64,000 bases of DNA from Roseospirillum parvum. Lineage in GTDB: Bacteria; Pseudomonadota; Alphaproteobacteria; Rhodospirillales; Rhodospirillaceae. Under the pieces are notes generated by a model. The model did not search any database, was not told the origin of the DNA, and was given only the letters and a program-made list of their open reading frames with translations. The position numbers and the translations under genes are program-made. The DNA lies in the NCBI RefSeq assembly GCF_900100455.1, contig NZ_FNCV01000001.1, positions 537,093-601,092 of the forward strand, written 5' to 3'. Below are positions 1-64,000 of this stretch, in pieces. Position 1 is the stretch's first letter. Each line of letters opens with the position of its first letter.

Positions 1-55
1 CGTGTATAAGCGGCGGGTGTCCCGTCCCCCTGTCCGTGGAGCGTTCTGAAGGTCC

Positions 56-1579
56 ATGCCGTTTTCCTCGTTGCGCGACTTCATCGACCGGCTGGAGCGC
101 TCCGGCCGTCTGGTCCGGGTGTCGGCCCCGGTTAGCACCCACCTCGAGATGACCGAGATCCAGACCCGCCTGCTGGCCGAGGGCGGCCCGGCGGTGCTGT
201 TCGAGAACCCGGTCGATGCCGACGGGCGGCCGGCCGAAATGCCGGTCCTGGTCAATCTGTTCGGCACCGTCGAACGGGTCGCCTGGGGCATGGACCGCGA
301 GCCCCACGAGTTGCGCCAGGTGGGCCACACCCTGGCCTTCCTCAAGCAGCCGGAACCGCCGGGCGGCCTGCGCAAGGCGTTGGAGATGGCGCCGCTGGCC
401 CGCACCGTGCTGGCCATGCAGCCGCGCACGGTGCGCAAGGCGCCGTGCCAGGAGGTGGTGCTGACCGGCGATCAGGTGGACCTGTCCCGCCTGCCGGTGC
501 AGGGCTGCTGGCCCGGCGAGCCGGCGCCGCTGATCACCTGGCCGCTGGTCGTCACCCAGGGGCCGGACCCCAAGGGCGAGCGTTCGGACGTCTTCAATCT
601 GGGCATCTACCGCATGCAGGTGACCGGCCGGGACACCACCCTGATGCGCTGGCTGAAGCATCGCGGCGGGGCCCAGCACTACCGGCGCTGGAAGGCGGGC
701 AAGGCCGAGCCCTTCCCGGCCGCGGTGGTCCTGGGGGCCGACCCGGGGACCATCCTGGCCGCCGTGACGCCGGTCCCCGACACCCTCTCCGAATACCAGT
801 TCGCCGGCCTGCTGCGCGGCCAGAAGGTGGATCTGGTGGACTGCAAGACGGTGCCCCTGAAGGTGCCGGCGACGGCCGAGATCATCCTCGAGGGCCATGT
901 GTTGCTCGACGAGTACGGCGACGAGGGGCCCTACGGCGACCACACCGGCTATTACAACGCCGTCGAGCCGTTTCCGGTGTTCAAGGTTTCGGCCATCACC
1001 ATGCGCCGCGACCCGATCTATCTGTCCACCTTCACCGGCCGCCCGCCCGACGAGCCGAGCGTCCTCGGCGAGGCCCTGAACGAGGTCTTCATCCCCCTGT
1101 TGCAGCAGCAGTTCCCGGAGATCGTCGATTTCTGGCTGCCGCCCGAGGGGTGCTCGTACCGCATCGCCGTGGTCAGCATCCGGAAGGGCTACCCGGGCCA
1201 CGCCAAGCGGGTGATGATGGGGGTCTGGTCGTTCCTGCGCCAGTTCATGTACACCAAGTTCGTCATCGTGGTGGACGACGACATCAACACCCGCGACTGG
1301 AACGACGTGATGTGGGCCATCTCGACCCGCATGGACCCGGTGCGCGACACCACCATGATCGAGGGCACGCCCATCGACTATCTGGACTTCGCCAGCCCGA
1401 AAGCCAATCTGGGGGGCAAGATGGGGCTGGACGCGACCAACAAGTGGCCGCCCGAAACCGATCGCGATTGGGGCGAGAAGATCGTCATGGAGCCGGACAT
1501 GGTGGAACGGGTCAGCGCCCGCTGGTCGGAACTGGGCCTGCCCGGCAGCGGGCGGCCGATCTGGCCGGCCAAGGATTGA
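56..1579 (+). CDS. ubiD: UbiD-family decarboxylase (3-octaprenyl-4-hydroxybenzoate carboxy-lyase)
   Basis: A 507-residue UbiD protein, the usual length. In ubiquinone synthesis UbiD removes the carboxylate of the polyprenyl-4-hydroxybenzoate ring, using prenylated FMN made by UbiX. NLGIYRMQ at residues 181-188 supplies the conserved prFMN/metal region. [11 protein letters not shown] at 290-300 is the signature carrying the acidic catalytic residues and closely resembles Escherichia coli UbiD. The ATG follows GAAGG by a short spacer. The next gene starts 7 bases after the stop, so the two are probably co-transcribed. No ubiX is in the window. Another aromatic-acid substrate cannot be excluded, but the motif match favours the ubiquinone enzyme. 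Confidence 0.93.
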
Positions 1580-1586
1580 GGTCGCC

Positions 1587-2420
1587 ATGCCCGAGGGGCT
1601 GATCGGCGGCCTGTTCCTGGCCCTCATGCTGTCGGCGCTGCCGGCCACGGTGGTTGCCCTGGTCCGCCCGGAGGCCCTGTGGCTGGGCCGCTCGGCGCGC
1701 ACCGTGCGCGGTGCCCTGGGCATGGCGGCGGCCGGCTTCTGGCTCGGTCTGCTGGGGATGATCCTGACCTGGCCGCCCTCGGCCTTCTGGGCCCTGGTCG
1801 GCACCGGCGGGCTGACCCTGGTCGGCGGGCTGCGCGTGCTCGGCGCCCTGGATGCCCGGCGCCGGGCCGAGGCCCTGCCGCGCGGCGCGCCGACCCCGCC
1901 CGAGGTGGCCGAGGTGCTGGACCGGGCGCGGGGCGATCTGGCGGCCCTGGAAAGCGCCGCCGCCGCCCATCCGACGCTGGGCCCGGCGGCCGCCGAGGTG
2001 GCCGCCGTGGCCCGCCCGCTGATCGCGCGGGTCGCCGCCGAGCCGGCCCATCTGCCGGCCCTGCGCCGGCCGCTGGTCCACCACCTGGGCCATGCCCGGG
2101 CGGCGGTCGAGGCCGCTGCCGTCCCTGACGCCGAGCCGCTGCTGGTCGAACGCGCCGGGCGCGCCCTGGAACGCCTGACGCGCAGCCTGAAGGCCCGCGC
2201 CGAGGGGCTCGACCGGGCCCGGTCGTTCACCGCCGAGGCCCATCTGCGGCTGCTGGAACAGGGCCTGGAACGCGATCTGGCGACCCTGGATTTGAGCACG
2301 CCGGGCATCGGCTTCCCCTCCGGCGACAGCCTCGACGCCAGCCGGCCGGAGACCGCCGCCCCGAACATTGGCGCCCCGGATATCGGCACCACCGAGTCGT
2401 CGCGGTCCGATCCCCTGTAG
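1587..2420 (+). CDS. Membrane protein of unknown function with helical C-terminal domain
   Basis: 277 residues, not recognised. The N-terminal third has about three hydrophobic segments (roughly residues 6-27, 45-63 and 67-85). The rest is a long Ala/Leu/Arg/Glu-rich, probably helical cytoplasmic region (about 90-250) with a polar tail. It starts 7 bases after ubiD and pmbA starts 55 bases after its stop, so it sits inside a probable three-gene transcript. The topology suggests a membrane-anchored scaffold or stator, but no catalytic motif is visible. Base composition matches the neighbours. Confidence 0.75.
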   Translation: MPEGLIGGLFLALMLSALPATVVALVRPEALWLGRSARTVRGALGMAAAGFWLGLLGMILTWPPSAFWALVGTGGLTLVGGLRVLGALDARRRAEALPRGAPTPPEVAEVLDRARGDLAALESAAAAHPTLGPAAAEVAAVARPLIARVAAEPAHLPALRRPLVHHLGHARAAVEAAAVPDAEPLLVERAGRALERLTRSLKARAEGLDRARSFTAEAHLRLLEQGLERDLATLDLSTPGIGFPSGDSLDASRPETAAPNIGAPDIGTTESSRSDPL

Positions 2421-2475
2421 ACGGCGCCGCGCGTCAGCTTTTGACCTCTCCCGCTCCACCCACCGGAAGGACCCC

Positions 2476-3822
2476 ATGACCCCGACCGATCCCGCCGCCC
2501 TCGATCTGCTCGACCATCTGGTCGGCCTGGCCCGCCGCGCCGGGGCCGATGCCGCCGACGCCCTGCTGGCCGATGGCACCGCGCTCTCCGTCGGCTGGCG
2601 GCTGGGCAACCTGGAACGCCTGGAGCGGGCCGAGGGGGGCGACATCGGGCTGCGCGTGCTGGTCGGTCGGCGCCAGGCCATCGTCGCCACCGCCGAGCGC
2701 GCCCCCGAGGCCCTGCGGGAGGTCGCCGAACGGGCCGTCGCCATGGCCCGGGCGGTGCCCGAGGACCCCCACTGCGGCCTCGCCGACCCCGACCAGTTGG
2801 CCCACGATCTGCCTGAAATCGACCAGTTCGACCCCACCGAGCCGAGCCCGGAAGACCTCCTCGAGCAGGTCCGCGCCGCCGAGGACACCGCCCGCGCCCA
2901 TCCCGCCGTCACCAACTCGGAAGGGGCCGAGGCCGAGTGGTCACAGGCCACCGTCTCGCTGGTCGCCACCAACGGGCTGGCCCGTCAGTACCGGCGCTCG
3001 ACCAGCGGCCTGTCGGTGGCCGTGCTGGCTGGCGGCGATGGCGCCATGGAGCGCGACTACGCCTATACCAGCGCCGTCCATCGCGGCGACCTGAAAAGCG
3101 CCGAGGAGATCGGCCGCGAGGCCGCCGAACGGGCCAGCCGTCGCCTCGGCGGCCGTCAGGTGGGCACCGCCCAGGTGCCGCTGCTGTTCGAACCCCGGGT
3201 GGCGCGCGGCCTGCTCGGCCACCTGCTGGGCGCCATCAACGGCGCCAGCATCGCCCGGGGCACCAGCTTTCTGGCCGACCAACTGGGCCAGGCGGTGATG
3301 GCCCCGGGGATCACCGTGCGCGAGGAACCGCACCGCCATCGCGGCCTGCGCTCGCGCCCCTGCGACGCCGAGGGCCTGCCCACCCGGGCCCGCGACCTGA
3401 TCGCCGATGGCGTGCTCACCACCTGGCTGCTCGATCTGCGCACGGCCCGCCAACTGGGCCTGCAAAGCACCGGCCACGCGGTGCGCGGCAGCGCCTCCGC
3501 CCCCAGCCCGGGGGTCAGCAACGTCCATCTGGTGGCCGGCGCCGAAAGCCCGCAAGCGATGATCGCCGCCATCGACAAGGGGGTGCTGGTCAGCGAGCTG
3601 TTCGGCCATGGCATCAACCCGGTGACCGGCGACTACAGCCGCGGCATGGCCGGCTTCTGGATCGAGAACGGCGAGATCACCCACCCGGTCAACGAAATGA
3701 CCATCGCCGGGAACCTCAAGGACATGCTGCGCCACCTCATCCCGGCCAACGACCTGACCCTGGATCACGCCACCAACAGCCCCACCGTGCGCGTCGACGG
3801 CATGACCATCGCCGGAAGCTGA
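2476..3822 (+). CDS. pmbA: PmbA/TldE-type subunit of the TldD-PmbA protease
   Basis: 448 residues from the ATG at 2476, which GGAAGG precedes at good spacing; an open frame extends upstream but lacks family similarity. PmbA (TldE) is the non-catalytic partner of the TldD metalloprotease, which acts on microcin precursors and other unfolded peptides. The family's C-terminal block is very clear: VTGDYSRGMAGFWIENGEI followed by MTIAGNLKDML (about residues 380-420). The TldD HExxxH zinc motif is absent, as expected for PmbA. tldD is not in the window. The gene ends 9 bases before an inverted-repeat element that may act as its terminator. Confidence 0.92.
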   Translation: MTPTDPAALDLLDHLVGLARRAGADAADALLADGTALSVGWRLGNLERLERAEGGDIGLRVLVGRRQAIVATAERAPEALREVAERAVAMARAVPEDPHCGLADPDQLAHDLPEIDQFDPTEPSPEDLLEQVRAAEDTARAHPAVTNSEGAEAEWSQATVSLVATNGLARQYRRSTSGLSVAVLAGGDGAMERDYAYTSAVHRGDLKSAEEIGREAAERASRRLGGRQVGTAQVPLLFEPRVARGLLGHLLGAINGASIARGTSFLADQLGQAVMAPGITVREEPHRHRGLRSRPCDAEGLPTRARDLIADGVLTTWLLDLRTARQLGLQSTGHAVRGSASAPSPGVSNVHLVAGAESPQAMIAAIDKGVLVSELFGHGINPVTGDYSRGMAGFWIENGEITHPVNEMTIAGNLKDMLRHLIPANDLTLDHATNSPTVRVDGMTIAGS

Positions 3823-3831
3823 GAAAGGCTC

Positions 3832-4178
3832 GGGGGCTTCGCCCCCAAACCCCCACCGGGGGGACAGGGTCCCCCCGGACCCCGCCAGTTCGTGGGTGTG
3901 GAACGCGCAAGGCAGAGCGGGGCACTCAGGGTGGTTGGTTGCAGGCCAGCTTCGCTGGCCTGCGGAACAAAAAAACGCCGCACAGCCGCCTTGCGCGGAC
4001 TTGATCCACGCATCTTTGCGCCCTTTCCTTGGTGTCTGTTTACGCGGGCCAGCAAAGCTGGCCCGCACCCAACCTCATCCGAATTCAAGCCGCTGCCGGC
4101 GTTCCGCTCCAACGACTGGAGGGGGTCCGGGGGATCGCCTTCGATCCCCCGGTGGGGGCGTGGGGGCAAAGCCCCCAC
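3832..4178. repeat. REPIN-like inverted-repeat element, copy 1
   Basis: A non-coding block between pmbA and the next gene. The left arm begins GGGGGCTTCGCCCCC and continues with C/G-tract palindromes; an inverted counterpart lies at about 4120-4178, ending TGGGGGCAAAGCCCCCA. Between the arms are two near-identical hairpins built on GGCCAGC-loop-GCTGGCC, at 3941-3963 and 4044-4066. The same architecture occurs at 10273, 10709 and 13534. Transposase-dependent REP doublets have this form; no transposase is in the window, so the mechanism is inferred. Short open frames through it are read-through of the repeat. Confidence 0.8.
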
Positions 4179-4207
4179 AGCCGCCGCTGGGATCGGGGGA
4201 CGATCCG

Positions 4208-4642
4208 TTGAAGGGCTTCTCGGTCGACGAGCTGGCCAACCGGCAGCGCTTGGCCAACTTCTGGCGCGGCGTCATCGCCGCCGGGCCGTCCCTGGAGCAG
4301 ACCGCCGAAGCCATGCGCCAGAACCGTGCCTATGCCGCCGACGATGACGGCCAGGCGACCCGGGAGGCGGACAACCATCTTGCCGGCCTGATCGAGCAGC
4401 ATGTCGGGCCAGACGGCGGCTTCGACCGCGAGGCCTTCAAGGCCGCCCTGTCGCCCGACCCGGCGATCCCCGAAGCCCTGCGTCAGGGCATCAACGACCT
4501 GGACCGCCAGGCCTTCACCGACTTCACCATCGGGCAGATCACGGAGCTTGGCATCGGCCAAGTCCTTACTCGCCTGGGTATGAAGGAAGGCGTGGTGAAG
4601 GGTGTCGTGGGGAAGGCTCCGGCCCTGTTTCTGTTTGACTGA
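4208..4642 (+). CDS. Hypothetical protein starting immediately after a repeat element
   Basis: 144 residues if translation begins at the TTG at 4208, which GGGGGA precedes by seven bases. No ATG or GTG gives a better start, and the frame upstream lies inside the repeat element. The protein is acidic and helical (residues 3-20 contain ELANRQRLANFW) with a hydrophobic C-terminus ending APALFLFD. The family is not recognised. The inverted repeat ends only 30 bases upstream, so insertion may have replaced the original promoter and start, leaving a 5'-truncated gene. Codon use is typical of the genome. Confidence 0.5.
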   Translation: MKGFSVDELANRQRLANFWRGVIAAGPSLEQTAEAMRQNRAYAADDDGQATREADNHLAGLIEQHVGPDGGFDREAFKAALSPDPAIPEALRQGINDLDRQAFTDFTIGQITELGIGQVLTRLGMKEGVVKGVVGKAPALFLFD

Positions 4643-4716
4643 ATCTATAATTACCAGATTTTGAGTGGGGTAGAATGGAGGTTGGCATTCGTGAATCAAA
4701 AAAATCTATTTGTTAT
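4643..4716. other. AT-rich intergenic gap between convergent genes
   Basis: The 74 bases between the converging stop codons are strikingly AT-rich against the surrounding GC-rich DNA and include a run of seven A. No clear stem followed by a T-run was found on either strand. It may be residual horizontally acquired DNA or a bidirectional termination zone. Confidence 0.4.
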
Positions 4717-5649
4717 TTATTCGTACTCAGTGCATCTTCTCGCCTTGAATGATCGTGCTGACTCCAATATGTATCCATTTCCTTCCTGAATCAAATCAGC
4801 GCTTAAGCGCCCCACGATGTCGGCAGCCTTTTCACTGCCTCCATGGTATCCGGCAACGGCAAGCCAATATGTTGCCCTCTCGGGATTGTAGTTGGGATCG
4901 AATTCCGCTCCATAGTACTCAACCAGGGCCGTCTGGCACTGAAGATGTCCGCATTTGGCGCACCACTCAAGGGCGTTCCGCCTGAGACTGTTGGGAACTC
5001 GCATTGCGCTCCCGCGGGTTGAAAAGAAGGAGAGGCCGGACGGCTCGAGATCCAGTGAAGACGCATAGTTGGCGGCCGATTCAGCCTGCGTGTTTTGTGT
5101 GCCTCTCCCATACTTGGCCTGCGCCTCGCGGTTTCCCAGCCAGGCGGCGCGTTTGAGGCAGGCGCGTCCCTTGGTGGGGGCGGGGACGTCGGGGTCGTGG
5201 GCGAAAACCTTGGGGGCGAGGCGCTCGGCATTCTCCTCGCGGACCAGGATGCGACCGGCCTGGGTCATCGCCTCCAGATGACCAGCCTCGGCGGCGGGGA
5301 GCAGGAACTCAAGCGCCCCCCAGGCGTCTGCCTCGAAGCCAGCTTGTCCTTCCATCATCAGATGACCCAGCCACCACCGAGCCTCCGCATTGCCCGGGCG
5401 GCCCTCATGGGGCACGGCCAGACGCTGCCACGCCGCCACCGCCGCCGCCACCCGTTCGGGATCGCCCGGATCATCGTCGCGCGGCTTGCCCTCCTCCCAA
5501 TCAAGGCGCGCCTCGATCAGGGCCAGCAGATCATCCAGATGATAGTCCATCGCCGGGTCATGCCACGCCCCTTGAGGCCCGCACGTGACCTCTTCGGCCG
5601 CCACCGGCAGCGCGAACACCATCGCCAACAGAAACACCCAAAGCCGCAT
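4717..5649 (-). CDS. Secreted Sel1-like repeat protein
   Basis: 310 residues from the ATG at 5649, chosen because it gives a signal peptide (MRLWVFLLAMVFALPVAAEE) and a GGGAGGG ribosome site lies upstream. Two or three Sel1-type helical repeats are visible: ALEFLLPAAEAGHLEAMTQ near residue 130, KRAAWLGNREAQAKYGRG near 185, and YWLAVAGYHGGSEKAADIVG near 280. Sel1 proteins are periplasmic or secreted adaptors. The 3' third is less GC-rich than neighbouring genes. A second Sel1 protein lies at 61639-62682, with no obvious close relationship. Confidence 0.75.
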   Translation of the reverse strand: MRLWVFLLAMVFALPVAAEEVTCGPQGAWHDPAMDYHLDDLLALIEARLDWEEGKPRDDDPGDPERVAAAVAAWQRLAVPHEGRPGNAEARWWLGHLMMEGQAGFEADAWGALEFLLPAAEAGHLEAMTQAGRILVREENAERLAPKVFAHDPDVPAPTKGRACLKRAAWLGNREAQAKYGRGTQNTQAESAANYASSLDLEPSGLSFFSTRGSAMRVPNSLRRNALEWCAKCGHLQCQTALVEYYGAEFDPNYNPERATYWLAVAGYHGGSEKAADIVGRLSADLIQEGNGYILESARSFKARRCTEYE

Positions 5650-5779
5650 CCGCGCACCCTCCCACGCGGGGAGTGTAGCACACCACCCCTGGGTGGGCTG
5701 CATCAAGGGCGCGTCGCCTCTTGGCAGCGGGCGTCTGGGGGAGGATCATGCTGGAGGGGGGTGCCCTGGGGGAAGGTGG

Positions 5780-7330
5780 ATGTCCATTCAGTGGAAGCTG
5801 CTGGTGGTCATTCTGGTGGTGGCCCTGCCGCCGTTGCTGATGATCGCCTGGCTGGACCGCGCGGCGTTGTCCGACCTGGGCGACGAGTTGCGCCTTGTCC
5901 GCCGCGAGGCGCTGGTCATGGAGGCCGGGCAGCGCCTGCAGGGGCTGGCCCAGTTGCACGCCGCCGATCTGATGGCCTCGGCGGACGAGGTGCCGCCCCC
6001 CGGCCCGCTGCCCGGGCTCGACCTGTCGCGTCATCAGCCGCCCGAGGCCTGGGCCGGCGCCCTGGAGGCCCAGGTGGTCGCCGCCGGGGCGATCGGGGCG
6101 GGCGAGGTGCAGAGTGGCGCGGCGGCCCTGCTGGCGGCGACCGCGTTGTCCCGCCCGGCCGGCTTCGTGATCGGCCGGCGCGGTGGCGATGGGGCGGCGA
6201 GCCGGGTGGTTGCCTTTGCTCGCCTGGGGGCTCGCCTGGGCGACAGCCCGCGCGCCCTGGCCCTGACCCTGCCGGTGGCGGCGCTGGAGCCGGCCTTGCT
6301 GGCGGCCGAGGCGCGCGCCGCCGGGGCCATTGAGCGGCATCTGGCGGTCAGTGGCACGGCGCTGGCCCTGTTCCTGACCATCGCCGTGGCCTTTTCGGTG
6401 ATCTTTGCGCGCACCATCACCCGGCCACTGGCCAGCCTCAACCGGGCGGTGCGCGACATGGCCGAGGGGCATCTGGACGCCAAGGTGATCCTGCGCACCG
6501 GCGACGAGATCGAGGCGTTGGCCGACAGCGTCAACCAGATGCTGCCCAAGCTGCGCGACCGTTTGAAGATGCGCGACGCCCTGTCGCTGGCCATGGAGGT
6601 GCAGCAGCACCTGTTGCCGGCGGCGCCGCCGGTCATCGGTGGCTTCGACATCGCCGGCCAGTCCGTCTATTGCGACGAGACGGGGGGCGACTACTACGAC
6701 TTCATAGACCTCTCCGAGCTGGCCCCGGAGCGCATCGGGGTGGCGGTCGGCGACGTCACCGGCCACGGCGTGGCGGCGGCCCTCTTGATGACCACGGCGC
6801 GGGCCCTGCTGCGCTCGCGGGCCCGCCTGGCCGATCACGGTCCGGCTCTGCTCCAGGCGCTGGGGCGCACGGTCGGCGAGATCAACCGCCATCTGGCCGA
6901 GGACACCCAGGGCGGCCGCTTCATGACCCTGTTCTATGCCATCGTCGATGGCGGCGACGCGACCATCCGCTGGGTTTCGGCCGGGCACCTGCCGGCCCTG
7001 ATCTACGACCCGGAAACCGACTACGTGCACCGCCTGGAGGGCGAGGACATTCCCCTTGGCATCGACCCCGACTGGACCTTCCGGGCCCAGGAGCGTGGCG
7101 GCTGGATGAAGGGGCAGATCATCGCCATCGGCACCGACGGCATCTACGAGACCAAGAACCCCGAGGGTGAGATGTTCGGCCAGCAGCGATTCGTCCGCGT
7201 CCTGCGCCGTCACGCCGACCGCCCGGCGGCGGAAATCTGTGCCGCCGTGGTGCGCGCCCTGGCCCGCTTCCGGGGCGGCCGGGCCCAGGAGGACGACGTC
7301 ACCCTGGTCATCGTGCGCAAACTGGCTTGA
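5780..7330 (+). CDS. Membrane HAMP-PP2C (SpoIIE/RsbU-type) serine phosphatase
   Basis: 516 residues; the ATG at 5780 follows GGAAGG. Transmembrane helix 1 is at about 6-25, a periplasmic sensor region at 26-190, helix 2 at about 192-212, HAMP at 211-265 (ITRPLASLNRAVRDMAEG), and a PP2C-type domain from about 290. The metal-binding aspartates are in GGDYYDF (302-308) and GDVTGHG (324-330). Such proteins dephosphorylate anti-sigma-factor antagonists in partner-switching pathways in response to envelope signals. No STAS or HPK-like partner gene is adjacent, so its target is elsewhere. It is transcribed away from the Sel1 gene across a 130-base divergent region. Confidence 0.9.
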   Translation: MSIQWKLLVVILVVALPPLLMIAWLDRAALSDLGDELRLVRREALVMEAGQRLQGLAQLHAADLMASADEVPPPGPLPGLDLSRHQPPEAWAGALEAQVVAAGAIGAGEVQSGAAALLAATALSRPAGFVIGRRGGDGAASRVVAFARLGARLGDSPRALALTLPVAALEPALLAAEARAAGAIERHLAVSGTALALFLTIAVAFSVIFARTITRPLASLNRAVRDMAEGHLDAKVILRTGDEIEALADSVNQMLPKLRDRLKMRDALSLAMEVQQHLLPAAPPVIGGFDIAGQSVYCDETGGDYYDFIDLSELAPERIGVAVGDVTGHGVAAALLMTTARALLRSRARLADHGPALLQALGRTVGEINRHLAEDTQGGRFMTLFYAIVDGGDATIRWVSAGHLPALIYDPETDYVHRLEGEDIPLGIDPDWTFRAQERGGWMKGQIIAIGTDGIYETKNPEGEMFGQQRFVRVLRRHADRPAAEICAAVVRALARFRGGRAQEDDVTLVIVRKLA

Positions 7331-7405
7331 GCCCGGGAGCGCGGAGTGGCCGCCGACATCCCCCCTTGACGTTCGGGGACGGATTCATGACATCTCGGTG
7401 GCGAT

Positions 7406-7439
7406 CCGGTTAACTTTCGCGGAAGCGACCGAAAACCGG
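7406..7439. promoter_or_regulatory. Imperfect inverted repeat in the leader of the lpxH-like gene
   Basis: Left half CCGGT (7406-7410) and TTTCG (7415-7419) are mirrored by CGAAA (7430-7434) and ACCGG (7435-7439), with a four-base offset in the left half. It lies about 110 bases upstream of the lpxH-like start. It could be an operator or a leader hairpin; no T-run follows. Confidence 0.3.
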
Positions 7440-7546
7440 TGTACAGCCAGCGGTCCGATGCGTAGTTATCGCGTCCAGGGGCCCGCCCTGCGGTCGTCAT
7501 GTTCGGCGCCAGGGGCGGCCCTGACCCCGGCCGGGTGGGAGCCACC

Positions 7547-8605
7547 ATGAACGTCGATACCAAGCCGCGAACGGATGTTCCCGCCGGGTCGAGCCGGCTT
7601 GACCAGGGCAGATCGGTCACGGGCGGGCCGCCGCCGGGCGACCAACCCGGCGACGAGCCGCGCGATGAACCGCAAGGCCCGCGCCGCTACCGCTCGATCT
7701 TCATTTCCGACATTCACCTGGGGACCCGGGGCTGCAAGGCCGAGTTCCTGCTCGGCTTCCTGCGCGACACCGAAAGCGAAAACCTCTATCTGGTCGGCGA
7801 CATCATCGACGGCTGGCGCCTGCGTCGCACCTGGTACTGGCCCCAGGCCCACAACGACGTGGTCCAGAAGCTGCTGCGCAAGGCGCGGAAAGGGACCCGG
7901 GTGGTGTTCATCCCCGGCAACCACGACGAGTTCGTGCGCGACTACCTGGACAACGACTTCGGCAGCGTCGAAATCGAGGACGAGGTGATCCACACGGGGG
8001 CCGACGGCAAGCGCTATCTGGTGCTGCACGGCGACCGCTTCGACGGCGTGGTGAAACATGCCAAATGGCTGGCCCACCTGGGCGACACCGCCTATCAGTT
8101 GGCGCTGACCGTCAACAACTGGCTGAACTCGGTGCGCCGGAGCCTGGGGCTGTCCTATTGGTCTTTGTCCAAGTATCTGAAGCACAAGGTTAAAAACGCC
8201 GTCCAGTTCATCGACGACTATGAGAACACCCTGGCCGCCGAGGCCCGCAAGCGCGAGGTTGACGGCATCGTCTGCGGCCACATCCACCACGCCGAAAAAC
8301 GCATTATCGGGGATGTCCTCTATTGCAACTCGGGCGACTGGGTGGAAAGCTGCACCGCCATTGTCGAACACTGGGACGGCACCATGGAGGTGCTCGACTG
8401 GACCCGGGTCGAGAGCATCGACGATCCCCAGTATGCGCCGGTCGGCGCCCCCAAGGCCGCGCGAACCCCCGGCCAGGGCCTGACGACCGGCACCGGCGTG
8501 GCCAGGGTTGGGATCGCCAGAGAGGACCAGAGATGCGAATCGTTGTCGTCACGGATGCGTGGTTTCCTCAGATCAATGGTGTCGTCCGCACGCTCCACAC
8601 CCTGA
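7547..8605 (+). CDS. LpxH-like metallophosphoesterase (UDP-2,3-diacylglucosamine pyrophosphatase family)
   Basis: 352 residues from the ATG at 7547 (GTGGGAG upstream). After a roughly 45-residue disordered N-terminus, all metallophosphoesterase metal motifs appear in order: SDIHLG, VGDIIDG, PGNHDE, LHGDRFD and GHIHHAE. The closest known families hydrolyse UDP-2,3-diacylglucosamine in lipid A synthesis or act on related nucleotide-linked lipids. The low-complexity N-terminus and extended C-terminus make it longer than E. coli LpxH (about 240 aa). The 3' end overlaps the following glycosyltransferase by 73 bases, indicating translational linkage. Confidence 0.8.
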   Translation: MNVDTKPRTDVPAGSSRLDQGRSVTGGPPPGDQPGDEPRDEPQGPRRYRSIFISDIHLGTRGCKAEFLLGFLRDTESENLYLVGDIIDGWRLRRTWYWPQAHNDVVQKLLRKARKGTRVVFIPGNHDEFVRDYLDNDFGSVEIEDEVIHTGADGKRYLVLHGDRFDGVVKHAKWLAHLGDTAYQLALTVNNWLNSVRRSLGLSYWSLSKYLKHKVKNAVQFIDDYENTLAAEARKREVDGIVCGHIHHAEKRIIGDVLYCNSGDWVESCTAIVEHWDGTMEVLDWTRVESIDDPQYAPVGAPKAARTPGQGLTTGTGVARVGIAREDQRCESLSSRMRGFLRSMVSSARSTP

Positions 8606-9624
8606 AGACGCGCCTGGAGGCTCGGGGTCACGAGGTGGTCACCATCACCCCGGAAACCTTCCGCACCGTTCCCTGCCCGACCTACCCGGAAATCCGCCTG
8701 GCCCTGAAGCCGCGCCGCAAGATGGCCGAAACCATCGAGCGCTTCCGCCCCTGTGTGGTCCACATCGCCACCGAGGGGCCGCTGGGGCTGGCCGCGCGCG
8801 GCTACTGTCAGGCCGTGCAGGTGCCCTTCACCACCGCCTTCCACACCAAGTTCCCGGAATACATCAACGCCCGCTTCAGGGTGCCGGTGGGTCTGGGCTA
8901 CCGCCTGATGCGCTGGTTCCACGGGCCCTCGAAGGCGGTGATGGTGGCCACCCAGACGGTCGAGGACGAACTGCACCGCCACGGCATCACCCACACCCGG
9001 CGCTGGACCCGGGGGGTGGACACCGACCTGTTCCGCCCGCGCGACAAGGCGGCGCTGGACCTGCCCCATCTGGCCGACCTGCCGCGCCCCATCCTGCTCT
9101 CGGTCGGCCGGGTGGCGGTGGAAAAGAACATCTCCGCCTTCCTCGATCTGGACGTGCCGGGCTCCAAGGTGGTGGTCGGTGACGGGCCCCAACTGGAGGA
9201 GTTGCGCCGCCGCCATCCCGGGGTGCGTTTCGTCGGTGCCCGCCAGGGCGAGGATCTGGCGGCCCACTTCGCCTACGCCGACGCCTTCGTCTTCCCCAGC
9301 CTGACCGACACTTTCGGTCTGGTGCTGCTGGAAGCCCTGGCCAGCGGCGTGCCGGTCGCCGCCTTCCCGGTGCCGGGGCCGCTGGACGTCATCGGCTCGG
9401 CCCCCGTGGGCTGCCTGGACAAGGACCTCAAGGTGGCGGTGGAAAAGGCCCTCTCGGCCGACCCCAAGGCCTGCCGGGCGCACGCCGAGACGTTTTCGTG
9501 GGAGGCCTCGGTGGACCAGTTCCTGTCCAACGTCTTCCCCTTCGATCCGGCGGTGCTCGATGCCGCCCCCGGCACCGCCGCGCCGGCCAAGGTGGCTCGC
9601 CCGATGTCGCAACAGCCGGGCTGA
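8533..9624 (+). CDS. GT4-family glycosyltransferase (glycolipid or mannosyltransferase type)
   Basis: 363 residues from the ATG at 8533. The start MRIVVVTDAWFPQINGVVRTL is the typical GT-B N-terminus. The C-terminal donor-binding motif is FVFPSLTDTFGLVLLEALAS, the EX7E-like element of retaining GT4 enzymes. Proteins of this group transfer sugars to diacylglycerol or other lipids in alphaproteobacteria; the acceptor here cannot be read from sequence. Pairing with an LpxH-like hydrolase points to envelope glycolipid synthesis. The coding overlap with the preceding gene is in a different frame. Confidence 0.85.
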   Translation: MRIVVVTDAWFPQINGVVRTLHTLKTRLEARGHEVVTITPETFRTVPCPTYPEIRLALKPRRKMAETIERFRPCVVHIATEGPLGLAARGYCQAVQVPFTTAFHTKFPEYINARFRVPVGLGYRLMRWFHGPSKAVMVATQTVEDELHRHGITHTRRWTRGVDTDLFRPRDKAALDLPHLADLPRPILLSVGRVAVEKNISAFLDLDVPGSKVVVGDGPQLEELRRRHPGVRFVGARQGEDLAAHFAYADAFVFPSLTDTFGLVLLEALASGVPVAAFPVPGPLDVIGSAPVGCLDKDLKVAVEKALSADPKACRAHAETFSWEASVDQFLSNVFPFDPAVLDAAPGTAAPAKVARPMSQQPG

Positions 9625-9644
9625 AGGCGGCCCGCGAGGTTCCC

Positions 9645-10247
9645 ATGAGCGGCCAGACGGGCGTCCCCGACCTGCTGCCCACCCCGCCCGGTGGCGAACG
9701 GCGGCTGGTCCTGCATTCCTGCTGCGCCCCCTGCGTCGGCGGGATCATGGAAAGCATGGCCGCCGCCGGCCTGGAGCCGCTGGTGCTGTTCTACAACCCC
9801 AACATCCACCCGGCCCCCGAATACCTGAAACGCAAGGACGAGAACGCCCGCTTCGCCGAAAAGCTGGGCCTTCCCTTCGTCGATGCCGACTACGACCCCA
9901 AGGCCTGGATGGACCGCGTGCGCGGCCTGGAAGCGGAACCCGAACGCGGCGCCCGCTGCACCGTCTGCTTCGACATGCGCCTCGCCTACACCGCCGATTA
10001 CGCCCACCAGCACGGCTACCGGGTGTTCACCAGCTCGCTCGGCATCTCGCGCCACAAGGACATGGCCCAGGTCAACGCCAGCGCCACCCGCGCCGCCGCC
10101 CGCCACCCGGACCTCACCTACTGGGACCACAACTGGCGCAAGAACGGCGGCATGGACCACATGCTGACCGTCTCCCGGCGCGAGGACTTCTACCGCCAGG
10201 ACTACTGCGGCTGCACCTTCTCCAAACGCGCCGCCGAGCGGGGGTAG
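9645..10247 (+). CDS. queH: Epoxyqueuosine reductase QueH
   Basis: 200 residues. QueH reduces epoxyqueuosine to queuosine in tRNA as a non-homologous replacement for QueG. Conserved cysteines for metal/Fe-S binding are visible: HSCCAPC (C26, C27, C30), RCTVCF (C105, C108) and YCGC (C188, C190). Also characteristic are YNPNIHP, GISRHKD and YWDHNWRKNGG. The ATG at 9645 lies 20 bases after the glycosyltransferase stop. The last 52 codons are duplicated downstream (10523-10684) with the flanking repeat element. Confidence 0.93.
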   Translation: MSGQTGVPDLLPTPPGGERRLVLHSCCAPCVGGIMESMAAAGLEPLVLFYNPNIHPAPEYLKRKDENARFAEKLGLPFVDADYDPKAWMDRVRGLEAEPERGARCTVCFDMRLAYTADYAHQHGYRVFTSSLGISRHKDMAQVNASATRAAARHPDLTYWDHNWRKNGGMDHMLTVSRREDFYRQDYCGCTFSKRAAERG

Positions 10248-10272
10248 GGGTGCAGCCGCCTTGCGGTGGCTT

Positions 10273-10514
10273 TATGGGGCGCTGCCCCATACCCCGCCGG
10301 GGAGGCCGGAAGGCCTCCCCGGACCCCACCATCAGCTCATTGTCATCGGGGCTTCGCCAGAGGATGGCGTTGTGGGTGCCAATGGTTGTTTCAGCAGGCC
10401 AGCTTTGCTGGCCTGCAACCAAAAACCATCCGTGTTTTCCTCCGCCGTGGCGTATTCCGCCAACGAAATGGCGGGGGTCTGGGGGACACCCAGTGTCCCC
10501 CAGTCTGGTTCGGT
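10273..10514. repeat. REPIN-like element, copy 2a
   Basis: Same architecture as the element after pmbA. The left arm holds TATGGGGCGCTGCCCCATA and a GGAGGCC/GGCCTCC palindrome. The central hairpin GGCCAGC-TTT-GCTGGCC is at 10394-10416. The right arm contains GGGGGACACCCAGTGTCCCCC. The element follows queH by 25 bases and is carried in the tandem duplication. Its right arm is shorter than in copy 2b. Confidence 0.75.
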
Positions 10515-10522
10515 CATGCCTC

Positions 10523-10684
10523 ACCCGCGCCGCCGCTCGCCACCCGGACCTCACCTACTGGGACCACAACTGGCGCAAGAACGGCGGCATGGACCACATG
10601 CTGAGCGTCTCCCGACGCGAGGACTTCTATCGCCAGGATTACTGCGGCTGCACCTTCTCCAAACGCGCCGCCGAGCGGGGGTAG
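10523..10684 (+). pseudogene. Duplicated 3' fragment of queH
   Basis: Encodes residues 148-200 of QueH (TRAAARHPDL through KRAAERG) with one visible substitution, T to S in HMLTVSRRE. It lacks the N-terminal CC motif, the middle cysteines and any start or ribosome site of its own. It is a by-product of the tandem duplication and is not expected to be functional. Confidence 0.85.
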
Positions 10685-10708
10685 GGGTGCAGCCGCCTTC
10701 GGCGGCTT

Positions 10709-10964
10709 TATGGGGCGCTGCCCCATGCCCCGCCGGGGAGGCCGGAAGGCCTCCCCGGACCCCACCATCAGCTCATTGTCATCGGGGCTTCGCCAGAGGA
10801 TGGCGTTGTGGGGGCCAATGGTTGTTTCAGCAGGCCAGCTTTGCTGGCCTGCAACCAAAAACCGTCCGTGTTTTCCTCCGCCGTGGCGTATTCCGTCAAC
10901 GAAATGGCGGGGGTCTGGGGGACACCCAGTGTCCCCCAGTCTGGTTCGGTTTGGGGGGTTCCCC
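10709..10964. repeat. REPIN-like element, copy 2b
   Basis: Second copy of the element after queH, offset by 436 bases. The central hairpin is at 10830-10852. Its right arm extends further than copy 2a, ending in a G-tract/C-tract pair (TTGGGGGGTTCCCC), suggesting that 2b keeps the ancestral right end. It lies directly downstream of the minus-strand lysR stop and could terminate both genes. Confidence 0.75.
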
Positions 10965-10966
10965 TC

Positions 10967-11890
10967 TCACCCGCGCCCTGCGGTGGCGCAGTCGTCGCGG
11001 CCCAGCTCGGTGAAGCGGTCGAGCAGCCACTGGGCGGCTGGTCCGGGTGGGGTGTCGGCGCGCCAGACGCCGAAGAAGTGGTACAGGTCCACCTGGTGGT
11101 CGGGCAGGTCGAGGCGGCTCAGGGTGCCGGTCATCAGGTCGGCCTCGACCAGGTGCAGGGGCATGTTGCCCCAGCCGATGCCCTGGCGCAGCAGGGCGTG
11201 CTTGGCGCCCAGGTCAGCCAGCCGCCAGGTGCGTAGCCCGGTGACGCTGAAGTCGCGCCCCTCGGTGGCCTGCGAGCGGTCACTGATCACCAACTGGACG
11301 TGCCGGCTGGCCTCGCCGGGCGGGATGGTGCCGAGGCGGGCCAGGGGGTGGTTGGGGGCGGCCACGGTGACCAGGGGCACGGCGCCGGCGGCCTGACGCT
11401 CGACCCCGGGAACCACCGACTCCAGCGGCCCGGAGAGGCCGACGACCGCCTCGCCGTCGCGCACCATCTGCGAGACGGCGCCCAGGGTTTCCATGTGCAG
11501 ACGCAGGGTGACGTGGGGAAAGGCCTCGGCGAAATCGCCGAGCACGGCGGCCAGACGCGGGTAGGGCACCATCACGTCGACCACCAGATCGACCTCGGCC
11601 TCCTGCCCGGCGCGCAGGCTGGCCACCTTGGCCTGCAGGCCGGCCAGGGCGGCGTCGATGGTGCGCGCCTCGGCCAGCACGGCGCGGCCGGCGTCGGTCA
11701 GCACCGGCTTGCGGGTGCCCTGGCGCCGGAACAGGCGCACGCCGAGTTGGGCTTCCAGGTTGCCGATGCCGTAGCTGATCACCGACACGGCGCGGTTCAG
11801 GCGGCGCCCGGCGGCGGCGAAGCTGCCGCTGTCGGCGACCGCCAGGAAGATGCGCACCTGGTCGAGGGTGGGCGGGGCGGGCTGGCTCAT
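10967..11890 (-). CDS. LysR-family transcriptional regulator divergent from pirin
   Basis: 307 residues. The N-terminal winged HTH is TLDQVRIFLAVADSGSFAAA...ISYGIGNLEAQLGVRLFRR (about 8-58), followed by a LysR effector-binding domain. It is divergently transcribed from the pirin gene, and lysR-pirin-wrbA is a recurrent arrangement in which the regulator controls the neighbouring genes. No Shine-Dalgarno is visible before the ATG at 11890; instead a perfect 7-1-7 palindrome begins three bases upstream, which suggests autoregulation. The effector is unknown; the targets point to quinone or electrophile stress. Confidence 0.9.
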   Translation of the reverse strand: MSQPAPPTLDQVRIFLAVADSGSFAAAGRRLNRAVSVISYGIGNLEAQLGVRLFRRQGTRKPVLTDAGRAVLAEARTIDAALAGLQAKVASLRAGQEAEVDLVVDVMVPYPRLAAVLGDFAEAFPHVTLRLHMETLGAVSQMVRDGEAVVGLSGPLESVVPGVERQAAGAVPLVTVAAPNHPLARLGTIPPGEASRHVQLVISDRSQATEGRDFSVTGLRTWRLADLGAKHALLRQGIGWGNMPLHLVEADLMTGTLSRLDLPDHQVDLYHFFGVWRADTPPGPAAQWLLDRFTELGRDDCATAGRG

Positions 11891-11892
11891 TT

Positions 11893-11907
11893 TTCTATCT
11901 GATAGAA
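11893..11907. promoter_or_regulatory. Perfect palindrome, probable LysR operator
   Basis: TTCTATC-T-GATAGAA is perfectly symmetric and contains the T-N11-A core of LysR boxes. It lies between lysR and pirin, 3 bases from the lysR start and 112 bases upstream of pirin, in a short AT-rich patch. Binding here would block lysR and could activate the divergent promoter. Confidence 0.6.
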
Positions 11908-12019
11908 TAAATCAGACAGAATTATCTCACTTTCCCGTAAAGCCAGCAAGCCCCATCTGTGCTCCAGGAGCGGCCGCGCGCCGCCTGACCCCGCACCGTC
12001 TGACAAGGAGGCCAGACAG

Positions 12020-12718
12020 ATGATTGAAAGACGCCCGTTCGACACCTTCGGTGCCTTCGACCATGGCTGGCTCGACACGCACCACCACTTCAGCTTCGGC
12101 GACTACCACGACCCGGAGCGCGTCAACTGGGGCGCCCTTCGGGTGTGGAACGACGACACCATCGCTCCCGGCACCGGCTTTCCGGCCCACCCGCACCGCG
12201 ACATGGAGATCATCACCTATGTCCGCAAAGGGGCGATCAGCCATCAGGACAACCTGGGCAACGAAGGCCGCACGGCGGCCGGCGACGTGCAGGTGATGTC
12301 GGCCGGCTCGGGGATCGTCCACGCCGAGTTCAACCAGGAGGACGAACCGACCGAGCTGTTCCAGATCTGGATCCACACCGCCCAACGCGGCGCCAAACCC
12401 TCGTGGGGGACGCGGCCGTTTCCCCGCGACGCCCGGGCCGGGCGCTTCGTCACCCTGGCTTCGGGCCTGGACGACGACGCCGACGCCCTGCCCATCGGCA
12501 CCCCGGCCCGCGTGCTGGGGGCGACCCTGGCCGCCGGCCAGGAAGCCACCCTCGAGGTCGGGCGGGAGCGCCACCTCTACCTGGTCTCGGTCGATGCCCC
12601 CATCGAGGTGAACGGTGTGCGCGCCGAGCCGCGCGACGGGGTTGCCGCGACCGACGAGACCACGCTTACCGTGCGCGCCCTGGCGGACACCGAAATCGTC
12701 CTCGTGGATGCCCAATAA
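12020..12718 (+). CDS. Pirin-family (YhaK-type) protein
   Basis: 232 residues; AAGGAGG lies eight bases before the ATG. Two-domain bicupin of the pirin family. Metal ligands are visible in the N-terminal cupin: H57 and H59 in HPHRDME, and H101 and E103 in HAEF. Some pirins have quercetinase activity and YhaK responds to nitrosative or oxidative stress; the substrate here is unknown. wrbA follows 64 bases downstream, and a lysR gene is divergent. The last codons and stop are part of a triplicated 16-bp repeat. Confidence 0.88.
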   Translation: MIERRPFDTFGAFDHGWLDTHHHFSFGDYHDPERVNWGALRVWNDDTIAPGTGFPAHPHRDMEIITYVRKGAISHQDNLGNEGRTAAGDVQVMSAGSGIVHAEFNQEDEPTELFQIWIHTAQRGAKPSWGTRPFPRDARAGRFVTLASGLDDDADALPIGTPARVLGATLAAGQEATLEVGRERHLYLVSVDAPIEVNGVRAEPRDGVAATDETTLTVRALADTEIVLVDAQ

Positions 12719-12754
12719 CTCGGACGCCCAATAACTTGGACACTCAATAACCCG
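12707..12754. repeat. Three tandem 16-bp repeats across the pirin stop codon
   Basis: GATGCCCAATAACTCG, GACGCCCAATAACTTG and GACACTCAATAACCCG run head to tail. The first unit encodes the pirin C-terminus Asp-Ala-Gln-stop. Each later unit repeats CAATAA, so each carries a TAA in the same phase of the repeat. Confidence 0.85.
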
Positions 12755-12782
12755 TTCCATCCATCGCCACAGGAGACTCCTC

Positions 12783-13382
12783 ATGGCCAAGGTTCTCGTT
12801 CTCTACTACTCCACCTACGGTCACATCGAGCAGATGGCCGGCGCCGTGGCCGATGGCGCCCGCGCCGCCGGGGCCGAGGTGGACATCAAGCGGGTCCCCG
12901 AAACGGCACCCGAGGAAGTGGCCCGCAACGCCGGCTTCAAGCTCGATCAGGCGGCCCCCATCGCCACCATCGACGACCTGGAACACTACGACGCCATCGT
13001 CGTCGGCACCGGCACCCGGTTCGGGCGGGTCAGCTCGCAGATGGCCGCCTTCCTCGATCAGGCCGGCGGGCTGTGGGCGCGCGGCGCCCTGCACGGCAAG
13101 GTGGGCGCCGCCTTCACCGCCAGCGCCACCCAGCACGGCGGGCAGGAAACCACCCTGTTCTCGATCATCACCAACCTTCTGCACTTCGGCATGACCGTGG
13201 TCGGCCTGGACTACGGCTTCGCCGGCCAGATGACCAACGACGAGGTGACCGGCGGCAGCCCCTACGGCGCCACCACCATCACCAACGGCGACGGCAGCCG
13301 CCTGCCCAGCGACAACGAACTGGCCGGCGCCCACTACCTGGGCCACCGAGTGGCCCAAACAGCCCTGAAACTGACCGCCTGA
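12783..13382 (+). CDS. wrbA: NAD(P)H:quinone oxidoreductase WrbA
   Basis: 199 residues, the usual length. WrbA is an FMN flavodoxin-like enzyme that reduces quinones by two electrons and limits semiquinone stress. The FMN phosphate loop is [12 protein letters not shown] (residues 8-19). The active-site and flavin-ring loops are [13 protein letters not shown] and [12 protein letters not shown]. An AGGAG ribosome site precedes the ATG. It probably shares a transcript with pirin under the divergent LysR regulator. Confidence 0.93.
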
Positions 13383-13400
13383 GGACGCACGACAAAGGGG

Positions 13401-13535
13401 CACCCCGAGCGCGGCTGAAAGCCGAGCGACGACGGTGCGCGCATTTGGCAAGACCAAAGGGGCTCTGCCCCCGCGCGCACCCCGAGTGAGGCTGAAAGCC
13501 GAGCGACGACGGTGCGCGCATTAAGCAAGACTCAA
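13401..13535. repeat. Pair of direct repeats (77-bp period) after wrbA
   Basis: CACCCCGAG begins at 13401 and 13478. Each copy continues with GCTGAAAGCCGAGCGACGAC and GGTGCGCGCATT, then a GGGGC hairpin. The first copy follows the wrbA stop by 18 bases. The block is non-coding and leads directly into the third REPIN-like element. Confidence 0.75.
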
Positions 13536-13893
13536 AGGGGCGCTGCCCCTTTGAACCCCGCCGGGGGACCCTGGGGGTCCCCCGGACCCCCGCCATGACT
13601 TTCTCGAGGTCCGGTCGTCGGCCGAGCGTGATGTTGGGCGGGGTTTTCAGGCAGGCCGGCTTTGCCGGCCTGCAACCAAAAACCGGACCACGGAATACAT
13701 GACGTGTGGGGAGTCGGTTTGTTGGTTCCGCAGGCCAGCGAAGCTGGCCTGCACCCAAACACCATCTGTATTTGGCGCTCCCCCTGCGTTCCGCTCCAAG
13801 GAAAGGAGGGGGGCCGGGGGATCGCCTTCGATCCCCCGGTGGGGGTTTGGGGGCAACGCCCCCGATTTGGTCAAGCAGAGGGGCACCGCCCCT
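13534..13893. repeat. REPIN-like element, copy 3
   Basis: The left arm is AAAGGGGCGCTGCCCCTTT followed by G/C palindromes. Two central hairpins occur, GGCCGGC-TTT-GCCGGCC (13651-13673) and GGCCAGC-GAA-GCTGGCC (13730-13752). The right arm GGGGGATCGCCTTCGATCCCCC with a trailing GGGGC-ACC-GCCCC closes it. The right arm closely matches that of copy 1. It lies between the converging wrbA and uvrA genes and may terminate both. Confidence 0.8.
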
Positions 13894-13902
13894 GATCGGG
13901 TG

Positions 13903-16758
13903 TCACGGCATCCGGGGGCTGGTGGCCAGGTGGCCGGTCAGGTAGCGGCCGGTGTGGCTGTCGGGGTTTTTGGCGACGTCTTCCGGGGTGCCGTGGGCGA
14001 CGATTCGGCCGCCGCCGTCGCCGCCTTCGGGGCCCAGGTCGATCAGGTGGTCGGCGGTCTTGATGACTTCCAGGTTGTGTTCGATGACGACCACGGTGTT
14101 GCCCTGGTCGACCAGGGCGTGGAGCACTTCCAGCAGGCGGCGGACGTCTTCGAAGTGCAGGCCGGTGGTTGGTTCGTCGAGGATGTAGAGGGTGCGTCCG
14201 GTGGCCCGCCGGGCCAGTTCCTTGGACAGTTTCACGCGCTGTGCCTCGCCGCCGGAGAGGGTGGTCGCCTGCTGGCCGAGGTGGATGTAGGACAGCCCGA
14301 CCCGGTCGAGCAGGGCCAGCTTGTCGCGGATGGCGGGGACCGCCTTGAAGAACTCCAGGGCTTCCTCGACGGTCATTTCCAGGACATCGGCGATGGACTT
14401 GCCGCGGAAGGTGATGTCCAGGGTTTCGCGGTTGTAGCGCTTGCCCTGACAGGCCTCGCAGGTGACGTAGACGTCGGGCAGGAAGTGCATTTCGATCTTG
14501 ATCAGCCCGTCGCCCTGGCAGGCCTCGCAGCGTCCGCCTTTCACGTTGAAGCTGAAGCGGCCCGGCTTGTAGCCCCGGGCCTTGGCCTCGGGCAGGGCGG
14601 CGAACCACTCGCGGATCGGGGTGAAGCAGCCGGTGTAGGTGGCCGGGTTGGAGCGCGGGGTGCGGCCGATCGGGGACTGGTCGATGTCGACCACCTTGTC
14701 GATGTGGTGCAGGCCGTCCAGGCTGTCGTGGTCGCCGGGGTGGGCGCGGGCGCCGTTCAGGCGGCGGGCCAGGCCCTTGTAGAGGGTTTCGATGACCAGC
14801 GACGACTTTCCGCCGCCGGAGACCCCGGTGACGCAGGTGAAGGTGCCGAGCGGGAACTCGGCGGTGACGTTCTTCAGGTTGTGGCAGCGGGCGCCGTGGA
14901 TGGTCAGGCTGCGACCGTTGCCGGGGCGGCGCCGGGCCGGCACGGCGATGGCTCTGGTGCCGCTCAGGTACTGGCCGGTCAGGCTGTCGGGGTTGGCGAT
15001 CACCGCTTCCGGGGTGCCTTGGGCGACCACCCGGCCGCCGTGCAGGCCGGCGCCGGGGCCCATGTCCACCAGATGGTCGGCGCAGCGGATGGCGTCCTCG
15101 TCGTGTTCGACCACGATGACGGTGTTGCCCAGGTCGCGCAGCCGCTTGAGGGTGGCCAGCAGGCGGTCGTTGTCGCGCTGGTGCAGGCCGATGGAGGGTT
15201 CGTCGAGCACGTAGAGCACGCCGGTCAGGCCGCTGCCGATCTGGCTGGCCAGCCGGATGCGCTGGCTTTCGCCGCCCGACAGGGTGCCCGAGGTGCGCGA
15301 CAGGGTCAGGTAGTCCAGCCCGACGTCCATCAGGAAGCCCAGGCGGTCGGTGATTTCGCGCAGGATGCGCCGGGCGATCTGGCGCGACTGCTCGGGCAGG
15401 TTCTCTTCCAGGCTGGCGAACCAGGCCAGCGCCGGGCCGATGGCCAGATCGTTGATCTCGCCGATGTGCCGGCCGGCCACCTTCACCGCCAGGGCTTCCG
15501 GCTTCAGGCGGTGGCCGTTGCAGGCGGTGCAGGGGGCGGAGGACTGGTAGCGGCCCAACTCCTCGCGGATGTAGCTGCTTTCGGTCTCCCGCCAGCGCCG
15601 CCGAATGGAGGGGATGACCCCTTCGAACGGCTTGCTGGTGGTGTACTGGCGCACCCCGTCGTCGTAGGAGATGCGCACCGGGGCGTCGCCCGAGCCGTTG
15701 AGGAGGGTGTCGCGCACGGTTTCCGGCAACTCGGCCCACGGGGTGTCGAGGTCGCAGCCGAAGTGGGCCGCCACCCCGGCCAGGGCCTGCCGGAAATAGG
15801 GCGAGGGCGGGGTGGCGTTGGACCACGGGGCGATGGCGCCCTGGGCCAGGGTCTTCGACTCGTCGGGGACGACCAGCAGGGGGTCGAAGTAGAGGCGCAC
15901 GCCCAGGCCGTCGCAGGCCGGGCAGGCGCCGGCCGGGTTGTTGAAGCTGAACAGCCGGGGCTCGATTTCCTCGATGGTGAAGCCGGAGACCGGGCAGGCG
16001 AAGCGCGAGGAAAACGTCTGCTTGATCTCGCCGTCCGGGCTTTCCACCAGAAGCAGGCCATCGGACAACTCAAGCGCGGTCTCCACCGAGTCGGCCAACC
16101 GGGCGGTTTCGGTGACGGGCAGCTTCAGGCGGTCGACCACCACCTCGAGGTCATGCTTGCGCTTGCGGTCGAGGTCGGGAACCTCGTCGATCAGGTGTAT
16201 CTCGCCGTCCACCCGCACCCGCTGGAAGCCGCGCTTTTGCAGGGCCCGCAGCTCTTTCTTGTGCTCCCCCTTGCGGCCCCGCACCACCGGGGCTAGGAGC
16301 AGCAGGCGGCTGCCTTCGGGCAGGGCGGCGATGGCGTCGACCATCTGGCTGACCGTCTGGCTTTCGATGGGCAGGCCGGTGGCCGGGCTGTGCGGCACCC
16401 CGGTGCGGGCCCACAAAAGGCGCATGTAGTCGTGGATTTCGGTCACCGTGCCGACCGTCGATCGCGGGTTGCGGCTGGTCGTTTTCTGCTCGATGGAGAT
16501 GGCCGGCGACAGGCCCTCGATGGAATCCACGTCGGGCTTCTGCATCAGCTCCAGGAACTGGCGGGCGTAGGCCGACAGGCTTTCCACGTAGCGCCGCTGG
16601 CCCTCGGCATAGATGGTGTCGAAGGCGAGCGACGACTTGCCGGAGCCCGACAGCCCGGTGATCACCACCAGGCGGTCGCGCGGCAGGTCGAGGCTGACGT
16701 CTTTCAGGTTGTGCTCGCGCGCGCCGCGCACGCTGAGCCGTTTGCCGTCGTCGGTCAT
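13903..16758 (-). CDS. uvrA: Excinuclease ABC subunit A
   Basis: 951 residues from the ATG at 16758 ([19 protein letters not shown]); an open frame continues upstream but UvrA homology begins here. DNA-damage recognition ATPase of nucleotide excision repair. Both ABC modules are complete: Walker [11 protein letters not shown] near residue 35 and [10 protein letters not shown] in the second half, with two LSGGE signatures. Zinc-finger cysteines are seen in CPACDGLG and in CEACQGDG...CEACQGK. It stands alone between a repeat element and the divergent liv block. Confidence 0.97.
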
Positions 16759-17001
16759 GGTCGGGGAGCCATCGGGAAGGGGGCGGAAGGGTCCCCTAGA
16801 TAGCGCCTGTCCCTGGCATCGCCAAGGGGCGCCCGGGGGCTTTCGGCTGTCGGCCGTGCATGGCGGGCTTGCGGGGGCGGGCCGCATCGGATAAACGAGC
16901 CCCTTTCCGGGCGCCGCGCCGCCGCTCCGGCGACGGTGCGCGCCCCTGGTCCGAAACAGCGGTGTATCCATGACGGGAACAGGCAAGGAGGCCCGGGCGG
17001 G

Positions 17002-17847
17002 GTGATCCAGATCGACGGCTTGTCCAAGGCGTTCGGCGGCCTGCAGGCGGTGGACGCCTGCTCCTTTTCGGTCGGCAAGGGGCGGGTGACCGGCCTGATC
17101 GGCCCCAATGGCGCCGGCAAGACGACACTGTTCAACATGGTCGCCGGGTTCCTGAAACCGGACGATGGCAAGGTGGTGCTGGATGGCGAGGACGTCACCG
17201 GCCTGCCGGGCCATGTGCTGTTCCACAAGGGGCTGGTCCGCACCTTCCAGATTCCGCACGAATTCAGCCGCATGACGGTGCGCGAGAACCTGATGGTGGT
17301 GCCCCCCGCCCAGGTCGGCGAGAACCTGATCAAGTCGTGGCTGCGCTGGTCGAAGGTGCGGGCCGAGGAAATCCGGGTGCGCCACAAGGTGGAGGAGGTG
17401 CTCGACTTCCTGTCCATCGATCATCTGGCCGACGAGCTGGCCGGCAACCTGTCGGGCGGCCAGAAGAAGCTTCTGGAGCTGGGCCGCACCATGATGACCG
17501 ACCCCAAGGTGGTGCTGCTCGATGAGCCCGGGGCCGGGGTCAACCGCACCCTGCTCGGCAAGCTGGCCGAGGCCATCCAGCGCCTGAACGAGGAGCGCGG
17601 CTACACCTTCTGCATCATCGAGCATGACATGGACCTGGTTTCCAAGCTGTGCGACCCGGTGGTGGTGATGGCCCAGGGCACGGTGATCGCCGAGGGGCCG
17701 ATGCACGATATCCGGGCCAACCGCGAGGTCCAGGAGGCCTATCTGGGCGGCGGCATGAGCGGCCGCATGGGCCACCACCACGACGTCGCCCGCCAGCAGG
17801 CGGCGGCCCAGGCGGCCACCCTGACCCCACGGGAGGCCGGGGCATGA
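17002..17847 (+). CDS. livG: Branched-chain amino acid-type ABC transporter ATP-binding protein LivG
   Basis: 281 residues from a GTG at 17002 with AGGAGG upstream; the conserved start [18 protein letters not shown] supports it. Walker [11 protein letters not shown], signature [12 protein letters not shown] and Walker [13 protein letters not shown] are intact. LivG proteins energise uptake of Leu/Ile/Val or related solutes (amides, urea). The stop overlaps the livF start (ATGA). The C-terminus is extended by an Ala/His-rich tail ([16 protein letters not shown]). Confidence 0.92.
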
Positions 17848-18605
17848 GCATCGCGTCCGCCGCCTCCTCCGCCACCTCCTCCGCAACCGGGCCCGCCGCC
17901 ACGCCGCTGGTCGAGATCGACAAGGTCACCGGCGGCTATGGCGGGTCCGACATCCTGAGCGACGTCGAACTGTCGATGACGGCCGACCAGATCGTCGTCA
18001 TCATCGGGCCCAACGGGGCCGGCAAGTCCACCCTGATGAAATCGGTCTTCGGGCTGGTCCGCATCCGCCAGGGCCACATCCGGCTGGACGGCGAGGAGAT
18101 CACCAACCTGCGCCCCGATCTGGTGGTGCAGAAGGGGGTCGGCTACGTGCCCCAGGAGCGCAACGTCTTCCCCTCGATGACGGTGGCCGAGAACCTGGAG
18201 ATGGGCGCCTTCCTGAGGCGCGACGACTTCCGGCCGCAGATGCGGCGCATGTACGACCTGTTCCCGCGTCTGGCCGAGCGGCGCGACCAGTTGGCCGGCT
18301 CGATGTCCGGCGGGGAACGCCAGATGCTGGCCATGGCCCGCGCCCTGATGCTGGAGCCCCGCCTCTTGCTGCTCGACGAGCCGACCGCCGGGCTGTCGCC
18401 GCTGTTCATCGACCAGACCTTCGAACGCATCAAGGAGATCAACAGCTTGGGCATCGGCATCCTGATGGTCGAGCAGAACGCCCGCCAGGCCCTGGCCATC
18501 GCCGACATGGGCTATGTGCTGGCGACCGGCCGCAACCGTTACACCGACACCGGGGCCAACCTGCTGGACAACCCGGAAGTCGCCGAAATGTTCCTGGGAG
18601 GTTAG
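17844..18605 (+). CDS. livF: Branched-chain amino acid-type ABC transporter ATP-binding protein LivF
   Basis: 253 residues. Second ATPase of the transporter: Walker [11 protein letters not shown], signature [16 protein letters not shown], Walker [14 protein letters not shown]. An Ala/Ser-rich leader of about 20 residues precedes the domain. It overlaps livG by four bases and is followed by livH after 7 bases, so it is translationally coupled. Confidence 0.93.
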
Positions 18606-18612
18606 CCGCGCC

Positions 18613-19473
18613 ATGGATGTGGTCCAGCTTTTCGTCTATGGCATCGTCCTCGGCTCGATCCTCACCCTGGGGGCGATCGGGGTGTCGCTGATCTATGGCA
18701 TCCTGCGCTTTGCCCATTTCGCCCAGGGCGACGTGGCGGCCTTCGGGGCCTACATCGCCCTCAGCGTGGTGGTGGCCAGTGGCCTGCCGGCCCTGGCGGC
18801 GCTGCCCGTCGCCATGCTGGCGGCGGCCGGCCTGGCCATCCTTATCGACCAGACGGTGTACCGCCGCCTGCGCGGGGCCAGCCCGGTGATCCTGTTGATT
18901 TCCTCGTTCGGCATGGCACTGGTGATCCGCTCGCTGATCCAGCTGGTGTGGGGGCCGCACAACCAGACCTTCGCCAGCGGCATCCAGATCCCCTATCGGG
19001 TCGGCGGGCTGGTCCTCAAGCCGGACCACCTGCTGATCGTCGCCGCCGCGGTGGCGCTGGTGGTCGGGTTGCACCTGTTCCTGACCCGCACCCGCATGGG
19101 CAAGGCGATGCGCGCCATGTCCGACAACATGGACCTGGCCCTGGTCTCCGGGGTGCCGGCCGAGCGCGTGGTGATGGTCACCTGGGCCCTGGCCGGGGCC
19201 CTGGGCGCGGCGGCCGGGGTGTTCCTGGGCATGGATACGCGGCTGCATCCGCAGATGGGCTGGTCGGTGCTGCTGCCGGTGTTCGCCGCCGCCATCCTGG
19301 GCGGCATCGGCAAGCCCTATGGGGCGATCGCCGGCGGGCTGGTGATCGGGGTCGCCATGGAGATGTCGACCATGGTCATCGACCCCGCCTACAAGCCGGC
19401 GGTGGCCTTCGCCATCATGGTTCTGGTGCTGGTGGTGCGCCCGCAGGGCATTTTCGCCGGCAAGGTTCTCTAG
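18613..19473 (+). CDS. livH: Branched-chain amino acid-type ABC transporter permease LivH
   Basis: 286 residues, strongly hydrophobic with about eight membrane segments. The start MDVVQLFVYGIVLGSILTLGAIGVSLIYGILRFAHFAQGD is diagnostic of LivH-type permeases, and LGGIGKPYGAIAGGLVIG near the C-terminus is conserved. It partners with LivM. The order G-F-H-M differs from the common K-H-M-G-F. Confidence 0.92.
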   Translation: MDVVQLFVYGIVLGSILTLGAIGVSLIYGILRFAHFAQGDVAAFGAYIALSVVVASGLPALAALPVAMLAAAGLAILIDQTVYRRLRGASPVILLISSFGMALVIRSLIQLVWGPHNQTFASGIQIPYRVGGLVLKPDHLLIVAAAVALVVGLHLFLTRTRMGKAMRAMSDNMDLALVSGVPAERVVMVTWALAGALGAAAGVFLGMDTRLHPQMGWSVLLPVFAAAILGGIGKPYGAIAGGLVIGVAMEMSTMVIDPAYKPAVAFAIMVLVLVVRPQGIFAGKVL

Positions 19474-19498
19474 GGTCGGACAGGGGAGCGGTCACATC

Positions 19499-20455
19499 AT
19501 GGATTTCCTGGGCCTGGAGAGCTATCTGGTGGCCATGCTGACCACGGTCGGCATCTACGCCGTGCTCAGCCTGGGGCTGAACGTGCAGTTCGGCCTGACC
19601 GGGCAGATCAACATCGGCATCGCCGGCTTCTATGCCGTCGGCGCCTACACGGCGGCCATCCTGACGACCAGCGAGAGCGTGCATCACCTGGGCGGCTTCG
19701 GGCTGCCCTTCGTCATCGGGCTGGCCGGGGCGGTGCTGATGAGCGCCCTGATCGCCCTGCCGATCGGCCTGGTCACCATAAGATTGCGCTCCGACTATCT
19801 GGCCATCGCCACCATCGGCATCGCCGAGATCATCCGTCTGGTGTTCAAGAACGAGGACTGGCTGAGCAACGGCGTGCGCGGCATTCCGGGCATCGAGCGG
19901 CCGCTGGCCGGCTGGCTGGGCACCAACGCCCATGTCACCCTGGCCGTGGTGCTGGTGGTGCTGGCCGTCGTCTGGTGGCTGTGCGAGCGGGCCCGGGTCT
20001 CGCCCTGGGGGCGGGTCTTGCGGGCCATCCGCGAGAACGAGCAGGGGGTGACGGCGGCCGGCAAGGACGTGGTGCGCTTCCGCGTCCAGGCCTTCGTGGT
20101 CGGCGCCGCCATCATGGGCCTGGGCGGCGCCCTTTATGCCCACGTGGTCGGCTTCATCAGTCCGGAAGCGTTCATGCCCCTGCACGCCACCTTCCTGGTC
20201 TGGGTGATGCTGATCGCCGGCGGGGCCGGCAACAACACCGGGGCCATCGTGGGGGCGCTGATCATCTGGCTGGTCTGGTCCGGCACCGAGCTGGTCACCG
20301 GCCGCCTGCCGCCCGAGTTCGCCACCCAGGCCAGCTCGGTCAGGGTTTTGATGATCGGCGTGCTGTTACAGGTTATTCTGATCGCCCGGCCGCAGGGTTT
20401 GCTGCCGGAGCGGGCGCCGCGGGCCGTGGGAGCGGCCCGAGGGCGCGGGAAGTGA
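19499..20455 (+). CDS. livM: Branched-chain amino acid-type ABC transporter permease LivM
   Basis: 318 residues with about eight to ten membrane segments. GLNVQFGLTGQINIGIAGFYAVGAY and AIATIGIAEIIRLVFKNED are the LivM signatures. The ATG follows GGGGAG. It is the last gene of the transporter block. No livK-type periplasmic binding protein is adjacent, so specificity must come from a binding protein encoded elsewhere. Confidence 0.92.
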   Translation: MDFLGLESYLVAMLTTVGIYAVLSLGLNVQFGLTGQINIGIAGFYAVGAYTAAILTTSESVHHLGGFGLPFVIGLAGAVLMSALIALPIGLVTIRLRSDYLAIATIGIAEIIRLVFKNEDWLSNGVRGIPGIERPLAGWLGTNAHVTLAVVLVVLAVVWWLCERARVSPWGRVLRAIRENEQGVTAAGKDVVRFRVQAFVVGAAIMGLGGALYAHVVGFISPEAFMPLHATFLVWVMLIAGGAGNNTGAIVGALIIWLVWSGTELVTGRLPPEFATQASSVRVLMIGVLLQVILIARPQGLLPERAPRAVGAARGRGK

Positions 20456-20624
20456 GGCAGCCTGGGGCGGAAGGTGACTTAAAGTCGCCATAATCTTCCC
20501 CTAGTCTGCCTCAGGTCGGGTCCCGGAGGGACCTCTCCGTGGCCGATCCCGGTCCGCCCGACGGGCCGCGGCGCGGAGCTACCGGGACCATGAGAACAAT
20601 GACTTCAATAAGGAGTGGGATGCG

Positions 20625-21032
20625 ATGAAACGAGTTCTGACCCTGGCTGGTGCGCTTGCCCTGGTGGCCGGTGTGACCGCCGCTGATCCGGCCCATGCCG
20701 CCGACGGCGAGACCGTGTTCAAGAAGTGCTCTTCCTGCCACAACCTGAGCGCCGACAAGGACCACGGCAAGAAGCTGGGTCCCAACCTGTGGGGCGTGGT
20801 GGGCTCGAAGCCGGCCAGCAAGGCGGACTACAGCTACTCGGACAGCTACGAGAAGCTGGCCGCCAAGGGCGAGACCTGGACCAAGGAGAACCTCATGGGG
20901 TACGTCGAGAACCCCAAGAAGTTCCTGTCCGAGAAGCTGGGCGAGAAGAAGGTCAAGTCGAAGATGACCTTCTTCCTGAAGGACGAGGAAGAGCGTTCGG
21001 CCGTCATCGACTTCCTGGCCACCAAGAAGTAA
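20625..21032 (+). CDS. cycA: Cytochrome c2 (soluble periplasmic c-type cytochrome)
   Basis: 135 residues. The signal peptide is residues 1-25 (MKRVLTLAGALALVAGVTAADPAHA). The heme c site is CSSCH at about residues 35-39; the Lys-rich C-terminal half contains KSKMTFF, the probable axial methionine region. Cytochrome c2 shuttles electrons from the bc1 complex to cytochrome oxidase or to a photosynthetic reaction centre. AAGGAG lies nine bases before the ATG. Its own strong terminator follows, so it is probably monocistronic. High Lys content against the GC-rich background is typical of the family. Confidence 0.94.
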   Translation: MKRVLTLAGALALVAGVTAADPAHAADGETVFKKCSSCHNLSADKDHGKKLGPNLWGVVGSKPASKADYSYSDSYEKLAAKGETWTKENLMGYVENPKKFLSEKLGEKKVKSKMTFFLKDEEERSAVIDFLATKK

Positions 21033-21067
21033 GAACTGGGCAGCAGCGTCCCGCTTCCGGGGAAGGG

Positions 21068-21138
21068 CTGCCGCCCGGCCCGGAGGCGGGCGGCAGCCTG
21101 AACGGATGAGGCCGGCACCGAAGGGCGCCGGCCTTTTT
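21068..21138 (+). terminator. Rho-independent terminator of cycA, preceded by a second hairpin
   Basis: A first strong hairpin, GCTGCCGCCCG paired with CGGGCGGCAGC (21068-21098), is followed by GGCCGGC (21110-21116) paired with GCCGGCC (21127-21133) and then TTTTT (21134-21138). The second is a canonical intrinsic terminator 80-100 bases after the cycA stop. Confidence 0.88.
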
Positions 21139-21198
21139 CGTGTCCCTGGTTCGGTGTCGGGCGCGCGCCGGGTCGGCGCGGCCTGTCAGCCAGCCGAC

Positions 21199-22338
21199 TC
21201 AGCCAGCCGATTGGGCTGCCTTCCGTTGGCTCAGCAGGGTGTCGCGCAACTGGCTTTCGCAGGCTTTCAGGCGCTCCTCGGCCTCGGCCCGGCGGCGGCG
21301 CGCCTGCTCGGTGATGTCCATGGTCTCGGTCAGCGTGGCCATCAGGTTGGCGTTGGCCTGCTCGACCGCCTCGATGTCGACCACCCCGCGCTCGATGGCC
21401 TTGCGGGCCTCGCGGTTGGCGGTCTTCAGGCTTTCGCTCGACTGGACCAAAAGCTCGTTGGTCAGGTCGTTGACGTCGTTCACCGCCTCGGCCGCCTGGG
21501 TCGCCCGGTTGGCGGTGATGGCGATGGCCAACTGGCGCTTCCACATGGGAATGGTGTTGGTCTGCACCGACTGGATCTTGGCCACCAGTCCCTTGTCCAC
21601 GTCCTGGGTGTTGCGGATCGCCGGCATGTTCTGGATGACGATCTGCCGGGTCAGCTTGAGGTCGTGCAGGCGCCGTTCGACGCTGTCGATGGTGTTCTGG
21701 AAGTCGCGCACCTTCTGGGCGGCGATCATGTCGTCGGGATTCTTCTCGGCCGTCTGGCGCAACTCGGGCATCAGGCTGTCGGTCATGTGGGCGAGCACCG
21801 CCTCGCCGGCCTGGATGTAGATGTCGAGCCGGGCGTAGAAGCCCAGGGTTTCGGCGTACATGCGGTCCAGCTTCTCGATGTCGCTCATCAACTGGCGGGC
21901 ATGGCGGTCCAGGTTGGCCTGGATGGCCTCGATCTGGCTGTCCACCATCTCGTAGCGCTGCAGGAACTTGACCACCGGGCTGACCTTGCCGAGCAGCTTG
22001 CCGAAGAAGCCGGGCTCGCCCTCCTTCAACGCGTCGGTGGAGAAGCCGCGCATGGTGGCGACCACCTCCGACAGCGCCGCCTGGGCCGGGCCGATGTCCT
22101 TGTTGCGCACCCCGTCGAGGATGCTTTCGCTGGCCTCGGTGGCGCCGCGCTGGGCCTCGGCGCCCCAGGAGAGGATGGACAGGCTGTCCGCCGGGTCCAG
22201 CTCGGCGATGGCCTTCCTGAGGTCCGGCTCGCCCACCTCGGGCATCGAGCCGGCCTCGGCCAGCTCCTGGGTCAGGGCCGGGGTGGGCAGGGGGATGGCC
22301 GACAGGGCCTCGCGGGTCACGGGCAGGGTCTCGCTCAT
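21199..22338 (-). CDS. telA: TelA-family toxic anion resistance protein
   Basis: 379 residues, almost entirely helical, typical TelA. Family features include LGKVSPVVKFLQRYEMVDSQIEAIQANLD (about 150-180) and the C-terminal QSSESLKTANREARKAIERGVVDIEAVEQANANLM. TelA proteins are linked to tellurite and other toxic-anion or envelope stress, and their biochemical activity is unknown. It is the last gene of a six-gene operon; its ATG overlaps the xpaC stop by four bases and AAGGAG lies upstream. Confidence 0.92.
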   Translation of the reverse strand: MSETLPVTREALSAIPLPTPALTQELAEAGSMPEVGEPDLRKAIAELDPADSLSILSWGAEAQRGATEASESILDGVRNKDIGPAQAALSEVVATMRGFSTDALKEGEPGFFGKLLGKVSPVVKFLQRYEMVDSQIEAIQANLDRHARQLMSDIEKLDRMYAETLGFYARLDIYIQAGEAVLAHMTDSLMPELRQTAEKNPDDMIAAQKVRDFQNTIDSVERRLHDLKLTRQIVIQNMPAIRNTQDVDKGLVAKIQSVQTNTIPMWKRQLAIAITANRATQAAEAVNDVNDLTNELLVQSSESLKTANREARKAIERGVVDIEAVEQANANLMATLTETMDITEQARRRRAEAEERLKACESQLRDTLLSQRKAAQSAG

Positions 22339-23042
22339 GGCTGGGTGGCTCCTTGGGGCTCGGATTCCGAAAGCATGCGGCGGATCACGGTCAACTCGAT
22401 GTCGAGGCTTTCCAGGTCGTCGGCCACGTTGGTCTCGCGCTGGCGCTCGAAGGCGCGGGCCAGATGGTCCAGCGCCTCGCCGGCCTTGACCATGACCTCG
22501 GCCTGGGGTGGCACGCCCTTGGCTTCCAACTCAGCGTAACGCTCGGCGACCTGGGCGGCGTCCTCCAGGTAGACGTTCAGGAAGCGGCGCGAGCGGCGCA
22601 CGTCGCCGGGGTCGTCCTTCAGGGCGGCGACCACCCGATAGGCGGTGTCGGCCATCTCCTTCAGGGCTTTCTGGGTCGGCTTGTGGCGGATCCGCCGACG
22701 CGCCGCCCGGGTCCGCTCGATGCGTGCCAGGGCCTCGGTCATGACCTGCCACAGGTGCTCCGGGCTGATCCCGTCGGCCGGGTCGATCAGCTCCCAGGGC
22801 GCATGGTCGCGGCCGATCAGCAGGCGCAGGCCGAAGCCGGCGACCAGACCGGTGGCCAGCGCCGCCAGGGTGCCCAGGGGGCCGCCCAGAACCACCGTTG
22901 CCGGCTGCATGGCCAGGATGACCAGGGCCGCCAGCAGGCAGCAGGTGACGAACTTCCAGCCCTCCAGCCACGGCCAGGGGAGGGCCCGTTGGCTGGCCAG
23001 ATCGGCTTGCAGGCGGCGGCTCAGGCGGTCGGTGGCGGCCAT
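22335..23042 (-). CDS. XpaC-like membrane protein (5-bromo-4-chloroindolyl phosphate hydrolysis family)
   Basis: 235 residues. Two adjacent hydrophobic segments (about 29-48 and 53-75) are followed by a helical cytoplasmic region with RTRAARRRIRHKPTQKALKEMADTAYRVV. XpaC-type proteins almost always neighbour telA, and the pair is thought to act together; the historical name reflects a phenotype, not a proven enzyme. It overlaps telA by four bases and follows the OmpA-like gene by eight. Confidence 0.85.
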   Translation of the reverse strand: MAATDRLSRRLQADLASQRALPWPWLEGWKFVTCCLLAALVILAMQPATVVLGGPLGTLAALATGLVAGFGLRLLIGRDHAPWELIDPADGISPEHLWQVMTEALARIERTRAARRRIRHKPTQKALKEMADTAYRVVAALKDDPGDVRRSRRFLNVYLEDAAQVAERYAELEAKGVPPQAEVMVKAGEALDHLARAFERQRETNVADDLESLDIELTVIRRMLSESEPQGATQP

Positions 23043-23050
23043 CGGGGGGG

Positions 23051-23491
23051 TCAGTTCCAGGGCGCCGGGTGGACCAGGGTCACCACCACCCGGGCGAGGC
23101 GTCCCTGATAGGCCAGGGTGGGTTCGTCGTCGCGCCGCGGCAGGGGCTCGCTGCCGCCGATGCCGGCGGTGGTCAGGCGTGCGCGGTCGATGCCGGCGGC
23201 GATCAGCCGGTCGGCCACCGCCTCGGCCCGCTGTTGGCTGAGCAGGCGGTTGCTGTCGGCGTCGCCCAGGGTGCCGCTGTGGCCGACCACCGAGGCATGG
23301 TGGCGCGGATGCTCGGTGAGGAAGACGACGGCCCGCTCGATGGCGGTGCGCCCCTCGGCGGTCAGCTCGGTGCCCCGGGCGAAGGGCACGGTCAGGCGCT
23401 GGGTGCTGGCGAGGTTGCCCAGCCAGTGGGTGCCGAGCACGGCGCCGGTGGCGAGAACGATCAGGGCGAGGCCGAACAGTCTGCGGGTCAT
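23051..23491 (-). CDS. Small membrane-anchored OmpA-like domain protein
   Basis: 146 residues from the ATG at 23491. An N-terminal signal-anchor (about 5-24) is followed by one OmpA C-terminal-type peptidoglycan-binding domain. Visible are TAEGRTAIERAVVFLTEH and the signature NRLLSQQRAEAVADRLIAAGI, as in the NxxLSxxRA motif. It would tether to the wall from the inner membrane. It lies between the ProX-like and xpaC genes, 20 and 8 bases away. Confidence 0.82.
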   Translation of the reverse strand: MTRRLFGLALIVLATGAVLGTHWLGNLASTQRLTVPFARGTELTAEGRTAIERAVVFLTEHPRHHASVVGHSGTLGDADSNRLLSQQRAEAVADRLIAAGIDRARLTTAGIGGSEPLPRRDDEPTLAYQGRLARVVVTLVHPAPWN

Positions 23492-23511
23492 GGGGCGGGG
23501 TTTCGCGTTCC

Positions 23512-24375
23512 TCAGGAGCCGGTCATCCAGGCGGTGACCCGGTCGTTGTTGGCGTTCAGCCATTCGCGGATGGCGTCCTCGGGGCCGATTTCCTGGCCGC
23601 GCGCCAGGATGGCCTCGATCTCGGCGATGTCGAAGGACATGCGGGCCAGCAGCCCGGCCGCCTTGGGGAAATCCTCGGCGAATCCCTGGCGGACCATCAC
23701 ATGCACCGACTCGGCCTTGCCGAAGCGGTGCTCGGGGTCGTCCAGGTAGCGCAGATCATAGGCCCCGAACAGCCAGTGCGGGTTCCACAGGGTGGCGGCC
23801 ACGCAGGCCCCCGAGTCGATGGCTTGGCCAAGGTCGCGGGCCATGGAAAAGTCGGTCCCCTCGGTCAGTTCCAGGTTGGCGCCCAGATCGGACAGGGTGT
23901 CGCGCGTCATGCCCATGATGCCCGAGCCCGGGTCGATGCCGAGGATGCGCCCGCCGATCGCCTGGGCCCCCTCGGGTGTGGCCAGATCGGCCAGGGCGCG
24001 CAGCGAGTCGGGGCAGGCGGCGGAGACCGCGATGCCGAGGCGGGCGTTGTCGTACAGGGTGCCGTGATCAATCAGCTTGTCGCCGTACCGCTCCAGGTAG
24101 GCGGCGTGGGTCTGGGGCAGCCAGGCCATCATCATGGCGTCCAACTCGCCCAGGGCGACCGAGCGGTACTGGATGGCGATGTCCGACAGGGTCAGCTCGG
24201 CGTCGATGCCCATGCCCTTTTCCAGAATCAGGGCGGCCATCTTGGAGACGATCTCGGCATCCTGCCAGGTGGTCCAGCCGATCTTCACCGGCTCGGCGCG
24301 GGCCGGGCCGCCCGGGCCGGCGAGCAGCAGGCCGAGGGCCAGCAGGGGGGCGGCCAGCAGGGATCTACTGTTCAT
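23512..24375 (-). CDS. Glycine betaine-type (OpuAC/ProX) periplasmic substrate-binding protein
   Basis: 287 residues from MNSRSLL, with a signal peptide ending near PARA (about residue 27). The mature start EPVKIGWTTWQDAEIVSKM and GELDAMMMAWLPQTHAAYL are typical of quaternary-amine binding proteins. No permease or ATPase is nearby, so it is not part of a complete transporter here. It overlaps the vWA gene by 11 bases. Within the telA operon it may act as a ligand sensor; the ligand is unknown. Confidence 0.85.
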   Translation of the reverse strand: MNSRSLLAAPLLALGLLLAGPGGPARAEPVKIGWTTWQDAEIVSKMAALILEKGMGIDAELTLSDIAIQYRSVALGELDAMMMAWLPQTHAAYLERYGDKLIDHGTLYDNARLGIAVSAACPDSLRALADLATPEGAQAIGGRILGIDPGSGIMGMTRDTLSDLGANLELTEGTDFSMARDLGQAIDSGACVAATLWNPHWLFGAYDLRYLDDPEHRFGKAESVHVMVRQGFAEDFPKAAGLLARMSFDIAEIEAILARGQEIGPEDAIREWLNANNDRVTAWMTGS

Positions 24376-25162
24376 GGAAAAGGCCTCCGGAGCGGACATC
24401 GGCCACCTCGGCCAGCACCTGATCCAGGCCCTGGCGCAAGGCCTCGGGATCGGCGGCCGAGGTGTAGAAGGTGCGCCCCGGCTGGTTGAGGGCGCTGTCG
24501 GTGATGCAGAAACCCAGGGTGTGGATGCTGACCGGGCTGGCCGGGTTGTCGGTGATGGCGCGCACCACCGGGGCCGGGTCCTGGCCCTCGCTGTGGGCGC
24601 CGTCGGTGATGACGATCAGCCGGTAGTCGCCGAAGCCGCGTTGGCGCGCCCCTTGCGCCTCAAGCATTTGCTGGCCCAGGGCCAGGGCATCGCGCAGGGG
24701 GGTGCCGCCATCGGGCAGGGCGGCCTCGACGGCGGCGGTGAACCGGCGCCGGTTGCCGGTGGCCAGGGGAACCCGGGTCGACAGCCCGTGATGGTCGAAG
24801 ACGACCAGGCCCAGGTTGGTGGCCGGGTCGATGTTGGCCAGCCAGCCGGCCAGCACGTCGCGCGCCGCCTGGGCCTTGTCGCGATAGGTGCCGGCGCACT
24901 TGGTGCCGGCCATGGAGCCCGACATGTCGAGCACCACCACAATGTTGGCGGCGGCCAGATTGTCGGCCATTTCGGCCGTCGTCTCATCGACTACCGTCCC
25001 GGCCGGCCAGTGCAGGTCGGCCAGTTGGGCCACGGTGGGGCTTGGCGGTGGCGGCAGCACCCCCGGGGTGGCGTTGCTCTCGGGCCCGCTCTCGTCGCAG
25101 CCGGCGAGCAGGGCGGCGGCCAGCAGCGGCACGGCAAGGCGGCGGACGAACGGGGTGGGCAT
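24365..25162 (-). CDS. von Willebrand factor A lipoprotein
   Basis: 265 residues. Lipoprotein signal with lipobox LLAGC (Cys22). A vWA domain begins near residue 74: the MIDAS motif DMSGSM (79-84), the Thr in GGTPLRDAL, and the Asp in VITDGAHSEG are all present, so metal binding is likely intact. vWA domains mediate metal-dependent protein contacts. Asp is avoided at position +2 of the mature protein? No: the lipobox Cys is followed by Asp, the classical inner-membrane retention signal. It overlaps the ProX-like gene and follows the SBP-OmpA gene by 26 bases. Confidence 0.88.
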   Translation of the reverse strand: MPTPFVRRLAVPLLAAALLAGCDESGPESNATPGVLPPPPSPTVAQLADLHWPAGTVVDETTAEMADNLAAANIVVVLDMSGSMAGTKCAGTYRDKAQAARDVLAGWLANIDPATNLGLVVFDHHGLSTRVPLATGNRRRFTAAVEAALPDGGTPLRDALALGQQMLEAQGARQRGFGDYRLIVITDGAHSEGQDPAPVVRAITDNPASPVSIHTLGFCITDSALNQPGRTFYTSAADPEALRQGLDQVLAEVADVRSGGLFHEQ

Positions 25163-25188
25163 GGGCGCTCTCCCTGCCGGCGGGCGGC

Positions 25189-26958
25189 CTACCAATTGAC
25201 CACCGGGGTCAGCACGTCGGATTCGGCCTCCACGTTGACCATGCGGAAGACGACCCGCATGTTGGCGCGGATTTCCTCTTCGGTGCGCGGCGGGGCCGGG
25301 TCGCCGGCCTTGAAGCTGTCCGGGCAGGCCGGCACCTCGGGGGCGCCGCACAGGCCGCTGGCCGGGTCCTCGATGCCCCGCCCGTCGACCACGAACTGCG
25401 AGGCGTCGAGCGGCACCCCGGAGCTGTCGGCGAAATCGAGGATGGCCCGGCGCACCGCCTGGGCGCGCGACAGGCTCAGGGTCAGGGTGGACTGGCGCTG
25501 GCGCCTGAGCACGTTCTCCGGCTGCCCTTCGCGGTACTTCATGACCAGATAGCGGGTCGGGTCGGTGTGGCCTTCCACCGTCATCACGGCGCCGCCGTAG
25601 GTGGCGGCCAGATCGATCACCCGGCGGAAGTCCCCGGCGTACCGGCTGGCCGGGAAGTCGGCCTGGTTGGGCTCGAAATTGATGGTGAAGGTGAGCAGGG
25701 TGCTGTCGTCCAGCGTGCCCTCGCTCTGCATGCGCCGGGTGGCGGCGTCGGCGGCCTGGGTGTCGAAGCCGCTGATGCGGGCCGCCCGGGTGTCGAACAG
25801 GTCGCCGCCCAGGTCGTCCCAGGCCCAGCCGGCGGTGGTGACCTCAAGCACCGTGCCGACCATCTGGCGCTCGGCCAGGAAGCGCCCGGTGTCGCCGACC
25901 AGCCGGGTGAAGCTCAAGGGGTGGCTGGCGGTGGCCCAGGTCTTGTTGCCCTCAAGGCCGACCGTCTCCACGCCCTTCCACAGCGCCTCGGCCTCGGCCG
26001 CGCGCTCGGCCGAGCCGAGCAGGATGGCGGCCACCTTGTCCCACGGCACGAGCTGTTTCAGCACGTCCTCGCGCACCTCTTCCTCGGCGTCGAGCAGGGC
26101 CTGGACCAGGGCCGCCACCTGCGCGCCGTTGGCTTTCAGGTAGTCGGCCCGGACCACCAGCACCTCGCCCAGGGCGCGCGACAGCGAGCGGGTGGAGAGC
26201 AAAACCTCGGCCCCGCGCACCGAGCCCTCGGCCCCGGTGCCGACGCCGCCGGCGGTCAGCACCTCGGCTTCCGGGGCGGTGACGAAGACGGCGTCGACGT
26301 CGGCGTTGCGCATGAACACGGCGGCCGGGGCGTCGCCCTCCAGGCCGCTGGCGCGGCGGGTGGCGAGCAGGGTCGGCGGCTGCCAGTCGCCGCCGGCGGC
26401 GGCTTTGGCGTCACTCAGGATGCGGGCCAGAAGGTCGAGCGGGCGGCCTTTTTCGGGATAGGCGATGGTGGCCCCGGAAAGGTCGGTCGGGCGGTCGATG
26501 CCGGGGCGCACCACCAGGGCGTCGTGGCCGCTCGACCAGCCGAACAGGAAGACGCCCACCGGGCTGGCGTCGCGGCCATCGCCGGCCGCCTTGGGGATCT
26601 CATCGGCGAGGCGCGCCAACTGGCCGTGGGTCAGCCGCATGAAGGGGGTGTCGCAGCGCAGGTAGGCGGCGAGCTGGGCCTCAAGATCGCGCCCGTCGAC
26701 CAGCCGCGCCGCCGTGTCGGCGCGGGCGAAGGCGCCGTTGGCCGCCGGCTCGGTGGCATAGGCGTTGGCGTGCACGCTGACCACGTCGGCCCCGGTCGGC
26801 AGCAGCGGAATGGCTGGCGCCTCCAGCGGGCGGCAGGCGGCCACATCGGCCTTCACCTCGGCCGCCCCATCCGCCGCCAGGGCCGGCGAAGACAGCGGGC
26901 CGGCCAGGGCGAGTACAGCCAGCAGGGCGGTAAGACAGGCGGCAGGGAAACGGGGCAC
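25189..26958 (-). CDS. Fusion of a phosphate-type substrate-binding domain with an OmpA peptidoglycan-binding domain
   Basis: 589 residues. Signal peptide 1-28 (cleavage near PALA-AD). Residues about 30-390 form a PstS/NMT1-like binding fold (DLSGATIAYPEKGRPLDLLARIL; RNADVDAVFVTAPEAEVL). Residues about 420-575 are an OmpA C-terminal domain with VEGHTDPTRY and LSLSRAQAVRRAILDFA, the conserved Asp and Arg that bind diaminopimelate. A binding protein fixed to peptidoglycan cannot diffuse to a transporter, which suggests sensing or scaffolding. It is the first gene of the telA operon, and no ABC genes accompany it. Confidence 0.9.
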   Translation of the reverse strand: MPRFPAACLTALLAVLALAGPLSSPALAADGAAEVKADVAACRPLEAPAIPLLPTGADVVSVHANAYATEPAANGAFARADTAARLVDGRDLEAQLAAYLRCDTPFMRLTHGQLARLADEIPKAAGDGRDASPVGVFLFGWSSGHDALVVRPGIDRPTDLSGATIAYPEKGRPLDLLARILSDAKAAAGGDWQPPTLLATRRASGLEGDAPAAVFMRNADVDAVFVTAPEAEVLTAGGVGTGAEGSVRGAEVLLSTRSLSRALGEVLVVRADYLKANGAQVAALVQALLDAEEEVREDVLKQLVPWDKVAAILLGSAERAAEAEALWKGVETVGLEGNKTWATASHPLSFTRLVGDTGRFLAERQMVGTVLEVTTAGWAWDDLGGDLFDTRAARISGFDTQAADAATRRMQSEGTLDDSTLLTFTINFEPNQADFPASRYAGDFRRVIDLAATYGGAVMTVEGHTDPTRYLVMKYREGQPENVLRRQRQSTLTLSLSRAQAVRRAILDFADSSGVPLDASQFVVDGRGIEDPASGLCGAPEVPACPDSFKAGDPAPPRTEEEIRANMRVVFRMVNVEAESDVLTPVVNW

Positions 26959-27202
26959 CGTCGAGCCTCCATCGGCGACAGGGCGCCCGGGGGCGCGCCA
27001 GGATCGATCATTCTCGGCACGGCGGCGGGGCGGGCGCGGGTCCGTCCGTTGGCGCCGGGCGGCGGTGCCTTAACAGATCGGGCAGCAGGCGGCGTCCGGC
27101 AACCCCCCCCTGGGCCGGCGCGGGCAGCATACATCAGGCGTTCCAGTGTTGGGAGGGGCCGTGGTCCGGGCGCGTGTCGGTCCCGGCCGCCCGCCCCTCA
27201 GC

Positions 27203-28057
27203 CTATTGTTGCCGCGCCGCCTGTGGTCCCTTCACCTGAGCCACCAGGGCGCGGACCAGGGGCGGTGGCCCCTGGCGGATGTCCAGGTCGTCGAGCGGTT
27301 CGATGCCGGCCGCCCGCAGGGCCAGGGCGAGGCGTCCCCGCCGTGCCTCGGGGACCAGACAGCCGGCCTGCCAACTGGCCAGTTGCTCGAGAAAACGGGC
27401 ATGGTCCGGGTCGTGGAAGGGGAAGCCGGTGTCCTGGCGCGGCTTGAAGCCCTCGGCCTCCCAGTAGGTCACGGTGCCCCGGGTGGCGCCCGGGCGGCGT
27501 CCCTCGGGGCCCCGGTGCACCATGTCCTTGGGCGGGGCGAGGCGGACCCGGCTGAGGTTGGCGCTCACCTCGGCCAGACGGTCGGCGTCGACCGGCTCGG
27601 GGCTCATGGCGGCGATCAGCCCCTGGATCCAGCCGCCGGGATCACCCATCAGCCGCTCGTAGGGCAGGAACAGGGCGCTGGGCGGGGCGATGGCCGACCA
27701 GCGGGCCAGCAGGTTGGCGAAGAACAGGGCCTTCTCGACCGCGAAGCGGTGCCACGCCTCGACCTCCCCGGCGGTCAGGCGTTCGGGAAAGTCGAGCTCG
27801 AACCACGAGCAGATGGCCGGGTAGGGGCGGCGGTACTGGATGACGTAGGGCCGGCCCGCCACCACCGGGGTGTTCAGCGTGAAGTCGTGGTTCTTCTGCA
27901 GGATGGTGTGTGCCTGCTGGCAGGGGATGTCCTGGCAGCACTGGTTGTTGTCGCACCACCGCCAGGGCTCGCCGAAATAGTCCATGACGTGGCGCATCAG
28001 CAGATGAAAGCCGCTGCGCGGGAAGGAGATGCTCTGAAGCGGGGTGGGGCGGTTCAT
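27203..28057 (-). CDS. Putative sulfotransferase-like protein
   Basis: 284 residues from the ATG at 28057. SFPRSGFHLLMRH (about 9-21) resembles the 5'-phosphosulfate loop of PAPS-dependent sulfotransferases, and YRRPYPAICSWFELD matches the 3'-phosphate-binding segment loosely. A Cys-rich stretch, WCDNNQCCQDIPCQQ, follows the first motif and is unusual. It stands alone, 145 bases after the upstream end of the divergent-side spacer and 225 bases from purK. Acceptor unknown; a carbohydrate of the nearby glycan locus is possible. The family assignment rests on two motifs. Confidence 0.6.
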   Translation of the reverse strand: MNRPTPLQSISFPRSGFHLLMRHVMDYFGEPWRWCDNNQCCQDIPCQQAHTILQKNHDFTLNTPVVAGRPYVIQYRRPYPAICSWFELDFPERLTAGEVEAWHRFAVEKALFFANLLARWSAIAPPSALFLPYERLMGDPGGWIQGLIAAMSPEPVDADRLAEVSANLSRVRLAPPKDMVHRGPEGRRPGATRGTVTYWEAEGFKPRQDTGFPFHDPDHARFLEQLASWQAGCLVPEARRGRLALALRAAGIEPLDDLDIRQGPPPLVRALVAQVKGPQAARQQ

Positions 28058-28152
28058 CGGCCATTCCGTCGCTGATCGCGGGACCCGTCTGGGCGGGGCG
28101 TGCTCTAAATTATTGAATCGAGAGCGGTTTGCGAACCGGACCCCAGAAGCCA

Positions 28153-28180
28153 GTGATTCCGTTCTGGCGCAAAACGCCCT
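28153..28180 (+). repeat. 28-bp dispersed repeat, copy A
   Basis: Begins GTGATTCCGTT and ends GCGCAAAACGCCCT. A copy with the same length and spacing occurs in inverted orientation at 39415-39442. It lies about 100 bases upstream of the sulfotransferase-like gene. Confidence 0.65.
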
Positions 28181-28282
28181 AACGACGTGGCCGATCATTC
28201 TACCCGATGACGGGCGTCAGGTCGCTGGTTGGCTGGCGGCGCGGTGGGCGACCCCGCCGCCGCCGCCGCGCCGCCCGGTCGA

Positions 28283-29398
28283 TCAGTCGGCGCGCCACGG
28301 GCGCAGGCGGTTGACGTGCCCCATCTTGCGGCCCGGGCGGGCCTCGGCCTTGCCGTACAGGTGCAGGCAGGCCCCGGGCTCGGCGAGCAGGGCGCGCACC
28401 GCCTCGGGGTTGGCTTCCTCGCCCAGCAGGTTGGTCATCTCGGCGTCGGCCAGCCGCAGCGGGCTGCCCAGGGGCAGGCCACAGATGGCCCTGATGTGCT
28501 GCTCGAACTGGTCGGTCAGGCAGGCGTCCTGGGTCCAGTGGCCGGAGTTGTGGACCCGGGGCGCCATCTCGTTGACCAGCAGGCGGTGGTCGGCGGTGAC
28601 GAACATCTCGACCGCCATCACCCCGACCAGATCCAGTGCCTCGGCGGCATCCAGGGCGATCCGCCGGGCCTTTTCGGCGACCTCGGCGGGCAGCCGGGCG
28701 GGCACGGTGGAGGTGTGCAGGATGTGGTCGCGGTGCACGTTCCCGGCCGGGTCGAAGGCGGCCGCCGCGCCGTCCAGCCCGCGCGCCACCACCACCGAAA
28801 CCTCGGCCACGAAGTCGACGAAGGATTCGACCAGCACCTCGTCGCTGGCCAGGGCGGCCCAGGCCTGCCCGGCGGCGGCCTCGGGGTCCTGACCGGGCAT
28901 GAGCTTCACCTGCCCCTTGCCGTCGTAGCCCAGGCGGGTGGTCTTGGCCACCGCCGGCGGCGGCACCTCGGCCAGGGCGGCGGCCAGCTCGGCGGCCGAG
29001 GTGGCGATTCGCCACGGCGGCACGGCGGCGCCGATGCGCTCGAAGAAGCGCTTTTCCGAGGGTCGGTGCTGGCCCACCGCGAGCGCCGCCGGGTCCGGGC
29101 GGACCGGCTTCAGGCCGGCCAGGAACTCGACCCCGGGCAGGGCGATGTTCTCGAACTCGTAGGTGATGACGTCGACCTTGGCGGCGAACCCGGCCAGCGC
29201 CTGATGGTCGTCGTAGGCGGCCACGGTGTGGGCGGCCGAGACCTCGAAGGCCGGGCTGGCCGGGTCGGGGCAGAAGGCGTGGCAGCGATAGCCCAGCCGG
29301 GCGGCGGCCAGGGCCAGCATGCGGCCCAACTGGCCACCGCCCAGGATGCCGATGGTCGCCCCCGGGGGCAGCGCGGCAAGGGCGGGCTGGTTGGTCAT
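28283..29398 (-). CDS. purK: N5-carboxyaminoimidazole ribonucleotide synthase
   Basis: 371 residues, ATP-grasp fold. PurK carboxylates AIR with ATP and bicarbonate to N5-CAIR in purine synthesis. The start GATIGILGGGQLGRMLALAAARLGY is diagnostic. ATP-grasp residues are in VVAKTTRLGYDGKGQ and the metal site in NEMAPRVHNSGHWT. It follows purE by seven bases in the same transcript. Confidence 0.96.
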   Translation of the reverse strand: MTNQPALAALPPGATIGILGGGQLGRMLALAAARLGYRCHAFCPDPASPAFEVSAAHTVAAYDDHQALAGFAAKVDVITYEFENIALPGVEFLAGLKPVRPDPAALAVGQHRPSEKRFFERIGAAVPPWRIATSAAELAAALAEVPPPAVAKTTRLGYDGKGQVKLMPGQDPEAAAGQAWAALASDEVLVESFVDFVAEVSVVVARGLDGAAAAFDPAGNVHRDHILHTSTVPARLPAEVAEKARRIALDAAEALDLVGVMAVEMFVTADHRLLVNEMAPRVHNSGHWTQDACLTDQFEQHIRAICGLPLGSPLRLADAEMTNLLGEEANPEAVRALLAEPGACLHLYGKAEARPGRKMGHVNRLRPWRAD

Positions 29399-29405
29399 CG
29401 CCGGC

Positions 29406-29891
29406 TCACGGATCGCTCGGGGTTTCGGCCACGGCGTCGGTCTGCGCCTGCCGCCAGGCGGCCAGCCGCTCGGCCAGATCCGGGTCCATCAGGGCGAGCA
29501 CCGAGGCCGCCAGCAGGGCGGCGTTGCGCGCCCCGGCCTGACCGATGGCCAGCGTGCCGACCGGCACCCCGCCCGGCATCTGGACGATCGACAGCAGGCT
29601 GTCCAGGCCTTTCAGGGTGCGGCTTTCCACCGGCACCCCGAACACCGGCAGGGTGGTCAGGGCGGCCGCCATGCCGGGCAGGTGGGCGGCCCCGCCGGCC
29701 CCGGCGATCAGCGTCTTGAGGCCGCGCTCCCGGGCGCTGCTGGCGTAGTCGTAAAGGCGCTTGGGGGTGCGGTGGGCGGAGACGATGCGCACCTCGTGCG
29801 GGACCTTGAGGTCCTCCAGCACGGCCGAGGCCGGGCGCAGGGTCTCCCAGTCCGACTGGCTGCCCATGATGATGCCGACCAGGGGGCGCAT
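29406..29891 (-). CDS. purE: N5-CAIR mutase
   Basis: 161 residues, class I PurE. It converts N5-CAIR from PurK to [20 protein letters not shown] (residues 7-22) and [13 protein letters not shown] with the catalytic His, then [10 protein letters not shown], are all present. It is first in the purE-purK pair. Confidence 0.96.
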
Positions 29892-30082
29892 CGTGTCTCC
29901 TTTTTCGCCGCCTTGAGGGAGGGGGTGCGCGATCCTTGATGCGGCGCGCCGAGGGTCCGAAAAAAGGCGCGATTATAGGCCCCCGGCCGGCCATGGCAAG
30001 GGGCGCTTTCGGGTTCGGGCTGCACCCCGCCCCGGTTCCTGGTATGGTTGTTCGACAGCCACCGGGGGCCGGGAGGAAGGCA

Positions 30083-30919
30083 GTGGCCGACAGCACCGAT
30101 GTCGGGCCGTTCGCGCGGCCCACCCCGATCAGCGGAACCAGCCGCACCGGGCGCGACAGCCTGGGCGGCGGGGGCGCCGGCGGCCGCCCCCGCCACGGCG
30201 CCACCGACGCCTACGAAGAGGCCCAGGGCGGCGGCGGGCATGGCCACATCGTCGACGAGGCCTCGGTGCTGGGCATCCCGGCCCATGGCCTGACCGAGGC
30301 CCAGCGCGCCGCCCTCGGCCAACTGGTCGGCGAGATGGAGCGTCTGCGCTGGCAGTTGCAGCAAAGCGAGGGCCGTCAGGCCTATCTCGAGGATCTGGCC
30401 GACCGCCACGCCTTCCTGCCGTTGATCAACCACCGCGCCTTCCTGCGCAAGCTGGCCTGGGCCATCGATCAGGTCGAGCAGCAAGCCTTCGAGGCCGCCC
30501 TGCTCTATGTCTACGTGGCCCCCTTCGAGATGATCCGCCTGCGCCACGGCATCCACGCCGCCGAGGCGGCGTTGACCCATGTCGCCCGGGTGCTGCAGGC
30601 CAACGTGCGCAGCAGCGACATCGTGGGCAGCCTGGGCGGGCCGGCGCTGGGCGTCATCCTCACCCTGACCGATGCCGAGGCGGTGAAGGACAAGGCCGGG
30701 CTCCTGGTCCGCCGCATGGCCAACAGCGACTTCGTCTGGCGCGGCCAGACCATCGGTGTGCCGGTGTTCACCGGGCTGCGCGCCCTGGCCTCGGGCGACA
30801 CCCCCAACGGCGCCGTGGCCGGGGCCGATCAGGCCATGCGCGGCCATCTGCTGGCGACCGAGGATCTGGTGCCGCAACGCCACAGCTGGCCGGCCGAATG
30901 GCTGGAGGGGGAAGGGTAG
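30083..30919 (+). CDS. Degenerate GGDEF-domain protein
   Basis: 278 residues from the GTG at 30083, with GGAGGAAGG immediately upstream. A disordered Gly/Arg/Pro-rich N-terminus (1-60) is followed by a short coiled coil (about 80-105) and a GGDEF-like domain (about 110-260). The signature loop reads SLGGPALGVIL (183-193) where SGGDEFxxLL is expected, and the metal-binding Asp of the first strand is replaced (LYVYVAPFEMIR). It should not make c-di-GMP and may bind a nucleotide or act as a scaffold. It is divergent from purE. Confidence 0.75.
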   Translation: MADSTDVGPFARPTPISGTSRTGRDSLGGGGAGGRPRHGATDAYEEAQGGGGHGHIVDEASVLGIPAHGLTEAQRAALGQLVGEMERLRWQLQQSEGRQAYLEDLADRHAFLPLINHRAFLRKLAWAIDQVEQQAFEAALLYVYVAPFEMIRLRHGIHAAEAALTHVARVLQANVRSSDIVGSLGGPALGVILTLTDAEAVKDKAGLLVRRMANSDFVWRGQTIGVPVFTGLRALASGDTPNGAVAGADQAMRGHLLATEDLVPQRHSWPAEWLEGEG

Positions 30920-30938
30920 GGCCGGTCCGGCGGGTCAG

Positions 30939-31148
30939 TCAGGCGATGATGTCGGGGACCAGACGCGAGGTGATGCGGCCGATCTCGTCCTTGAGGACCA
31001 GCTTGCGCTTTTTCAGCCGCTGCAATTGCAACTGGTTGAACGGCGAATGCTCGGTCAGCCGCGCTATCACCTCGTCCAGGTCGCGGTGTTCCAGCTCAAG
31101 CTCGTGCAGGCGGGCGCGCAGGATGTCGAGGTCGTCGGGATCGGTCAT
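30939..31148 (-). CDS. DUF465 (YdcH-like) small coiled-coil protein
   Basis: 69 residues from the ATG at 31148. The whole protein is a helical hairpin: LRARLHELELEHRDLDEVIARL then LQRLKKRKLVLKDEIGRI, the conserved K-K-x-K-L-x-L-K-D-E-I of the family. Function is unknown; it is very common in alphaproteobacteria. It converges with the GGDEF-like gene across 19 bases. Confidence 0.88.
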   Translation of the reverse strand: MTDPDDLDILRARLHELELEHRDLDEVIARLTEHSPFNQLQLQRLKKRKLVLKDEIGRITSRLVPDIIA

Positions 31149-31420
31149 CGGGGGGCGCTGGCTGATTTCCCAAGGGGCGCGCCGCCATCCGGGCCGGCGC
31201 TCGTCGCGGGCGGCCGGGGCGGCTTCATGGCAATGAAACTGGCCGCCGGGCCCGGGACACGGTATGGCTGATCTCTGTATGGCTGGAAACGGCGCTTGCG
31301 GACAAGTCTTTTCGTGGCCCATCCTGTCACTGCCTGGGTCTTTGGTCGGTGCCGATGACAGCCGCCCTTGCGATCCCCACCTGATGGCAAGGGCGTGGTG
31401 CCTGGATGTTCCAAGGGCGT
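31149..31420. other. Non-coding leader region between DUF465 gene and pfk
   Basis: No gene with a supported start or family was found on either strand. The region presumably holds the divergent promoters of the DUF465 gene and pfk. Downstream it runs into a 12-bp tandem array. Confidence 0.5.
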
Positions 31421-31487
31421 CTTGGCGGACCACTTGGCGGACCACTTGGCGGACCACTTGGCGGGCCACTTGGTGGACCACTTGGCG
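31421..31487. repeat. 12-bp tandem array upstream of pfk
   Basis: Five head-to-tail copies of CTTGGCGGACCA (units at 31421, 31433, 31445, 31457, 31469; the fourth and fifth each carry one change) plus a partial sixth. It ends 59 bases before the pfk start codon. Copy-number change would alter promoter spacing without affecting a reading frame. Confidence 0.92.
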
Positions 31488-31545
31488 CGGAGGCTCCCGC
31501 CATTCCCTTGATGACAAGACGTGAAGACAGGAGCACGGAGAACAG

Positions 31546-32697
31546 ATGGGCGATATCCGACGGCTTGGCGTACTGACCAGCGGCGGCGACTGCGCTGGCC
31601 TCAACGCGGTCATCCGGGCGGTGGTGCAGCGCGCCGTGAGGACCTACGGCTGGAAGGTGCTGGGCATCAAGGACGGCACCATGGGCCTGATGGACCGGCC
31701 CTTGCAGTACCGCGAGCTGGACCTGGAAACCTTCTCCGGCGGCGTGCTGCGCGAGGGGGGCACCCTGCTTGGCACCACCAACAAGGGCGACCCGTTCAAC
31801 TTCCCCATGCCCGACGGCACTTTTCGCGACCGCTCGATGGATTTCGTCGACGGCTTCAACCGGTTGCGTCTGGATGCCCTGGTGGTGATCGGCGGTGACG
31901 GCTCGATGAACATCGTCTCGCGGCTGTGCGAGCGCGGCGGCATCGGCATGGTCGGGGTGCCCAAGACCATCGACAACGATGTCCACGGCACCGACTACGC
32001 GGTCGGCTTCTCCACCGCCTGCGCCGTGGTCACCGATGCCCTGGACCGCCTGCAGCCGACGGCGGCCAGCCATCACCGGGTGATGATCCTCGAGGTGATG
32101 GGGCGCGACGCCGGGCACATCGCCATCAACAGCGGCATCGCCGGCGGCGCCGACGTCATCCTCATTCCCGAGGTGGGCTACACCCTGGACGGCATCACCC
32201 GCAAGATCAGGGGTGTCCTGAACGAGGGCCGCAGCCATGCCCTGATCGTGGTCGCCGAGGGGGTGCGCACCGAAAGCGGCGAGAAGGCCACCGTGGCCCA
32301 GGCCGACGGGCAGATCCGCTATGGCGGCATCGGCCAGTACCTGACCCACGCCCTGGCCCAACGCCTGCCCGACGTGGAAACCCGGGTCACCGTGCTCGGC
32401 CACGTGCAGCGCGGCGGGGCGCCCGACGCGCGGGATCGCATGCTGGCCTCGTCGTTCGGGGTGCACGCGGTCGATCTGGTGGCCGCCGGCCAGTTCGGGC
32501 GCATGGTCGCCTGGCAGAACCGGGGGGTGACCTCGGTGCCGCTGGAGGAGGCGACCATCGGGCCGCGCTCGCTGGAGCCGGACGGGCCGCTGATCGGCGT
32601 CGCCCGGGGGCTGGGCACCTATGTCGGCGAGGAAGACCCGGCGCGCGCCACCGAGACCACCGCCGAGACCGAGGGGACCGCCGCGGCGCAGAGCTGA
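31546..32697 (+). CDS. pfk: 6-phosphofructokinase, group III (ATP-type signature)
   Basis: 383 residues; GGAG lies six bases before the ATG. It phosphorylates fructose-6-phosphate. TSGGDCAGLNAVIR (11-24), IGGDGSM (115-121) and PKTIDND (139-145) are clear. Gly in GGDGS indicates ATP use, while Lys in PKTIDND is shared with PPi-dependent enzymes; this Gly/Lys combination marks the mixed group III PFKs. MGRDAGHIA and the effector-region motifs follow. A 12-bp tandem array lies just upstream. Confidence 0.93.
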   Translation: MGDIRRLGVLTSGGDCAGLNAVIRAVVQRAVRTYGWKVLGIKDGTMGLMDRPLQYRELDLETFSGGVLREGGTLLGTTNKGDPFNFPMPDGTFRDRSMDFVDGFNRLRLDALVVIGGDGSMNIVSRLCERGGIGMVGVPKTIDNDVHGTDYAVGFSTACAVVTDALDRLQPTAASHHRVMILEVMGRDAGHIAINSGIAGGADVILIPEVGYTLDGITRKIRGVLNEGRSHALIVVAEGVRTESGEKATVAQADGQIRYGGIGQYLTHALAQRLPDVETRVTVLGHVQRGGAPDARDRMLASSFGVHAVDLVAAGQFGRMVAWQNRGVTSVPLEEATIGPRSLEPDGPLIGVARGLGTYVGEEDPARATETTAETEGTAAAQS

Positions 32698-32747
32698 GCC
32701 CCGGTCGCGTCAGGAGACCGCGCGCCCGCCCGACCGGTGTGGCAAAC

Positions 32748-33665
32748 TCAACCGGCCGGCGGGGCGTCCAGGTCGAAGCCCAGGCGCGCCGCCGGCAGGT
32801 TGGCCACGGCGCACAGCCGCTCGATCTCCGGCCGGCTGCTGTCGAGGATCCTGTGGCGCACGGAGGCCGGTATCTCGGGCACGAAGGCTTGGCCGTGGCC
32901 ACTCAGCCGGCCAGCCAGGGGGCGCAGTCCGTCGGGCAGGGCGTGCCAGAGGCGGCGCGCCAGTCCGTACAGGGCCGGGCTGGCGGAGAGCCGGGTTTGC
33001 AGGCGGCTCATGCGCCGGTTGCGGGGTTTCTGGTCGAACAGCGCCACGGTCCGCGCCTCGTCCAGCCCGCAGCGGTGGGCCAGATCCCGGGCAAAGGCGG
33101 CCGGTTCGGCGCGCAGGGTCTCCAGGCTGTTGATCAGCAGCCGCTCGGCGCCGAAGGTGCGGGCGAAGGTCTCGGCCACCCGTCCGTAGCTGATCATGCC
33201 CAGAATGTCCTGGTTGTCGGCCCAATTGTCGTCCAGCCATTTCTGGAAGCTGTCACGGGTTTTGCCCGTCCCGACCGACTGGGTGTAGAGCGAGGCGACC
33301 AGATCCACCGGGTGGCGAACGGTGAACAGGATCAGCGTGTTCGGCCCGGTGACCTGCTTCAGGCGCTCGGGCAGGTGGTCGAAATCGGGGTGGCGCGGCT
33401 CGGCGAAGCGGCCGTCGGAAAGGGCGGCCAGCCGACGCTCCGGCGTGCCCGTCTCCAGCCGCGCCGCGACCTCGCCACGGCAGAAGGCGGCGTCAAAGTC
33501 GCGCAGGCCGGCGATCTGCTCCAGCACGGTCCACATGGCGTCGCCCTGCGGGAACGGCTTGCCGAGGAAGTTGATCTGTGGGTGCTGGGGGAAGAAAGCC
33601 TGGTTGAAGAAGGTCGTGCCGCACTTGAAGTGCCCGATTCGAACGATGAAGGAAGAGTCGTGCAT
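32748..33665 (-). CDS. PAPS-dependent sulfotransferase family protein
   Basis: 305 residues from MHDSSFIVRIGHFKCGTTFF; an in-frame ATG at 33704 would add 13 residues and neither start has a strong ribosome site. HFKCGTTFF (12-20) is the 5'-phosphosulfate loop and FTVRHPVDLVASLY the 3'-phosphate motif (RxPxxxxxS). Such enzymes sulfate carbohydrates or lipids. It converges with pfk and is transcribed in line with the GT39-like gene 340 bases upstream. Acceptor unknown. Confidence 0.8.
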   Translation of the reverse strand: MHDSSFIVRIGHFKCGTTFFNQAFFPQHPQINFLGKPFPQGDAMWTVLEQIAGLRDFDAAFCRGEVAARLETGTPERRLAALSDGRFAEPRHPDFDHLPERLKQVTGPNTLILFTVRHPVDLVASLYTQSVGTGKTRDSFQKWLDDNWADNQDILGMISYGRVAETFARTFGAERLLINSLETLRAEPAAFARDLAHRCGLDEARTVALFDQKPRNRRMSRLQTRLSASPALYGLARRLWHALPDGLRPLAGRLSGHGQAFVPEIPASVRHRILDSSRPEIERLCAVANLPAARLGFDLDAPPAG

Positions 33666-34004
33666 GGTTTCGCCGGTGTCAGTAGGGGAGGGCGCGGTGG
33701 TCATGCCGCGTGCGGCGGGGCGGGCAAGGGTCCCGAGGTCCGGCCGGCCCATCGCGGGCCGGATCGACGGGGCCGGGGCTGGGAACAGGGCGGACCGTCT
33801 GGTGGTGCGGGGATCGTGTGGGAGACGTCGTGAGCCTGTCGGAAACGATGGCGCTTGGGTGGAATCGGCACCGTGGACCCCATCAGCCGACCCCTTTTTC
33901 TGGAAAGAGGGCCATGCCGTCAACTGGCTTTCAGCCCGGCGGTGCCATCGCGACAGGGCACAGACCGAGGCGATGTGACCGGTCCTCCCCCGGTGGTCGC
34001 TCGG
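33666..34004. other. Gene-free spacer
   Basis: 339 bases between the GT39-like stop and the sulfotransferase start, both on the minus strand. No coding region with a start or family match was found. A short ACCGG/CCGGT stem lies near 33978-33996, without a T-run, so no terminator is claimed. Confidence 0.45.
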
Positions 34005-35321
34005 TCAGCCCGCGCGGCTTTCTGGCGGGGTGGCCGACTCCGGTGGGCGGCGCGACAGTGAGCCAACCAGCCACGCCACCGCCAGCCCGGCCAACACGAC
34101 CAGGAAAGGCTCCAGCGGAAAGCGGTAGCGGATCGAGCCGATGGTCGCCATGTGCACGGCGGTCAGGTAGCCGGTGAACAGCAGCATCGGCGTTAGTGGC
34201 CGCCAGTGGCGTCGCCCCCCCACCACCAGGAAGGCGATCGCTCCGACCAGCGCCAACCCGTAGCTGAGCAGCGAGGCGGCGATGATGTGCGGCGCCGTGT
34301 ACTGCTTGGCATAGGGCCACAGGCGCCAGAAGCGGACGAACTTCTTGCCCGACAGGGTCAGCCAGCGCCCGGGGTGGTCGTGGATGAACTGGACCGCCGC
34401 CTGCGTCATCGCACGGTCGCGTTCCACCGGGTCGGTGATGCCGATGAAGGGGCTGTAATCCACGTCGTCGCTGCGCCCGTTGTCGGTATTCACCCCGCCG
34501 CCCGAGGTGTTGGCCGGGTTGGCCCCCGAATAGAGAACCAGCGAGCCGCCCAGGTTGAGGCGCACGAAGGTGCCGTATTTCTCGTGGTTGTGGATCCACC
34601 ACGGGGTCATCAGGGTGACGTAGATCAGCCCCAGGACCAGTCCCTGGCGCAGCAACAGACCCCACGAGCGCCGATGCACGACCAGAATGAAGGCGGCCAG
34701 CAGGATGGGGTAGGCCAGCTCGCCGGTGGGGCGGATCAGGATCGAGGCCACGGCGGCCAGCGACCCCCACAGGTAGCGCTCGCGGGTCCACAGCAGGAAG
34801 ACCAGACAAAGCAGGAAGGTGAAGCTGGTCTCGGTCAGCCCGCTGACGGCATAGAACAGGGCATGCGGCCAGGCGGCCCAGGCCAGGGCGGCCAGATTGG
34901 CCCCCAGCCGCGCCGTCTGGGGCGGGATCGTGCCGCCGTGGCTGGCCAGCGCCAGGGCCAGCTCGCGGACCAGCCAGATGGTGGCCAGCGATAGCACGAT
35001 GTCGAACAGGTGCAGGAACACACCGCCGCCCAGCCCAAAGGCGACGAGGGAATAGAGCGGCATGTAGGTGTGGGTCTGGACCAGCCCGGTCTCGACCAGC
35101 GCCCGGCCATCGGCCACATAGGCCGCGGTGTCGGGGAAACCCTGGTCCGGCAACAGGACCAGCACGGCCAGCCGCAGCACCAGCCCCAGGGCCAGGATGG
35201 GCCACGGTCCCAGATCGGCGACGCGATCAAGCAGGCGATGGGGCAGGGGGAGGGCGGCTGGGCTCATGGGCGGTGGGCTCGCGGGCAAGGGCAAGGCGGG
35301 TGGCACGGGATCGGGCACCAT
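34005..35321 (-). CDS. Integral membrane glycosyltransferase, GT39/ArnT-like
   Basis: 438 residues from the ATG at 35321, with about eleven hydrophobic helices. PDQGFPDTAAYVADGRALVETG after the first helix carries the acidic residue typical of GT-C polyprenyl-phosphate-sugar transferases. RYRFPLEPFLVVLAGLAVAWLV is the usual C-terminal segment of this family. These enzymes move a sugar from a polyprenyl phosphate to lipid or protein on the periplasmic side. It is divergent from the sugar amidotransferase across 262 bases and so may belong to the surface-glycan locus. Confidence 0.78.
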   Translation of the reverse strand: MVPDPVPPALPLPASPPPMSPAALPLPHRLLDRVADLGPWPILALGLVLRLAVLVLLPDQGFPDTAAYVADGRALVETGLVQTHTYMPLYSLVAFGLGGGVFLHLFDIVLSLATIWLVRELALALASHGGTIPPQTARLGANLAALAWAAWPHALFYAVSGLTETSFTFLLCLVFLLWTRERYLWGSLAAVASILIRPTGELAYPILLAAFILVVHRRSWGLLLRQGLVLGLIYVTLMTPWWIHNHEKYGTFVRLNLGGSLVLYSGANPANTSGGGVNTDNGRSDDVDYSPFIGITDPVERDRAMTQAAVQFIHDHPGRWLTLSGKKFVRFWRLWPYAKQYTAPHIIAASLLSYGLALVGAIAFLVVGGRRHWRPLTPMLLFTGYLTAVHMATIGSIRYRFPLEPFLVVLAGLAVAWLVGSLSRRPPESATPPESRAG

Positions 35322-35583
35322 CCTCCCATAGCAGACCGCGCCGCCGGCGCCTATGCCGTGGCTGCCGGATCGTCGAGGACGCGCCGGATCGGACCCCCGA
35401 GGCTCCCTCGGCGCGCCTTGCCAGGGCCGGGCGCCGCGAGTATGGTTGCCGCCCTTGCCCAAGCCCCTCCCTGTCTGGCCCGCCCGGCCACGCCAGGGGT
35501 CGGCTTGCCAACCCGCGACCTCATTGCCCGGCCGGTGGGACAGGCCACCCCCGGCGCCCGGGCCGTGGAGATAATTCCTCAAC

Positions 35584-36906
35584 ATGGACCAGTACCCCGC
35601 CCACCAGGACATCGACCTTGCGGCCTTCTCGCCCTCGGCGCGCCCCCAGACCACCCGCTACGGTCTGCCGCTCGAGGTGCGCTACTGCCAGCGGTGCGTG
35701 ATTTCCAACCAGCGGCCCAATTCGGCGGTCGAGTTCCGGCACACCAGGGACTCGGTCAAGACCACCATCCACTTCGACGCGGAGGGGGTCTGCGACGCCT
35801 GTCGGGTGGCCGAGCGCAAGGCCCACATCGACTGGGCGGCCCGCGAGGAAGAGCTGAAGGCCCTGTGCGCCCGCTTCCGGCGCGACGACGGGCACTATGA
35901 CGTTCTGGTCCCGGGTTCGGGCGGCAAGGACAGCTTCTATGCCGCCCATGTGCTCAAGTACAAATACGGCATGAACCCGCTGACCGTGACCTTTGCCCCC
36001 CACCTCTACACCGACTGGGGGTGGCGCAATCACCAGGCCTGGATTCACGCCGGCTTCGACAACTACACCCTGACCCCCAACGGGCTCAGCCATCGCCTGC
36101 TCACCCGGCTGGCGGTGGAAAACCTGCTCCATCCCTTCCAGCCGTTCATGCTGGGGCAGAAGAACATGGCCCCCCGGCTGGCCGCCCTGTTCGGCATCCC
36201 GTTCGTCGTCTATGGCGAGAACGAGGCCGAATACGGCAATCCCATCAAGGACATGGACGAGGCCCGCCGGTCCCACCGCTACTACGTGGTGGACGATCCC
36301 GACGAGGCCCACCTGGGCGGTGTTTCGGTGCGCGCCCTGAAGGAGGACTTCGGCCTGACCACGGCCGACCTCGAACCCTTCATGCCGGTCGACCCGGAGC
36401 GCCTGGAACAGCTTGGGGTGGAGGTCCACTACCTGGGCTATTACCTGCGCTGGCACCCGCAAAGCTGTTACTACTACGCGGTCGAGCACGGCGGGTTCGA
36501 AGCCTCGCCGGAGCGTACCTCCGGCACCTACTCGAAGTACAACAGCATCGACGACAAGATCGACGACCTGCACTACCTGACCACCGGCATCAAGTTCGGG
36601 ATCGGCCGCGCCACCTACGACGCCGCCCAGGAGATCCGCTCCGGCGACATCACCCGCGAGGAAGGGGTGGCCCTGGTCCGCCGCTTCGACCACGAGTTTC
36701 CCGAACGCTTCATGCCCGAGCTGCTGAACTACCTGAGCCTGCCGCCCAAGCAGTTCCCGCGCGCCGCCCGCTTCTTCGAAAAGCCGGTGATGGATCGGGC
36801 CTACTTCGACAACCTCTGCGACCGCTTCCGCTCGCCCCACCTGTGGATGCTTGAGGACGGCGCCTGGAAGCTCCGCCACCCGGTGTGGAACCAGCCCGCC
36901 GACTGA
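35584..36906 (+). CDS. N-acetyl sugar amidotransferase (WbpG/PseA/WbuX family)
   Basis: 440 residues. The PP-loop ATPase motif VPGSGGKDSFYA (109-120) activates the substrate as an adenylate. Paired CxxC motifs (C35/C38, C70/C73) fit the family zinc site. WbpG/PseA enzymes turn an acetamido group into an acetamidino group using ammonia delivered by HisF- and HisH-like partners, which are encoded next. The substrate may be the nonulosonate made by the converging leg operon (compare Leg5Am in Campylobacter), or another N-acetyl sugar. Confidence 0.9.
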   Translation: MDQYPAHQDIDLAAFSPSARPQTTRYGLPLEVRYCQRCVISNQRPNSAVEFRHTRDSVKTTIHFDAEGVCDACRVAERKAHIDWAAREEELKALCARFRRDDGHYDVLVPGSGGKDSFYAAHVLKYKYGMNPLTVTFAPHLYTDWGWRNHQAWIHAGFDNYTLTPNGLSHRLLTRLAVENLLHPFQPFMLGQKNMAPRLAALFGIPFVVYGENEAEYGNPIKDMDEARRSHRYYVVDDPDEAHLGGVSVRALKEDFGLTTADLEPFMPVDPERLEQLGVEVHYLGYYLRWHPQSCYYYAVEHGGFEASPERTSGTYSKYNSIDDKIDDLHYLTTGIKFGIGRATYDAAQEIRSGDITREEGVALVRRFDHEFPERFMPELLNYLSLPPKQFPRAARFFEKPVMDRAYFDNLCDRFRSPHLWMLEDGAWKLRHPVWNQPAD

Positions 36907-36971
36907 GGCGGCCGCCGGCCACCCCACCGGGCAATTCGCCCTGACGAACCCGCTCTCATGAACCCGCATCA

Positions 36972-37736
36972 ATGAACCTGCGCCTCATCGCCCGCCTCGA
37001 CGTCAAGGCGCCCAACCTCATCAAGGGGGTTCACCTGGAGGGCCTGAGGGTCGTTGGCGACCCGCAAACCCACGCCCGGCGCTACTACGCGGCGGGGATC
37101 GACGAGATCATCTACATGGATTGCGTGGCCAGCCTGTATGGCCGCAACAGCCTGACCGATCTGGTCCGGCGCACCGCCGAGGACGTGTTCATCCCGCTCA
37201 CCGTGGGCGGCGGCCTGCGCTCGGTGGCCGACGTGGGCGAGATGCTGCGCGCCGGCGCCGACAAGGTGGCGGTCAACACCGCCGCCATCGCCGACCCGTC
37301 CCTCATCTCGCGCATCGCCGAACGCTACGGCGCCCAATGCTGCGTGCTCTCCATCGAGGCCAAGCGCCGCCCCGGAACCAGTGGCGCCTGGGAGGCCCTG
37401 ACCGACAACGGCCGCGAACACAGCGGCCGCGACGTCATCGCCTGGGCCCAGGAAGCCGAACGCCTGGGGGCCGGGGAAATCCTCCTCACCTCGGTCGACC
37501 AGGAAGGCACCACCCGGGGCTTCGACGTCGAGCTGGTGGCGGCGGTGGCCCAGGCGGTGCGCATTCCGGTCATCGCCAGCGGCGGCATGGGCACCCTCGA
37601 GCATCTGGTCGAGGTGGTCGGCCGGGGGGGCGCCGACGCGGTGGCCATGGCCCACGTCCTGCACTACGACAAGCTGGGCCTGGACGAGATCCGGGCCGCC
37701 GCCGCCACCACCGGCCATTTCGTGAGGCAGCCATGA
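36972..37736 (+). CDS. HisF-like subunit for sugar amidation
   Basis: 254 residues, TIM barrel. [29 protein letters not shown] at the N-terminus and [23 protein letters not shown] match the HisF2/WbuZ branch that serves amidotransferases rather than histidine synthesis. It channels ammonia from the HisH partner, with which it overlaps (ATGA), to the amidotransferase. No other his gene is present, which supports the glycan role. Confidence 0.9.
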
Positions 37737-38380
37737 CGTCCCGGGTGGTGGTGGTCGACTACGGCATCGGCAATCTGCTCTCGGTGTCCCGCGCCCTGGA
37801 CCACTGCGGGGCGGCGGTCACGGTCAGCGGCGACCCCGAGGTGGTCGCCCGGGCCGAGCGGCTGGTGGTGCCGGGGGTCGGCGCCTTTGCGCGCTGCCGC
37901 CAGGAGTTGGTCGAACGCGGGCTGCTGGAGCCCGTGGTCGAGGTGGCGCGCAGCGGTCGCCCCTGGCTCGGCATCTGCGTCGGCCTGCAACTGATGCTGG
38001 ATCACAGCGAGGAGTTCGGCCACACCCCCGGCCTTGGCCTGATCCCCGGGGCGGTGCGCGCCATCCCGCCCACCGACGCGCAAGGCCGACCGCAACGGGT
38101 GCCGCACATCGGCTGGAACCGCCTGGAGCCTCCCCCCGGCGCCTCTGCCTGGGCCGACGGCATCCTGGCCCCGGTGTCCCCCGGGGCGGCGGTCTACTTC
38201 GTCCATTCCTTCGCCGTCGAGCCCACCGACCCGGCCGCCGTGCTGGCCACCACCCCCTATGGCGGCCGCCCCCTGGTGGCGGCGGTGCGCACCGGCAACG
38301 CCCATGGGGTGCAGTTCCACCCGGAAAAGAGCGGCCCCGTCGGGCTGGCCATCCTGCGGGCGTTTGTCGGCTGCCTGTAG
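37733..38380 (+). CDS. HisH-like glutamine amidotransferase for sugar amidation
   Basis: 215 residues, class I glutaminase. The nucleophile Cys82 is in LGICVGLQLM, and the His/Glu pair in VQFHPEKS completes the triad. It supplies ammonia from glutamine. The start overlaps the HisF-like stop by four bases. The gene ends 149 bases before the convergent AAC(3)-family gene. Confidence 0.92.
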   Translation: MTSRVVVVDYGIGNLLSVSRALDHCGAAVTVSGDPEVVARAERLVVPGVGAFARCRQELVERGLLEPVVEVARSGRPWLGICVGLQLMLDHSEEFGHTPGLGLIPGAVRAIPPTDAQGRPQRVPHIGWNRLEPPPGASAWADGILAPVSPGAAVYFVHSFAVEPTDPAAVLATTPYGGRPLVAAVRTGNAHGVQFHPEKSGPVGLAILRAFVGCL

Positions 38381-38529
38381 AGCAGGCCATCAGTCATGGT
38401 GAGACTCTCGCGAGTTGAGGAGGGCTTGGCGGGTTTCGTCAATCGCCCCGATACGCCATACCCTTTCTCACCCCGTCACCCACTTTCGCCCTTACCTCGC
38501 CATCCCTGCCACAACGTTCGGGATTTTCT

Positions 38530-39348
38530 TCAGCTTTGCCAGGGGCGGATCGCCGGGGGCCTGTCGCACCAGGCATAAGGGTCGCGAAAGATGGTTTCGC
38601 ACGCGGACCGGAAATATTCTCTCATGGAGTAGGCGTGGACCTGCCCCTTGCCCAGCCTGGCTGATCGTATTGCTCCAGGATGCCGGTTCGTGAAATCCCC
38701 AAACAGCTTCAGCCCGAAGTTGCGCAGGCCTTGAACATCGCTTTCCCTATACATCAGGTACATGTAGAAATATTCTTCGACAACCGCGCCGTTTCTTTCT
38801 ACTGGGTGGCGGAATTCCTTCACGTATCGATAGGGAACGGTCATCACTTGCTCGACATGGTGGGTGGTGGACGCCGACATCCTCGGCTCAACACCGATGC
38901 TGAGCACCGTCGCATCAAGGTCAATCATGCGTGCCTCGGGACTCCCCCAGCCATATCCGTGGCGCGAGACGTCATCAACAATGGCCGATGCCTGAGGGCC
39001 CAACGCCGCATACGAGTTGAACGGGTGGAAACTGCGCCGAGCTGAAGGCAGCCGGCGCACATGCTCCGAGAAAACACCCACCCGGTACGCCGGCGTTCGT
39101 GAAAGGCTGAAGACCGTGTCCGTGCCCAACAGGTTCATGCTGGCGGTCGGCACCACGACGGTGAGGTCCTCGCCACCGACCTCCCTCAAGGCCGCCAAGT
39201 GGGCTGTCAGAACAGCCTCGCGTCCCGGCTCGGCATAGTGCATCAAAAGACCGATATCGGAAACCACGTAAACCACGCCAGAGCGGGGTAGGCCCAGGCT
39301 GGCATAGGCGGCGACGATATCCTGGAACGTGTAAGGGCGACGTGTCAT
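38530..39348 (-). CDS. AAC(3)-family N-acyltransferase
   Basis: 272 residues from the ATG at 39348. SRTPAYRVGVFSEHVRRLPSARRS-HPFNSYAALGP (about 85-125) is the signature of aminoglycoside 3-N-acetyltransferases. Members in surface-polysaccharide loci acylate sugar amines rather than drugs. It is the last gene of the 14-gene glycan operon, 123 bases after the sulfotransferase. It could use acetyl-CoA or, speculatively, the acyl group carried by the operon's carrier protein. Confidence 0.82.
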   Translation of the reverse strand: MTRRPYTFQDIVAAYASLGLPRSGVVYVVSDIGLLMHYAEPGREAVLTAHLAALREVGGEDLTVVVPTASMNLLGTDTVFSLSRTPAYRVGVFSEHVRRLPSARRSFHPFNSYAALGPQASAIVDDVSRHGYGWGSPEARMIDLDATVLSIGVEPRMSASTTHHVEQVMTVPYRYVKEFRHPVERNGAVVEEYFYMYLMYRESDVQGLRNFGLKLFGDFTNRHPGAIRSARLGKGQVHAYSMREYFRSACETIFRDPYAWCDRPPAIRPWQS

Positions 39349-39414
39349 CGACAGTCCAATGGGGGTGAAGACTTTCCGGCGGTGCACGCATTCGAACGGC
39401 GCGGGAAATGCGGC

Positions 39415-39442
39415 AGAGCGTTTTGCGCTGAAACGCAATCAC
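39415..39442 (-). repeat. 28-bp dispersed repeat, copy B
   Basis: On the minus strand begins GTGATTGCGTT and ends GCGCAAAACGCTCT, matching 28153-28180 in length and spacing. It lies in the leader of the AAC(3)-family gene; a fragment (TTGCAAAACGCTAGA) sits about 20 bases further along. Confidence 0.65.
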
Positions 39443-39471
39443 CTAAATCAAGGGGGGTGGCTTGCAAAACG

Positions 39472-40302
39472 CTAGAGGTAATCAAGCCGGCGCATCATGG
39501 GTTCGGCATAAGTCAGGAAAGCATCCGTCTGGTCGGTTGTCCACCGCTCTGGTGGGGGGAGCAGATAGCGGGACCGCTGGTTGATGCGTTGCCGCATGGC
39601 TTCGGCGACCGGTTCAGGGATGGCGTCGTCAATTCCAAGAAAACGGCGCACTTTTTGGTAAGATTCCGGAAGATCGGCAAAGAACTCCTCGAAACGGATC
39701 ACCATGTAGCGATCTTCCGGCCAATGGGTCAGAGCATCGAAGATCAGCCGATAGGTTTCGTTCCACAGCCAGGCGTTTTTCTCGATGCCCGATAGAGCGC
39801 TCCATTTGGCGTGCAACGGGTCGGTGGGAAGTGGCCGCAGTCGGCCGAGCGCAATGAATTTCTCTACGCCGACCAGGGGGCGGTCGTCGGGCCACCCCAC
39901 CGGGGTCGGGTCGGGAACGGAATCCGTATAGACGGAGCGGACGAACGAGCGCCCATCGCGGATCAGAACCAAGAGCTTTGCCGTGGGGTGGACCTGCCTG
40001 AGTGCCGAGACGAAAGGGGCATAAAAATAGGCGATGTCGCCGAACCAGGGGGTCCCCAGCTGCCTTGCCTTTTCCTCCATGGTTTCGCCGCGCGTGGTGG
40101 CGATGATCTCGCCGGCCTGCTGAGGGTTCTTGTAGGTGGCGTAGTTCTGGAGCGTCAGATAGGGCAGGACCTGCTCGCCAGACGTGGTTCCGTAGCGATA
40201 CTTGCCTTCGTGCAGGCAGGTGATCTGGGTCTCGTTGTTCAGGTAGTTGGCCAGGGCCATGCTGCCGCAGCGACCGGCGCCGACACCGAAAAATGTTTCC
40301 AT
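39472..40302 (-). CDS. PAPS-dependent sulfotransferase, glycan operon
   Basis: 276 residues. FFGVGAGRCGSMALANYL (4-21) is the 5'-phosphosulfate-binding loop and LLVLIRDGRSFVRSVYTD the 3'-phosphate motif, so PAPS binding is likely. It lies between the carrier protein (76 bases upstream) and the AAC(3)-family gene. The acceptor is presumably the glycan built by this operon. Confidence 0.85.
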   Translation of the reverse strand: METFFGVGAGRCGSMALANYLNNETQITCLHEGKYRYGTTSGEQVLPYLTLQNYATYKNPQQAGEIIATTRGETMEEKARQLGTPWFGDIAYFYAPFVSALRQVHPTAKLLVLIRDGRSFVRSVYTDSVPDPTPVGWPDDRPLVGVEKFIALGRLRPLPTDPLHAKWSALSGIEKNAWLWNETYRLIFDALTHWPEDRYMVIRFEEFFADLPESYQKVRRFLGIDDAIPEPVAEAMRQRINQRSRYLLPPPERWTTDQTDAFLTYAEPMMRRLDYL

Positions 40303-40378
40303 GAGGGCGGAACAACCTTCCAGACGACGGGTAAGAGGGGGCCTGCAAGGCCGATCAGGACACGTATCAGGGCGCGGG

Positions 40379-40630
40379 TCAGGACAAGTGACGCGTGATG
40401 GCCGCCTGAATTGCGGCCACCTTGGTCAAATCCGGCAACTCATCCTGCTCGAAGGAAATCCCCAGGGCGTCTTCCAGGGCCGTCACCAGTTCGATGAAGC
40501 TGAAAGAATCCCAGCCCTCCACGTCGTCCATGGTGGCGTCCGGCGTCAGATTGGCGGCGACCTCTGGCCCAAAGAGCTTTTCGAAGGTGGCCACCAGAGT
40601 GGGGTGAAGGGTCGCGCTGTCCTCGGTCAT
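40379..40630 (-). CDS. Acyl/aminoacyl carrier protein
   Basis: 83 residues from MTEDSATLH; six further in-frame residues are possible upstream. Acidic four-helix carrier protein with the phosphopantetheine site GWDSFSFIEL (Ser42). It starts its role beside the class II synthetase-like ligase, whose stop lies 14 bases upstream. This pairing is that of dedicated carrier proteins loaded with an amino acid. It needs a phosphopantetheinyl transferase from elsewhere. Confidence 0.9.
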   Translation of the reverse strand: MTEDSATLHPTLVATFEKLFGPEVAANLTPDATMDDVEGWDSFSFIELVTALEDALGISFEQDELPDLTKVAAIQAAITRHLS

Positions 40631-40644
40631 GGTACTGGTCCTCG

Positions 40645-41844
40645 TCAATGATCCGGCCGTTCCGGGCCGCCTGCAATCTGGCCCAACTCACCCGGCCATT
40701 TCGCGGGATCATCGCCAAACTGGGCGAAGAGGGCATAGGCCATTCGCTCATAGCCATAGCCGACGCATCCGGAAGCCAGGGGATCAGGCGTGTTGCTGCC
40801 AATGTCATAGGCGCCCACCAGGGTCTGCTGATGCAGGTTGAAGGAGGCCACGGAGAGCCATTTGTCCAGGTGCGGTAGCAAGCACTGGGCCTCGAACTTC
40901 AGGCGCATGGCGCCCTGGTACGCTCGCTTGCCGCTGGCCGAGGTGGCGAAGAACGGATCGGAGGCGGAGATGACGCGGTAGGTCACCCCCCAGGCGTCGA
41001 ACCATGCGATGAAGTCTCCCATGATCTCCTGCCGGATCCGCTCGCAGTCAGCCTGAGTCCCGAAGAACACGATCTCCCGCATGGTGAAGGTGCGCAGGCG
41101 CTCAAGGCCTCGGATGTTGCGGCTCTCGAAACGGTGACACGGGTTTCTGGCCGTGATCTCCATGGGAAGCTGATCGAGCTGGTCATCTCGCAGCCCCTCG
41201 AAGGTGTGGTAACACACCGTCGGGGCCAGCATTTCAGCATGGGGCCCGAACTTGGCGTGGCTTTCGTCCAGCTCCTGGGGGCGCGGTCGCACGTGGGCCA
41301 CCAGTTCGTCGATGCTCTCCTTGCTTTCGTGAACCGCGGCGACGAAAAGGGCGTGGTGCGGGAAGCTTGTCAGGTACCCGTTCTCGACAAAGGATGATGT
41401 GGGCAGGGTTGTGGGATAGGACTCTTCGCGTGCGCCCCGGCCCACCGCATAGTCGCGAAAGCGCGCATCAAGCCCCTCGATGGCCTGACGCAGGGTCCCC
41501 CGCAACAGAAAACTGCCCGGTGCCAGTTCCCGCATTTGACCGGTGGCCAGAAGGTGATCCAACGGCTCGGTCGAGGCCGCGGTAAGGTCGCCGGCATTCT
41601 GGTGAAAGATGTCCGGTTTGACGCGCCGGAACGACTTCAGGACAGTCTCGACATAGTCGCGGATGGTCTGTTCAATGGTGGCATGGTCGGGGGCCGCGCC
41701 GTCTTTCAGCCACACCTTGAGGCCGGGGCCCTCGAAGCTGGCGTTCGAATATTCCGGACAGACATATGGCAGTTGCTCAAGAATGGATTTCCGGACTTCC
41801 GGATCGCTTATTCTGTCATTTTCAATGGCAATCTCAATAATCAT
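40645..41844 (-). CDS. Class II aaRS-like amino acid:[carrier protein] ligase
   Basis: 399 residues. Resembles the catalytic core of seryl-tRNA synthetases without the tRNA-binding arm. Motif 2 is CHRFE...LERLRTFTMREIVFFG (236-262) and motif 3 is GYGYERMAYALF (362-373). Cys211, Glu240 and Cys360 are placed like the zinc ligands known from Bradyrhizobium aa:CP ligases, which load Gly or Ala onto a carrier protein. About 80 extra N-terminal residues are not recognised. It overlaps the upstream gene by four bases and precedes the carrier protein. The amino acid cannot be predicted. Confidence 0.85.
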   Translation of the reverse strand: MIIEIAIENDRISDPEVRKSILEQLPYVCPEYSNASFEGPGLKVWLKDGAAPDHATIEQTIRDYVETVLKSFRRVKPDIFHQNAGDLTAASTEPLDHLLATGQMRELAPGSFLLRGTLRQAIEGLDARFRDYAVGRGAREESYPTTLPTSSFVENGYLTSFPHHALFVAAVHESKESIDELVAHVRPRPQELDESHAKFGPHAEMLAPTVCYHTFEGLRDDQLDQLPMEITARNPCHRFESRNIRGLERLRTFTMREIVFFGTQADCERIRQEIMGDFIAWFDAWGVTYRVISASDPFFATSASGKRAYQGAMRLKFEAQCLLPHLDKWLSVASFNLHQQTLVGAYDIGSNTPDPLASGCVGYGYERMAYALFAQFGDDPAKWPGELGQIAGGPERPDH

Positions 41845-43274
41845 TGCCGGAAGTCCTTTTTTTCATGGGTCTGGGTGATGATCGAGGGCGCCCCTCGGGT
41901 CAGTTCAAGGACCTTGAGGTCGGTGTGGCCGTATTTGTCATTGGTTGCCACACCGATGCGCCGGACATCATCCAGCGGCAATGTATCATCGTGAAAAGCG
42001 TAGCTCCAACGACGATCATCAAGAGAAAAATCCAGATTGTCGTGAATGAAGCGGTGCGACATGGTCTCGATCGCCAGGAATGGCTGCGGACCGAAAGCCC
42101 GCCCTTGACGGCAGGTGATGGTCAGATGCGGAACGTCGTTTTCGGGGTCGGGGTTCAGGCTGAGGTCGAGTTCCACGGGCGCCTCGCCGGCGTCCCCGGA
42201 CAGCGTTTCAGGGTACAGTGCGCGACGGAACGCCTCGCCCGCCTCGCAATAGGCAACCTTGACCCCGGGGTGGCGCGCCTGGGCCTGGCGAATGAGGTCC
42301 TGAACAAAGTCCACTTCGGCTTCCAGGTCCCGGAAGTCGTGGCTGGCCAGTCCGACCACGGTTGGCTGACCGCCCGCTGCCCGGGCAAAGGCCTTGTCCA
42401 TTTCATGCTGATTGATGGCGCCGATCCGGTTAAGCACGTTCAGGGCCCGGCCGATCACCCGCCGGCAGTTCCCGGGCCGACGCCAGTCGTCATGTGACGG
42501 GTGGTAAAGCGACCAATCGCTGGGGGCGCCCCGCCAATCACCGGAGCGGCCGTTGCGAAAATCCGTCACGGCATCCAGTTCCGAATGGTCTTCCATTGCC
42601 ATGCTGGAGATGTCGAAGGGAATCCATTGCTCCAGGAACCAGTGGCTGTCCGGCCGCTCGGCCTGGAAGCCAGCCCGGAAGACGCTGGGGAACCAGTTGC
42701 GTTCAATGATGCGCCGGCACAGAATTTCGTGGAGTTCGGGCGAATTCACGAACGAGGTCGCACACTTGTGAGCCTCGCGGTAGGTCGAGACCGGGTGGAA
42801 GTGAAAGTGTATTTGGTCCCGCCACTCGGGGTTTTCCCGCAGGACCTGCGCGTAGTGATCGAAGATGGCATGGAAGCCCATGGACCGCCGGCGCGGATTG
42901 ACCACGAACCCGACGTGGTCCAGGCAGTGCCAGTTGAACACCCAACCCCGGCCAAATGAGTCCGGCGTCTTGAGTCTGAACCGAGGGGAGTTCAACCGCT
43001 CAAGCATGCGGTCGATCTTGTCCCATGTGTCATTGTAATCAATCAGATGCCCACTGACCACGGTGGCCACTTTTTCTTCGATGCCGCCGAGGTCGATTTC
43101 CTGGCGTCTCAGGGCCTCGATGGTGGCCCGGGTGGGGGGCAGGTGGGTCAGGCCGAAAAGATGCTTCAGGCGCTGAAAAGTGGCGCTGGTGGACTCGTAC
43201 AACGGCCCTTCCGTATCCACGGCATGGACGATCAGGACCAGGTTGTCGGTCTGCAACAAGTCGGATTGTTCCAT
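41841..43274 (-). CDS. NodB/polysaccharide-deacetylase-related protein of unknown activity
   Basis: 477 residues. LVLIVHAVDTEGPLY at the N-terminus resembles the first motif (Asp) of NodB-fold deacetylases. HFHFHPVS (about 155-162) and GLASHDFRDL could supply metal-ligand histidines. A C-terminal beta-rich region of about 130 residues is unrecognised. It is coupled by ATGA overlap to the aa:CP ligase and lies 43 bases after the carbamoyltransferase. Likely acts on the same glycan; the catalytic assignment is tentative. Confidence 0.55.
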   Translation of the reverse strand: MEQSDLLQTDNLVLIVHAVDTEGPLYESTSATFQRLKHLFGLTHLPPTRATIEALRRQEIDLGGIEEKVATVVSGHLIDYNDTWDKIDRMLERLNSPRFRLKTPDSFGRGWVFNWHCLDHVGFVVNPRRRSMGFHAIFDHYAQVLRENPEWRDQIHFHFHPVSTYREAHKCATSFVNSPELHEILCRRIIERNWFPSVFRAGFQAERPDSHWFLEQWIPFDISSMAMEDHSELDAVTDFRNGRSGDWRGAPSDWSLYHPSHDDWRRPGNCRRVIGRALNVLNRIGAINQHEMDKAFARAAGGQPTVVGLASHDFRDLEAEVDFVQDLIRQAQARHPGVKVAYCEAGEAFRRALYPETLSGDAGEAPVELDLSLNPDPENDVPHLTITCRQGRAFGPQPFLAIETMSHRFIHDNLDFSLDDRRWSYAFHDDTLPLDDVRRIGVATNDKYGHTDLKVLELTRGAPSIITQTHEKKDFRQ

Positions 43275-43317
43275 CGCTCGGGCGTTCCAGCTGAGAAAAA
43301 GGAGGGTGGCGGGCGGA

Positions 43318-45159
43318 TCAGCCGCCCAGGCGGGCCATGATGCGCTCCAGCGCCCGGTTTTTCACCAGCAGACGGCCCTCGGGCATGAGCAGGACATCGA
43401 GTTGCGACAGGGCGACCGTCCGGGCCGCATCGGCCAAGGTGGCGTTCATCGGTTCGCCGTGCAGGTTGAGCGAGGTGTTGAGCAGCGCCGGCACCCCGGT
43501 GCGCTGGCGGAAGGCCTCAAGGATCGCCCAGTATTCGGGATTGGTGGCTTGGCTGACCCGCTGCGGGCGCGCGGTCAGGTCGCCCTGGTGGAGGGCGGCG
43601 GGGATCAGTCGCCGCCCGGCCGCCGAGGCCGGCAGTCCGACCATCATGAACGGGCTGGCCAGGTCGGTCCGGCCGTCCAGCAGAGCATCCAGATGCCCGT
43701 CCAGCACCGACGGGGTGAAGGGCATCCAGTAGTCCCGGTTCTTGATGGTGTCGTTGATCTTCTTGACGTTGTCGAGGTTTGAGGGGTTGGCCAGGATCGA
43801 GCGGTTGCCCAGCGCCCGGGCGCCGAATTCCATGGGTCCCACGCAACGGGCCAGGATCTCGTCGCCGGCCAGAAGGGCGGCCACGGCCTGTGCGTCGACT
43901 CCCTCAAGGACACTGAAGTCGTCGGCCCCCAGTGGGGTCTCCCCCAGGCGCGCCGTCCAGTCGTCTCCCGGCTCCATCCCCAGGTAGAGGTGATGCAAGG
44001 GGGTCGGCGGTCGCTCCTTCAGGGCGTTTTCCATGAACACCGCCCCCGCCGAGAGGGACTCGTCGCCTCCGGAACCAGGAATGCTCAGGCTGTTCAGGCC
44101 CGCCATTGCGGCGATCTCGCCGTTGGACTTGATGTTCATTGCCAGGCCGCCGGAAAAACACAGGCTGCGCCGTCCCGTCTCGTCCATCCAGTGGCGCATC
44201 CAGTTGATGGTTACCCGGGTCGCCCAGTTTTGCAGACCGCGGGCGATGGCGTCGAAGCGATGTCCCTCCAGGCGGTTGCGCAGATCGAAATAGCTGTCGA
44301 TCAGAGGCTTTTCGGAGACGAAGCGGCCATCCCGGAAGTCGAGAATCTCCGAGTACAAGTCCTCGACATCGGCCACGTATTTGCTGGCCGTCGTATAGGG
44401 CGCCAGCCCCATCACCTTGTACTCGTGCTCGTTGGGTTTCATGCCCAGGATCAGGGTGGTGAAGCGGTACAGCCGGCCGACCAGATTGTCCGCCCCCGCG
44501 GCCAGGCGCTCCAGCCGGCCGTCCGCGCTCGGCACGCTGACGCTCCAGTTCAGGCCGTCGCCGGCGCCGTCGGCGGTGAACACCAGGATGTCCTCGGCCG
44601 GCAACGCGGCGGGCAACTGGGCCCCGTGGTAGGCGTAGTAGGCATGGCAGGTGTGGTGGTCGAAGAACTGAATGGGCGCCTCGATGCCAAGCTCGCGAAC
44701 CGTTCCGGGGCGCACCACTCGGTTGTGGTGGGCCACGGCTTCCTTGGCCGGCATGGTCCACAGGAAGGAAAGGTCGTCGTACCCACAATCAAGGTTGCGG
44801 GCTTTTCCCCGTTCGTATTCGGCCAGCCAGAATCCGGGGTCCAGCGGCTTGCCCTCATAGAGATGGGGCTTCCAGAAGGTGTGCATCTCCCGAATGTGGT
44901 CGTGGACCGACCACTGAGACCAGCGGTTGATCAGCACGCCGAAGGGATCCTGCGCGAGACCGGCAAACGCAACGGAATCGATTTTGCGCGCGTCGCCGTC
45001 CAGGTGGCGATCCAGCAGACTCCTGATGGCATTGCGTGGGAAGGCGACCTGGTTCTTCTTCTTGGTGAAGCGTTCTTCCTGCACCAGCCCGACCAGAACC
45101 CCATCAATGGAGAGGGCGGCCGAGGAGTTGTGCTCAGTTGTAATTCCCAGAACGATCAT
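43318..45159 (-). CDS. NodU/CmcH-family O-carbamoyltransferase
   Basis: 613 residues, full length. The N-terminal kinase-like domain has DHHTCHAYYAYHG (167-179), the iron-binding His cluster, and FTADGAGDG. LCFSGGLAMNIKSNGEI and GPMEFGARALGNRSILA are the family signatures. It moves a carbamoyl group from carbamoyl phosphate via carbamoyl-adenylate to a sugar hydroxyl. Located in the tailoring half of the glycan operon. Confidence 0.93.
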   Translation of the reverse strand: MIVLGITTEHNSSAALSIDGVLVGLVQEERFTKKKNQVAFPRNAIRSLLDRHLDGDARKIDSVAFAGLAQDPFGVLINRWSQWSVHDHIREMHTFWKPHLYEGKPLDPGFWLAEYERGKARNLDCGYDDLSFLWTMPAKEAVAHHNRVVRPGTVRELGIEAPIQFFDHHTCHAYYAYHGAQLPAALPAEDILVFTADGAGDGLNWSVSVPSADGRLERLAAGADNLVGRLYRFTTLILGMKPNEHEYKVMGLAPYTTASKYVADVEDLYSEILDFRDGRFVSEKPLIDSYFDLRNRLEGHRFDAIARGLQNWATRVTINWMRHWMDETGRRSLCFSGGLAMNIKSNGEIAAMAGLNSLSIPGSGGDESLSAGAVFMENALKERPPTPLHHLYLGMEPGDDWTARLGETPLGADDFSVLEGVDAQAVAALLAGDEILARCVGPMEFGARALGNRSILANPSNLDNVKKINDTIKNRDYWMPFTPSVLDGHLDALLDGRTDLASPFMMVGLPASAAGRRLIPAALHQGDLTARPQRVSQATNPEYWAILEAFRQRTGVPALLNTSLNLHGEPMNATLADAARTVALSQLDVLLMPEGRLLVKNRALERIMARLGG

Positions 45160-45226
45160 TTCAGAGCGTCACTTCATTGAATCGGGTTGCCGGGTCTCGC
45201 CGCCCTGTCGGGCGTTTTCTCAAGGC

Positions 45227-46810
45227 TTAAAAGAAACCGCGCTTCAGGGCGGCGTAAGCGCCCTCAATGGCGTCTTCCGTCACCGTGTCGGGTGCCAAGG
45301 CATTGAACGAGCCCATGTCAAAGCCGACACGTTCGATCGCCCGCAGCATCACCTGGGCCTGTTGGCGGATATGCTGCGGGTCGAACTCACCCCGGGCCAT
45401 GCGCTGGACGGCTTCGGTCAACTGGTCGATGGTTTGCGCCTCAACAATGGCATCCTGTTCGGCGAAAAACAGCCCCTTGCCCATGACCACGGCCGGACGG
45501 CCAAGTGTCGTCGCCTCCAGCGCCGCGGTGCCGGTGATGGTGACGACCCCAAGCGAACGGCTGATCACATCCGGCCCCAGGTCCAGCATGTGGGCCAGGA
45601 TCACGTTCTTGAACTCGGCCAGGTGACGATAGAAGTCCTGCGGCCGGCGGCCAACCGCCCAAAAGGTTTCCTTGACGACAAGCGACACATCGGCCGGCAG
45701 GCAGCGGGCAATGGCGGCGATGGTCTCAAGCTGGAAAAAGTAATCCGGCGACAACCCCTGCAGGGCGGCCTCCGGGTCGGTCTGGAGCGGGTAGAAGATG
45801 AACTTCCGCCCCTCCAGATCACGCACCGACAGGGTGTTCGTGGGGTTGGTGAGGAAGCGGGTGTCCCGCCACACGTTGATGTGGTTCATCAAGGTATCCC
45901 TCAACAGATACCCCTTGGACTTGTCGTACCCCCGCACGGTCCAATAGAGGTGTCGCAGCAGGGCCAGGGCGAGCTTTGACAGCGTGCCCTTCAGCGAGCT
46001 TTCACGCAGAAACACCACCCGGGTGTCCATGTGCCCTTTGTAGGGTCGGGCAGTCGTTTCCTCCGGCTCCTTGGCCGCTTCCGTCTCGGGGGGCGGCTCG
46101 GCGGGGGGATTGGTGCACAGGTTGCGGAATGTGTCGCGGATTTCCTGGCACGAAAAGCGGCCGTCCGGGCTCCAGTAGTGGTGGTTCCGGTGGCGGGCCC
46201 CGCACAGGTAGGCCGTCGGAATGCCGTGGGCCCGGCACACCGCCTCGAGGGTATTGTCGGGGTAGATGACCAGGCGGGGGCGCCAGCGGGCGATCTCCTC
46301 CTCCCACTGTTCGACAAAGCGCGTGTAGGCGTTCAGGATATGCGGGAAGCTCGCCTGCTCGGAAAAGTGGGAGCGGGGATGCCGGGTGCCGCTGAGGGCA
46401 AAGGCGCGCCCAAGATGACGGTTGCTCAGGCGCAGTTCATTGACCGTGATGCCCAGCCGCTGTTCCATCGCCCGGGCCCTGGCCACGACGTCGGCCGGCG
46501 GCGGCTCGGACAGGAACTCGTGAAGGTGGCGCAGGCGATGGACCTCGGAAACATCCCGGGGACAGGCGCGATCCCGGTAGAAGGCCTCCTTCTGCCGGGT
46601 GTTGACATACAGGCGGACGTGAAGTCCGTCGCGTTCCTTGAGTCGGCGGCCCACCGCCAGGAGGGGGCCTCGATACTGAGAGTGGGCGTAAATGAAAACC
46701 CCTCCCTGGGCTTCCTGCCCGGGCGGCGTGGGCGCTTTCACGCCCTGGTCCTTGGCGGGTGAGGCTTCAGCATTCAAGGGGGAGTGTTCCTTCCACGTGG
46801 TGCCGGTCAT
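45227..46810 (-). CDS. GT-B-like surface polysaccharide glycosyltransferase
   Basis: 527 residues. The N-terminal half contains GVFIYAHSQYRGPLLAVGRRLKERD and RPRLVIYPDNTLEAVCRAHGIPT, typical of capsule/Kdo-transferase-like GT-B folds. The C-terminal half has FIFYPLQTDPEAALQG and GVVTITGTAALEATTLGRPAVVMGKGLFF, as in CDP-glycerol or capsule transferases. It could add the nonulosonate from its CMP form. It follows legF by 47 bases. No export gene is adjacent. Confidence 0.65.
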   Translation of the reverse strand: MTGTTWKEHSPLNAEASPAKDQGVKAPTPPGQEAQGGVFIYAHSQYRGPLLAVGRRLKERDGLHVRLYVNTRQKEAFYRDRACPRDVSEVHRLRHLHEFLSEPPPADVVARARAMEQRLGITVNELRLSNRHLGRAFALSGTRHPRSHFSEQASFPHILNAYTRFVEQWEEEIARWRPRLVIYPDNTLEAVCRAHGIPTAYLCGARHRNHHYWSPDGRFSCQEIRDTFRNLCTNPPAEPPPETEAAKEPEETTARPYKGHMDTRVVFLRESSLKGTLSKLALALLRHLYWTVRGYDKSKGYLLRDTLMNHINVWRDTRFLTNPTNTLSVRDLEGRKFIFYPLQTDPEAALQGLSPDYFFQLETIAAIARCLPADVSLVVKETFWAVGRRPQDFYRHLAEFKNVILAHMLDLGPDVISRSLGVVTITGTAALEATTLGRPAVVMGKGLFFAEQDAIVEAQTIDQLTEAVQRMARGEFDPQHIRQQAQVMLRAIERVGFDMGSFNALAPDTVTEDAIEGAYAALKRGFF

Positions 46811-46857
46811 GTGCCGGTCGAACAGGGTCGCCGGGCTGGCGGCGCCGAGGCATCCGC

Positions 46858-47592
46858 TCAGGCCAAGCCTTCCGGGGCGCGAGGGGGGGGCGCGGGCACG
46901 CCGGCCTGTGCCATCAGCGCCTCGGCCCGCTCGAGGTCGGCCAGGGTGTCGATGTCAAGCGAGCGTTCGGCGGACATGGGATATCCGATGACGTCGGGGC
47001 CGAAAAAGTCGTCCCGGGCCCGGATCCACGCCCAGCGGGCCAGATAGAGTGCGCCGTTGGGGGTGCACACCGGGGTGCCGTCCTGGCGGCGCGAGACTGG
47101 GGCGGGTCCCGGGCAGGCCGGGCGGAGCCGTCCCGTGGCGTCCTGGGTGTACAGCCATTCCAGGGGCTTGTCGAGCCGACAGACCGAGACGCAGGCCGGC
47201 GCCTGGGCGGCTTGCAGCACCTCGGCGGCGGCGTCGATGTCGGCCGCGGTGCGCAACGGCGAGGTCGGCTGAAGCACCAGGACGTGGCTGAAGTCCCCGC
47301 CGGCCATCATGTCCATGGCGTGATGCAGCGCCGCCTGGGTGGGGGTGGTGTCCTCGGCCAGTTCGGCCGGGCGTTGGAAGGGGACCTCGCAGCCCCAGGC
47401 CCGGGCGGTCTCCATGATCGCGGGGTCGTCCGAGGTCAGGATGACCCGATCCACCGTGCGGGCCTGGCTGGCCGCCTCGATGGTCCAGGCCAGCAGGGGG
47501 CGCCCCGCCAGCGGCCTGAGGTTCTTGCCGGGCAGCCCCTTGGAGCCGCCCCGGGCGGGGATCACGGCGAGGATTTTCATCGCTTGGTTCAT
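46858..47592 (-). CDS. legF: CMP-legionaminic acid synthetase-type cytidylyltransferase
   Basis: 244 residues. IPARGGSKGLPGKNL (11-25) is the CTP-binding signature of NeuA/LegF enzymes; SAERSLDIDTLADLERAEALM near the end carries the metal-binding Asp residues. It activates the nonulosonate with CTP. The start overlaps the ptmE stop (ATGA); an internal ATG at 47580 is possible. Assignment to LegF rather than NeuA rests on the neighbouring leg genes. Confidence 0.88.
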   Translation of the reverse strand: MNQAMKILAVIPARGGSKGLPGKNLRPLAGRPLLAWTIEAASQARTVDRVILTSDDPAIMETARAWGCEVPFQRPAELAEDTTPTQAALHHAMDMMAGGDFSHVLVLQPTSPLRTAADIDAAAEVLQAAQAPACVSVCRLDKPLEWLYTQDATGRLRPACPGPAPVSRRQDGTPVCTPNGALYLARWAWIRARDDFFGPDVIGYPMSAERSLDIDTLADLERAEALMAQAGVPAPPPRAPEGLA

Positions 47593-48638
47593 GGCGGCAG
47601 GGTTTCGACAACCTGGTCGGCCTTGCGGAAGTCCTCGAGCCGGCCGATGTCGAGCCAGGTTTCGTGCAGGGGATAGGTGGCCACCGGCTGCTCGCGGCTG
47701 ATCAACTCGGCCAACAGGTCGGTCATGTCGTAGCGACGTTCCCGGGGGACCAGGGCCAGCGCCTCGGGTCCGAGCACATAGATGCCGGCGTTGACGAACA
47801 CCTTGTGCAGCGGCTTTTCGACGATGCCGGTGGCCCACGGCCCGTCCACCTCGACCGTGCCGTAAGGCACCTGGATGTCGTACTGGCGCAGGCACAGGGT
47901 GGCGGCGGCGCCGTGCGCCTCGTGGTAGTCGAGGAGCTGGCTGAAGTTGGCCCCGGTCAGCACGTCGCCGTTCATCACCAGCAGGGGGGTGTCGGGCACG
48001 GCGGGCATCAGGGACAGGGCGCCGGCGGTGCCCAGGGGGTGGGGCTCCTCCACGTAGACGATCTCCACCCCCCAGTCCGAGCCGTCCCCGAAGTGGGCCT
48101 TCACCTGCTCGGCCAGATAGTGGACGGCGATGCAGAAGCGCCGGAACCCGGCCTCCACGAAACGCTCCAGGATGGTTTCCAGGACCGGCTTGCCGGCCAC
48201 CGGCAGCATCGGCTTGGGGACGCTTTCGGTCAGCGGCCGCAGCCGTACCCCGGCCCCGCCGGCGAGCAGGAAGACCCAGTTGGGCTTGGGGGTGGCCAGA
48301 GCTTCGACCAGGGTTTCGATGCGCACCACCCGGCCGGCGGCATCCACCACCGGCATCTGGCGCAGGCTGCGGGCCCTCAGGCGGGCCATGATGTGACTGG
48401 GTTCGTCGTCGTCGCGGGCCACCTGGAAGTCGCGGAACATGTGCTTTTCGGCCGGCGCCGCGAGGTCGGCGCCGCTCAGCAGGGCGCGCCGGATGTCGCC
48501 GTCGGTCATGGTCCCGACCAGACGCCCGTCCGCATCGACCAGCAGGGCGATCTTGGCCGGGCTGGCGTCGATCACCGCCATCACCTGGCGCAACTCGGCT
48601 TCCCGGGGGAGAAGGCTGGACGCGGGCGACAGACTCAT
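47589..48638 (-). CDS. ptmE: CBS-domain sugar-phosphate guanylyltransferase (PtmE type)
   Basis: 349 residues. N-terminal CBS pair (about 15-118) followed by a nucleotidyltransferase domain starting WVFLLAGGAGVRLRPLTE. In Campylobacter PtmE makes GDP-GlcN(Ac) for the legionaminate route, and this has the same domain order and gene company. Its stop overlaps legF and its start overlaps the legH stop by four bases. Confidence 0.85.
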   Translation of the reverse strand: MSLSPASSLLPREAELRQVMAVIDASPAKIALLVDADGRLVGTMTDGDIRRALLSGADLAAPAEKHMFRDFQVARDDDEPSHIMARLRARSLRQMPVVDAAGRVVRIETLVEALATPKPNWVFLLAGGAGVRLRPLTESVPKPMLPVAGKPVLETILERFVEAGFRRFCIAVHYLAEQVKAHFGDGSDWGVEIVYVEEPHPLGTAGALSLMPAVPDTPLLVMNGDVLTGANFSQLLDYHEAHGAAATLCLRQYDIQVPYGTVEVDGPWATGIVEKPLHKVFVNAGIYVLGPEALALVPRERRYDMTDLLAELISREQPVATYPLHETWLDIGRLEDFRKADQVVETLPP

Positions 48639-49318
48639 GGCTCAGGGGTTCCCTTGGCGGGGTGAAAGGTGGTGCCGGGCGGCAGGTCGCGACGTACGGT
48701 GGCTCCCGCCGCCACCACCGCCCCGGCGCCGATGGTGATGGTCTGGATGACCGCGCAACCGGTGCCCAGATGGGCTCCCTCGCCGACCCCCACGGCGCCC
48801 GACAGCACCACCCCCGGGGCGAGGTGCACGTGGGCCCCGATGCGGCAGTCGTGATCGACCCGGGCGCCGGTGTTGACGATGCTGCCATGCCCGATGCGGG
48901 CCCCGGTCTGGAGCACGGCGCCGGCCATCACCTGGGCCCCGTCGCCCACCGCCACCTGATGGGCCAGGCAGGCCATGGGGTGGATCAGGGGCGGGCAGAG
49001 ATGGCCGCTCTCGGCCAGTCGGGCGAAGGCCTGGCGGCGCGGGGCCGCCTGTCCGGGCAGGCTGCCGATGCCGTTGGCCACGTAGACCGCGCCCGGCGCG
49101 TACCGGGGATCGGTCAGGCAACCGTCATCGCCGAGGCAGACAAGACCCAGGCCGACCGGCTCTCCGGGAGCCAGACCCGGATCGAGGAAACCGAGCACCG
49201 AGGCGCGCAGGGCAAGCAGCAGGTCGGCGACCACGCGGCCGTGACCGCCGGCGCCAAGGACCAGCCACGGACGGTCCAGGGGGGTGGTCGGGGGGCTGTC
49301 GGGGGCGGGCTGGGTCAT
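48635..49318 (-). CDS. legH: Sugar N-acetyltransferase, PglD/LegH type
   Basis: 227 residues. The N-terminal Rossmann-like part is WLVLGAGGHGRVVADLL and a left-handed beta-helix of hexapeptide repeats fills the C-terminal half (GARIGHGSIVNTGARVDHDC). The His in VDHDC is the usual catalytic base. It would acetylate the 4-amino group produced by LegC. Overlaps legI by four bases. Confidence 0.88.
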   Translation of the reverse strand: MTQPAPDSPPTTPLDRPWLVLGAGGHGRVVADLLLALRASVLGFLDPGLAPGEPVGLGLVCLGDDGCLTDPRYAPGAVYVANGIGSLPGQAAPRRQAFARLAESGHLCPPLIHPMACLAHQVAVGDGAQVMAGAVLQTGARIGHGSIVNTGARVDHDCRIGAHVHLAPGVVLSGAVGVGEGAHLGTGCAVIQTITIGAGAVVAAGATVRRDLPPGTTFHPAKGTPEP

Positions 49319-50397
49319 GGCGCGTCGATCATTTCCCCGGCGGCGTAGGGGCGTCCGGCCGGACGGCCCAGAAGCGTCCAGCAGGCCATCGGCGAAAGGC
49401 CGGTGCCGGGCCGGCGGAAGGCCAGGGCCTCCTCGGTGAAGGGCTCGCCGGCGGCGATGGGCCGGGCGGCGACGATGCTGCGCCGGGCCACCCGGGCGGT
49501 GTCGTGCTCGACTTCGGTCGGCGCCTTGTGGCCGTCGCCCAGGGCCGCCTCGACGGTGCGGATGGCGCCCACCATGGCGGCCAGCTCGTCGGGCTCCAGC
49601 GAGGCCGCGTGGTCGGGGCCGGGCAGGGTGCGGTCCAGGGTGAAGTGCTTTTCGATCACCCGGGCGCCCAGGGCGGCGGCGGCGGTCGGCACGGCGATGC
49701 CCTGGCTGTGGTCGGACAGCCCGACCGCCAGCCCGAAGCGCTCGGCCAGGGTATGCATGGCCTTGAGGTTGATGCTGTCGGGCGGCGCCGGATAGGCGGA
49801 GGTGCATTGCAGCAGGGTGACCCGGTGGGCCACGGCGCGCCGCCCGGCCGGGTCGGCCAGGGCGTTGGCGAAGGCCGCGTCGCCGCGCCGCGTCCAGCCC
49901 AGCAGGCCGCAGGCGAGCACCCCCAGGGCGGCTGCCACGTCGGCCTCGGTGGCCATGCCGGTGGACAGGATGATGGGCCGGCCAGAGCGCGCGGCGGCCA
50001 GCAGCAGACGCGGGTTGGTGATCTCGCCGGAGGGGATTTTCACCCGCGCCATGCCAAGCCCAAGCAGCATGTCCAGCCCCTCGGGCTCGAAGGCGGTGGA
50101 CAGGAAGGCGATGCCCAGTTCCCGGCAGCGCGCCGCCAGCCGGGCGAAATCGGCGTCGGCCAGTTCCAGCCCGCGCAGCATGGAAAGCTGGTCGCCGTCG
50201 CCCAGTTCGCGGGCCTGATAGGCCGCCCGGCGGGCCCCGGCGGTGGCCAACTGCTCGGCCCTGAAGGTCTGGAACTTGATGGCGTCGGCGCCCGCATGGG
50301 CGGCCACGGCGACCATCTCCAGGGCCCGCTCCAGGCTGCCGTTGTGGTTCACCCCGGCCTCGGCGATGATCAGGCAGGGGGCTGGTGTCGGGCTCAT
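49315..50397 (-). CDS. legI: N,N'-diacetyllegionaminate synthase (NeuB family)
   Basis: 360 residues. The NeuB TIM barrel opens IIAEAGVNHNGSLERALEM, contains LSTGMATEADV and EKHFTLDRTLPGPDHAASL, and ends with a SAF antifreeze-like domain (RRSIVAARPIAAGEPFTEEAL). It condenses the 6-carbon amino sugar with phosphoenolpyruvate. Both ends overlap neighbouring genes by four bases. Confidence 0.92.
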   Translation of the reverse strand: MSPTPAPCLIIAEAGVNHNGSLERALEMVAVAAHAGADAIKFQTFRAEQLATAGARRAAYQARELGDGDQLSMLRGLELADADFARLAARCRELGIAFLSTAFEPEGLDMLLGLGMARVKIPSGEITNPRLLLAAARSGRPIILSTGMATEADVAAALGVLACGLLGWTRRGDAAFANALADPAGRRAVAHRVTLLQCTSAYPAPPDSINLKAMHTLAERFGLAVGLSDHSQGIAVPTAAAALGARVIEKHFTLDRTLPGPDHAASLEPDELAAMVGAIRTVEAALGDGHKAPTEVEHDTARVARRSIVAARPIAAGEPFTEEALAFRRPGTGLSPMACWTLLGRPAGRPYAAGEMIDAP

Positions 50398-51605
50398 GCC
50401 GGGACCTCCCAGGGCACGGGCCAGGCGGCCGGGCGGCGCGCCGGGTCCAGGTGCAGGGGCTTGTCCAGCAGCTCGGTTCTGGGCGGCAGGGCGGCCAGCC
50501 GGGCGGCGATGCGCGGCGCGGCGTGACCGTCGCCGTACAGACAATCCCGGCGGCTCAGATCATCGGCCGAGCCCCGGGGATGGGTGCGCAGGGCCTCGGT
50601 CAGGGCGGCCCCATCGGGGGCCCCCTCGGGAGTCCCATCGAGGGCCAAGGTCAGCACGTTGCGGCCCCGGGGCCGGCCGGCCTGTCGGCGGCCCACGTCG
50701 ATCACCGGCAGGCCGACGAAACCGGCCTCGACAATGCCGCTCGACGAGTTGCCGACCATCACCGAGGCCAGCCCGAGCGCCGTCGGATACAGCTCCAGAC
50801 CCAGGTTGGGCACCCAGTGGGCCCACGGATGGCGGGCGCACCACGCCTTCAGGGCCACCGTCATCTCCGCCCCGCCGGGGTCGCCGTTGGGGGCACTGAC
50901 CAGGGTCGGGGCGGGCACGGCGGCCAGGGCCGAGGTGACCGCCGCCACCAGGGCCGCGTTGTCGCCGCCGTTGGTTTCCGGGTGCAGGGTGACCAGCCGC
51001 AGGCCGTCCAGGCTGTCGAGCCCCGTGCGGCTCTTGAAGACCTCGGGCGCCACCTTGGGCGTGGCGCGCAGGGTATCCAGGCCGGGGCCGCCGGTGATGA
51101 TGATCCGGTCCGGGTCCTCGGCGCTGGCCAGCAGCACCTCGGCCGCCGCCACCGAGGCGACGAAATGCAGGTGCGACAGTTTGCTGAGGGCGTGACGGAT
51201 GCGGTCGTCCACCGCGCCGAGCGAGATTTCGCCGCCGTGCAGGTGGGCCAGCGGGGTGTTGAAGGGCAGCGCCGCGGTGGCGCAGGACAGCATCTCCAGG
51301 CGATCGCCGATGACCAGCATGACGTCCGGCTCAACCTCGGCCAGGGCGGCGGCGGTGGCCTCGCCGATGGCCGCCATGGCCCGGGCGGCGGCGGTGGGGG
51401 TGCCGCCGTCCAGCGCCTGGCCGCCCCGGCGGATGCGTTCGGGCGGGCATGGCGGGTCGCCCAGCAGGTCGGCCTGCGCGGCGTGCTGGCCGGTCAGCAG
51501 CAGCACCGGTTCGACTCCCGGCTCGGCTTCCAGGGCGCGCCACACGGGCATCAGGATCGAGAGGTCGGCGCGGCTGGTCGAGACCGACAGGACCCGGGTC
51601 GTCAT
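50394..51605 (-). CDS. legG: NDP-sugar hydrolase/2-epimerase (NeuC family)
   Basis: 403 residues. NeuC/WecB fold: VSTSRADLSILMPVWRALE at the N-terminus, VIGDRLEMLSCATAALPFNTPLAHLHGGE, and a C-terminal GNSSSGIVEAGFVGLPVIDVG nucleotide-binding block. It hydrolyses and epimerises the GDP- or UDP-linked diacetamido sugar before LegI. Overlaps legI and legC by four bases each. Confidence 0.9.
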   Translation of the reverse strand: MTTRVLSVSTSRADLSILMPVWRALEAEPGVEPVLLLTGQHAAQADLLGDPPCPPERIRRGGQALDGGTPTAAARAMAAIGEATAAALAEVEPDVMLVIGDRLEMLSCATAALPFNTPLAHLHGGEISLGAVDDRIRHALSKLSHLHFVASVAAAEVLLASAEDPDRIIITGGPGLDTLRATPKVAPEVFKSRTGLDSLDGLRLVTLHPETNGGDNAALVAAVTSALAAVPAPTLVSAPNGDPGGAEMTVALKAWCARHPWAHWVPNLGLELYPTALGLASVMVGNSSSGIVEAGFVGLPVIDVGRRQAGRPRGRNVLTLALDGTPEGAPDGAALTEALRTHPRGSADDLSRRDCLYGDGHAAPRIAARLAALPPRTELLDKPLHLDPARRPAAWPVPWEVPA

Positions 51606-52792
51606 CGGCCGCCCTCCGGCCCATCCTCCGCCCCCAGCCAGGCGCTGGAAGGCAGGCAGACCAGCCGGCGGACCAGATCCTCGGTGACCGTCAGATCGGC
51701 GCGCGGGCAGTCGGCGTACATCGGCAGATGCGACATCGGGGTCCAGGCCGGGCGGGTCATCAGGCCGGCGGCGTGGGTGGCGGCCAGCAATTCGTCGCGC
51801 CGCGCCGCCTGATCGGCCTTGAGGCGCACCGCGTTCAGCCAGAAGTTGCTGCGGCTGCCGGCCGGTTCGGGGACCACCTCCAGCCCGGGCAGCTCCGCCA
51901 GGGCCTGTCGGTAGGCCTCGGCCAGCCGGCGCTTGCGGGCGATCATCAGGGGCAGCCGCTCGAGCTGGGCGCAGCCGATGGCGGCGTTCACGTTGGGCAG
52001 CCGGTAGTTGTAGGCCACCGCGTCGTGCTCGAAGGCCCAGGGGTGGGGCCGCTTGGCGGTGGTGGTCAGGTGGCGCGCCGCGTCGGCCAGCGATGCGTCA
52101 TCGGTGACCAGCATGCCGCCGCCGCCGGTGGTCAGGATCTTGTTGCCGTTGAACGAGAAGACTCCGATCCGCCCGAGGCCGCCGGCCGGCCGGCCGTGGT
52201 ACAGGCTGCCCAGGGCCTCGGTGGCGTCCTCGATGATCGGCAGCTCGAAGTGGGCCGCCACCTCGGCCAGCGGATCGGCGGCGACCGGATGGCCGAACAC
52301 ATGGACCGGCACCACGGCGGCCAGTCGCCGGCCGGTGTGGCGGTTGACCGGGCCGTTCGGGCCGCGCACCGCAAGCCGTTCCAGGTGGTCGCGCAGGCGC
52401 TCCGGACACAGGCCCAGGGTGTCCGGGGCGCTGTCGACGAAGTGCGGCACGGCGCCGCAGTGGGCCACCGCGTTGGCGGTGGCGACGAAGGTCAGGGCCG
52501 GCACCAGCACCTCGTCGCCCGGTTTCACGCCCAGCACCATGAGGGCGGTGTGCAGGGCGGCGGTGCCGTTGACGGTGGCCACCGCGCGGGCGGTGCCGCA
52601 GTAGGCGGCGAGGTCGTTCTCGAAGCGATCGACGAAGGCGCCGACCGAGGAAATCCAGCCCTCGTCCAGGCAGGATTTCACGTACTCCCACTCGCGGCCG
52701 GCCAGCCAGGGCTCGTGCAGGCCGACCGGCCCCGGGCGCGGCCCGACCACGGCGCGGATGGCGGCGACGGTGGCGGCAAGATCGAGGCTCAT
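51602..52792 (-). CDS. legC: PLP-dependent sugar 4-aminotransferase (DegT/DnrJ/EryC1 family)
   Basis: 396 residues from MSLDLAAT. The PLP lysine is in FSFNGNKILTTGGGGM, with the cofactor-binding EDATEALGS upstream. It aminates the 4-keto sugar made by LegB. The start overlaps the legB stop (ATGA). Confidence 0.9.
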   Translation of the reverse strand: MSLDLAATVAAIRAVVGPRPGPVGLHEPWLAGREWEYVKSCLDEGWISSVGAFVDRFENDLAAYCGTARAVATVNGTAALHTALMVLGVKPGDEVLVPALTFVATANAVAHCGAVPHFVDSAPDTLGLCPERLRDHLERLAVRGPNGPVNRHTGRRLAAVVPVHVFGHPVAADPLAEVAAHFELPIIEDATEALGSLYHGRPAGGLGRIGVFSFNGNKILTTGGGGMLVTDDASLADAARHLTTTAKRPHPWAFEHDAVAYNYRLPNVNAAIGCAQLERLPLMIARKRRLAEAYRQALAELPGLEVVPEPAGSRSNFWLNAVRLKADQAARRDELLAATHAAGLMTRPAWTPMSHLPMYADCPRADLTVTEDLVRRLVCLPSSAWLGAEDGPEGGR

Positions 52793-53802
52793 CACAGAAC
52801 GTACCGGCTCGGCCCGTAAAGGGCCCGGTTGGCCGGATCGGAGAACCACGCGATGGTCTTTTCCAGGCCGCGGGCGAAGCCCTCGCGGCCGCCGAAGGCG
52901 GGTGCCCAGCCTAGGTGGCGTTGGGCCTTGGTGGTGTCGGCCCACAGGCGCTCCACCTCGCTTTTCTCCGGGCGCAGGCGCTGGGTGTCGGTGACGATCT
53001 CCACCTCGGCGCCCATCAGTCGGGCGATCAGCTGGACGGTGTCGCCGATGCTGATCTCGAAGCCGCTGCCGATGTTGACCTCCTCGCCGATCAGCGCCTC
53101 GCAGCCGGCGGCGGCGATGAAGCCCTGCACCGTGTCGGCGACGTAGGAGAAGTCCCGCGTCGGGTGCAGGGCGCCCAGGTGCAGACGGCGGCTGCCCTCG
53201 GCGATCTGGGTGATGATCGCCGGGATCACCGCGCGCGCCGACTGGCGCGGCCCGAAGGTGTTGAAGGGGCGCAGCAGGACCACCGGGGTGCCGAACGCGC
53301 GGTGGAAGGCCAGCGCCATCTGGTCGGCCCCGATCTTCGAGGCCGAGTAGGGCGACTGGCCCTGCAACGGATGCTCTTCGGTGATCGGCACGAAGCGGGC
53401 GGTGCCGTAGACCTCGGAGGTGGAGGTGGCGACCACGCGCTCGACCCCCAGGTCGCGGGCCGCCTGGAGGACGTTCAGGGTGCCCTTGACGTTGGTGTCA
53501 ACGTAGCTGTCCGGCGAGTGGTAGGAGTAGGGGATGGCGATCAGCGCCGCCAGATGCAGGACCACCTGACAGTCCCGCATGGCGGTGCGCACCCCGTTGG
53601 GGTCGCGCACGTCGCCGGCGAAGACGTCCAGATCGTCGCGGATGGCCGGGTCGGCGTGGTCGAGCCAGCCCCGGTGGCCGAAGGAGTTGTAGAGCACCAT
53701 GGCCCGCACCTGATGGCCGGCCTTGACGAGGGCCTCGGTAAGGTGCGAGCCGATGAAACCGTCGGCGCCGGTGACCAGGATCCGGTTGCCTTTCAGGGGC
53801 AC
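52792..53802 (-). CDS. legB: NDP-N-acetylglucosamine 4,6-dehydratase
   Basis: 336 residues from a GTG at 53802 with GGAGAG six bases upstream. Extended SDR: ILVTGADGFIGSHL (8-21) binds NAD, TSTSEVYG and YSASK give the catalytic residues. First committed step of legionaminate synthesis and first gene of the 14-gene operon. A CATGGT/ACCATG inverted repeat lies 30 bases upstream. Confidence 0.92.
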   Translation of the reverse strand: MPLKGNRILVTGADGFIGSHLTEALVKAGHQVRAMVLYNSFGHRGWLDHADPAIRDDLDVFAGDVRDPNGVRTAMRDCQVVLHLAALIAIPYSYHSPDSYVDTNVKGTLNVLQAARDLGVERVVATSTSEVYGTARFVPITEEHPLQGQSPYSASKIGADQMALAFHRAFGTPVVLLRPFNTFGPRQSARAVIPAIITQIAEGSRRLHLGALHPTRDFSYVADTVQGFIAAAGCEALIGEEVNIGSGFEISIGDTVQLIARLMGAEVEIVTDTQRLRPEKSEVERLWADTTKAQRHLGWAPAFGGREGFARGLEKTIAWFSDPANRALYGPSRYVL

Positions 53803-53831
53803 GGGAGACTCTCCAAGCGGGGTTTGGGATT

Positions 53832-53847
53832 CATGGTATGAACCATG
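53832..53847. promoter_or_regulatory. Inverted repeat upstream of legB
   Basis: CATGGT-ATGA-ACCATG, a perfect 6-bp inverted repeat with a 4-base centre, in the 148-base region between legB and the next stop. It could be an operator for the glycan operon; no -10/-35 pair was assigned. Confidence 0.3.
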
Positions 53848-53950
53848 GGCCCGGCCCTGTCCAGCCCGCGGCTGGGGCGACCTGATGGCGGCGGATGCGG
53901 TGGGGGGTTCCCGGTCCGTCCCTGGGCCCGGTGCGTGGGGGCGGACGCCC

Positions 53951-54502
53951 CTACTGGCAGCGCACGTACCAGCCTTCCGAGGGGCCGATGATGCGGTTCA
54001 GCTCCAGCTTCATCACCGGGTGGGGCTGGCCGTTGCGGGGCAGCAGGCGGGGCAGCAGGCCGACCCGGGGCTTGCCGCCGCGCTGCAACAGCAGCACCAC
54101 CTGACCGTTCTGCTCGGAGGCCACCGCCTGCTCGAACTTCTGGCCCACCAGCAGGTCGCCCGAGGCCCACACCATGTGCGGCTCGCCGGCCAGGTTGTAG
54201 ATCGCCAACTGGCCGTTGGTGATCGGCTCGGGCATGGGCTGCATGCCGGCGGCCAGGGCGTCGCCCCGGGTGGTCTGCTCGGCGAAGGTCTTGATGCAGG
54301 CCTGGGCGCCCAGCTTGAAGGTCTGGTTCAGGTCCTCCGGCGGCTCCTTGCCGATGAAGCCCCAACTGCCGGTGATCACCTCGCCCAGCGAGGGGGCGTT
54401 CTCATCCGCCGGCGGGGCAGCCGGATCGGTCTGGGCGGCGGCCGGCCCCAGGGCGAGGGCGGTCAGCAGGGCGGAGAGGACGAGCGGGCGCGACCAGGAC
54501 AC
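53951..54502 (-). CDS. Exported protein of unknown function
   Basis: 183 residues from a GTG at 54502, with GGAGG seven bases upstream. Signal peptide 1-23 (cleavage near PAAAQ). The mature protein is small, with two cysteines (QACIK and the C-terminal RCQ) that could form a disulfide. The family is not recognised. Transcribed in line with sodB but separated by the sodB terminator. Confidence 0.7.
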   Translation of the reverse strand: MSWSRPLVLSALLTALALGPAAAQTDPAAPPADENAPSLGEVITGSWGFIGKEPPEDLNQTFKLGAQACIKTFAEQTTRGDALAAGMQPMPEPITNGQLAIYNLAGEPHMVWASGDLLVGQKFEQAVASEQNGQVVLLLQRGGKPRVGLLPRLLPRNGQPHPVMKLELNRIIGPSEGWYVRCQ

Positions 54503-54577
54503 GGGGGAAACCTCCGGCGGGGATGGCAGGGGATGGGAACGCGACGCCCTCTTCCTCTGCCAGATGATTGGGGCGGC

Positions 54578-54634
54578 AAAAAGGCGGCCCGCACCATGCC
54601 ATGCCCCAGGGGGGTCTGGCAAACGCGGGCCGCC
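54578..54634 (-). terminator. Rho-independent terminator of sodB
   Basis: On the minus strand GGCGGCCCGC (54634-54625) pairs with GCGGGCCGCC (54592-54583) and is followed by TTTTT (54582-54578). The loop is about 32 bases. It lies 42 bases after the sodB stop. Confidence 0.85.
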
Positions 54635-54676
54635 GGGAAGGGTCTTTTGGTCTGGCCGATCCGCTGGCCTGACCGA

Positions 54677-55273
54677 TCAGGCCTTGGCCAGGTTGTCGGC
54701 CACGAAGTCCCAGTTGACCAGATGGTCAAGGAAGGTGGAGACGAAGTCCGGCCGCCGGTTCTGGTAGTCCAGGTAGTAGGCGTGCTCCCACACGTCGACG
54801 GTCAACAGGGCGGTGTGGCCGTGGATCATCGGCGTCTCGGCGTTGGGGGTCTTGGTGATGGCCAGCTTCTCGCCATCCCAGACCAGCCACGCCCAGCCGC
54901 TGCCGAACTGGGTCACGGCGGCCTGCTTGAAGGCCTCCTTGAAGGCGTCCAGCGAGCCGAAGGCGGCGTCGATGCGGGCCGCCAGCTCGCCACTCGGGGC
55001 GCCGCCGCCGCCCGGCTTCATGCAGTGCCAGAAGAAGGTATGGTTCCACACCTGGGCGGCGTTGTTGAAGACCCCGGTGTTGCCGTCCTTGTGGGCGGCC
55101 AGGATCACCTCTTCCAGCGACTGGTTGGCCAGCGGGCTGTCCTTGGTCAGGTTGTTCAGGTTGGTGACATAGGTGTTGTGGTGCTTGCCGTAATGGAAGT
55201 CCAGCGTCTGGGCCGACATGTGCGGCTCCAGGGCCGATTTGTCGTAGGGCAGGGCCGGCAGTTCAAAAGCCAT
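54677..55273 (-). CDS. sodB: Superoxide dismutase (Fe-type)
   Basis: 198 residues. Metal ligands H27, H78, D160 and H164 (DVWEHAYYLDY) are all present. NAAQVWNHTFFWHCM follows the Fe-SOD pattern. Cytoplasmic enzyme without a signal peptide. It has its own terminator and so is probably monocistronic. Confidence 0.96.
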   Translation of the reverse strand: MAFELPALPYDKSALEPHMSAQTLDFHYGKHHNTYVTNLNNLTKDSPLANQSLEEVILAAHKDGNTGVFNNAAQVWNHTFFWHCMKPGGGGAPSGELAARIDAAFGSLDAFKEAFKQAAVTQFGSGWAWLVWDGEKLAITKTPNAETPMIHGHTALLTVDVWEHAYYLDYQNRRPDFVSTFLDHLVNWDFVADNLAKA

Positions 55274-55458
55274 GGGTCGTCCTTTCTCTTATCCGTTGAA
55301 CAGAGACAATTAAGGGGTTTTGTCGACCGCCGGTAGCGGCCGCGTCGGGCATTGAATGTGCCCGGTGATGTAGGAGCCCGGTGGCGCATCGTAAAGGTCG
55401 GCCATCGGAATTTCCGACCGCAGGGGAATGACTTTTCCGGGAAAACCGGCAGGCCCGC

Positions 55459-56754
55459 TCAGCCCGCGCCGAGCCGCTCCGCCGCCGCCTGGCCGGACCG
55501 CACCGCGCCTTCCAGGGTGCACGGCAGGCCGGTCCGCGTCCAGTCGCCGGCCAGGATCAGGTTGGCGAGGCGGGTCGCCGGCCCGGGGCGCTGGCGTTCG
55601 CTGGCCGGGGTGTGGGCGATGGTGGCCCGCTTTTCCTTGATGACGCGGCATGGCGGCAGGGGGGCGCCGGGGGTGCCCAGGGCTTTCGCGCAGTCGGCCC
55701 ACAGGATGGCGGCGACGGCCTCGGCCGGTTGCTCGGCCAACCCGCTGGCGGCGCTGACCGTCACCGAGAGCACGTCGCCGCGCCCGAACAGCCAGTGGGC
55801 GGTGCCCCCGGTCAGGCCGAGCAGGGGCAAGTCGCCGGGCAAGCTGGGTGGGGCGTCCAGTCGGAAATGGGCGTTGACGATGGGGCGGGTGGGCAGGGCG
55901 GGGACGAGGTCGGGCCGCAGCGCGTGGGCCGCCGGGTTGGACAGGGCCAGGATGACCCGGGTCGCGCCGTCCACCGCAAGCGGCCCGTGGCGGGTGAGCA
56001 GGCGAGTGACCCGCCGCCCGTCGTCCTCGATGGCGCTCACCGCGCAGCCGGTGCGCAGCTCGACTCCCTGCTTTTCAAGCCAGTCCTGGCAGGGCGCGAT
56101 GAGGGCCGGGCCGAGCCCCGAGTCGGCCACATAGGGGCGGCTCGCCGCCTCGCCCTTCAGCAGGGTCTGGGCCAGCACGCGGGCCAGCGGGGCGGCGGCG
56201 GCCTCCTCGGGGGCGGTGTTCAGCACCCCCTCGGCGAGCGGCCGCCACAGCGCCTCGAACACCCGCTCGTTGCCGCCGAGCAGGCCGCTCACCGTGTCCT
56301 CGGGCCCAGCGCGCAGCAGCCGGAGGGCCGGCAGGTAGTCGAGCGGCGCGGTGTCGGGGGGGCGGGTCGCCGCCCGTGCCAGCCACAGGGGCAGCGGCCC
56401 GGGGCCGGGGCGGATGGTCCAGGTGCGGCCGCTGAGCAGATCGAGGTAGGGATAGGCGGCCGGCCTGATCGCCGTCAGTCCCGGCCCGCCGACCCGCCCG
56501 AGCAGCCCGAAAAGGGCCGGATTGGCGCCCATGATCAGGTGGTTGCCGTTGTCGATCAGGCGCCCCAGGGTGGCGTCATGGAACGAGCGGCAGCGTCCGC
56601 CCGGCTGTGGCGCGGCCTCCAGCACGGTCACCGGGTGGCCGGCGGCGCGCGCCGCGACGGCGGCGCTCAGCCCGGCCAGCCCGGCCCCGAGCACGATCAC
56701 CGGGACGATCTCTGGGACGATCACTGGGGCAAGAGGGGATGATGGGCTGCTCAC
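55459..56754 (-). CDS. hpnE: Hydroxysqualene dehydroxylase HpnE
   Basis: 431 residues, FAD amine-oxidase fold. The dinucleotide site is VIVLGAGLAGLSAAVAAR and PGGRCRSFHD follows. HpnE reduces hydroxysqualene to squalene with HpnC and HpnD in hopanoid synthesis. It overlaps hpnC by four bases. No hpnD or shc is in the window. Confidence 0.9.
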   Translation of the reverse strand: MSSPSSPLAPVIVPEIVPVIVLGAGLAGLSAAVAARAAGHPVTVLEAAPQPGGRCRSFHDATLGRLIDNGNHLIMGANPALFGLLGRVGGPGLTAIRPAAYPYLDLLSGRTWTIRPGPGPLPLWLARAATRPPDTAPLDYLPALRLLRAGPEDTVSGLLGGNERVFEALWRPLAEGVLNTAPEEAAAAPLARVLAQTLLKGEAASRPYVADSGLGPALIAPCQDWLEKQGVELRTGCAVSAIEDDGRRVTRLLTRHGPLAVDGATRVILALSNPAAHALRPDLVPALPTRPIVNAHFRLDAPPSLPGDLPLLGLTGGTAHWLFGRGDVLSVTVSAASGLAEQPAEAVAAILWADCAKALGTPGAPLPPCRVIKEKRATIAHTPASERQRPGPATRLANLILAGDWTRTGLPCTLEGAVRSGQAAAERLGAG

Positions 56755-57602
56755 AGGCCGTACAGCAGCCCTTCGAGGGCGCCACCCAGCCAGTCGGTGC
56801 GTTTGAGGTCGACGCGCCGTGCCAGCGGATCGACCAGGGTCAGGCGGCGGGCCAGCCGGCGGGCCAGGGCGTGGATCATGGTCGCCTCGACCCGGAAGCC
56901 GGGATGGTCGATCAGCCGCGACAGCGGGGCGGCCGCGTCGAGCAGGCGCCAGGTCTCGACCAGACAGCGATCCAGCACCCGGCGCAGGCCGGGGGCGGCG
57001 GCCTCGGCGCCCAGGTCCTCGGCGGTCAATCCCTCGTCGGCCAGCCAGTCGGCCGGCAGGTAGACCCGGTCCAGGCGCTCACGGTCGCTTTTCACGTCCT
57101 GGAGATGGTTCAGCACCTGCAAGGCGGCACACAAGGCGTCCGAGGGGGCCCAGGCGAGGCGGTCGCCGGCCGCCGGGTCGGGGCTGTGCAGGTCGACCAG
57201 GAAGCGCCCCACCGGGGCCGCCGAGTGGCGGCAGTAGGCCATCAGGTGGGCCCAGTCGCGGCAGGCCAGCCCGCGCGAATCCTCGCGGAAGGCGATCAAA
57301 AGGTCGGTGGCGTGGGCCGGCCGAAGGCCGGTCTCGGCCAGGGTGCGGCGCAAGGGGGCGGTTTCCGGCAGCTCCGGCGCCGCGCCGAGAAGCGCGGCCT
57401 CCAGGCTGTCGAGCGCCGCCACCTTGTCTTCGGGGCGCATGTCGGGATCGTCGGCGATGTCGTCGGCGGCGCGGGCGAAGCGGTAGTAGGCGGCGACATG
57501 GGGCCGCAGATGGCGGGGCAAGAGGAAACTGCCGACCGGGAAGTTCTCGTCCCCGGCATCCTTGCCGGAACGCCCGGGGCCGGTGCCGGAATTGGCGCTC
57601 AT
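56751..57602 (-). CDS. hpnC: Hydroxysqualene synthase HpnC
   Basis: 283 residues from MSANSGTG (an ATG eight codons upstream is also possible). ENFPVGSFLLPRHLRPHVAAYYRFARAADDIADDP carries the first Asp-rich motif and LQVLNHLQDVKSDRERLDRVYLP the second, so it should be active. HpnC acts on presqualene diphosphate from HpnD. It is divergent from the NDUFAF6-like gene. Confidence 0.9.
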   Translation of the reverse strand: MSANSGTGPGRSGKDAGDENFPVGSFLLPRHLRPHVAAYYRFARAADDIADDPDMRPEDKVAALDSLEAALLGAAPELPETAPLRRTLAETGLRPAHATDLLIAFREDSRGLACRDWAHLMAYCRHSAAPVGRFLVDLHSPDPAAGDRLAWAPSDALCAALQVLNHLQDVKSDRERLDRVYLPADWLADEGLTAEDLGAEAAAPGLRRVLDRCLVETWRLLDAAAPLSRLIDHPGFRVEATMIHALARRLARRLTLVDPLARRVDLKRTDWLGGALEGLLYGL

Positions 57603-57733
57603 CAAGGTGGTTTCGGCGGCGGGCATGGGCGGCGGACGATCCCGGGGGTGTTGATGCTGACGGGGAGACTATAGGATCGGCGGAATGCTTGCCAGACCCG
57701 CCAACTTGCCAGACCCGCCAATCGGTGCCCTTC

Positions 57734-58654
57734 ATGAGCCGTCCGCCGAAATCCGCCGCCAGCGCCCTGCCGGAGTGGAGCGCCGACCTCAAGGCCGGCG
57801 ACCCGGACCGCTTCGTGCTCGGCGTGCTGACCCCGCCGCCCGGACGGGCGGCGGTGCTGGCGCTTTATGCCTGGAACCTGGAGGTGGCCCGCTGCCCCGA
57901 GCGCACCAATGAGCCGATGCTCGGCCTGATGCGTCTGGCCTGGTGGCGCGACACCCTGGAGCGCCTGTGCGCCGGCCAGCCGGCCGCCTCGGGGTCGCCG
58001 CTGGCCCGCGCCCTGGCCGAGGCGGTGGCGCGCCATGATCTGCCCTTCGCCCCCTTCGCCGACATCCTGGCCGCCCGCCAGCGCGAGGTGGATGGCCTGG
58101 ATCTGCCCGATCTGGCCGCCGTCGAGGCTCATGTGGCCAGCCTCAACGGCAGTCTGGGCGAGCTGGCGGCGACCGTGCTGGGGATCGAGGATGGCCCCTC
58201 GCGCCGCGCCGTGCGCGCCGCCTTCCTGGCCCAGGGGCTGTGCGGCGTGGTCCGCGCCCTGCCCGGGCACGTCGCCGAGGGTCGCCCGGTGCTGCCGGCC
58301 GACCGCCTGCGCGCCCTGGAGACCACCCCCACCCGGCTGGTCAGCGACAGCGGGCGGGGGGCGCGCAAGGTGATTTTGGGCGACATCCTGGGGCTGGCCG
58401 AGGACCATCTCGCGGTGGCCCGGCGGCCGGGCGGCGGGTCGGGCGGCGGAACGGACGGCGGGTCGGGTGGCGGATCGGCGGGCAAGATGGCGCCATCGGC
58501 CCGCCCGCTGCTGCTGGTCAACGTGCAGACCCGGGGGTACCTCAAGGCGCTCCGGCGCAGCGGTTTCGACCTGCACGACCGCCGGGTGGTCGGCCCCAAT
58601 CCCCGGCCCCTGGGTCTGGCGTTGGCCCAACTGCTGCCCGGTGTGTTCGGCTGA
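57734..58654 (+). CDS. Squalene/phytoene synthase-family pseudoenzyme, NDUFAF6-like
   Basis: 306 residues. ALYAWNLEVARCPERTNEPMLGLMRLAWWRDTL occupies the place of the first Asp-rich motif, and the DDxxD is absent, as in NDUFAF6, a complex I assembly factor. Residues about 236-253 form a Gly/Ser linker (GGGSGGGTDGGSGGGSAG) encoded by imperfect repeats, an insertion of unknown value. Its position beside hpnC may reflect shared ancestry or chance. A role in isoprenoid synthesis is unlikely. Confidence 0.78.
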   Translation: MSRPPKSAASALPEWSADLKAGDPDRFVLGVLTPPPGRAAVLALYAWNLEVARCPERTNEPMLGLMRLAWWRDTLERLCAGQPAASGSPLARALAEAVARHDLPFAPFADILAARQREVDGLDLPDLAAVEAHVASLNGSLGELAATVLGIEDGPSRRAVRAAFLAQGLCGVVRALPGHVAEGRPVLPADRLRALETTPTRLVSDSGRGARKVILGDILGLAEDHLAVARRPGGGSGGGTDGGSGGGSAGKMAPSARPLLLVNVQTRGYLKALRRSGFDLHDRRVVGPNPRPLGLALAQLLPGVFG

Positions 58655-58726
58655 CCCGGCCCGGGAGTGCGCCGGACCACGCCGCCGGGCCTCTGGCAGG
58701 CCCTCCGCCGTGGCGGGAAAAGGGGC

Positions 58727-58757
58727 TTGACTTGGAGTGCGCTCGAACCCGTAGCTT
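58727..58757 (+). promoter_or_regulatory. MerR-type promoter with 19-bp spacer
   Basis: TTGACT (58727-58732) and TAGCTT (58752-58757) are separated by 19 bases, the overlong spacer used by MerR activators. Within it TTGGAG and CTCGAA form a dyad. It lies 31 bases upstream of the merR start. Confidence 0.65.
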
Positions 58758-58787
58758 CCCTGGCGTCGTGACCGAGAGGCAGGACCC

Positions 58788-59177
58788 ATGAAGATCGGCG
58801 AACTCGCGAAACGCTCGGGGCTTTCGGCCCACACCCTCCGCTACTACGAGCGGATCGGGCTGCTTCCCCAGGCGGACCGCGACGCCGCCGGCCGCCGCGA
58901 CTACGACGCCTCGGTTCTGGCCTGGATTGCCTTTCTCGGCCGCCTGAAGGCGACCGGCATGCCGATCCGCGACCGTCTGCGCTATGCCGCGTTGCGCGAG
59001 CAGGGCGCCGGGACCGAGCCGCAACGGCGGGCCCTGCTGGAGCGGCACCGGGACCGGGTCCGCGCCCAGGTGGCGGAACAGCAGGCCTGCCTTCTCGTCC
59101 TCGACACCAAGATCGGCGCCTATGCCGAAGCGGAGCAGAGGATGAAAGACAATGACGCACAGCCCAACCCAAACTGA
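58788..59177 (+). CDS. MerR-family transcriptional regulator
   Basis: 129 residues. MKIGELAKRSGLSAHTLRYYERIGLLPQADRDAAGRRDY is a standard MerR HTH; a coiled-coil dimer helix follows. No cysteine cluster for metals is present, so it probably senses an organic or redox signal. It overlaps the CMD gene by 26 bases and likely activates its own promoter. Confidence 0.92.
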   Translation: MKIGELAKRSGLSAHTLRYYERIGLLPQADRDAAGRRDYDASVLAWIAFLGRLKATGMPIRDRLRYAALREQGAGTEPQRRALLERHRDRVRAQVAEQQACLLVLDTKIGAYAEAEQRMKDNDAQPNPN

Positions 59178-59604
59178 CCAATTCCCACCAACCCACCCGG
59201 ACCAATTCCCCTCCGACGCACGTCCTGGCGAAAGCCGCCGGGCGCGCGGCGAGCGGGTGCTGGCCCAGATCGATGGCGCCGCCGGTCAGGCGGTGGTCGA
59301 TGCCCTCGCCGACATCGCGCCCGATTTCGCGACCTATCTGTTGGAGTTTCCCTTTGGCGACATCTACGCCCGCCCGGGGCTCGACGTGCGGGGGCGTGAA
59401 ATCGCCACCATCGCGGCGCTGGCCGCCATGGGCACCGCCACGCCGCAGTTGAAGGTGCACATCGCGGCCGGGCTGAACGTTGGCCTCAGCCGTCAGGAGA
59501 TCGTGGAGATTCTCATGCAGATGGCGGTCTATGCCGGCTTTCCCGCCGCCCTGAACGGCCTCTTCGCGGCCCGGGAGGTGTTCCGTCAGCAGGCCAGCGC
59601 CTGA
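59152..59604 (+). CDS. Carboxymuconolactone decarboxylase-family protein
   Basis: 150 residues. The CMD helical domain includes REIATIAALAAMGTATPQLKVHIAAGLNVGLSRQEIVEILMQMAVYAGFPAALNG. No cysteine is present, so it is not an AhpD-type peroxidase. The first 30 residues are Pro/Gln/Asp-rich. Probably a decarboxylase- or isomerase-like enzyme under MerR control. Confidence 0.88.
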   Translation: MTHSPTQTDQFPPTHPDQFPSDARPGESRRARGERVLAQIDGAAGQAVVDALADIAPDFATYLLEFPFGDIYARPGLDVRGREIATIAALAAMGTATPQLKVHIAAGLNVGLSRQEIVEILMQMAVYAGFPAALNGLFAAREVFRQQASA

Positions 59605-59625
59605 CCCGGTTGTCCGCCCGTGCGT

Positions 59626-61026
59626 TCAGGGGGCCGGGGCCGCGCCCAGCCACTCGGCCAGATGGGCCCGGGCGCGGCGCGACTGGGCCAGCTTGCGCAG
59701 CTTGCCCTTGAGGCGGTGCGGGCGTTTCGGGTTGAAGCCGGGGGCATCCTCGACAAAAGCCGGGTCGGGCTCCGGGAACAGGCCGAAGGTGATGTTCATG
59801 GGCTGGAAGGTGTCGGCCTCGGCGCCGCCGGTGATGTGGGCCAGAAGGGCTCCCAGGGCGGTGGTCGGCGGCGGCGGGGCGGGGGCGCGTCCGGCCGCCT
59901 CGGCGGCGGCGAAGCGGCCGGCCAGAAGGCCCATGGCGGCGCTTTCCACATAGCCCTCGCAGCCGGTGATCTGGCCGGCGAAGCGCAGCCCCGGGCGGTC
60001 CTTCAGGGCCAGCGTGCCGTCGAGCAGGCGCGGGCTGTTGAGGAAGGTGTTGCGGTGGATGCCCCCCAGGCGCGCGAACTCGGCGTTTTCCAGGCCGGGG
60101 ATGAGGCGGAACACCTGGGCCTGATCGCCATGCCGCAGGCGGGTCTGGAAGCCGACCATGTTGAACAGGGTGGCGGCGTGGTTGTCCTGGCGCAACTGGA
60201 CCACGGCGTGGGGGCGGTGCTCGGGGGCGTGCGGGTTGGTCAGGCCGACCGGTTTCAGGGGGCCGTGGGCCAGGGTCTCGCGGCCCCGCTCGGCCATCAC
60301 CTCGATGGGCAGGCAGCCGTCGAAGAAGGGGGCGTCGTCGAAGGCGCGCCCCTGGCGCCGGTCGGCGGCCAGCAGGGCGTCCAGGAAGGCGGCGTACTCC
60401 TCGGCGCTCAAGGGGCAGTTGATGTAGTCCTTGCCGTCGCCCTTGTCGTAGCGCGACTGGAACCAGGCCTTGCCGAAGTCGATGGACTCGCGGGTCACGA
60501 TGGGGGCGATGGCGTCGAAGAAGGCCAGCGCCTCGGCCCCGGTGGCGGCGCGGATGTCCTCGGCCAGGGCGTCGGAGGTGAGCGGCCCGGTGGCGACGAT
60601 GGCCGGCCCCTCGGCGGGCAGCCGGGGCACCTCCTCGCGGATCAGGGTGAAGCCGAGCTGGGCGGCGAGGGCCTCGGAGATCGTCGCCGAGAAGCCCCGC
60701 CGGTCGACCGCCAGGGCCCCTCCGGCCGGCACCCGGTGGGCGTCGGCGGCGGCCAGGATCAGGCTGCCGGCGCTGCGCATCTCGGCGTGCAGCAGGCCGA
60801 CGGCGCTGCTCTCGGGATCGTCGGCGCGCAGGCTGTTGGAGCACACCAGCTCGGCCAGATCGTCGGTCCGGTGGGCCTCGGTCATGCGCCTGGGGCGCAT
60901 TTCGTGCAGCACCACCGCGTGGCCGGTCTTGAGGATCTGCCACGCCGCCTCGCAGCCGGCCAGGCCGCCGCCGATGACGTGGATGGGGGAGGTGATGGTC
61001 GGGTCGCTCATTGTCGGGTCGCTCAT
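59626..61026 (-). CDS. trmFO: Methylenetetrahydrofolate-tRNA-(uracil-5-)-methyltransferase TrmFO
   Basis: 466 residues from the ATG at 61026 (TGAGGG upstream); a second ATG five codons in is possible, in a tandem [10 protein letters not shown] start. FAD site [38 protein letters not shown] is diagnostic. It makes m5U54 in tRNA using methylene-THF. Confidence 0.95.
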
Positions 61027-61150
61027 GGCGCCCTCACATAAGCCGTTTCGCGGCGGGACGCAAAGGGGCCATCGCCCCCTCCCTTGACTTGGGCCGCCGG
61101 GGCCCGCACAACAGGGCACCCCATCCACCCCAGAACCGGAAACCGCCGCC

Positions 61151-61612
61151 GTGCCCGACTTCAAGGCCATGTTCGACGAGGTGCTGAACCGCGACGACAA
61201 CCTGTTCCTCTACCTGGCCCTGGGCATGGTTGCCCTGCTGCTCGTCAAGTCGCTGCCCCGCCTGTTGGCCGGGGTGCCCTTCGTCGGGCCGCAAGTGCTG
61301 AAGAAGAACATCGACGAGGGCCAGGACCTGTTGATCATCGACGTGCGCACGCCGGCCGAGTTCACCGGCAAGCTGGGCCACGTCCCGGGCGCCCTGAACC
61401 TGCCGGCGGCCGAGCTGAAGCAGCGGCTGGCCGAACTGGGCGAGGACCTCAGGCCCTATCACGACACCCTGACCCTGGTCATGTGCCACACCCAGGGCCG
61501 CTCGCCGGGCGCCGCCCGGGCCCTGAAGAAGGCCGGCTTCACCCGGGTCGCCGTGGTCGATGGCGGGATGGCCCGCTGGCACAGCCTGAAATACCCGTCC
61601 AGCCACGACTGA
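61151..61612 (+). CDS. Membrane-anchored rhodanese-like protein
   Basis: 153 residues from a GTG. A membrane helix at about 18-35 is followed by one rhodanese domain with active Cys112 in MCHTQGRS. Likely sulfurtransferase or redox role at the membrane. Divergent from trmFO across 124 bases. Confidence 0.88.
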
Positions 61613-61638
61613 TCGGCCAGGATTGATCGCGCCCCGGA

Positions 61639-62682
61639 TCAGGGGCGCGGCACCGGCGCCCCCGGGCCCACCCGCTCCAGCTGCCCGGCGACTGCGCGCC
61701 GGGTTTCGGCCGGCAGGTGCTTGCCAAGCACGGCGATCAGCCGGTCGGCGTTGGCGCTGGGATGGTCGGCGGCATCGGCCGGCCCCAGCCCCCGGCGGCC
61801 CAGCGACAGCCAGAACAGCGCCTCGGCCGCCGGACCGGCGGCCAGCGCCTTGGCCTTGGGGTCGAGGGCCCGGGCATAGAGCATCTCGCCATAGGCGATC
61901 TGCGCTTCCGGCAGACCGGCCTCGGCGGCGGCCCGGAACAGGCCCAGCGCCCGGGGCCGGTTGACCGGCACCCCGTTGCCGACCAGATACAGCCGGCCCA
62001 GCCAGTAGGCCGCCGGGACGATGCCGCCGCGGGCCGCCTTTTCCAGCCACTGGGCGGCCTGGGCCGGGTCTTTCGGGGTGTCGGCGCGGCCGGTCAGGAA
62101 CAGCTCGCCGACGGTGGCCTGGGCCGAGGGCACCCCGGCCCGGGCCGCTTCCAGGCACAAGTCGCGGCCGCGCGCCGGCTCGGCGGCAAGGCCGGGGCCG
62201 CCGGCCATCCGCAACTCACCCTCGGCGCACAGCGAGCGGGTCAGCCCGGCCTCGGCGGCCTTGCCGTACCACCGGGCGGCGGCGGCCGGGTCGGGCTGGC
62301 CGTCCGCCGTGCCCACGCCGCCGGCCAGACAGGTGGCGTGGTTGTGCATGGCCAGCCGGCGACCCTGCGCGGCGGCCGCCCGGTGCCAGGAACAGGCGGC
62401 GGCGAGGTCGCGCGGCACGCCCAGGCCCTGGCCCAGGATGCGCCCGGCCAACTCCTGGGCCGCACCGTCGCCGGCCTCGGCCAGGGGCAGGGCCCGGGCC
62501 AGCGCCGCCGCGCCGTCGCCGTTGGCCAGCCGGGCCTCGGCCTCGGCCAGGGCGGACGGGTCGGCCCAGGCAGCGTTGGGCACCGCGCACAGCAGGGCGA
62601 GCAGGAGCGGCGCGCCCCGGCGGGCACCTCTCAGCCAGGAGGTCACGGTTGGCCAGTGGTCATGGGTCAGCCGGGTTTTCAT
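61639..62682 (-). CDS. Secreted Sel1-repeat protein
   Basis: 347 residues from MKTRLTHDH (an ATG three codons upstream is possible). N-terminal signal with hydrophobic core LLLALLCAVPNAAWA (about 25-39). About six Sel1 repeats follow, e.g. DPAAAARWYGKAAEAGLT, DPAQAAQWLEKAARGGIV and NRPRALGLFRAAAEAGLP. Such proteins act as periplasmic adaptors. Partner unknown. Confidence 0.88.
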   Translation of the reverse strand: MKTRLTHDHWPTVTSWLRGARRGAPLLLALLCAVPNAAWADPSALAEAEARLANGDGAAALARALPLAEAGDGAAQELAGRILGQGLGVPRDLAAACSWHRAAAAQGRRLAMHNHATCLAGGVGTADGQPDPAAAARWYGKAAEAGLTRSLCAEGELRMAGGPGLAAEPARGRDLCLEAARAGVPSAQATVGELFLTGRADTPKDPAQAAQWLEKAARGGIVPAAYWLGRLYLVGNGVPVNRPRALGLFRAAAEAGLPEAQIAYGEMLYARALDPKAKALAAGPAAEALFWLSLGRRGLGPADAADHPSANADRLIAVLGKHLPAETRRAVAGQLERVGPGAPVPRP

Positions 62683-62761
62683 GGCCGCCATTGTGCCCGG
62701 CCCGGGCGGACAAGCCAATCGTTCACCGGGGGGTGTGCCGCCCGGCAGAATTTGCCGCCAC

Positions 62762-63235
62762 TCAGGCCTGCTTCCAGGCCGGACGGCCGTCGTCGGTCGG
62801 TCCCTGGCTGTCCGGGGCGGCGGCCCAGTCGGCGTCGCTCAGGGCCTGCAGGATGGCCTGTCCGTTGGCCAGCGAGGCCGTCGGCCCGCCGCCCGGTCCC
62901 TGGCCGCGCAAGGCGGTGAGGTTGGCCAGCCCGGCCAATTCGGGGCTCAAGGGATCGTCCTCGGCGGCGCTGCCCGCCGTCATGCGGCGGGTGATTTCCT
63001 CGTTGATCAGCTTGTTGATCACGCTCTGCTGTTCGGCCGGCAGCTTGGCCAGGGAGTCTTCGGTGAGGCCCATCGCCTCGAGGATCTTGGCCCGGATCTC
63101 CTCGATCTTGCGGGCCCGCAGTTCCTCGACGAAGGCCGTGAAGCCCTTCTCCTTGATGGTCTCCACGTCCGACTGGAGTTTGCCGCTTTTGCCTGGCTGG
63201 GTGGCGCCGGCGCCGGTGAGGGGATCGATGGCCAT
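62762..63235 (-). CDS. Hypothetical helical protein
   Basis: 157 residues from MAIDPLTG. An amphipathic helical core (about 22-85, with FVEELRARKIEEIRAKILEAMG) and a disordered C-terminus. No signal peptide and no known family. Located 65 bases after the alcohol dehydrogenase gene on the same strand. Confidence 0.65.
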   Translation of the reverse strand: MAIDPLTGAGATQPGKSGKLQSDVETIKEKGFTAFVEELRARKIEEIRAKILEAMGLTEDSLAKLPAEQQSVINKLINEEITRRMTAGSAAEDDPLSPELAGLANLTALRGQGPGGGPTASLANGQAILQALSDADWAAAPDSQGPTDDGRPAWKQA

Positions 63236-63300
63236 GGGAGTGTTCTCCGCTGGGCAGGAGGAGCCTGTCCGGGGCGAAGCAACAGCCGTGCCAGCCATCC

Positions 63301-64000
63301 CTACCAATAGGTCATGGCGTCCCTGAAGATGTCCGCCAGCAACTCGGCATCGACCGTCAGCGGGGCCTGGGCGAGCAGGCGTTGCTGCTGGAAGGCGCGC
63401 CCGGTCAGGGCCTCGATGTCGGCCTCGCCGTAACCCAGGGCGGACAGCCCGTTGGGGCAGTCGATGCGGCGCATGATGTCGATCAGCCGTCCGGCCAGGG
63501 CCTCGCTGGCCGCCTCGGCGGTGGCCGGCAGGTTGCTGGTGTCGGCGCCCAGGGCGCGCGCCGCCTCCAGGTGGCGGGCCGGGTCGGCCCGGGCGGTGAC
63601 GCGGAAAGCCGCCGGGGCGTTGACCACCACCGACAGGCCATGGGGCACCATTGGCGGCTCGTCGGCGTAGCCCCGCGCCACGTAGCCGTGGTTCAGCCCG
63701 GCGACGGCATAGCTCATGGCGTGCGGGATGTGCACCCCGGCGTTGCCGAAGGCCATGCCGGCCAGGGTGGCGGCGAACATCAGGGCGTCGCGGGCCGCGG
63801 TGTCGTCGGGGTCGGCCCAGGCCCGGGGCAGGTGGGTGCCGCCCAGCTCGATGGCCTTCAGCGAGCCGATGTCGGACCACGGGTTGGCCCCCTGGTAGGG
63901 CGGCCGCTGGGCAGGATTTTCCGGGTAGGGGCGGCTGGTGAAGGGGCGCGCCGTCCAGCTTTCGATGGCGTGGGTCAACACGTCGAGCCCGGTGGCGGCG
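63301..64000 (-). CDS. Iron-containing alcohol dehydrogenase, hydroxyacid-oxoacid transhydrogenase type (5' end outside window)
   Basis: The last 232 residues of the gene; it continues past the window edge. ATGLDVLTHAIESWTARPF, SRPYPENPAQRPPYQGANPWSD and AFGNAGVHIPHAMSY...VPHGLSVVV match ADHFE1-type transhydrogenases, which oxidise 4-hydroxybutyrate-type acids coupled to 2-oxoglutarate. Metal-binding His residues lie in THAIE and HAMSY. Confidence 0.88.
   Translation of the reverse strand, partial: AATGLDVLTHAIESWTARPFTSRPYPENPAQRPPYQGANPWSDIGSLKAIELGGTHLPRAWADPDDTAARDALMFAATLAGMAFGNAGVHIPHAMSYAVAGLNHGYVARGYADEPPMVPHGLSVVVNAPAAFRVTARADPARHLEAARALGADTSNLPATAEAASEALAGRLIDIMRRIDCPNGLSALGYGEADIEALTGRAFQQQRLLAQAPLTVDAELLADIFRDAMTYW

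Follow-up and report, generated by a model that had tools for sequence, protein, structure and literature searches.

The locus examined here raises the question of what an amino acid:[carrier protein] ligase and a carrier protein are doing within a sugar operon. Ligases of this kind have been known since 2010 and, to our knowledge, have no agreed role. The accessible part of a 2022 review gives loading activity alone for them (PMC9437257). Based on analysis of a 64,000-nucleotide stretch of the Roseospirillum parvum genome (hereafter the window), we propose, at a rough probability of 0.6, that the ligase loads the carrier and that an AAC(3)-family enzyme passes the amino acid to a legionaminic-acid-type sugar. 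This reading draws on homology and gene neighbourhood, comprising a predicted fold, conserved catalytic residues and the following operon arrangement.

35584..38380, plus strand: WbuX–HisF/WbuZ–HisH sugar amidotransferase module (acetamidino formation); TIGR03573 above cut-off, HisF and HisH models
38530..39348, minus strand: AAC(3)/Antibiotic_NAT-family N-acyltransferase (P0005), proposed aminoacyl transferase; PF02522
39472..40302, minus strand: sulfotransferase; PF13469
40379..40630, minus strand: carrier protein, phosphopantetheine-site serine in GWDSFSF; PF00550
40645..41844, minus strand: long-form amino acid:[carrier protein] ligase, class II aaRS-like, SerRS/Bll0957 fold; Pfam tRNA-synt_2b
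41841..43274, minus strand: orphan 477-aa protein (P0003), no Pfam or NCBIfam family; stop overlaps ligase start
43318..45159, minus strand: O-carbamoyltransferase (NodU/CmcH type); PF02543 and PF16861
45227..46810, minus strand: Capsule_synth-like protein; PF05159, 18.7 bits, just below the cut-off of 20
46858..47589, minus strand: CMP-nonulosonic acid cytidylyltransferase (LegF/PseF-like); TIGR03584, E 4.6e-42, below cut-off
47589..48638, minus strand: sugar-1-phosphate nucleotidyltransferase, PtmE-like; nucleotidyltransferase models
48635..49318 (start approximate), minus strand: NeuD/LegH-type hexapeptide acetyltransferase; TIGR03570 above cut-off
49315..50397, minus strand: NeuB/LegI nonulosonic acid synthase; TIGR03569 above cut-off
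50394..51605, minus strand: NeuC/LegG UDP-sugar 2-epimerase/hydrolase; TIGR03568 above cut-off
51602..52945 (ORF; true start further in), minus strand: LegC aminotransferase; TIGR04181 above cut-off
52792..53802, minus strand: LegB-like 4,6-dehydratase; PF16363

The 399-aa ligase, whose start overlaps the stop of the 477-aa gene upstream, had been described in a first-pass annotation as a class II aaRS-like protein, an assignment confirmed by its class II tRNA synthetase core (PF00587, 44.4 bits) and by the fold of its predicted model. Its best PDB match is Bll0957 (3mey, E 4.3e-26), followed by archaeal type-2 SerRS (3w3s, E 2.3e-16). An AF2 model built from 29 homologues (mean pLDDT 85.7) resembles both archaeal SerRS 3w3s (Z 32.0, rmsd 2.6, 317 residues) and Bll0957 (3mf1; Z 28.3, rmsd 2.6, 291 residues), with the VIA-align structure rows running mostly from about residue 71 on and barely covering the N-terminal part of the ligase. 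Since its NF005479 score of 126.3 bits lies below the curated cut-off of 357, the ligase represents a sister clade outside that equivalog. Approximately 90 additional N-terminal residues are absent from Bll0957, and the protein belongs to a long-form clade separate from the Bll0957-type short forms.

Both signature motifs reported at first pass are present, motif 2 (CHRFE) at residues 236-240 and motif 3 (GYGYER) at 362-367, and residues C211, R238, E240, E257, C360, G364, E366 and R367 are invariant across the 29 homologues. We take the Zn ligands of Bll0957 to be Cys131, Glu176 and Cys279 (numbering after Mocibob 2010). In a phmmer alignment ligase residues Cys211, Glu257 and Cys360 lie opposite positions 131, 176 and 279, while Glu240 aligns with residue 161 and corresponds to the motif 2 glutamate of class II enzymes. 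Of the Zn site initially suggested (Cys211/Glu240/Cys360), the two cysteines are thus retained, and Glu240 is the wrong glutamate, being aligned with a motif 2 residue; the predicted site is Cys211/Glu257/Cys360.

The adjacent carrier scores 26.4 bits against PF00550 (PP-binding; cut-off 20.8), and its ATG lies 14 bases beyond the ligase stop codon; both this spacing and the intact DSF serine agree with the earlier description. It can be aligned with carriers from other loci of the clade, which have the W-D-S site in common, and a PPTase-family gene was found in the same genome. A protein search of 148 relatives identified the ligase in four, a figure that includes the source genome and one weak match. 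Family searches and one contig scan extended the long-form loci to Omnitrophota, Chloroflexota, Paenibacillus, Magnetococcales, Akkermansia, Acidobacteria, Planctomycetota and alphaproteobacteria. A carrier gene occurs within 250 bp of the ligase in 82 of 92 distinct long-form loci, on the same strand in 81, as counted with our own ORF picker and HMMs; one further locus (L064) possesses a carrier that the carrier HMM missed. The pairing therefore goes beyond chance, in that it recurs in most relatives.

The surroundings of the pair define its likely context. All assigned genes from 53802 to 38530 lie on the minus strand, with the WbuX–HisF–HisH set opposite, and every member of the legionaminic pathway (LegB, LegC, LegG, LegI, LegH, PtmE and LegF) was found in the window, PtmE and LegF being assigned by best model with scores under equivalog cut-offs, and gene starts being approximate. 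The sugar operon noted at first pass is hence a complete legionaminic-acid (nonulosonic acid) operon, and the locus should, judging from its genes, produce a CMP-legionaminic-acid-type sugar that bears several decorations. The candidate acceptor can be narrowed from a surface glycan to a nonulosonic acid. The sulfotransferase has a close relative in the nonulosonic acid clusters of the Rhodospirillaceae loci L072 and L119 (E 5.2e-93 for L072). A search for the Maf flagellin glycosyltransferase gave no match, its control likewise matching nowhere. Beyond the cluster, amine-oxidase-type and squalene/phytoene synthase genes lie upstream (55459-57626), perhaps for hopanoid or carotenoid synthesis, and a second sulfotransferase-like gene lies downstream (32748-33923).

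Two neighbours of the pair required revision. The upstream gene had been called NodB-like, a designation we could not support. P0003 lacks PF01522, gave an hhalign probability of 1% against 20 relatives' deacetylases, and is without a homologue in two overlapping genome samples (385 from the class, 299 from the phylum), in plasmids and in viral contigs. Its single-sequence AF2 model (pLDDT 38) was unusable. On the other side, the sulfotransferase/AAC(3)-type neighbour proved to contain both functions, divided between two separate genes (39472-40302 and 38530-39348).

P0005, the second of these, scores 96.9 bits against PF02522 (cut-off 25), matches the AAC(3)-IVa and FrbF structures, and retains the histidine and glutamate of the HxxE motif together with the flanking VPYRY stretch of ligase-linked AAC(3) proteins. 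Its score against the AAC_3 aminoglycoside equivalog is 65.7 bits, below the cut-off of 270; these cut-offs and the gene context make a resistance gene unlikely. Of 190 genomes from the class, 26 carry the family, and P0005, located 1.2 kb from the ligase, is its only member in this genome. Ligase-linked and unlinked proteins are largely apart on the AAC(3) tree, where P0005 is divergent (end branch 2.82), forming no firm grouping with the Anaerolineales set. Relatives of P0005 also occur near carriers where this ligase type is absent, with the carrier approximately 70 bp after (L229), 135 bp before (L230) or 1.2 kb before (L231) the AAC(3)-family gene, an arrangement that fits a family taking acyl groups from carrier proteins. 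In L230 a 350-aa gene adjoining the carrier resembles ketosynthase III by eye. A further AAC(3) gene (L232) lies with NeuB in a nonulosonic acid cluster that has no carrier, so that its product may use acetyl-CoA.

The survey for AAC(3)-family genes near the ligase that had been put forward as a check returned 32 of the 92 long-form loci (within 3 kb, same strand), a count which, like those of other neighbours, is favoured by HMMs seeded partly from the loci then counted. These loci, 22 of which also carry NeuB, are mostly Anaerolineales; NeuB lies near the ligase in 25 long-form loci overall. Mapped onto the ligase tree, the AAC(3) neighbour requires at least four changes (the window, Anaerolineales, L136 and L108), and the linkage is consequently not simply one inherited block. 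In a further 42 long-form loci a DltB-like MBOAT lies beside the ligase, and no locus combines it with AAC(3), as expected if the two were alternative transferases. Under random placement this zero overlap would have a chance of 3e-12; because the loci are related by descent, the ligase tree weighs more than this figure. None of 19 short-form control loci, one of them (L079) a very close Bll0957 relative (E 2.1e-214), has AAC(3), MBOAT, NeuB, NeuA or sulfotransferase neighbours; short-form carriers are perhaps too different for the carrier HMM. Among Anaerolineales, operons comprise NeuB, NeuA, Capsule_synth, carrier, ligase, GNAT, AAC(3), a DUF4910/M28-like protein and sulfotransferases, in an order whose conservation is partly shared descent.

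Together, these observations suggest a route in which the ligase would adenylate a small amino acid, probably of the Gly, Ala or Ser class, and then load the neighbouring carrier with it, at the phosphopantetheine thiol. The AAC(3)-family enzyme is related to enzymes with acyl-pantetheine donors, and we propose that it takes aminoacyl-carrier instead of acyl-CoA; it would then form an amide with an amino group of the legionaminic-acid-type sugar or a precursor in the cytoplasm. The presumed product would be CMP-activated and exported within a surface polymer. The suggestion that an aminoacyl group passes from carrier through a transferase to a glycan thereby gains strong comparative support from the AAC(3) and NeuB associations, and the NodB-like context once attached to it falls away. 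Sugars of the required kind exist: as cited in two papers, Vibrio vulnificus makes Leg5Ac7AcAla (PMC7371886), C. botulinum has Leg5GluNMe7Ac and A. caviae places Gly on pseudaminic acid (both PMC5207245).

Other uses of the same genes have to be weighed against this route. The window ligase groups, with support of 100/100, with Omnitrophota L098, L072/L119 and Jannaschia L121, the last an exception without the N-terminal part and without a carrier. Within this clade L072 and L119 possess ligase, carrier and a nonulosonic acid cluster, in which NeuB is encoded at least twice and a PseG-like protein also occurs, and AAC(3) is absent from them; WbuX-type amidotransferases lie near the ligase in L072 and L098. 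These loci would suit an arrangement in which P0005 is an ordinary acetyl-CoA-dependent acetyltransferase of LegH type and the aminoacyl-carrier serves some other enzyme encoded there, for example P0003 or a transferase not yet recognised, still acting on a glycan. Presumably Cj1298 of C. jejuni is likewise a PF02522 member. It is the LegH of that species (PMC3438082), which lends this arrangement a precedent. We nonetheless regard it as unlikely, in that an acetyltransferase of NeuD type is already encoded in the window, and AAC(3) lies next to the ligase repeatedly, in lineages that are separate, and never together with MBOAT.

Alternatively, the amino acid might be acetylated, formylated, methylated or oxidised on the carrier, so that an altered acyl group reaches the sugar. 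Most Anaerolineales loci have a GNAT gene beside the ligase, and the L072 cluster contains a formyltransferase-like gene; both point in this direction, as does the acetylated alanyl substituent implied by the notation Leg5Ac7AcAla (PMC7371886); the window pair, however, has no such gene next door, and we consider this quite improbable here. Finally, ligase and carrier stand alone in some Magnetococcales loci, with no recognised sugar genes, as they might if the pair made a small peptide-like metabolite or signal independent of sugars and its place in the window operon were accidental. Such an explanation is very improbable, given how often the pair is accompanied either by genes for NeuB, NeuA, sulfotransferases and acyltransferases or by a DltB-like protein. 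Among Magnetococcales-type genomes (L062, L064-L071), many of those sampled from three families carry the ligase, and no recognised transferase lies close to it.

For the window we thus prefer a reading in which the AAC(3)-family enzyme transfers the amino acid, and the MBOAT-bearing loci suggest a second outlet for the same pair. In Paenibacillus (L130, L135, L137, L169 and others) the operon runs carrier, ligase, a 303-aa protein, a DltB-like MBOAT (TIGR04091, E 1.6e-51, below cut-off) and a xylose-isomerase-like protein. The 303-aa protein has no family match, its GNSS and DLVH stretches suggesting, by eye only, an SGNH enzyme. This operon is possibly a Dlt analogue with an aaRS-type loader. 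A gene for a large FG-GAP protein precedes the Paenibacillus operon. Long-form ligases of the window's own phylum adjoin MBOAT genes in L063, L073, L074, L075 and L077, the last with an AlgX-like protein too. We consider it somewhat more probable than otherwise that aaRS-derived ligases of a clade that is widespread and apparently undescribed form, with their dedicated carriers, a Dlt-like module with two outputs. One would be the N-aminoacylation, in the cytoplasm, of nonulosonic acids by way of AAC(3), the other envelope aminoacylation through a DltB-like MBOAT. No paper describing the combination of ligase, carrier, transferase and nonulosonic acid genes was found in the open literature, subscription journals lying mostly outside the search. 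If true, this module would supply a physiological role for amino acid:[carrier protein] ligases; the conserved neighbours provide a specific, testable proposal for one ligase clade, which may explain how amino-acid-bearing sialic-acid-like sugars arise.

Several known systems can be compared with the window. Bll0957 of Bradyrhizobium japonicum (PDB 3mey, 4h2s; NF005479), whose structure was solved together with its own carrier protein, has approximately 26% identity to the window ligase over 290 residues and has in common with it the class II core, the Cys/Glu/Cys Zn site (by alignment) and a carrier protein partner; unlike the window clade, the 19 short-form loci showed no nonulosonic acid, AAC(3) or MBOAT neighbours. 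With the aminoglycoside N(3)-acetyltransferase family (AAC(3)-IVa, FrbF, YokD; PF02522) P0005 shares sequence family and HxxE motif, but unlike aminoglycoside acetyltransferases it falls far under the NCBIfam aminoglycoside cut-offs and lies amid carrier and nonulosonic acid genes. The window operon has a gene for every step of the CMP-legionaminic acid pathway (LegB/C/G/I/H/F and PtmE), to which it adds ligase, carrier, AAC(3), sulfotransferase and carbamoyltransferase. In the Dlt system (DltA-DltC-DltB-DltD) an amino acid is placed on a carrier, from which the MBOAT transfers the aminoacyl group (PMC12148441) towards a cell-surface polymer, the same scheme as that proposed here. The loader is an adenylation fold in DltA and a class II aaRS relative here; and whereas the Paenibacillus relatives are Dlt-like in their DltB-like MBOAT and possible SGNH protein, the window carries AAC(3), an MBOAT being absent within 8 kb of the ligase.
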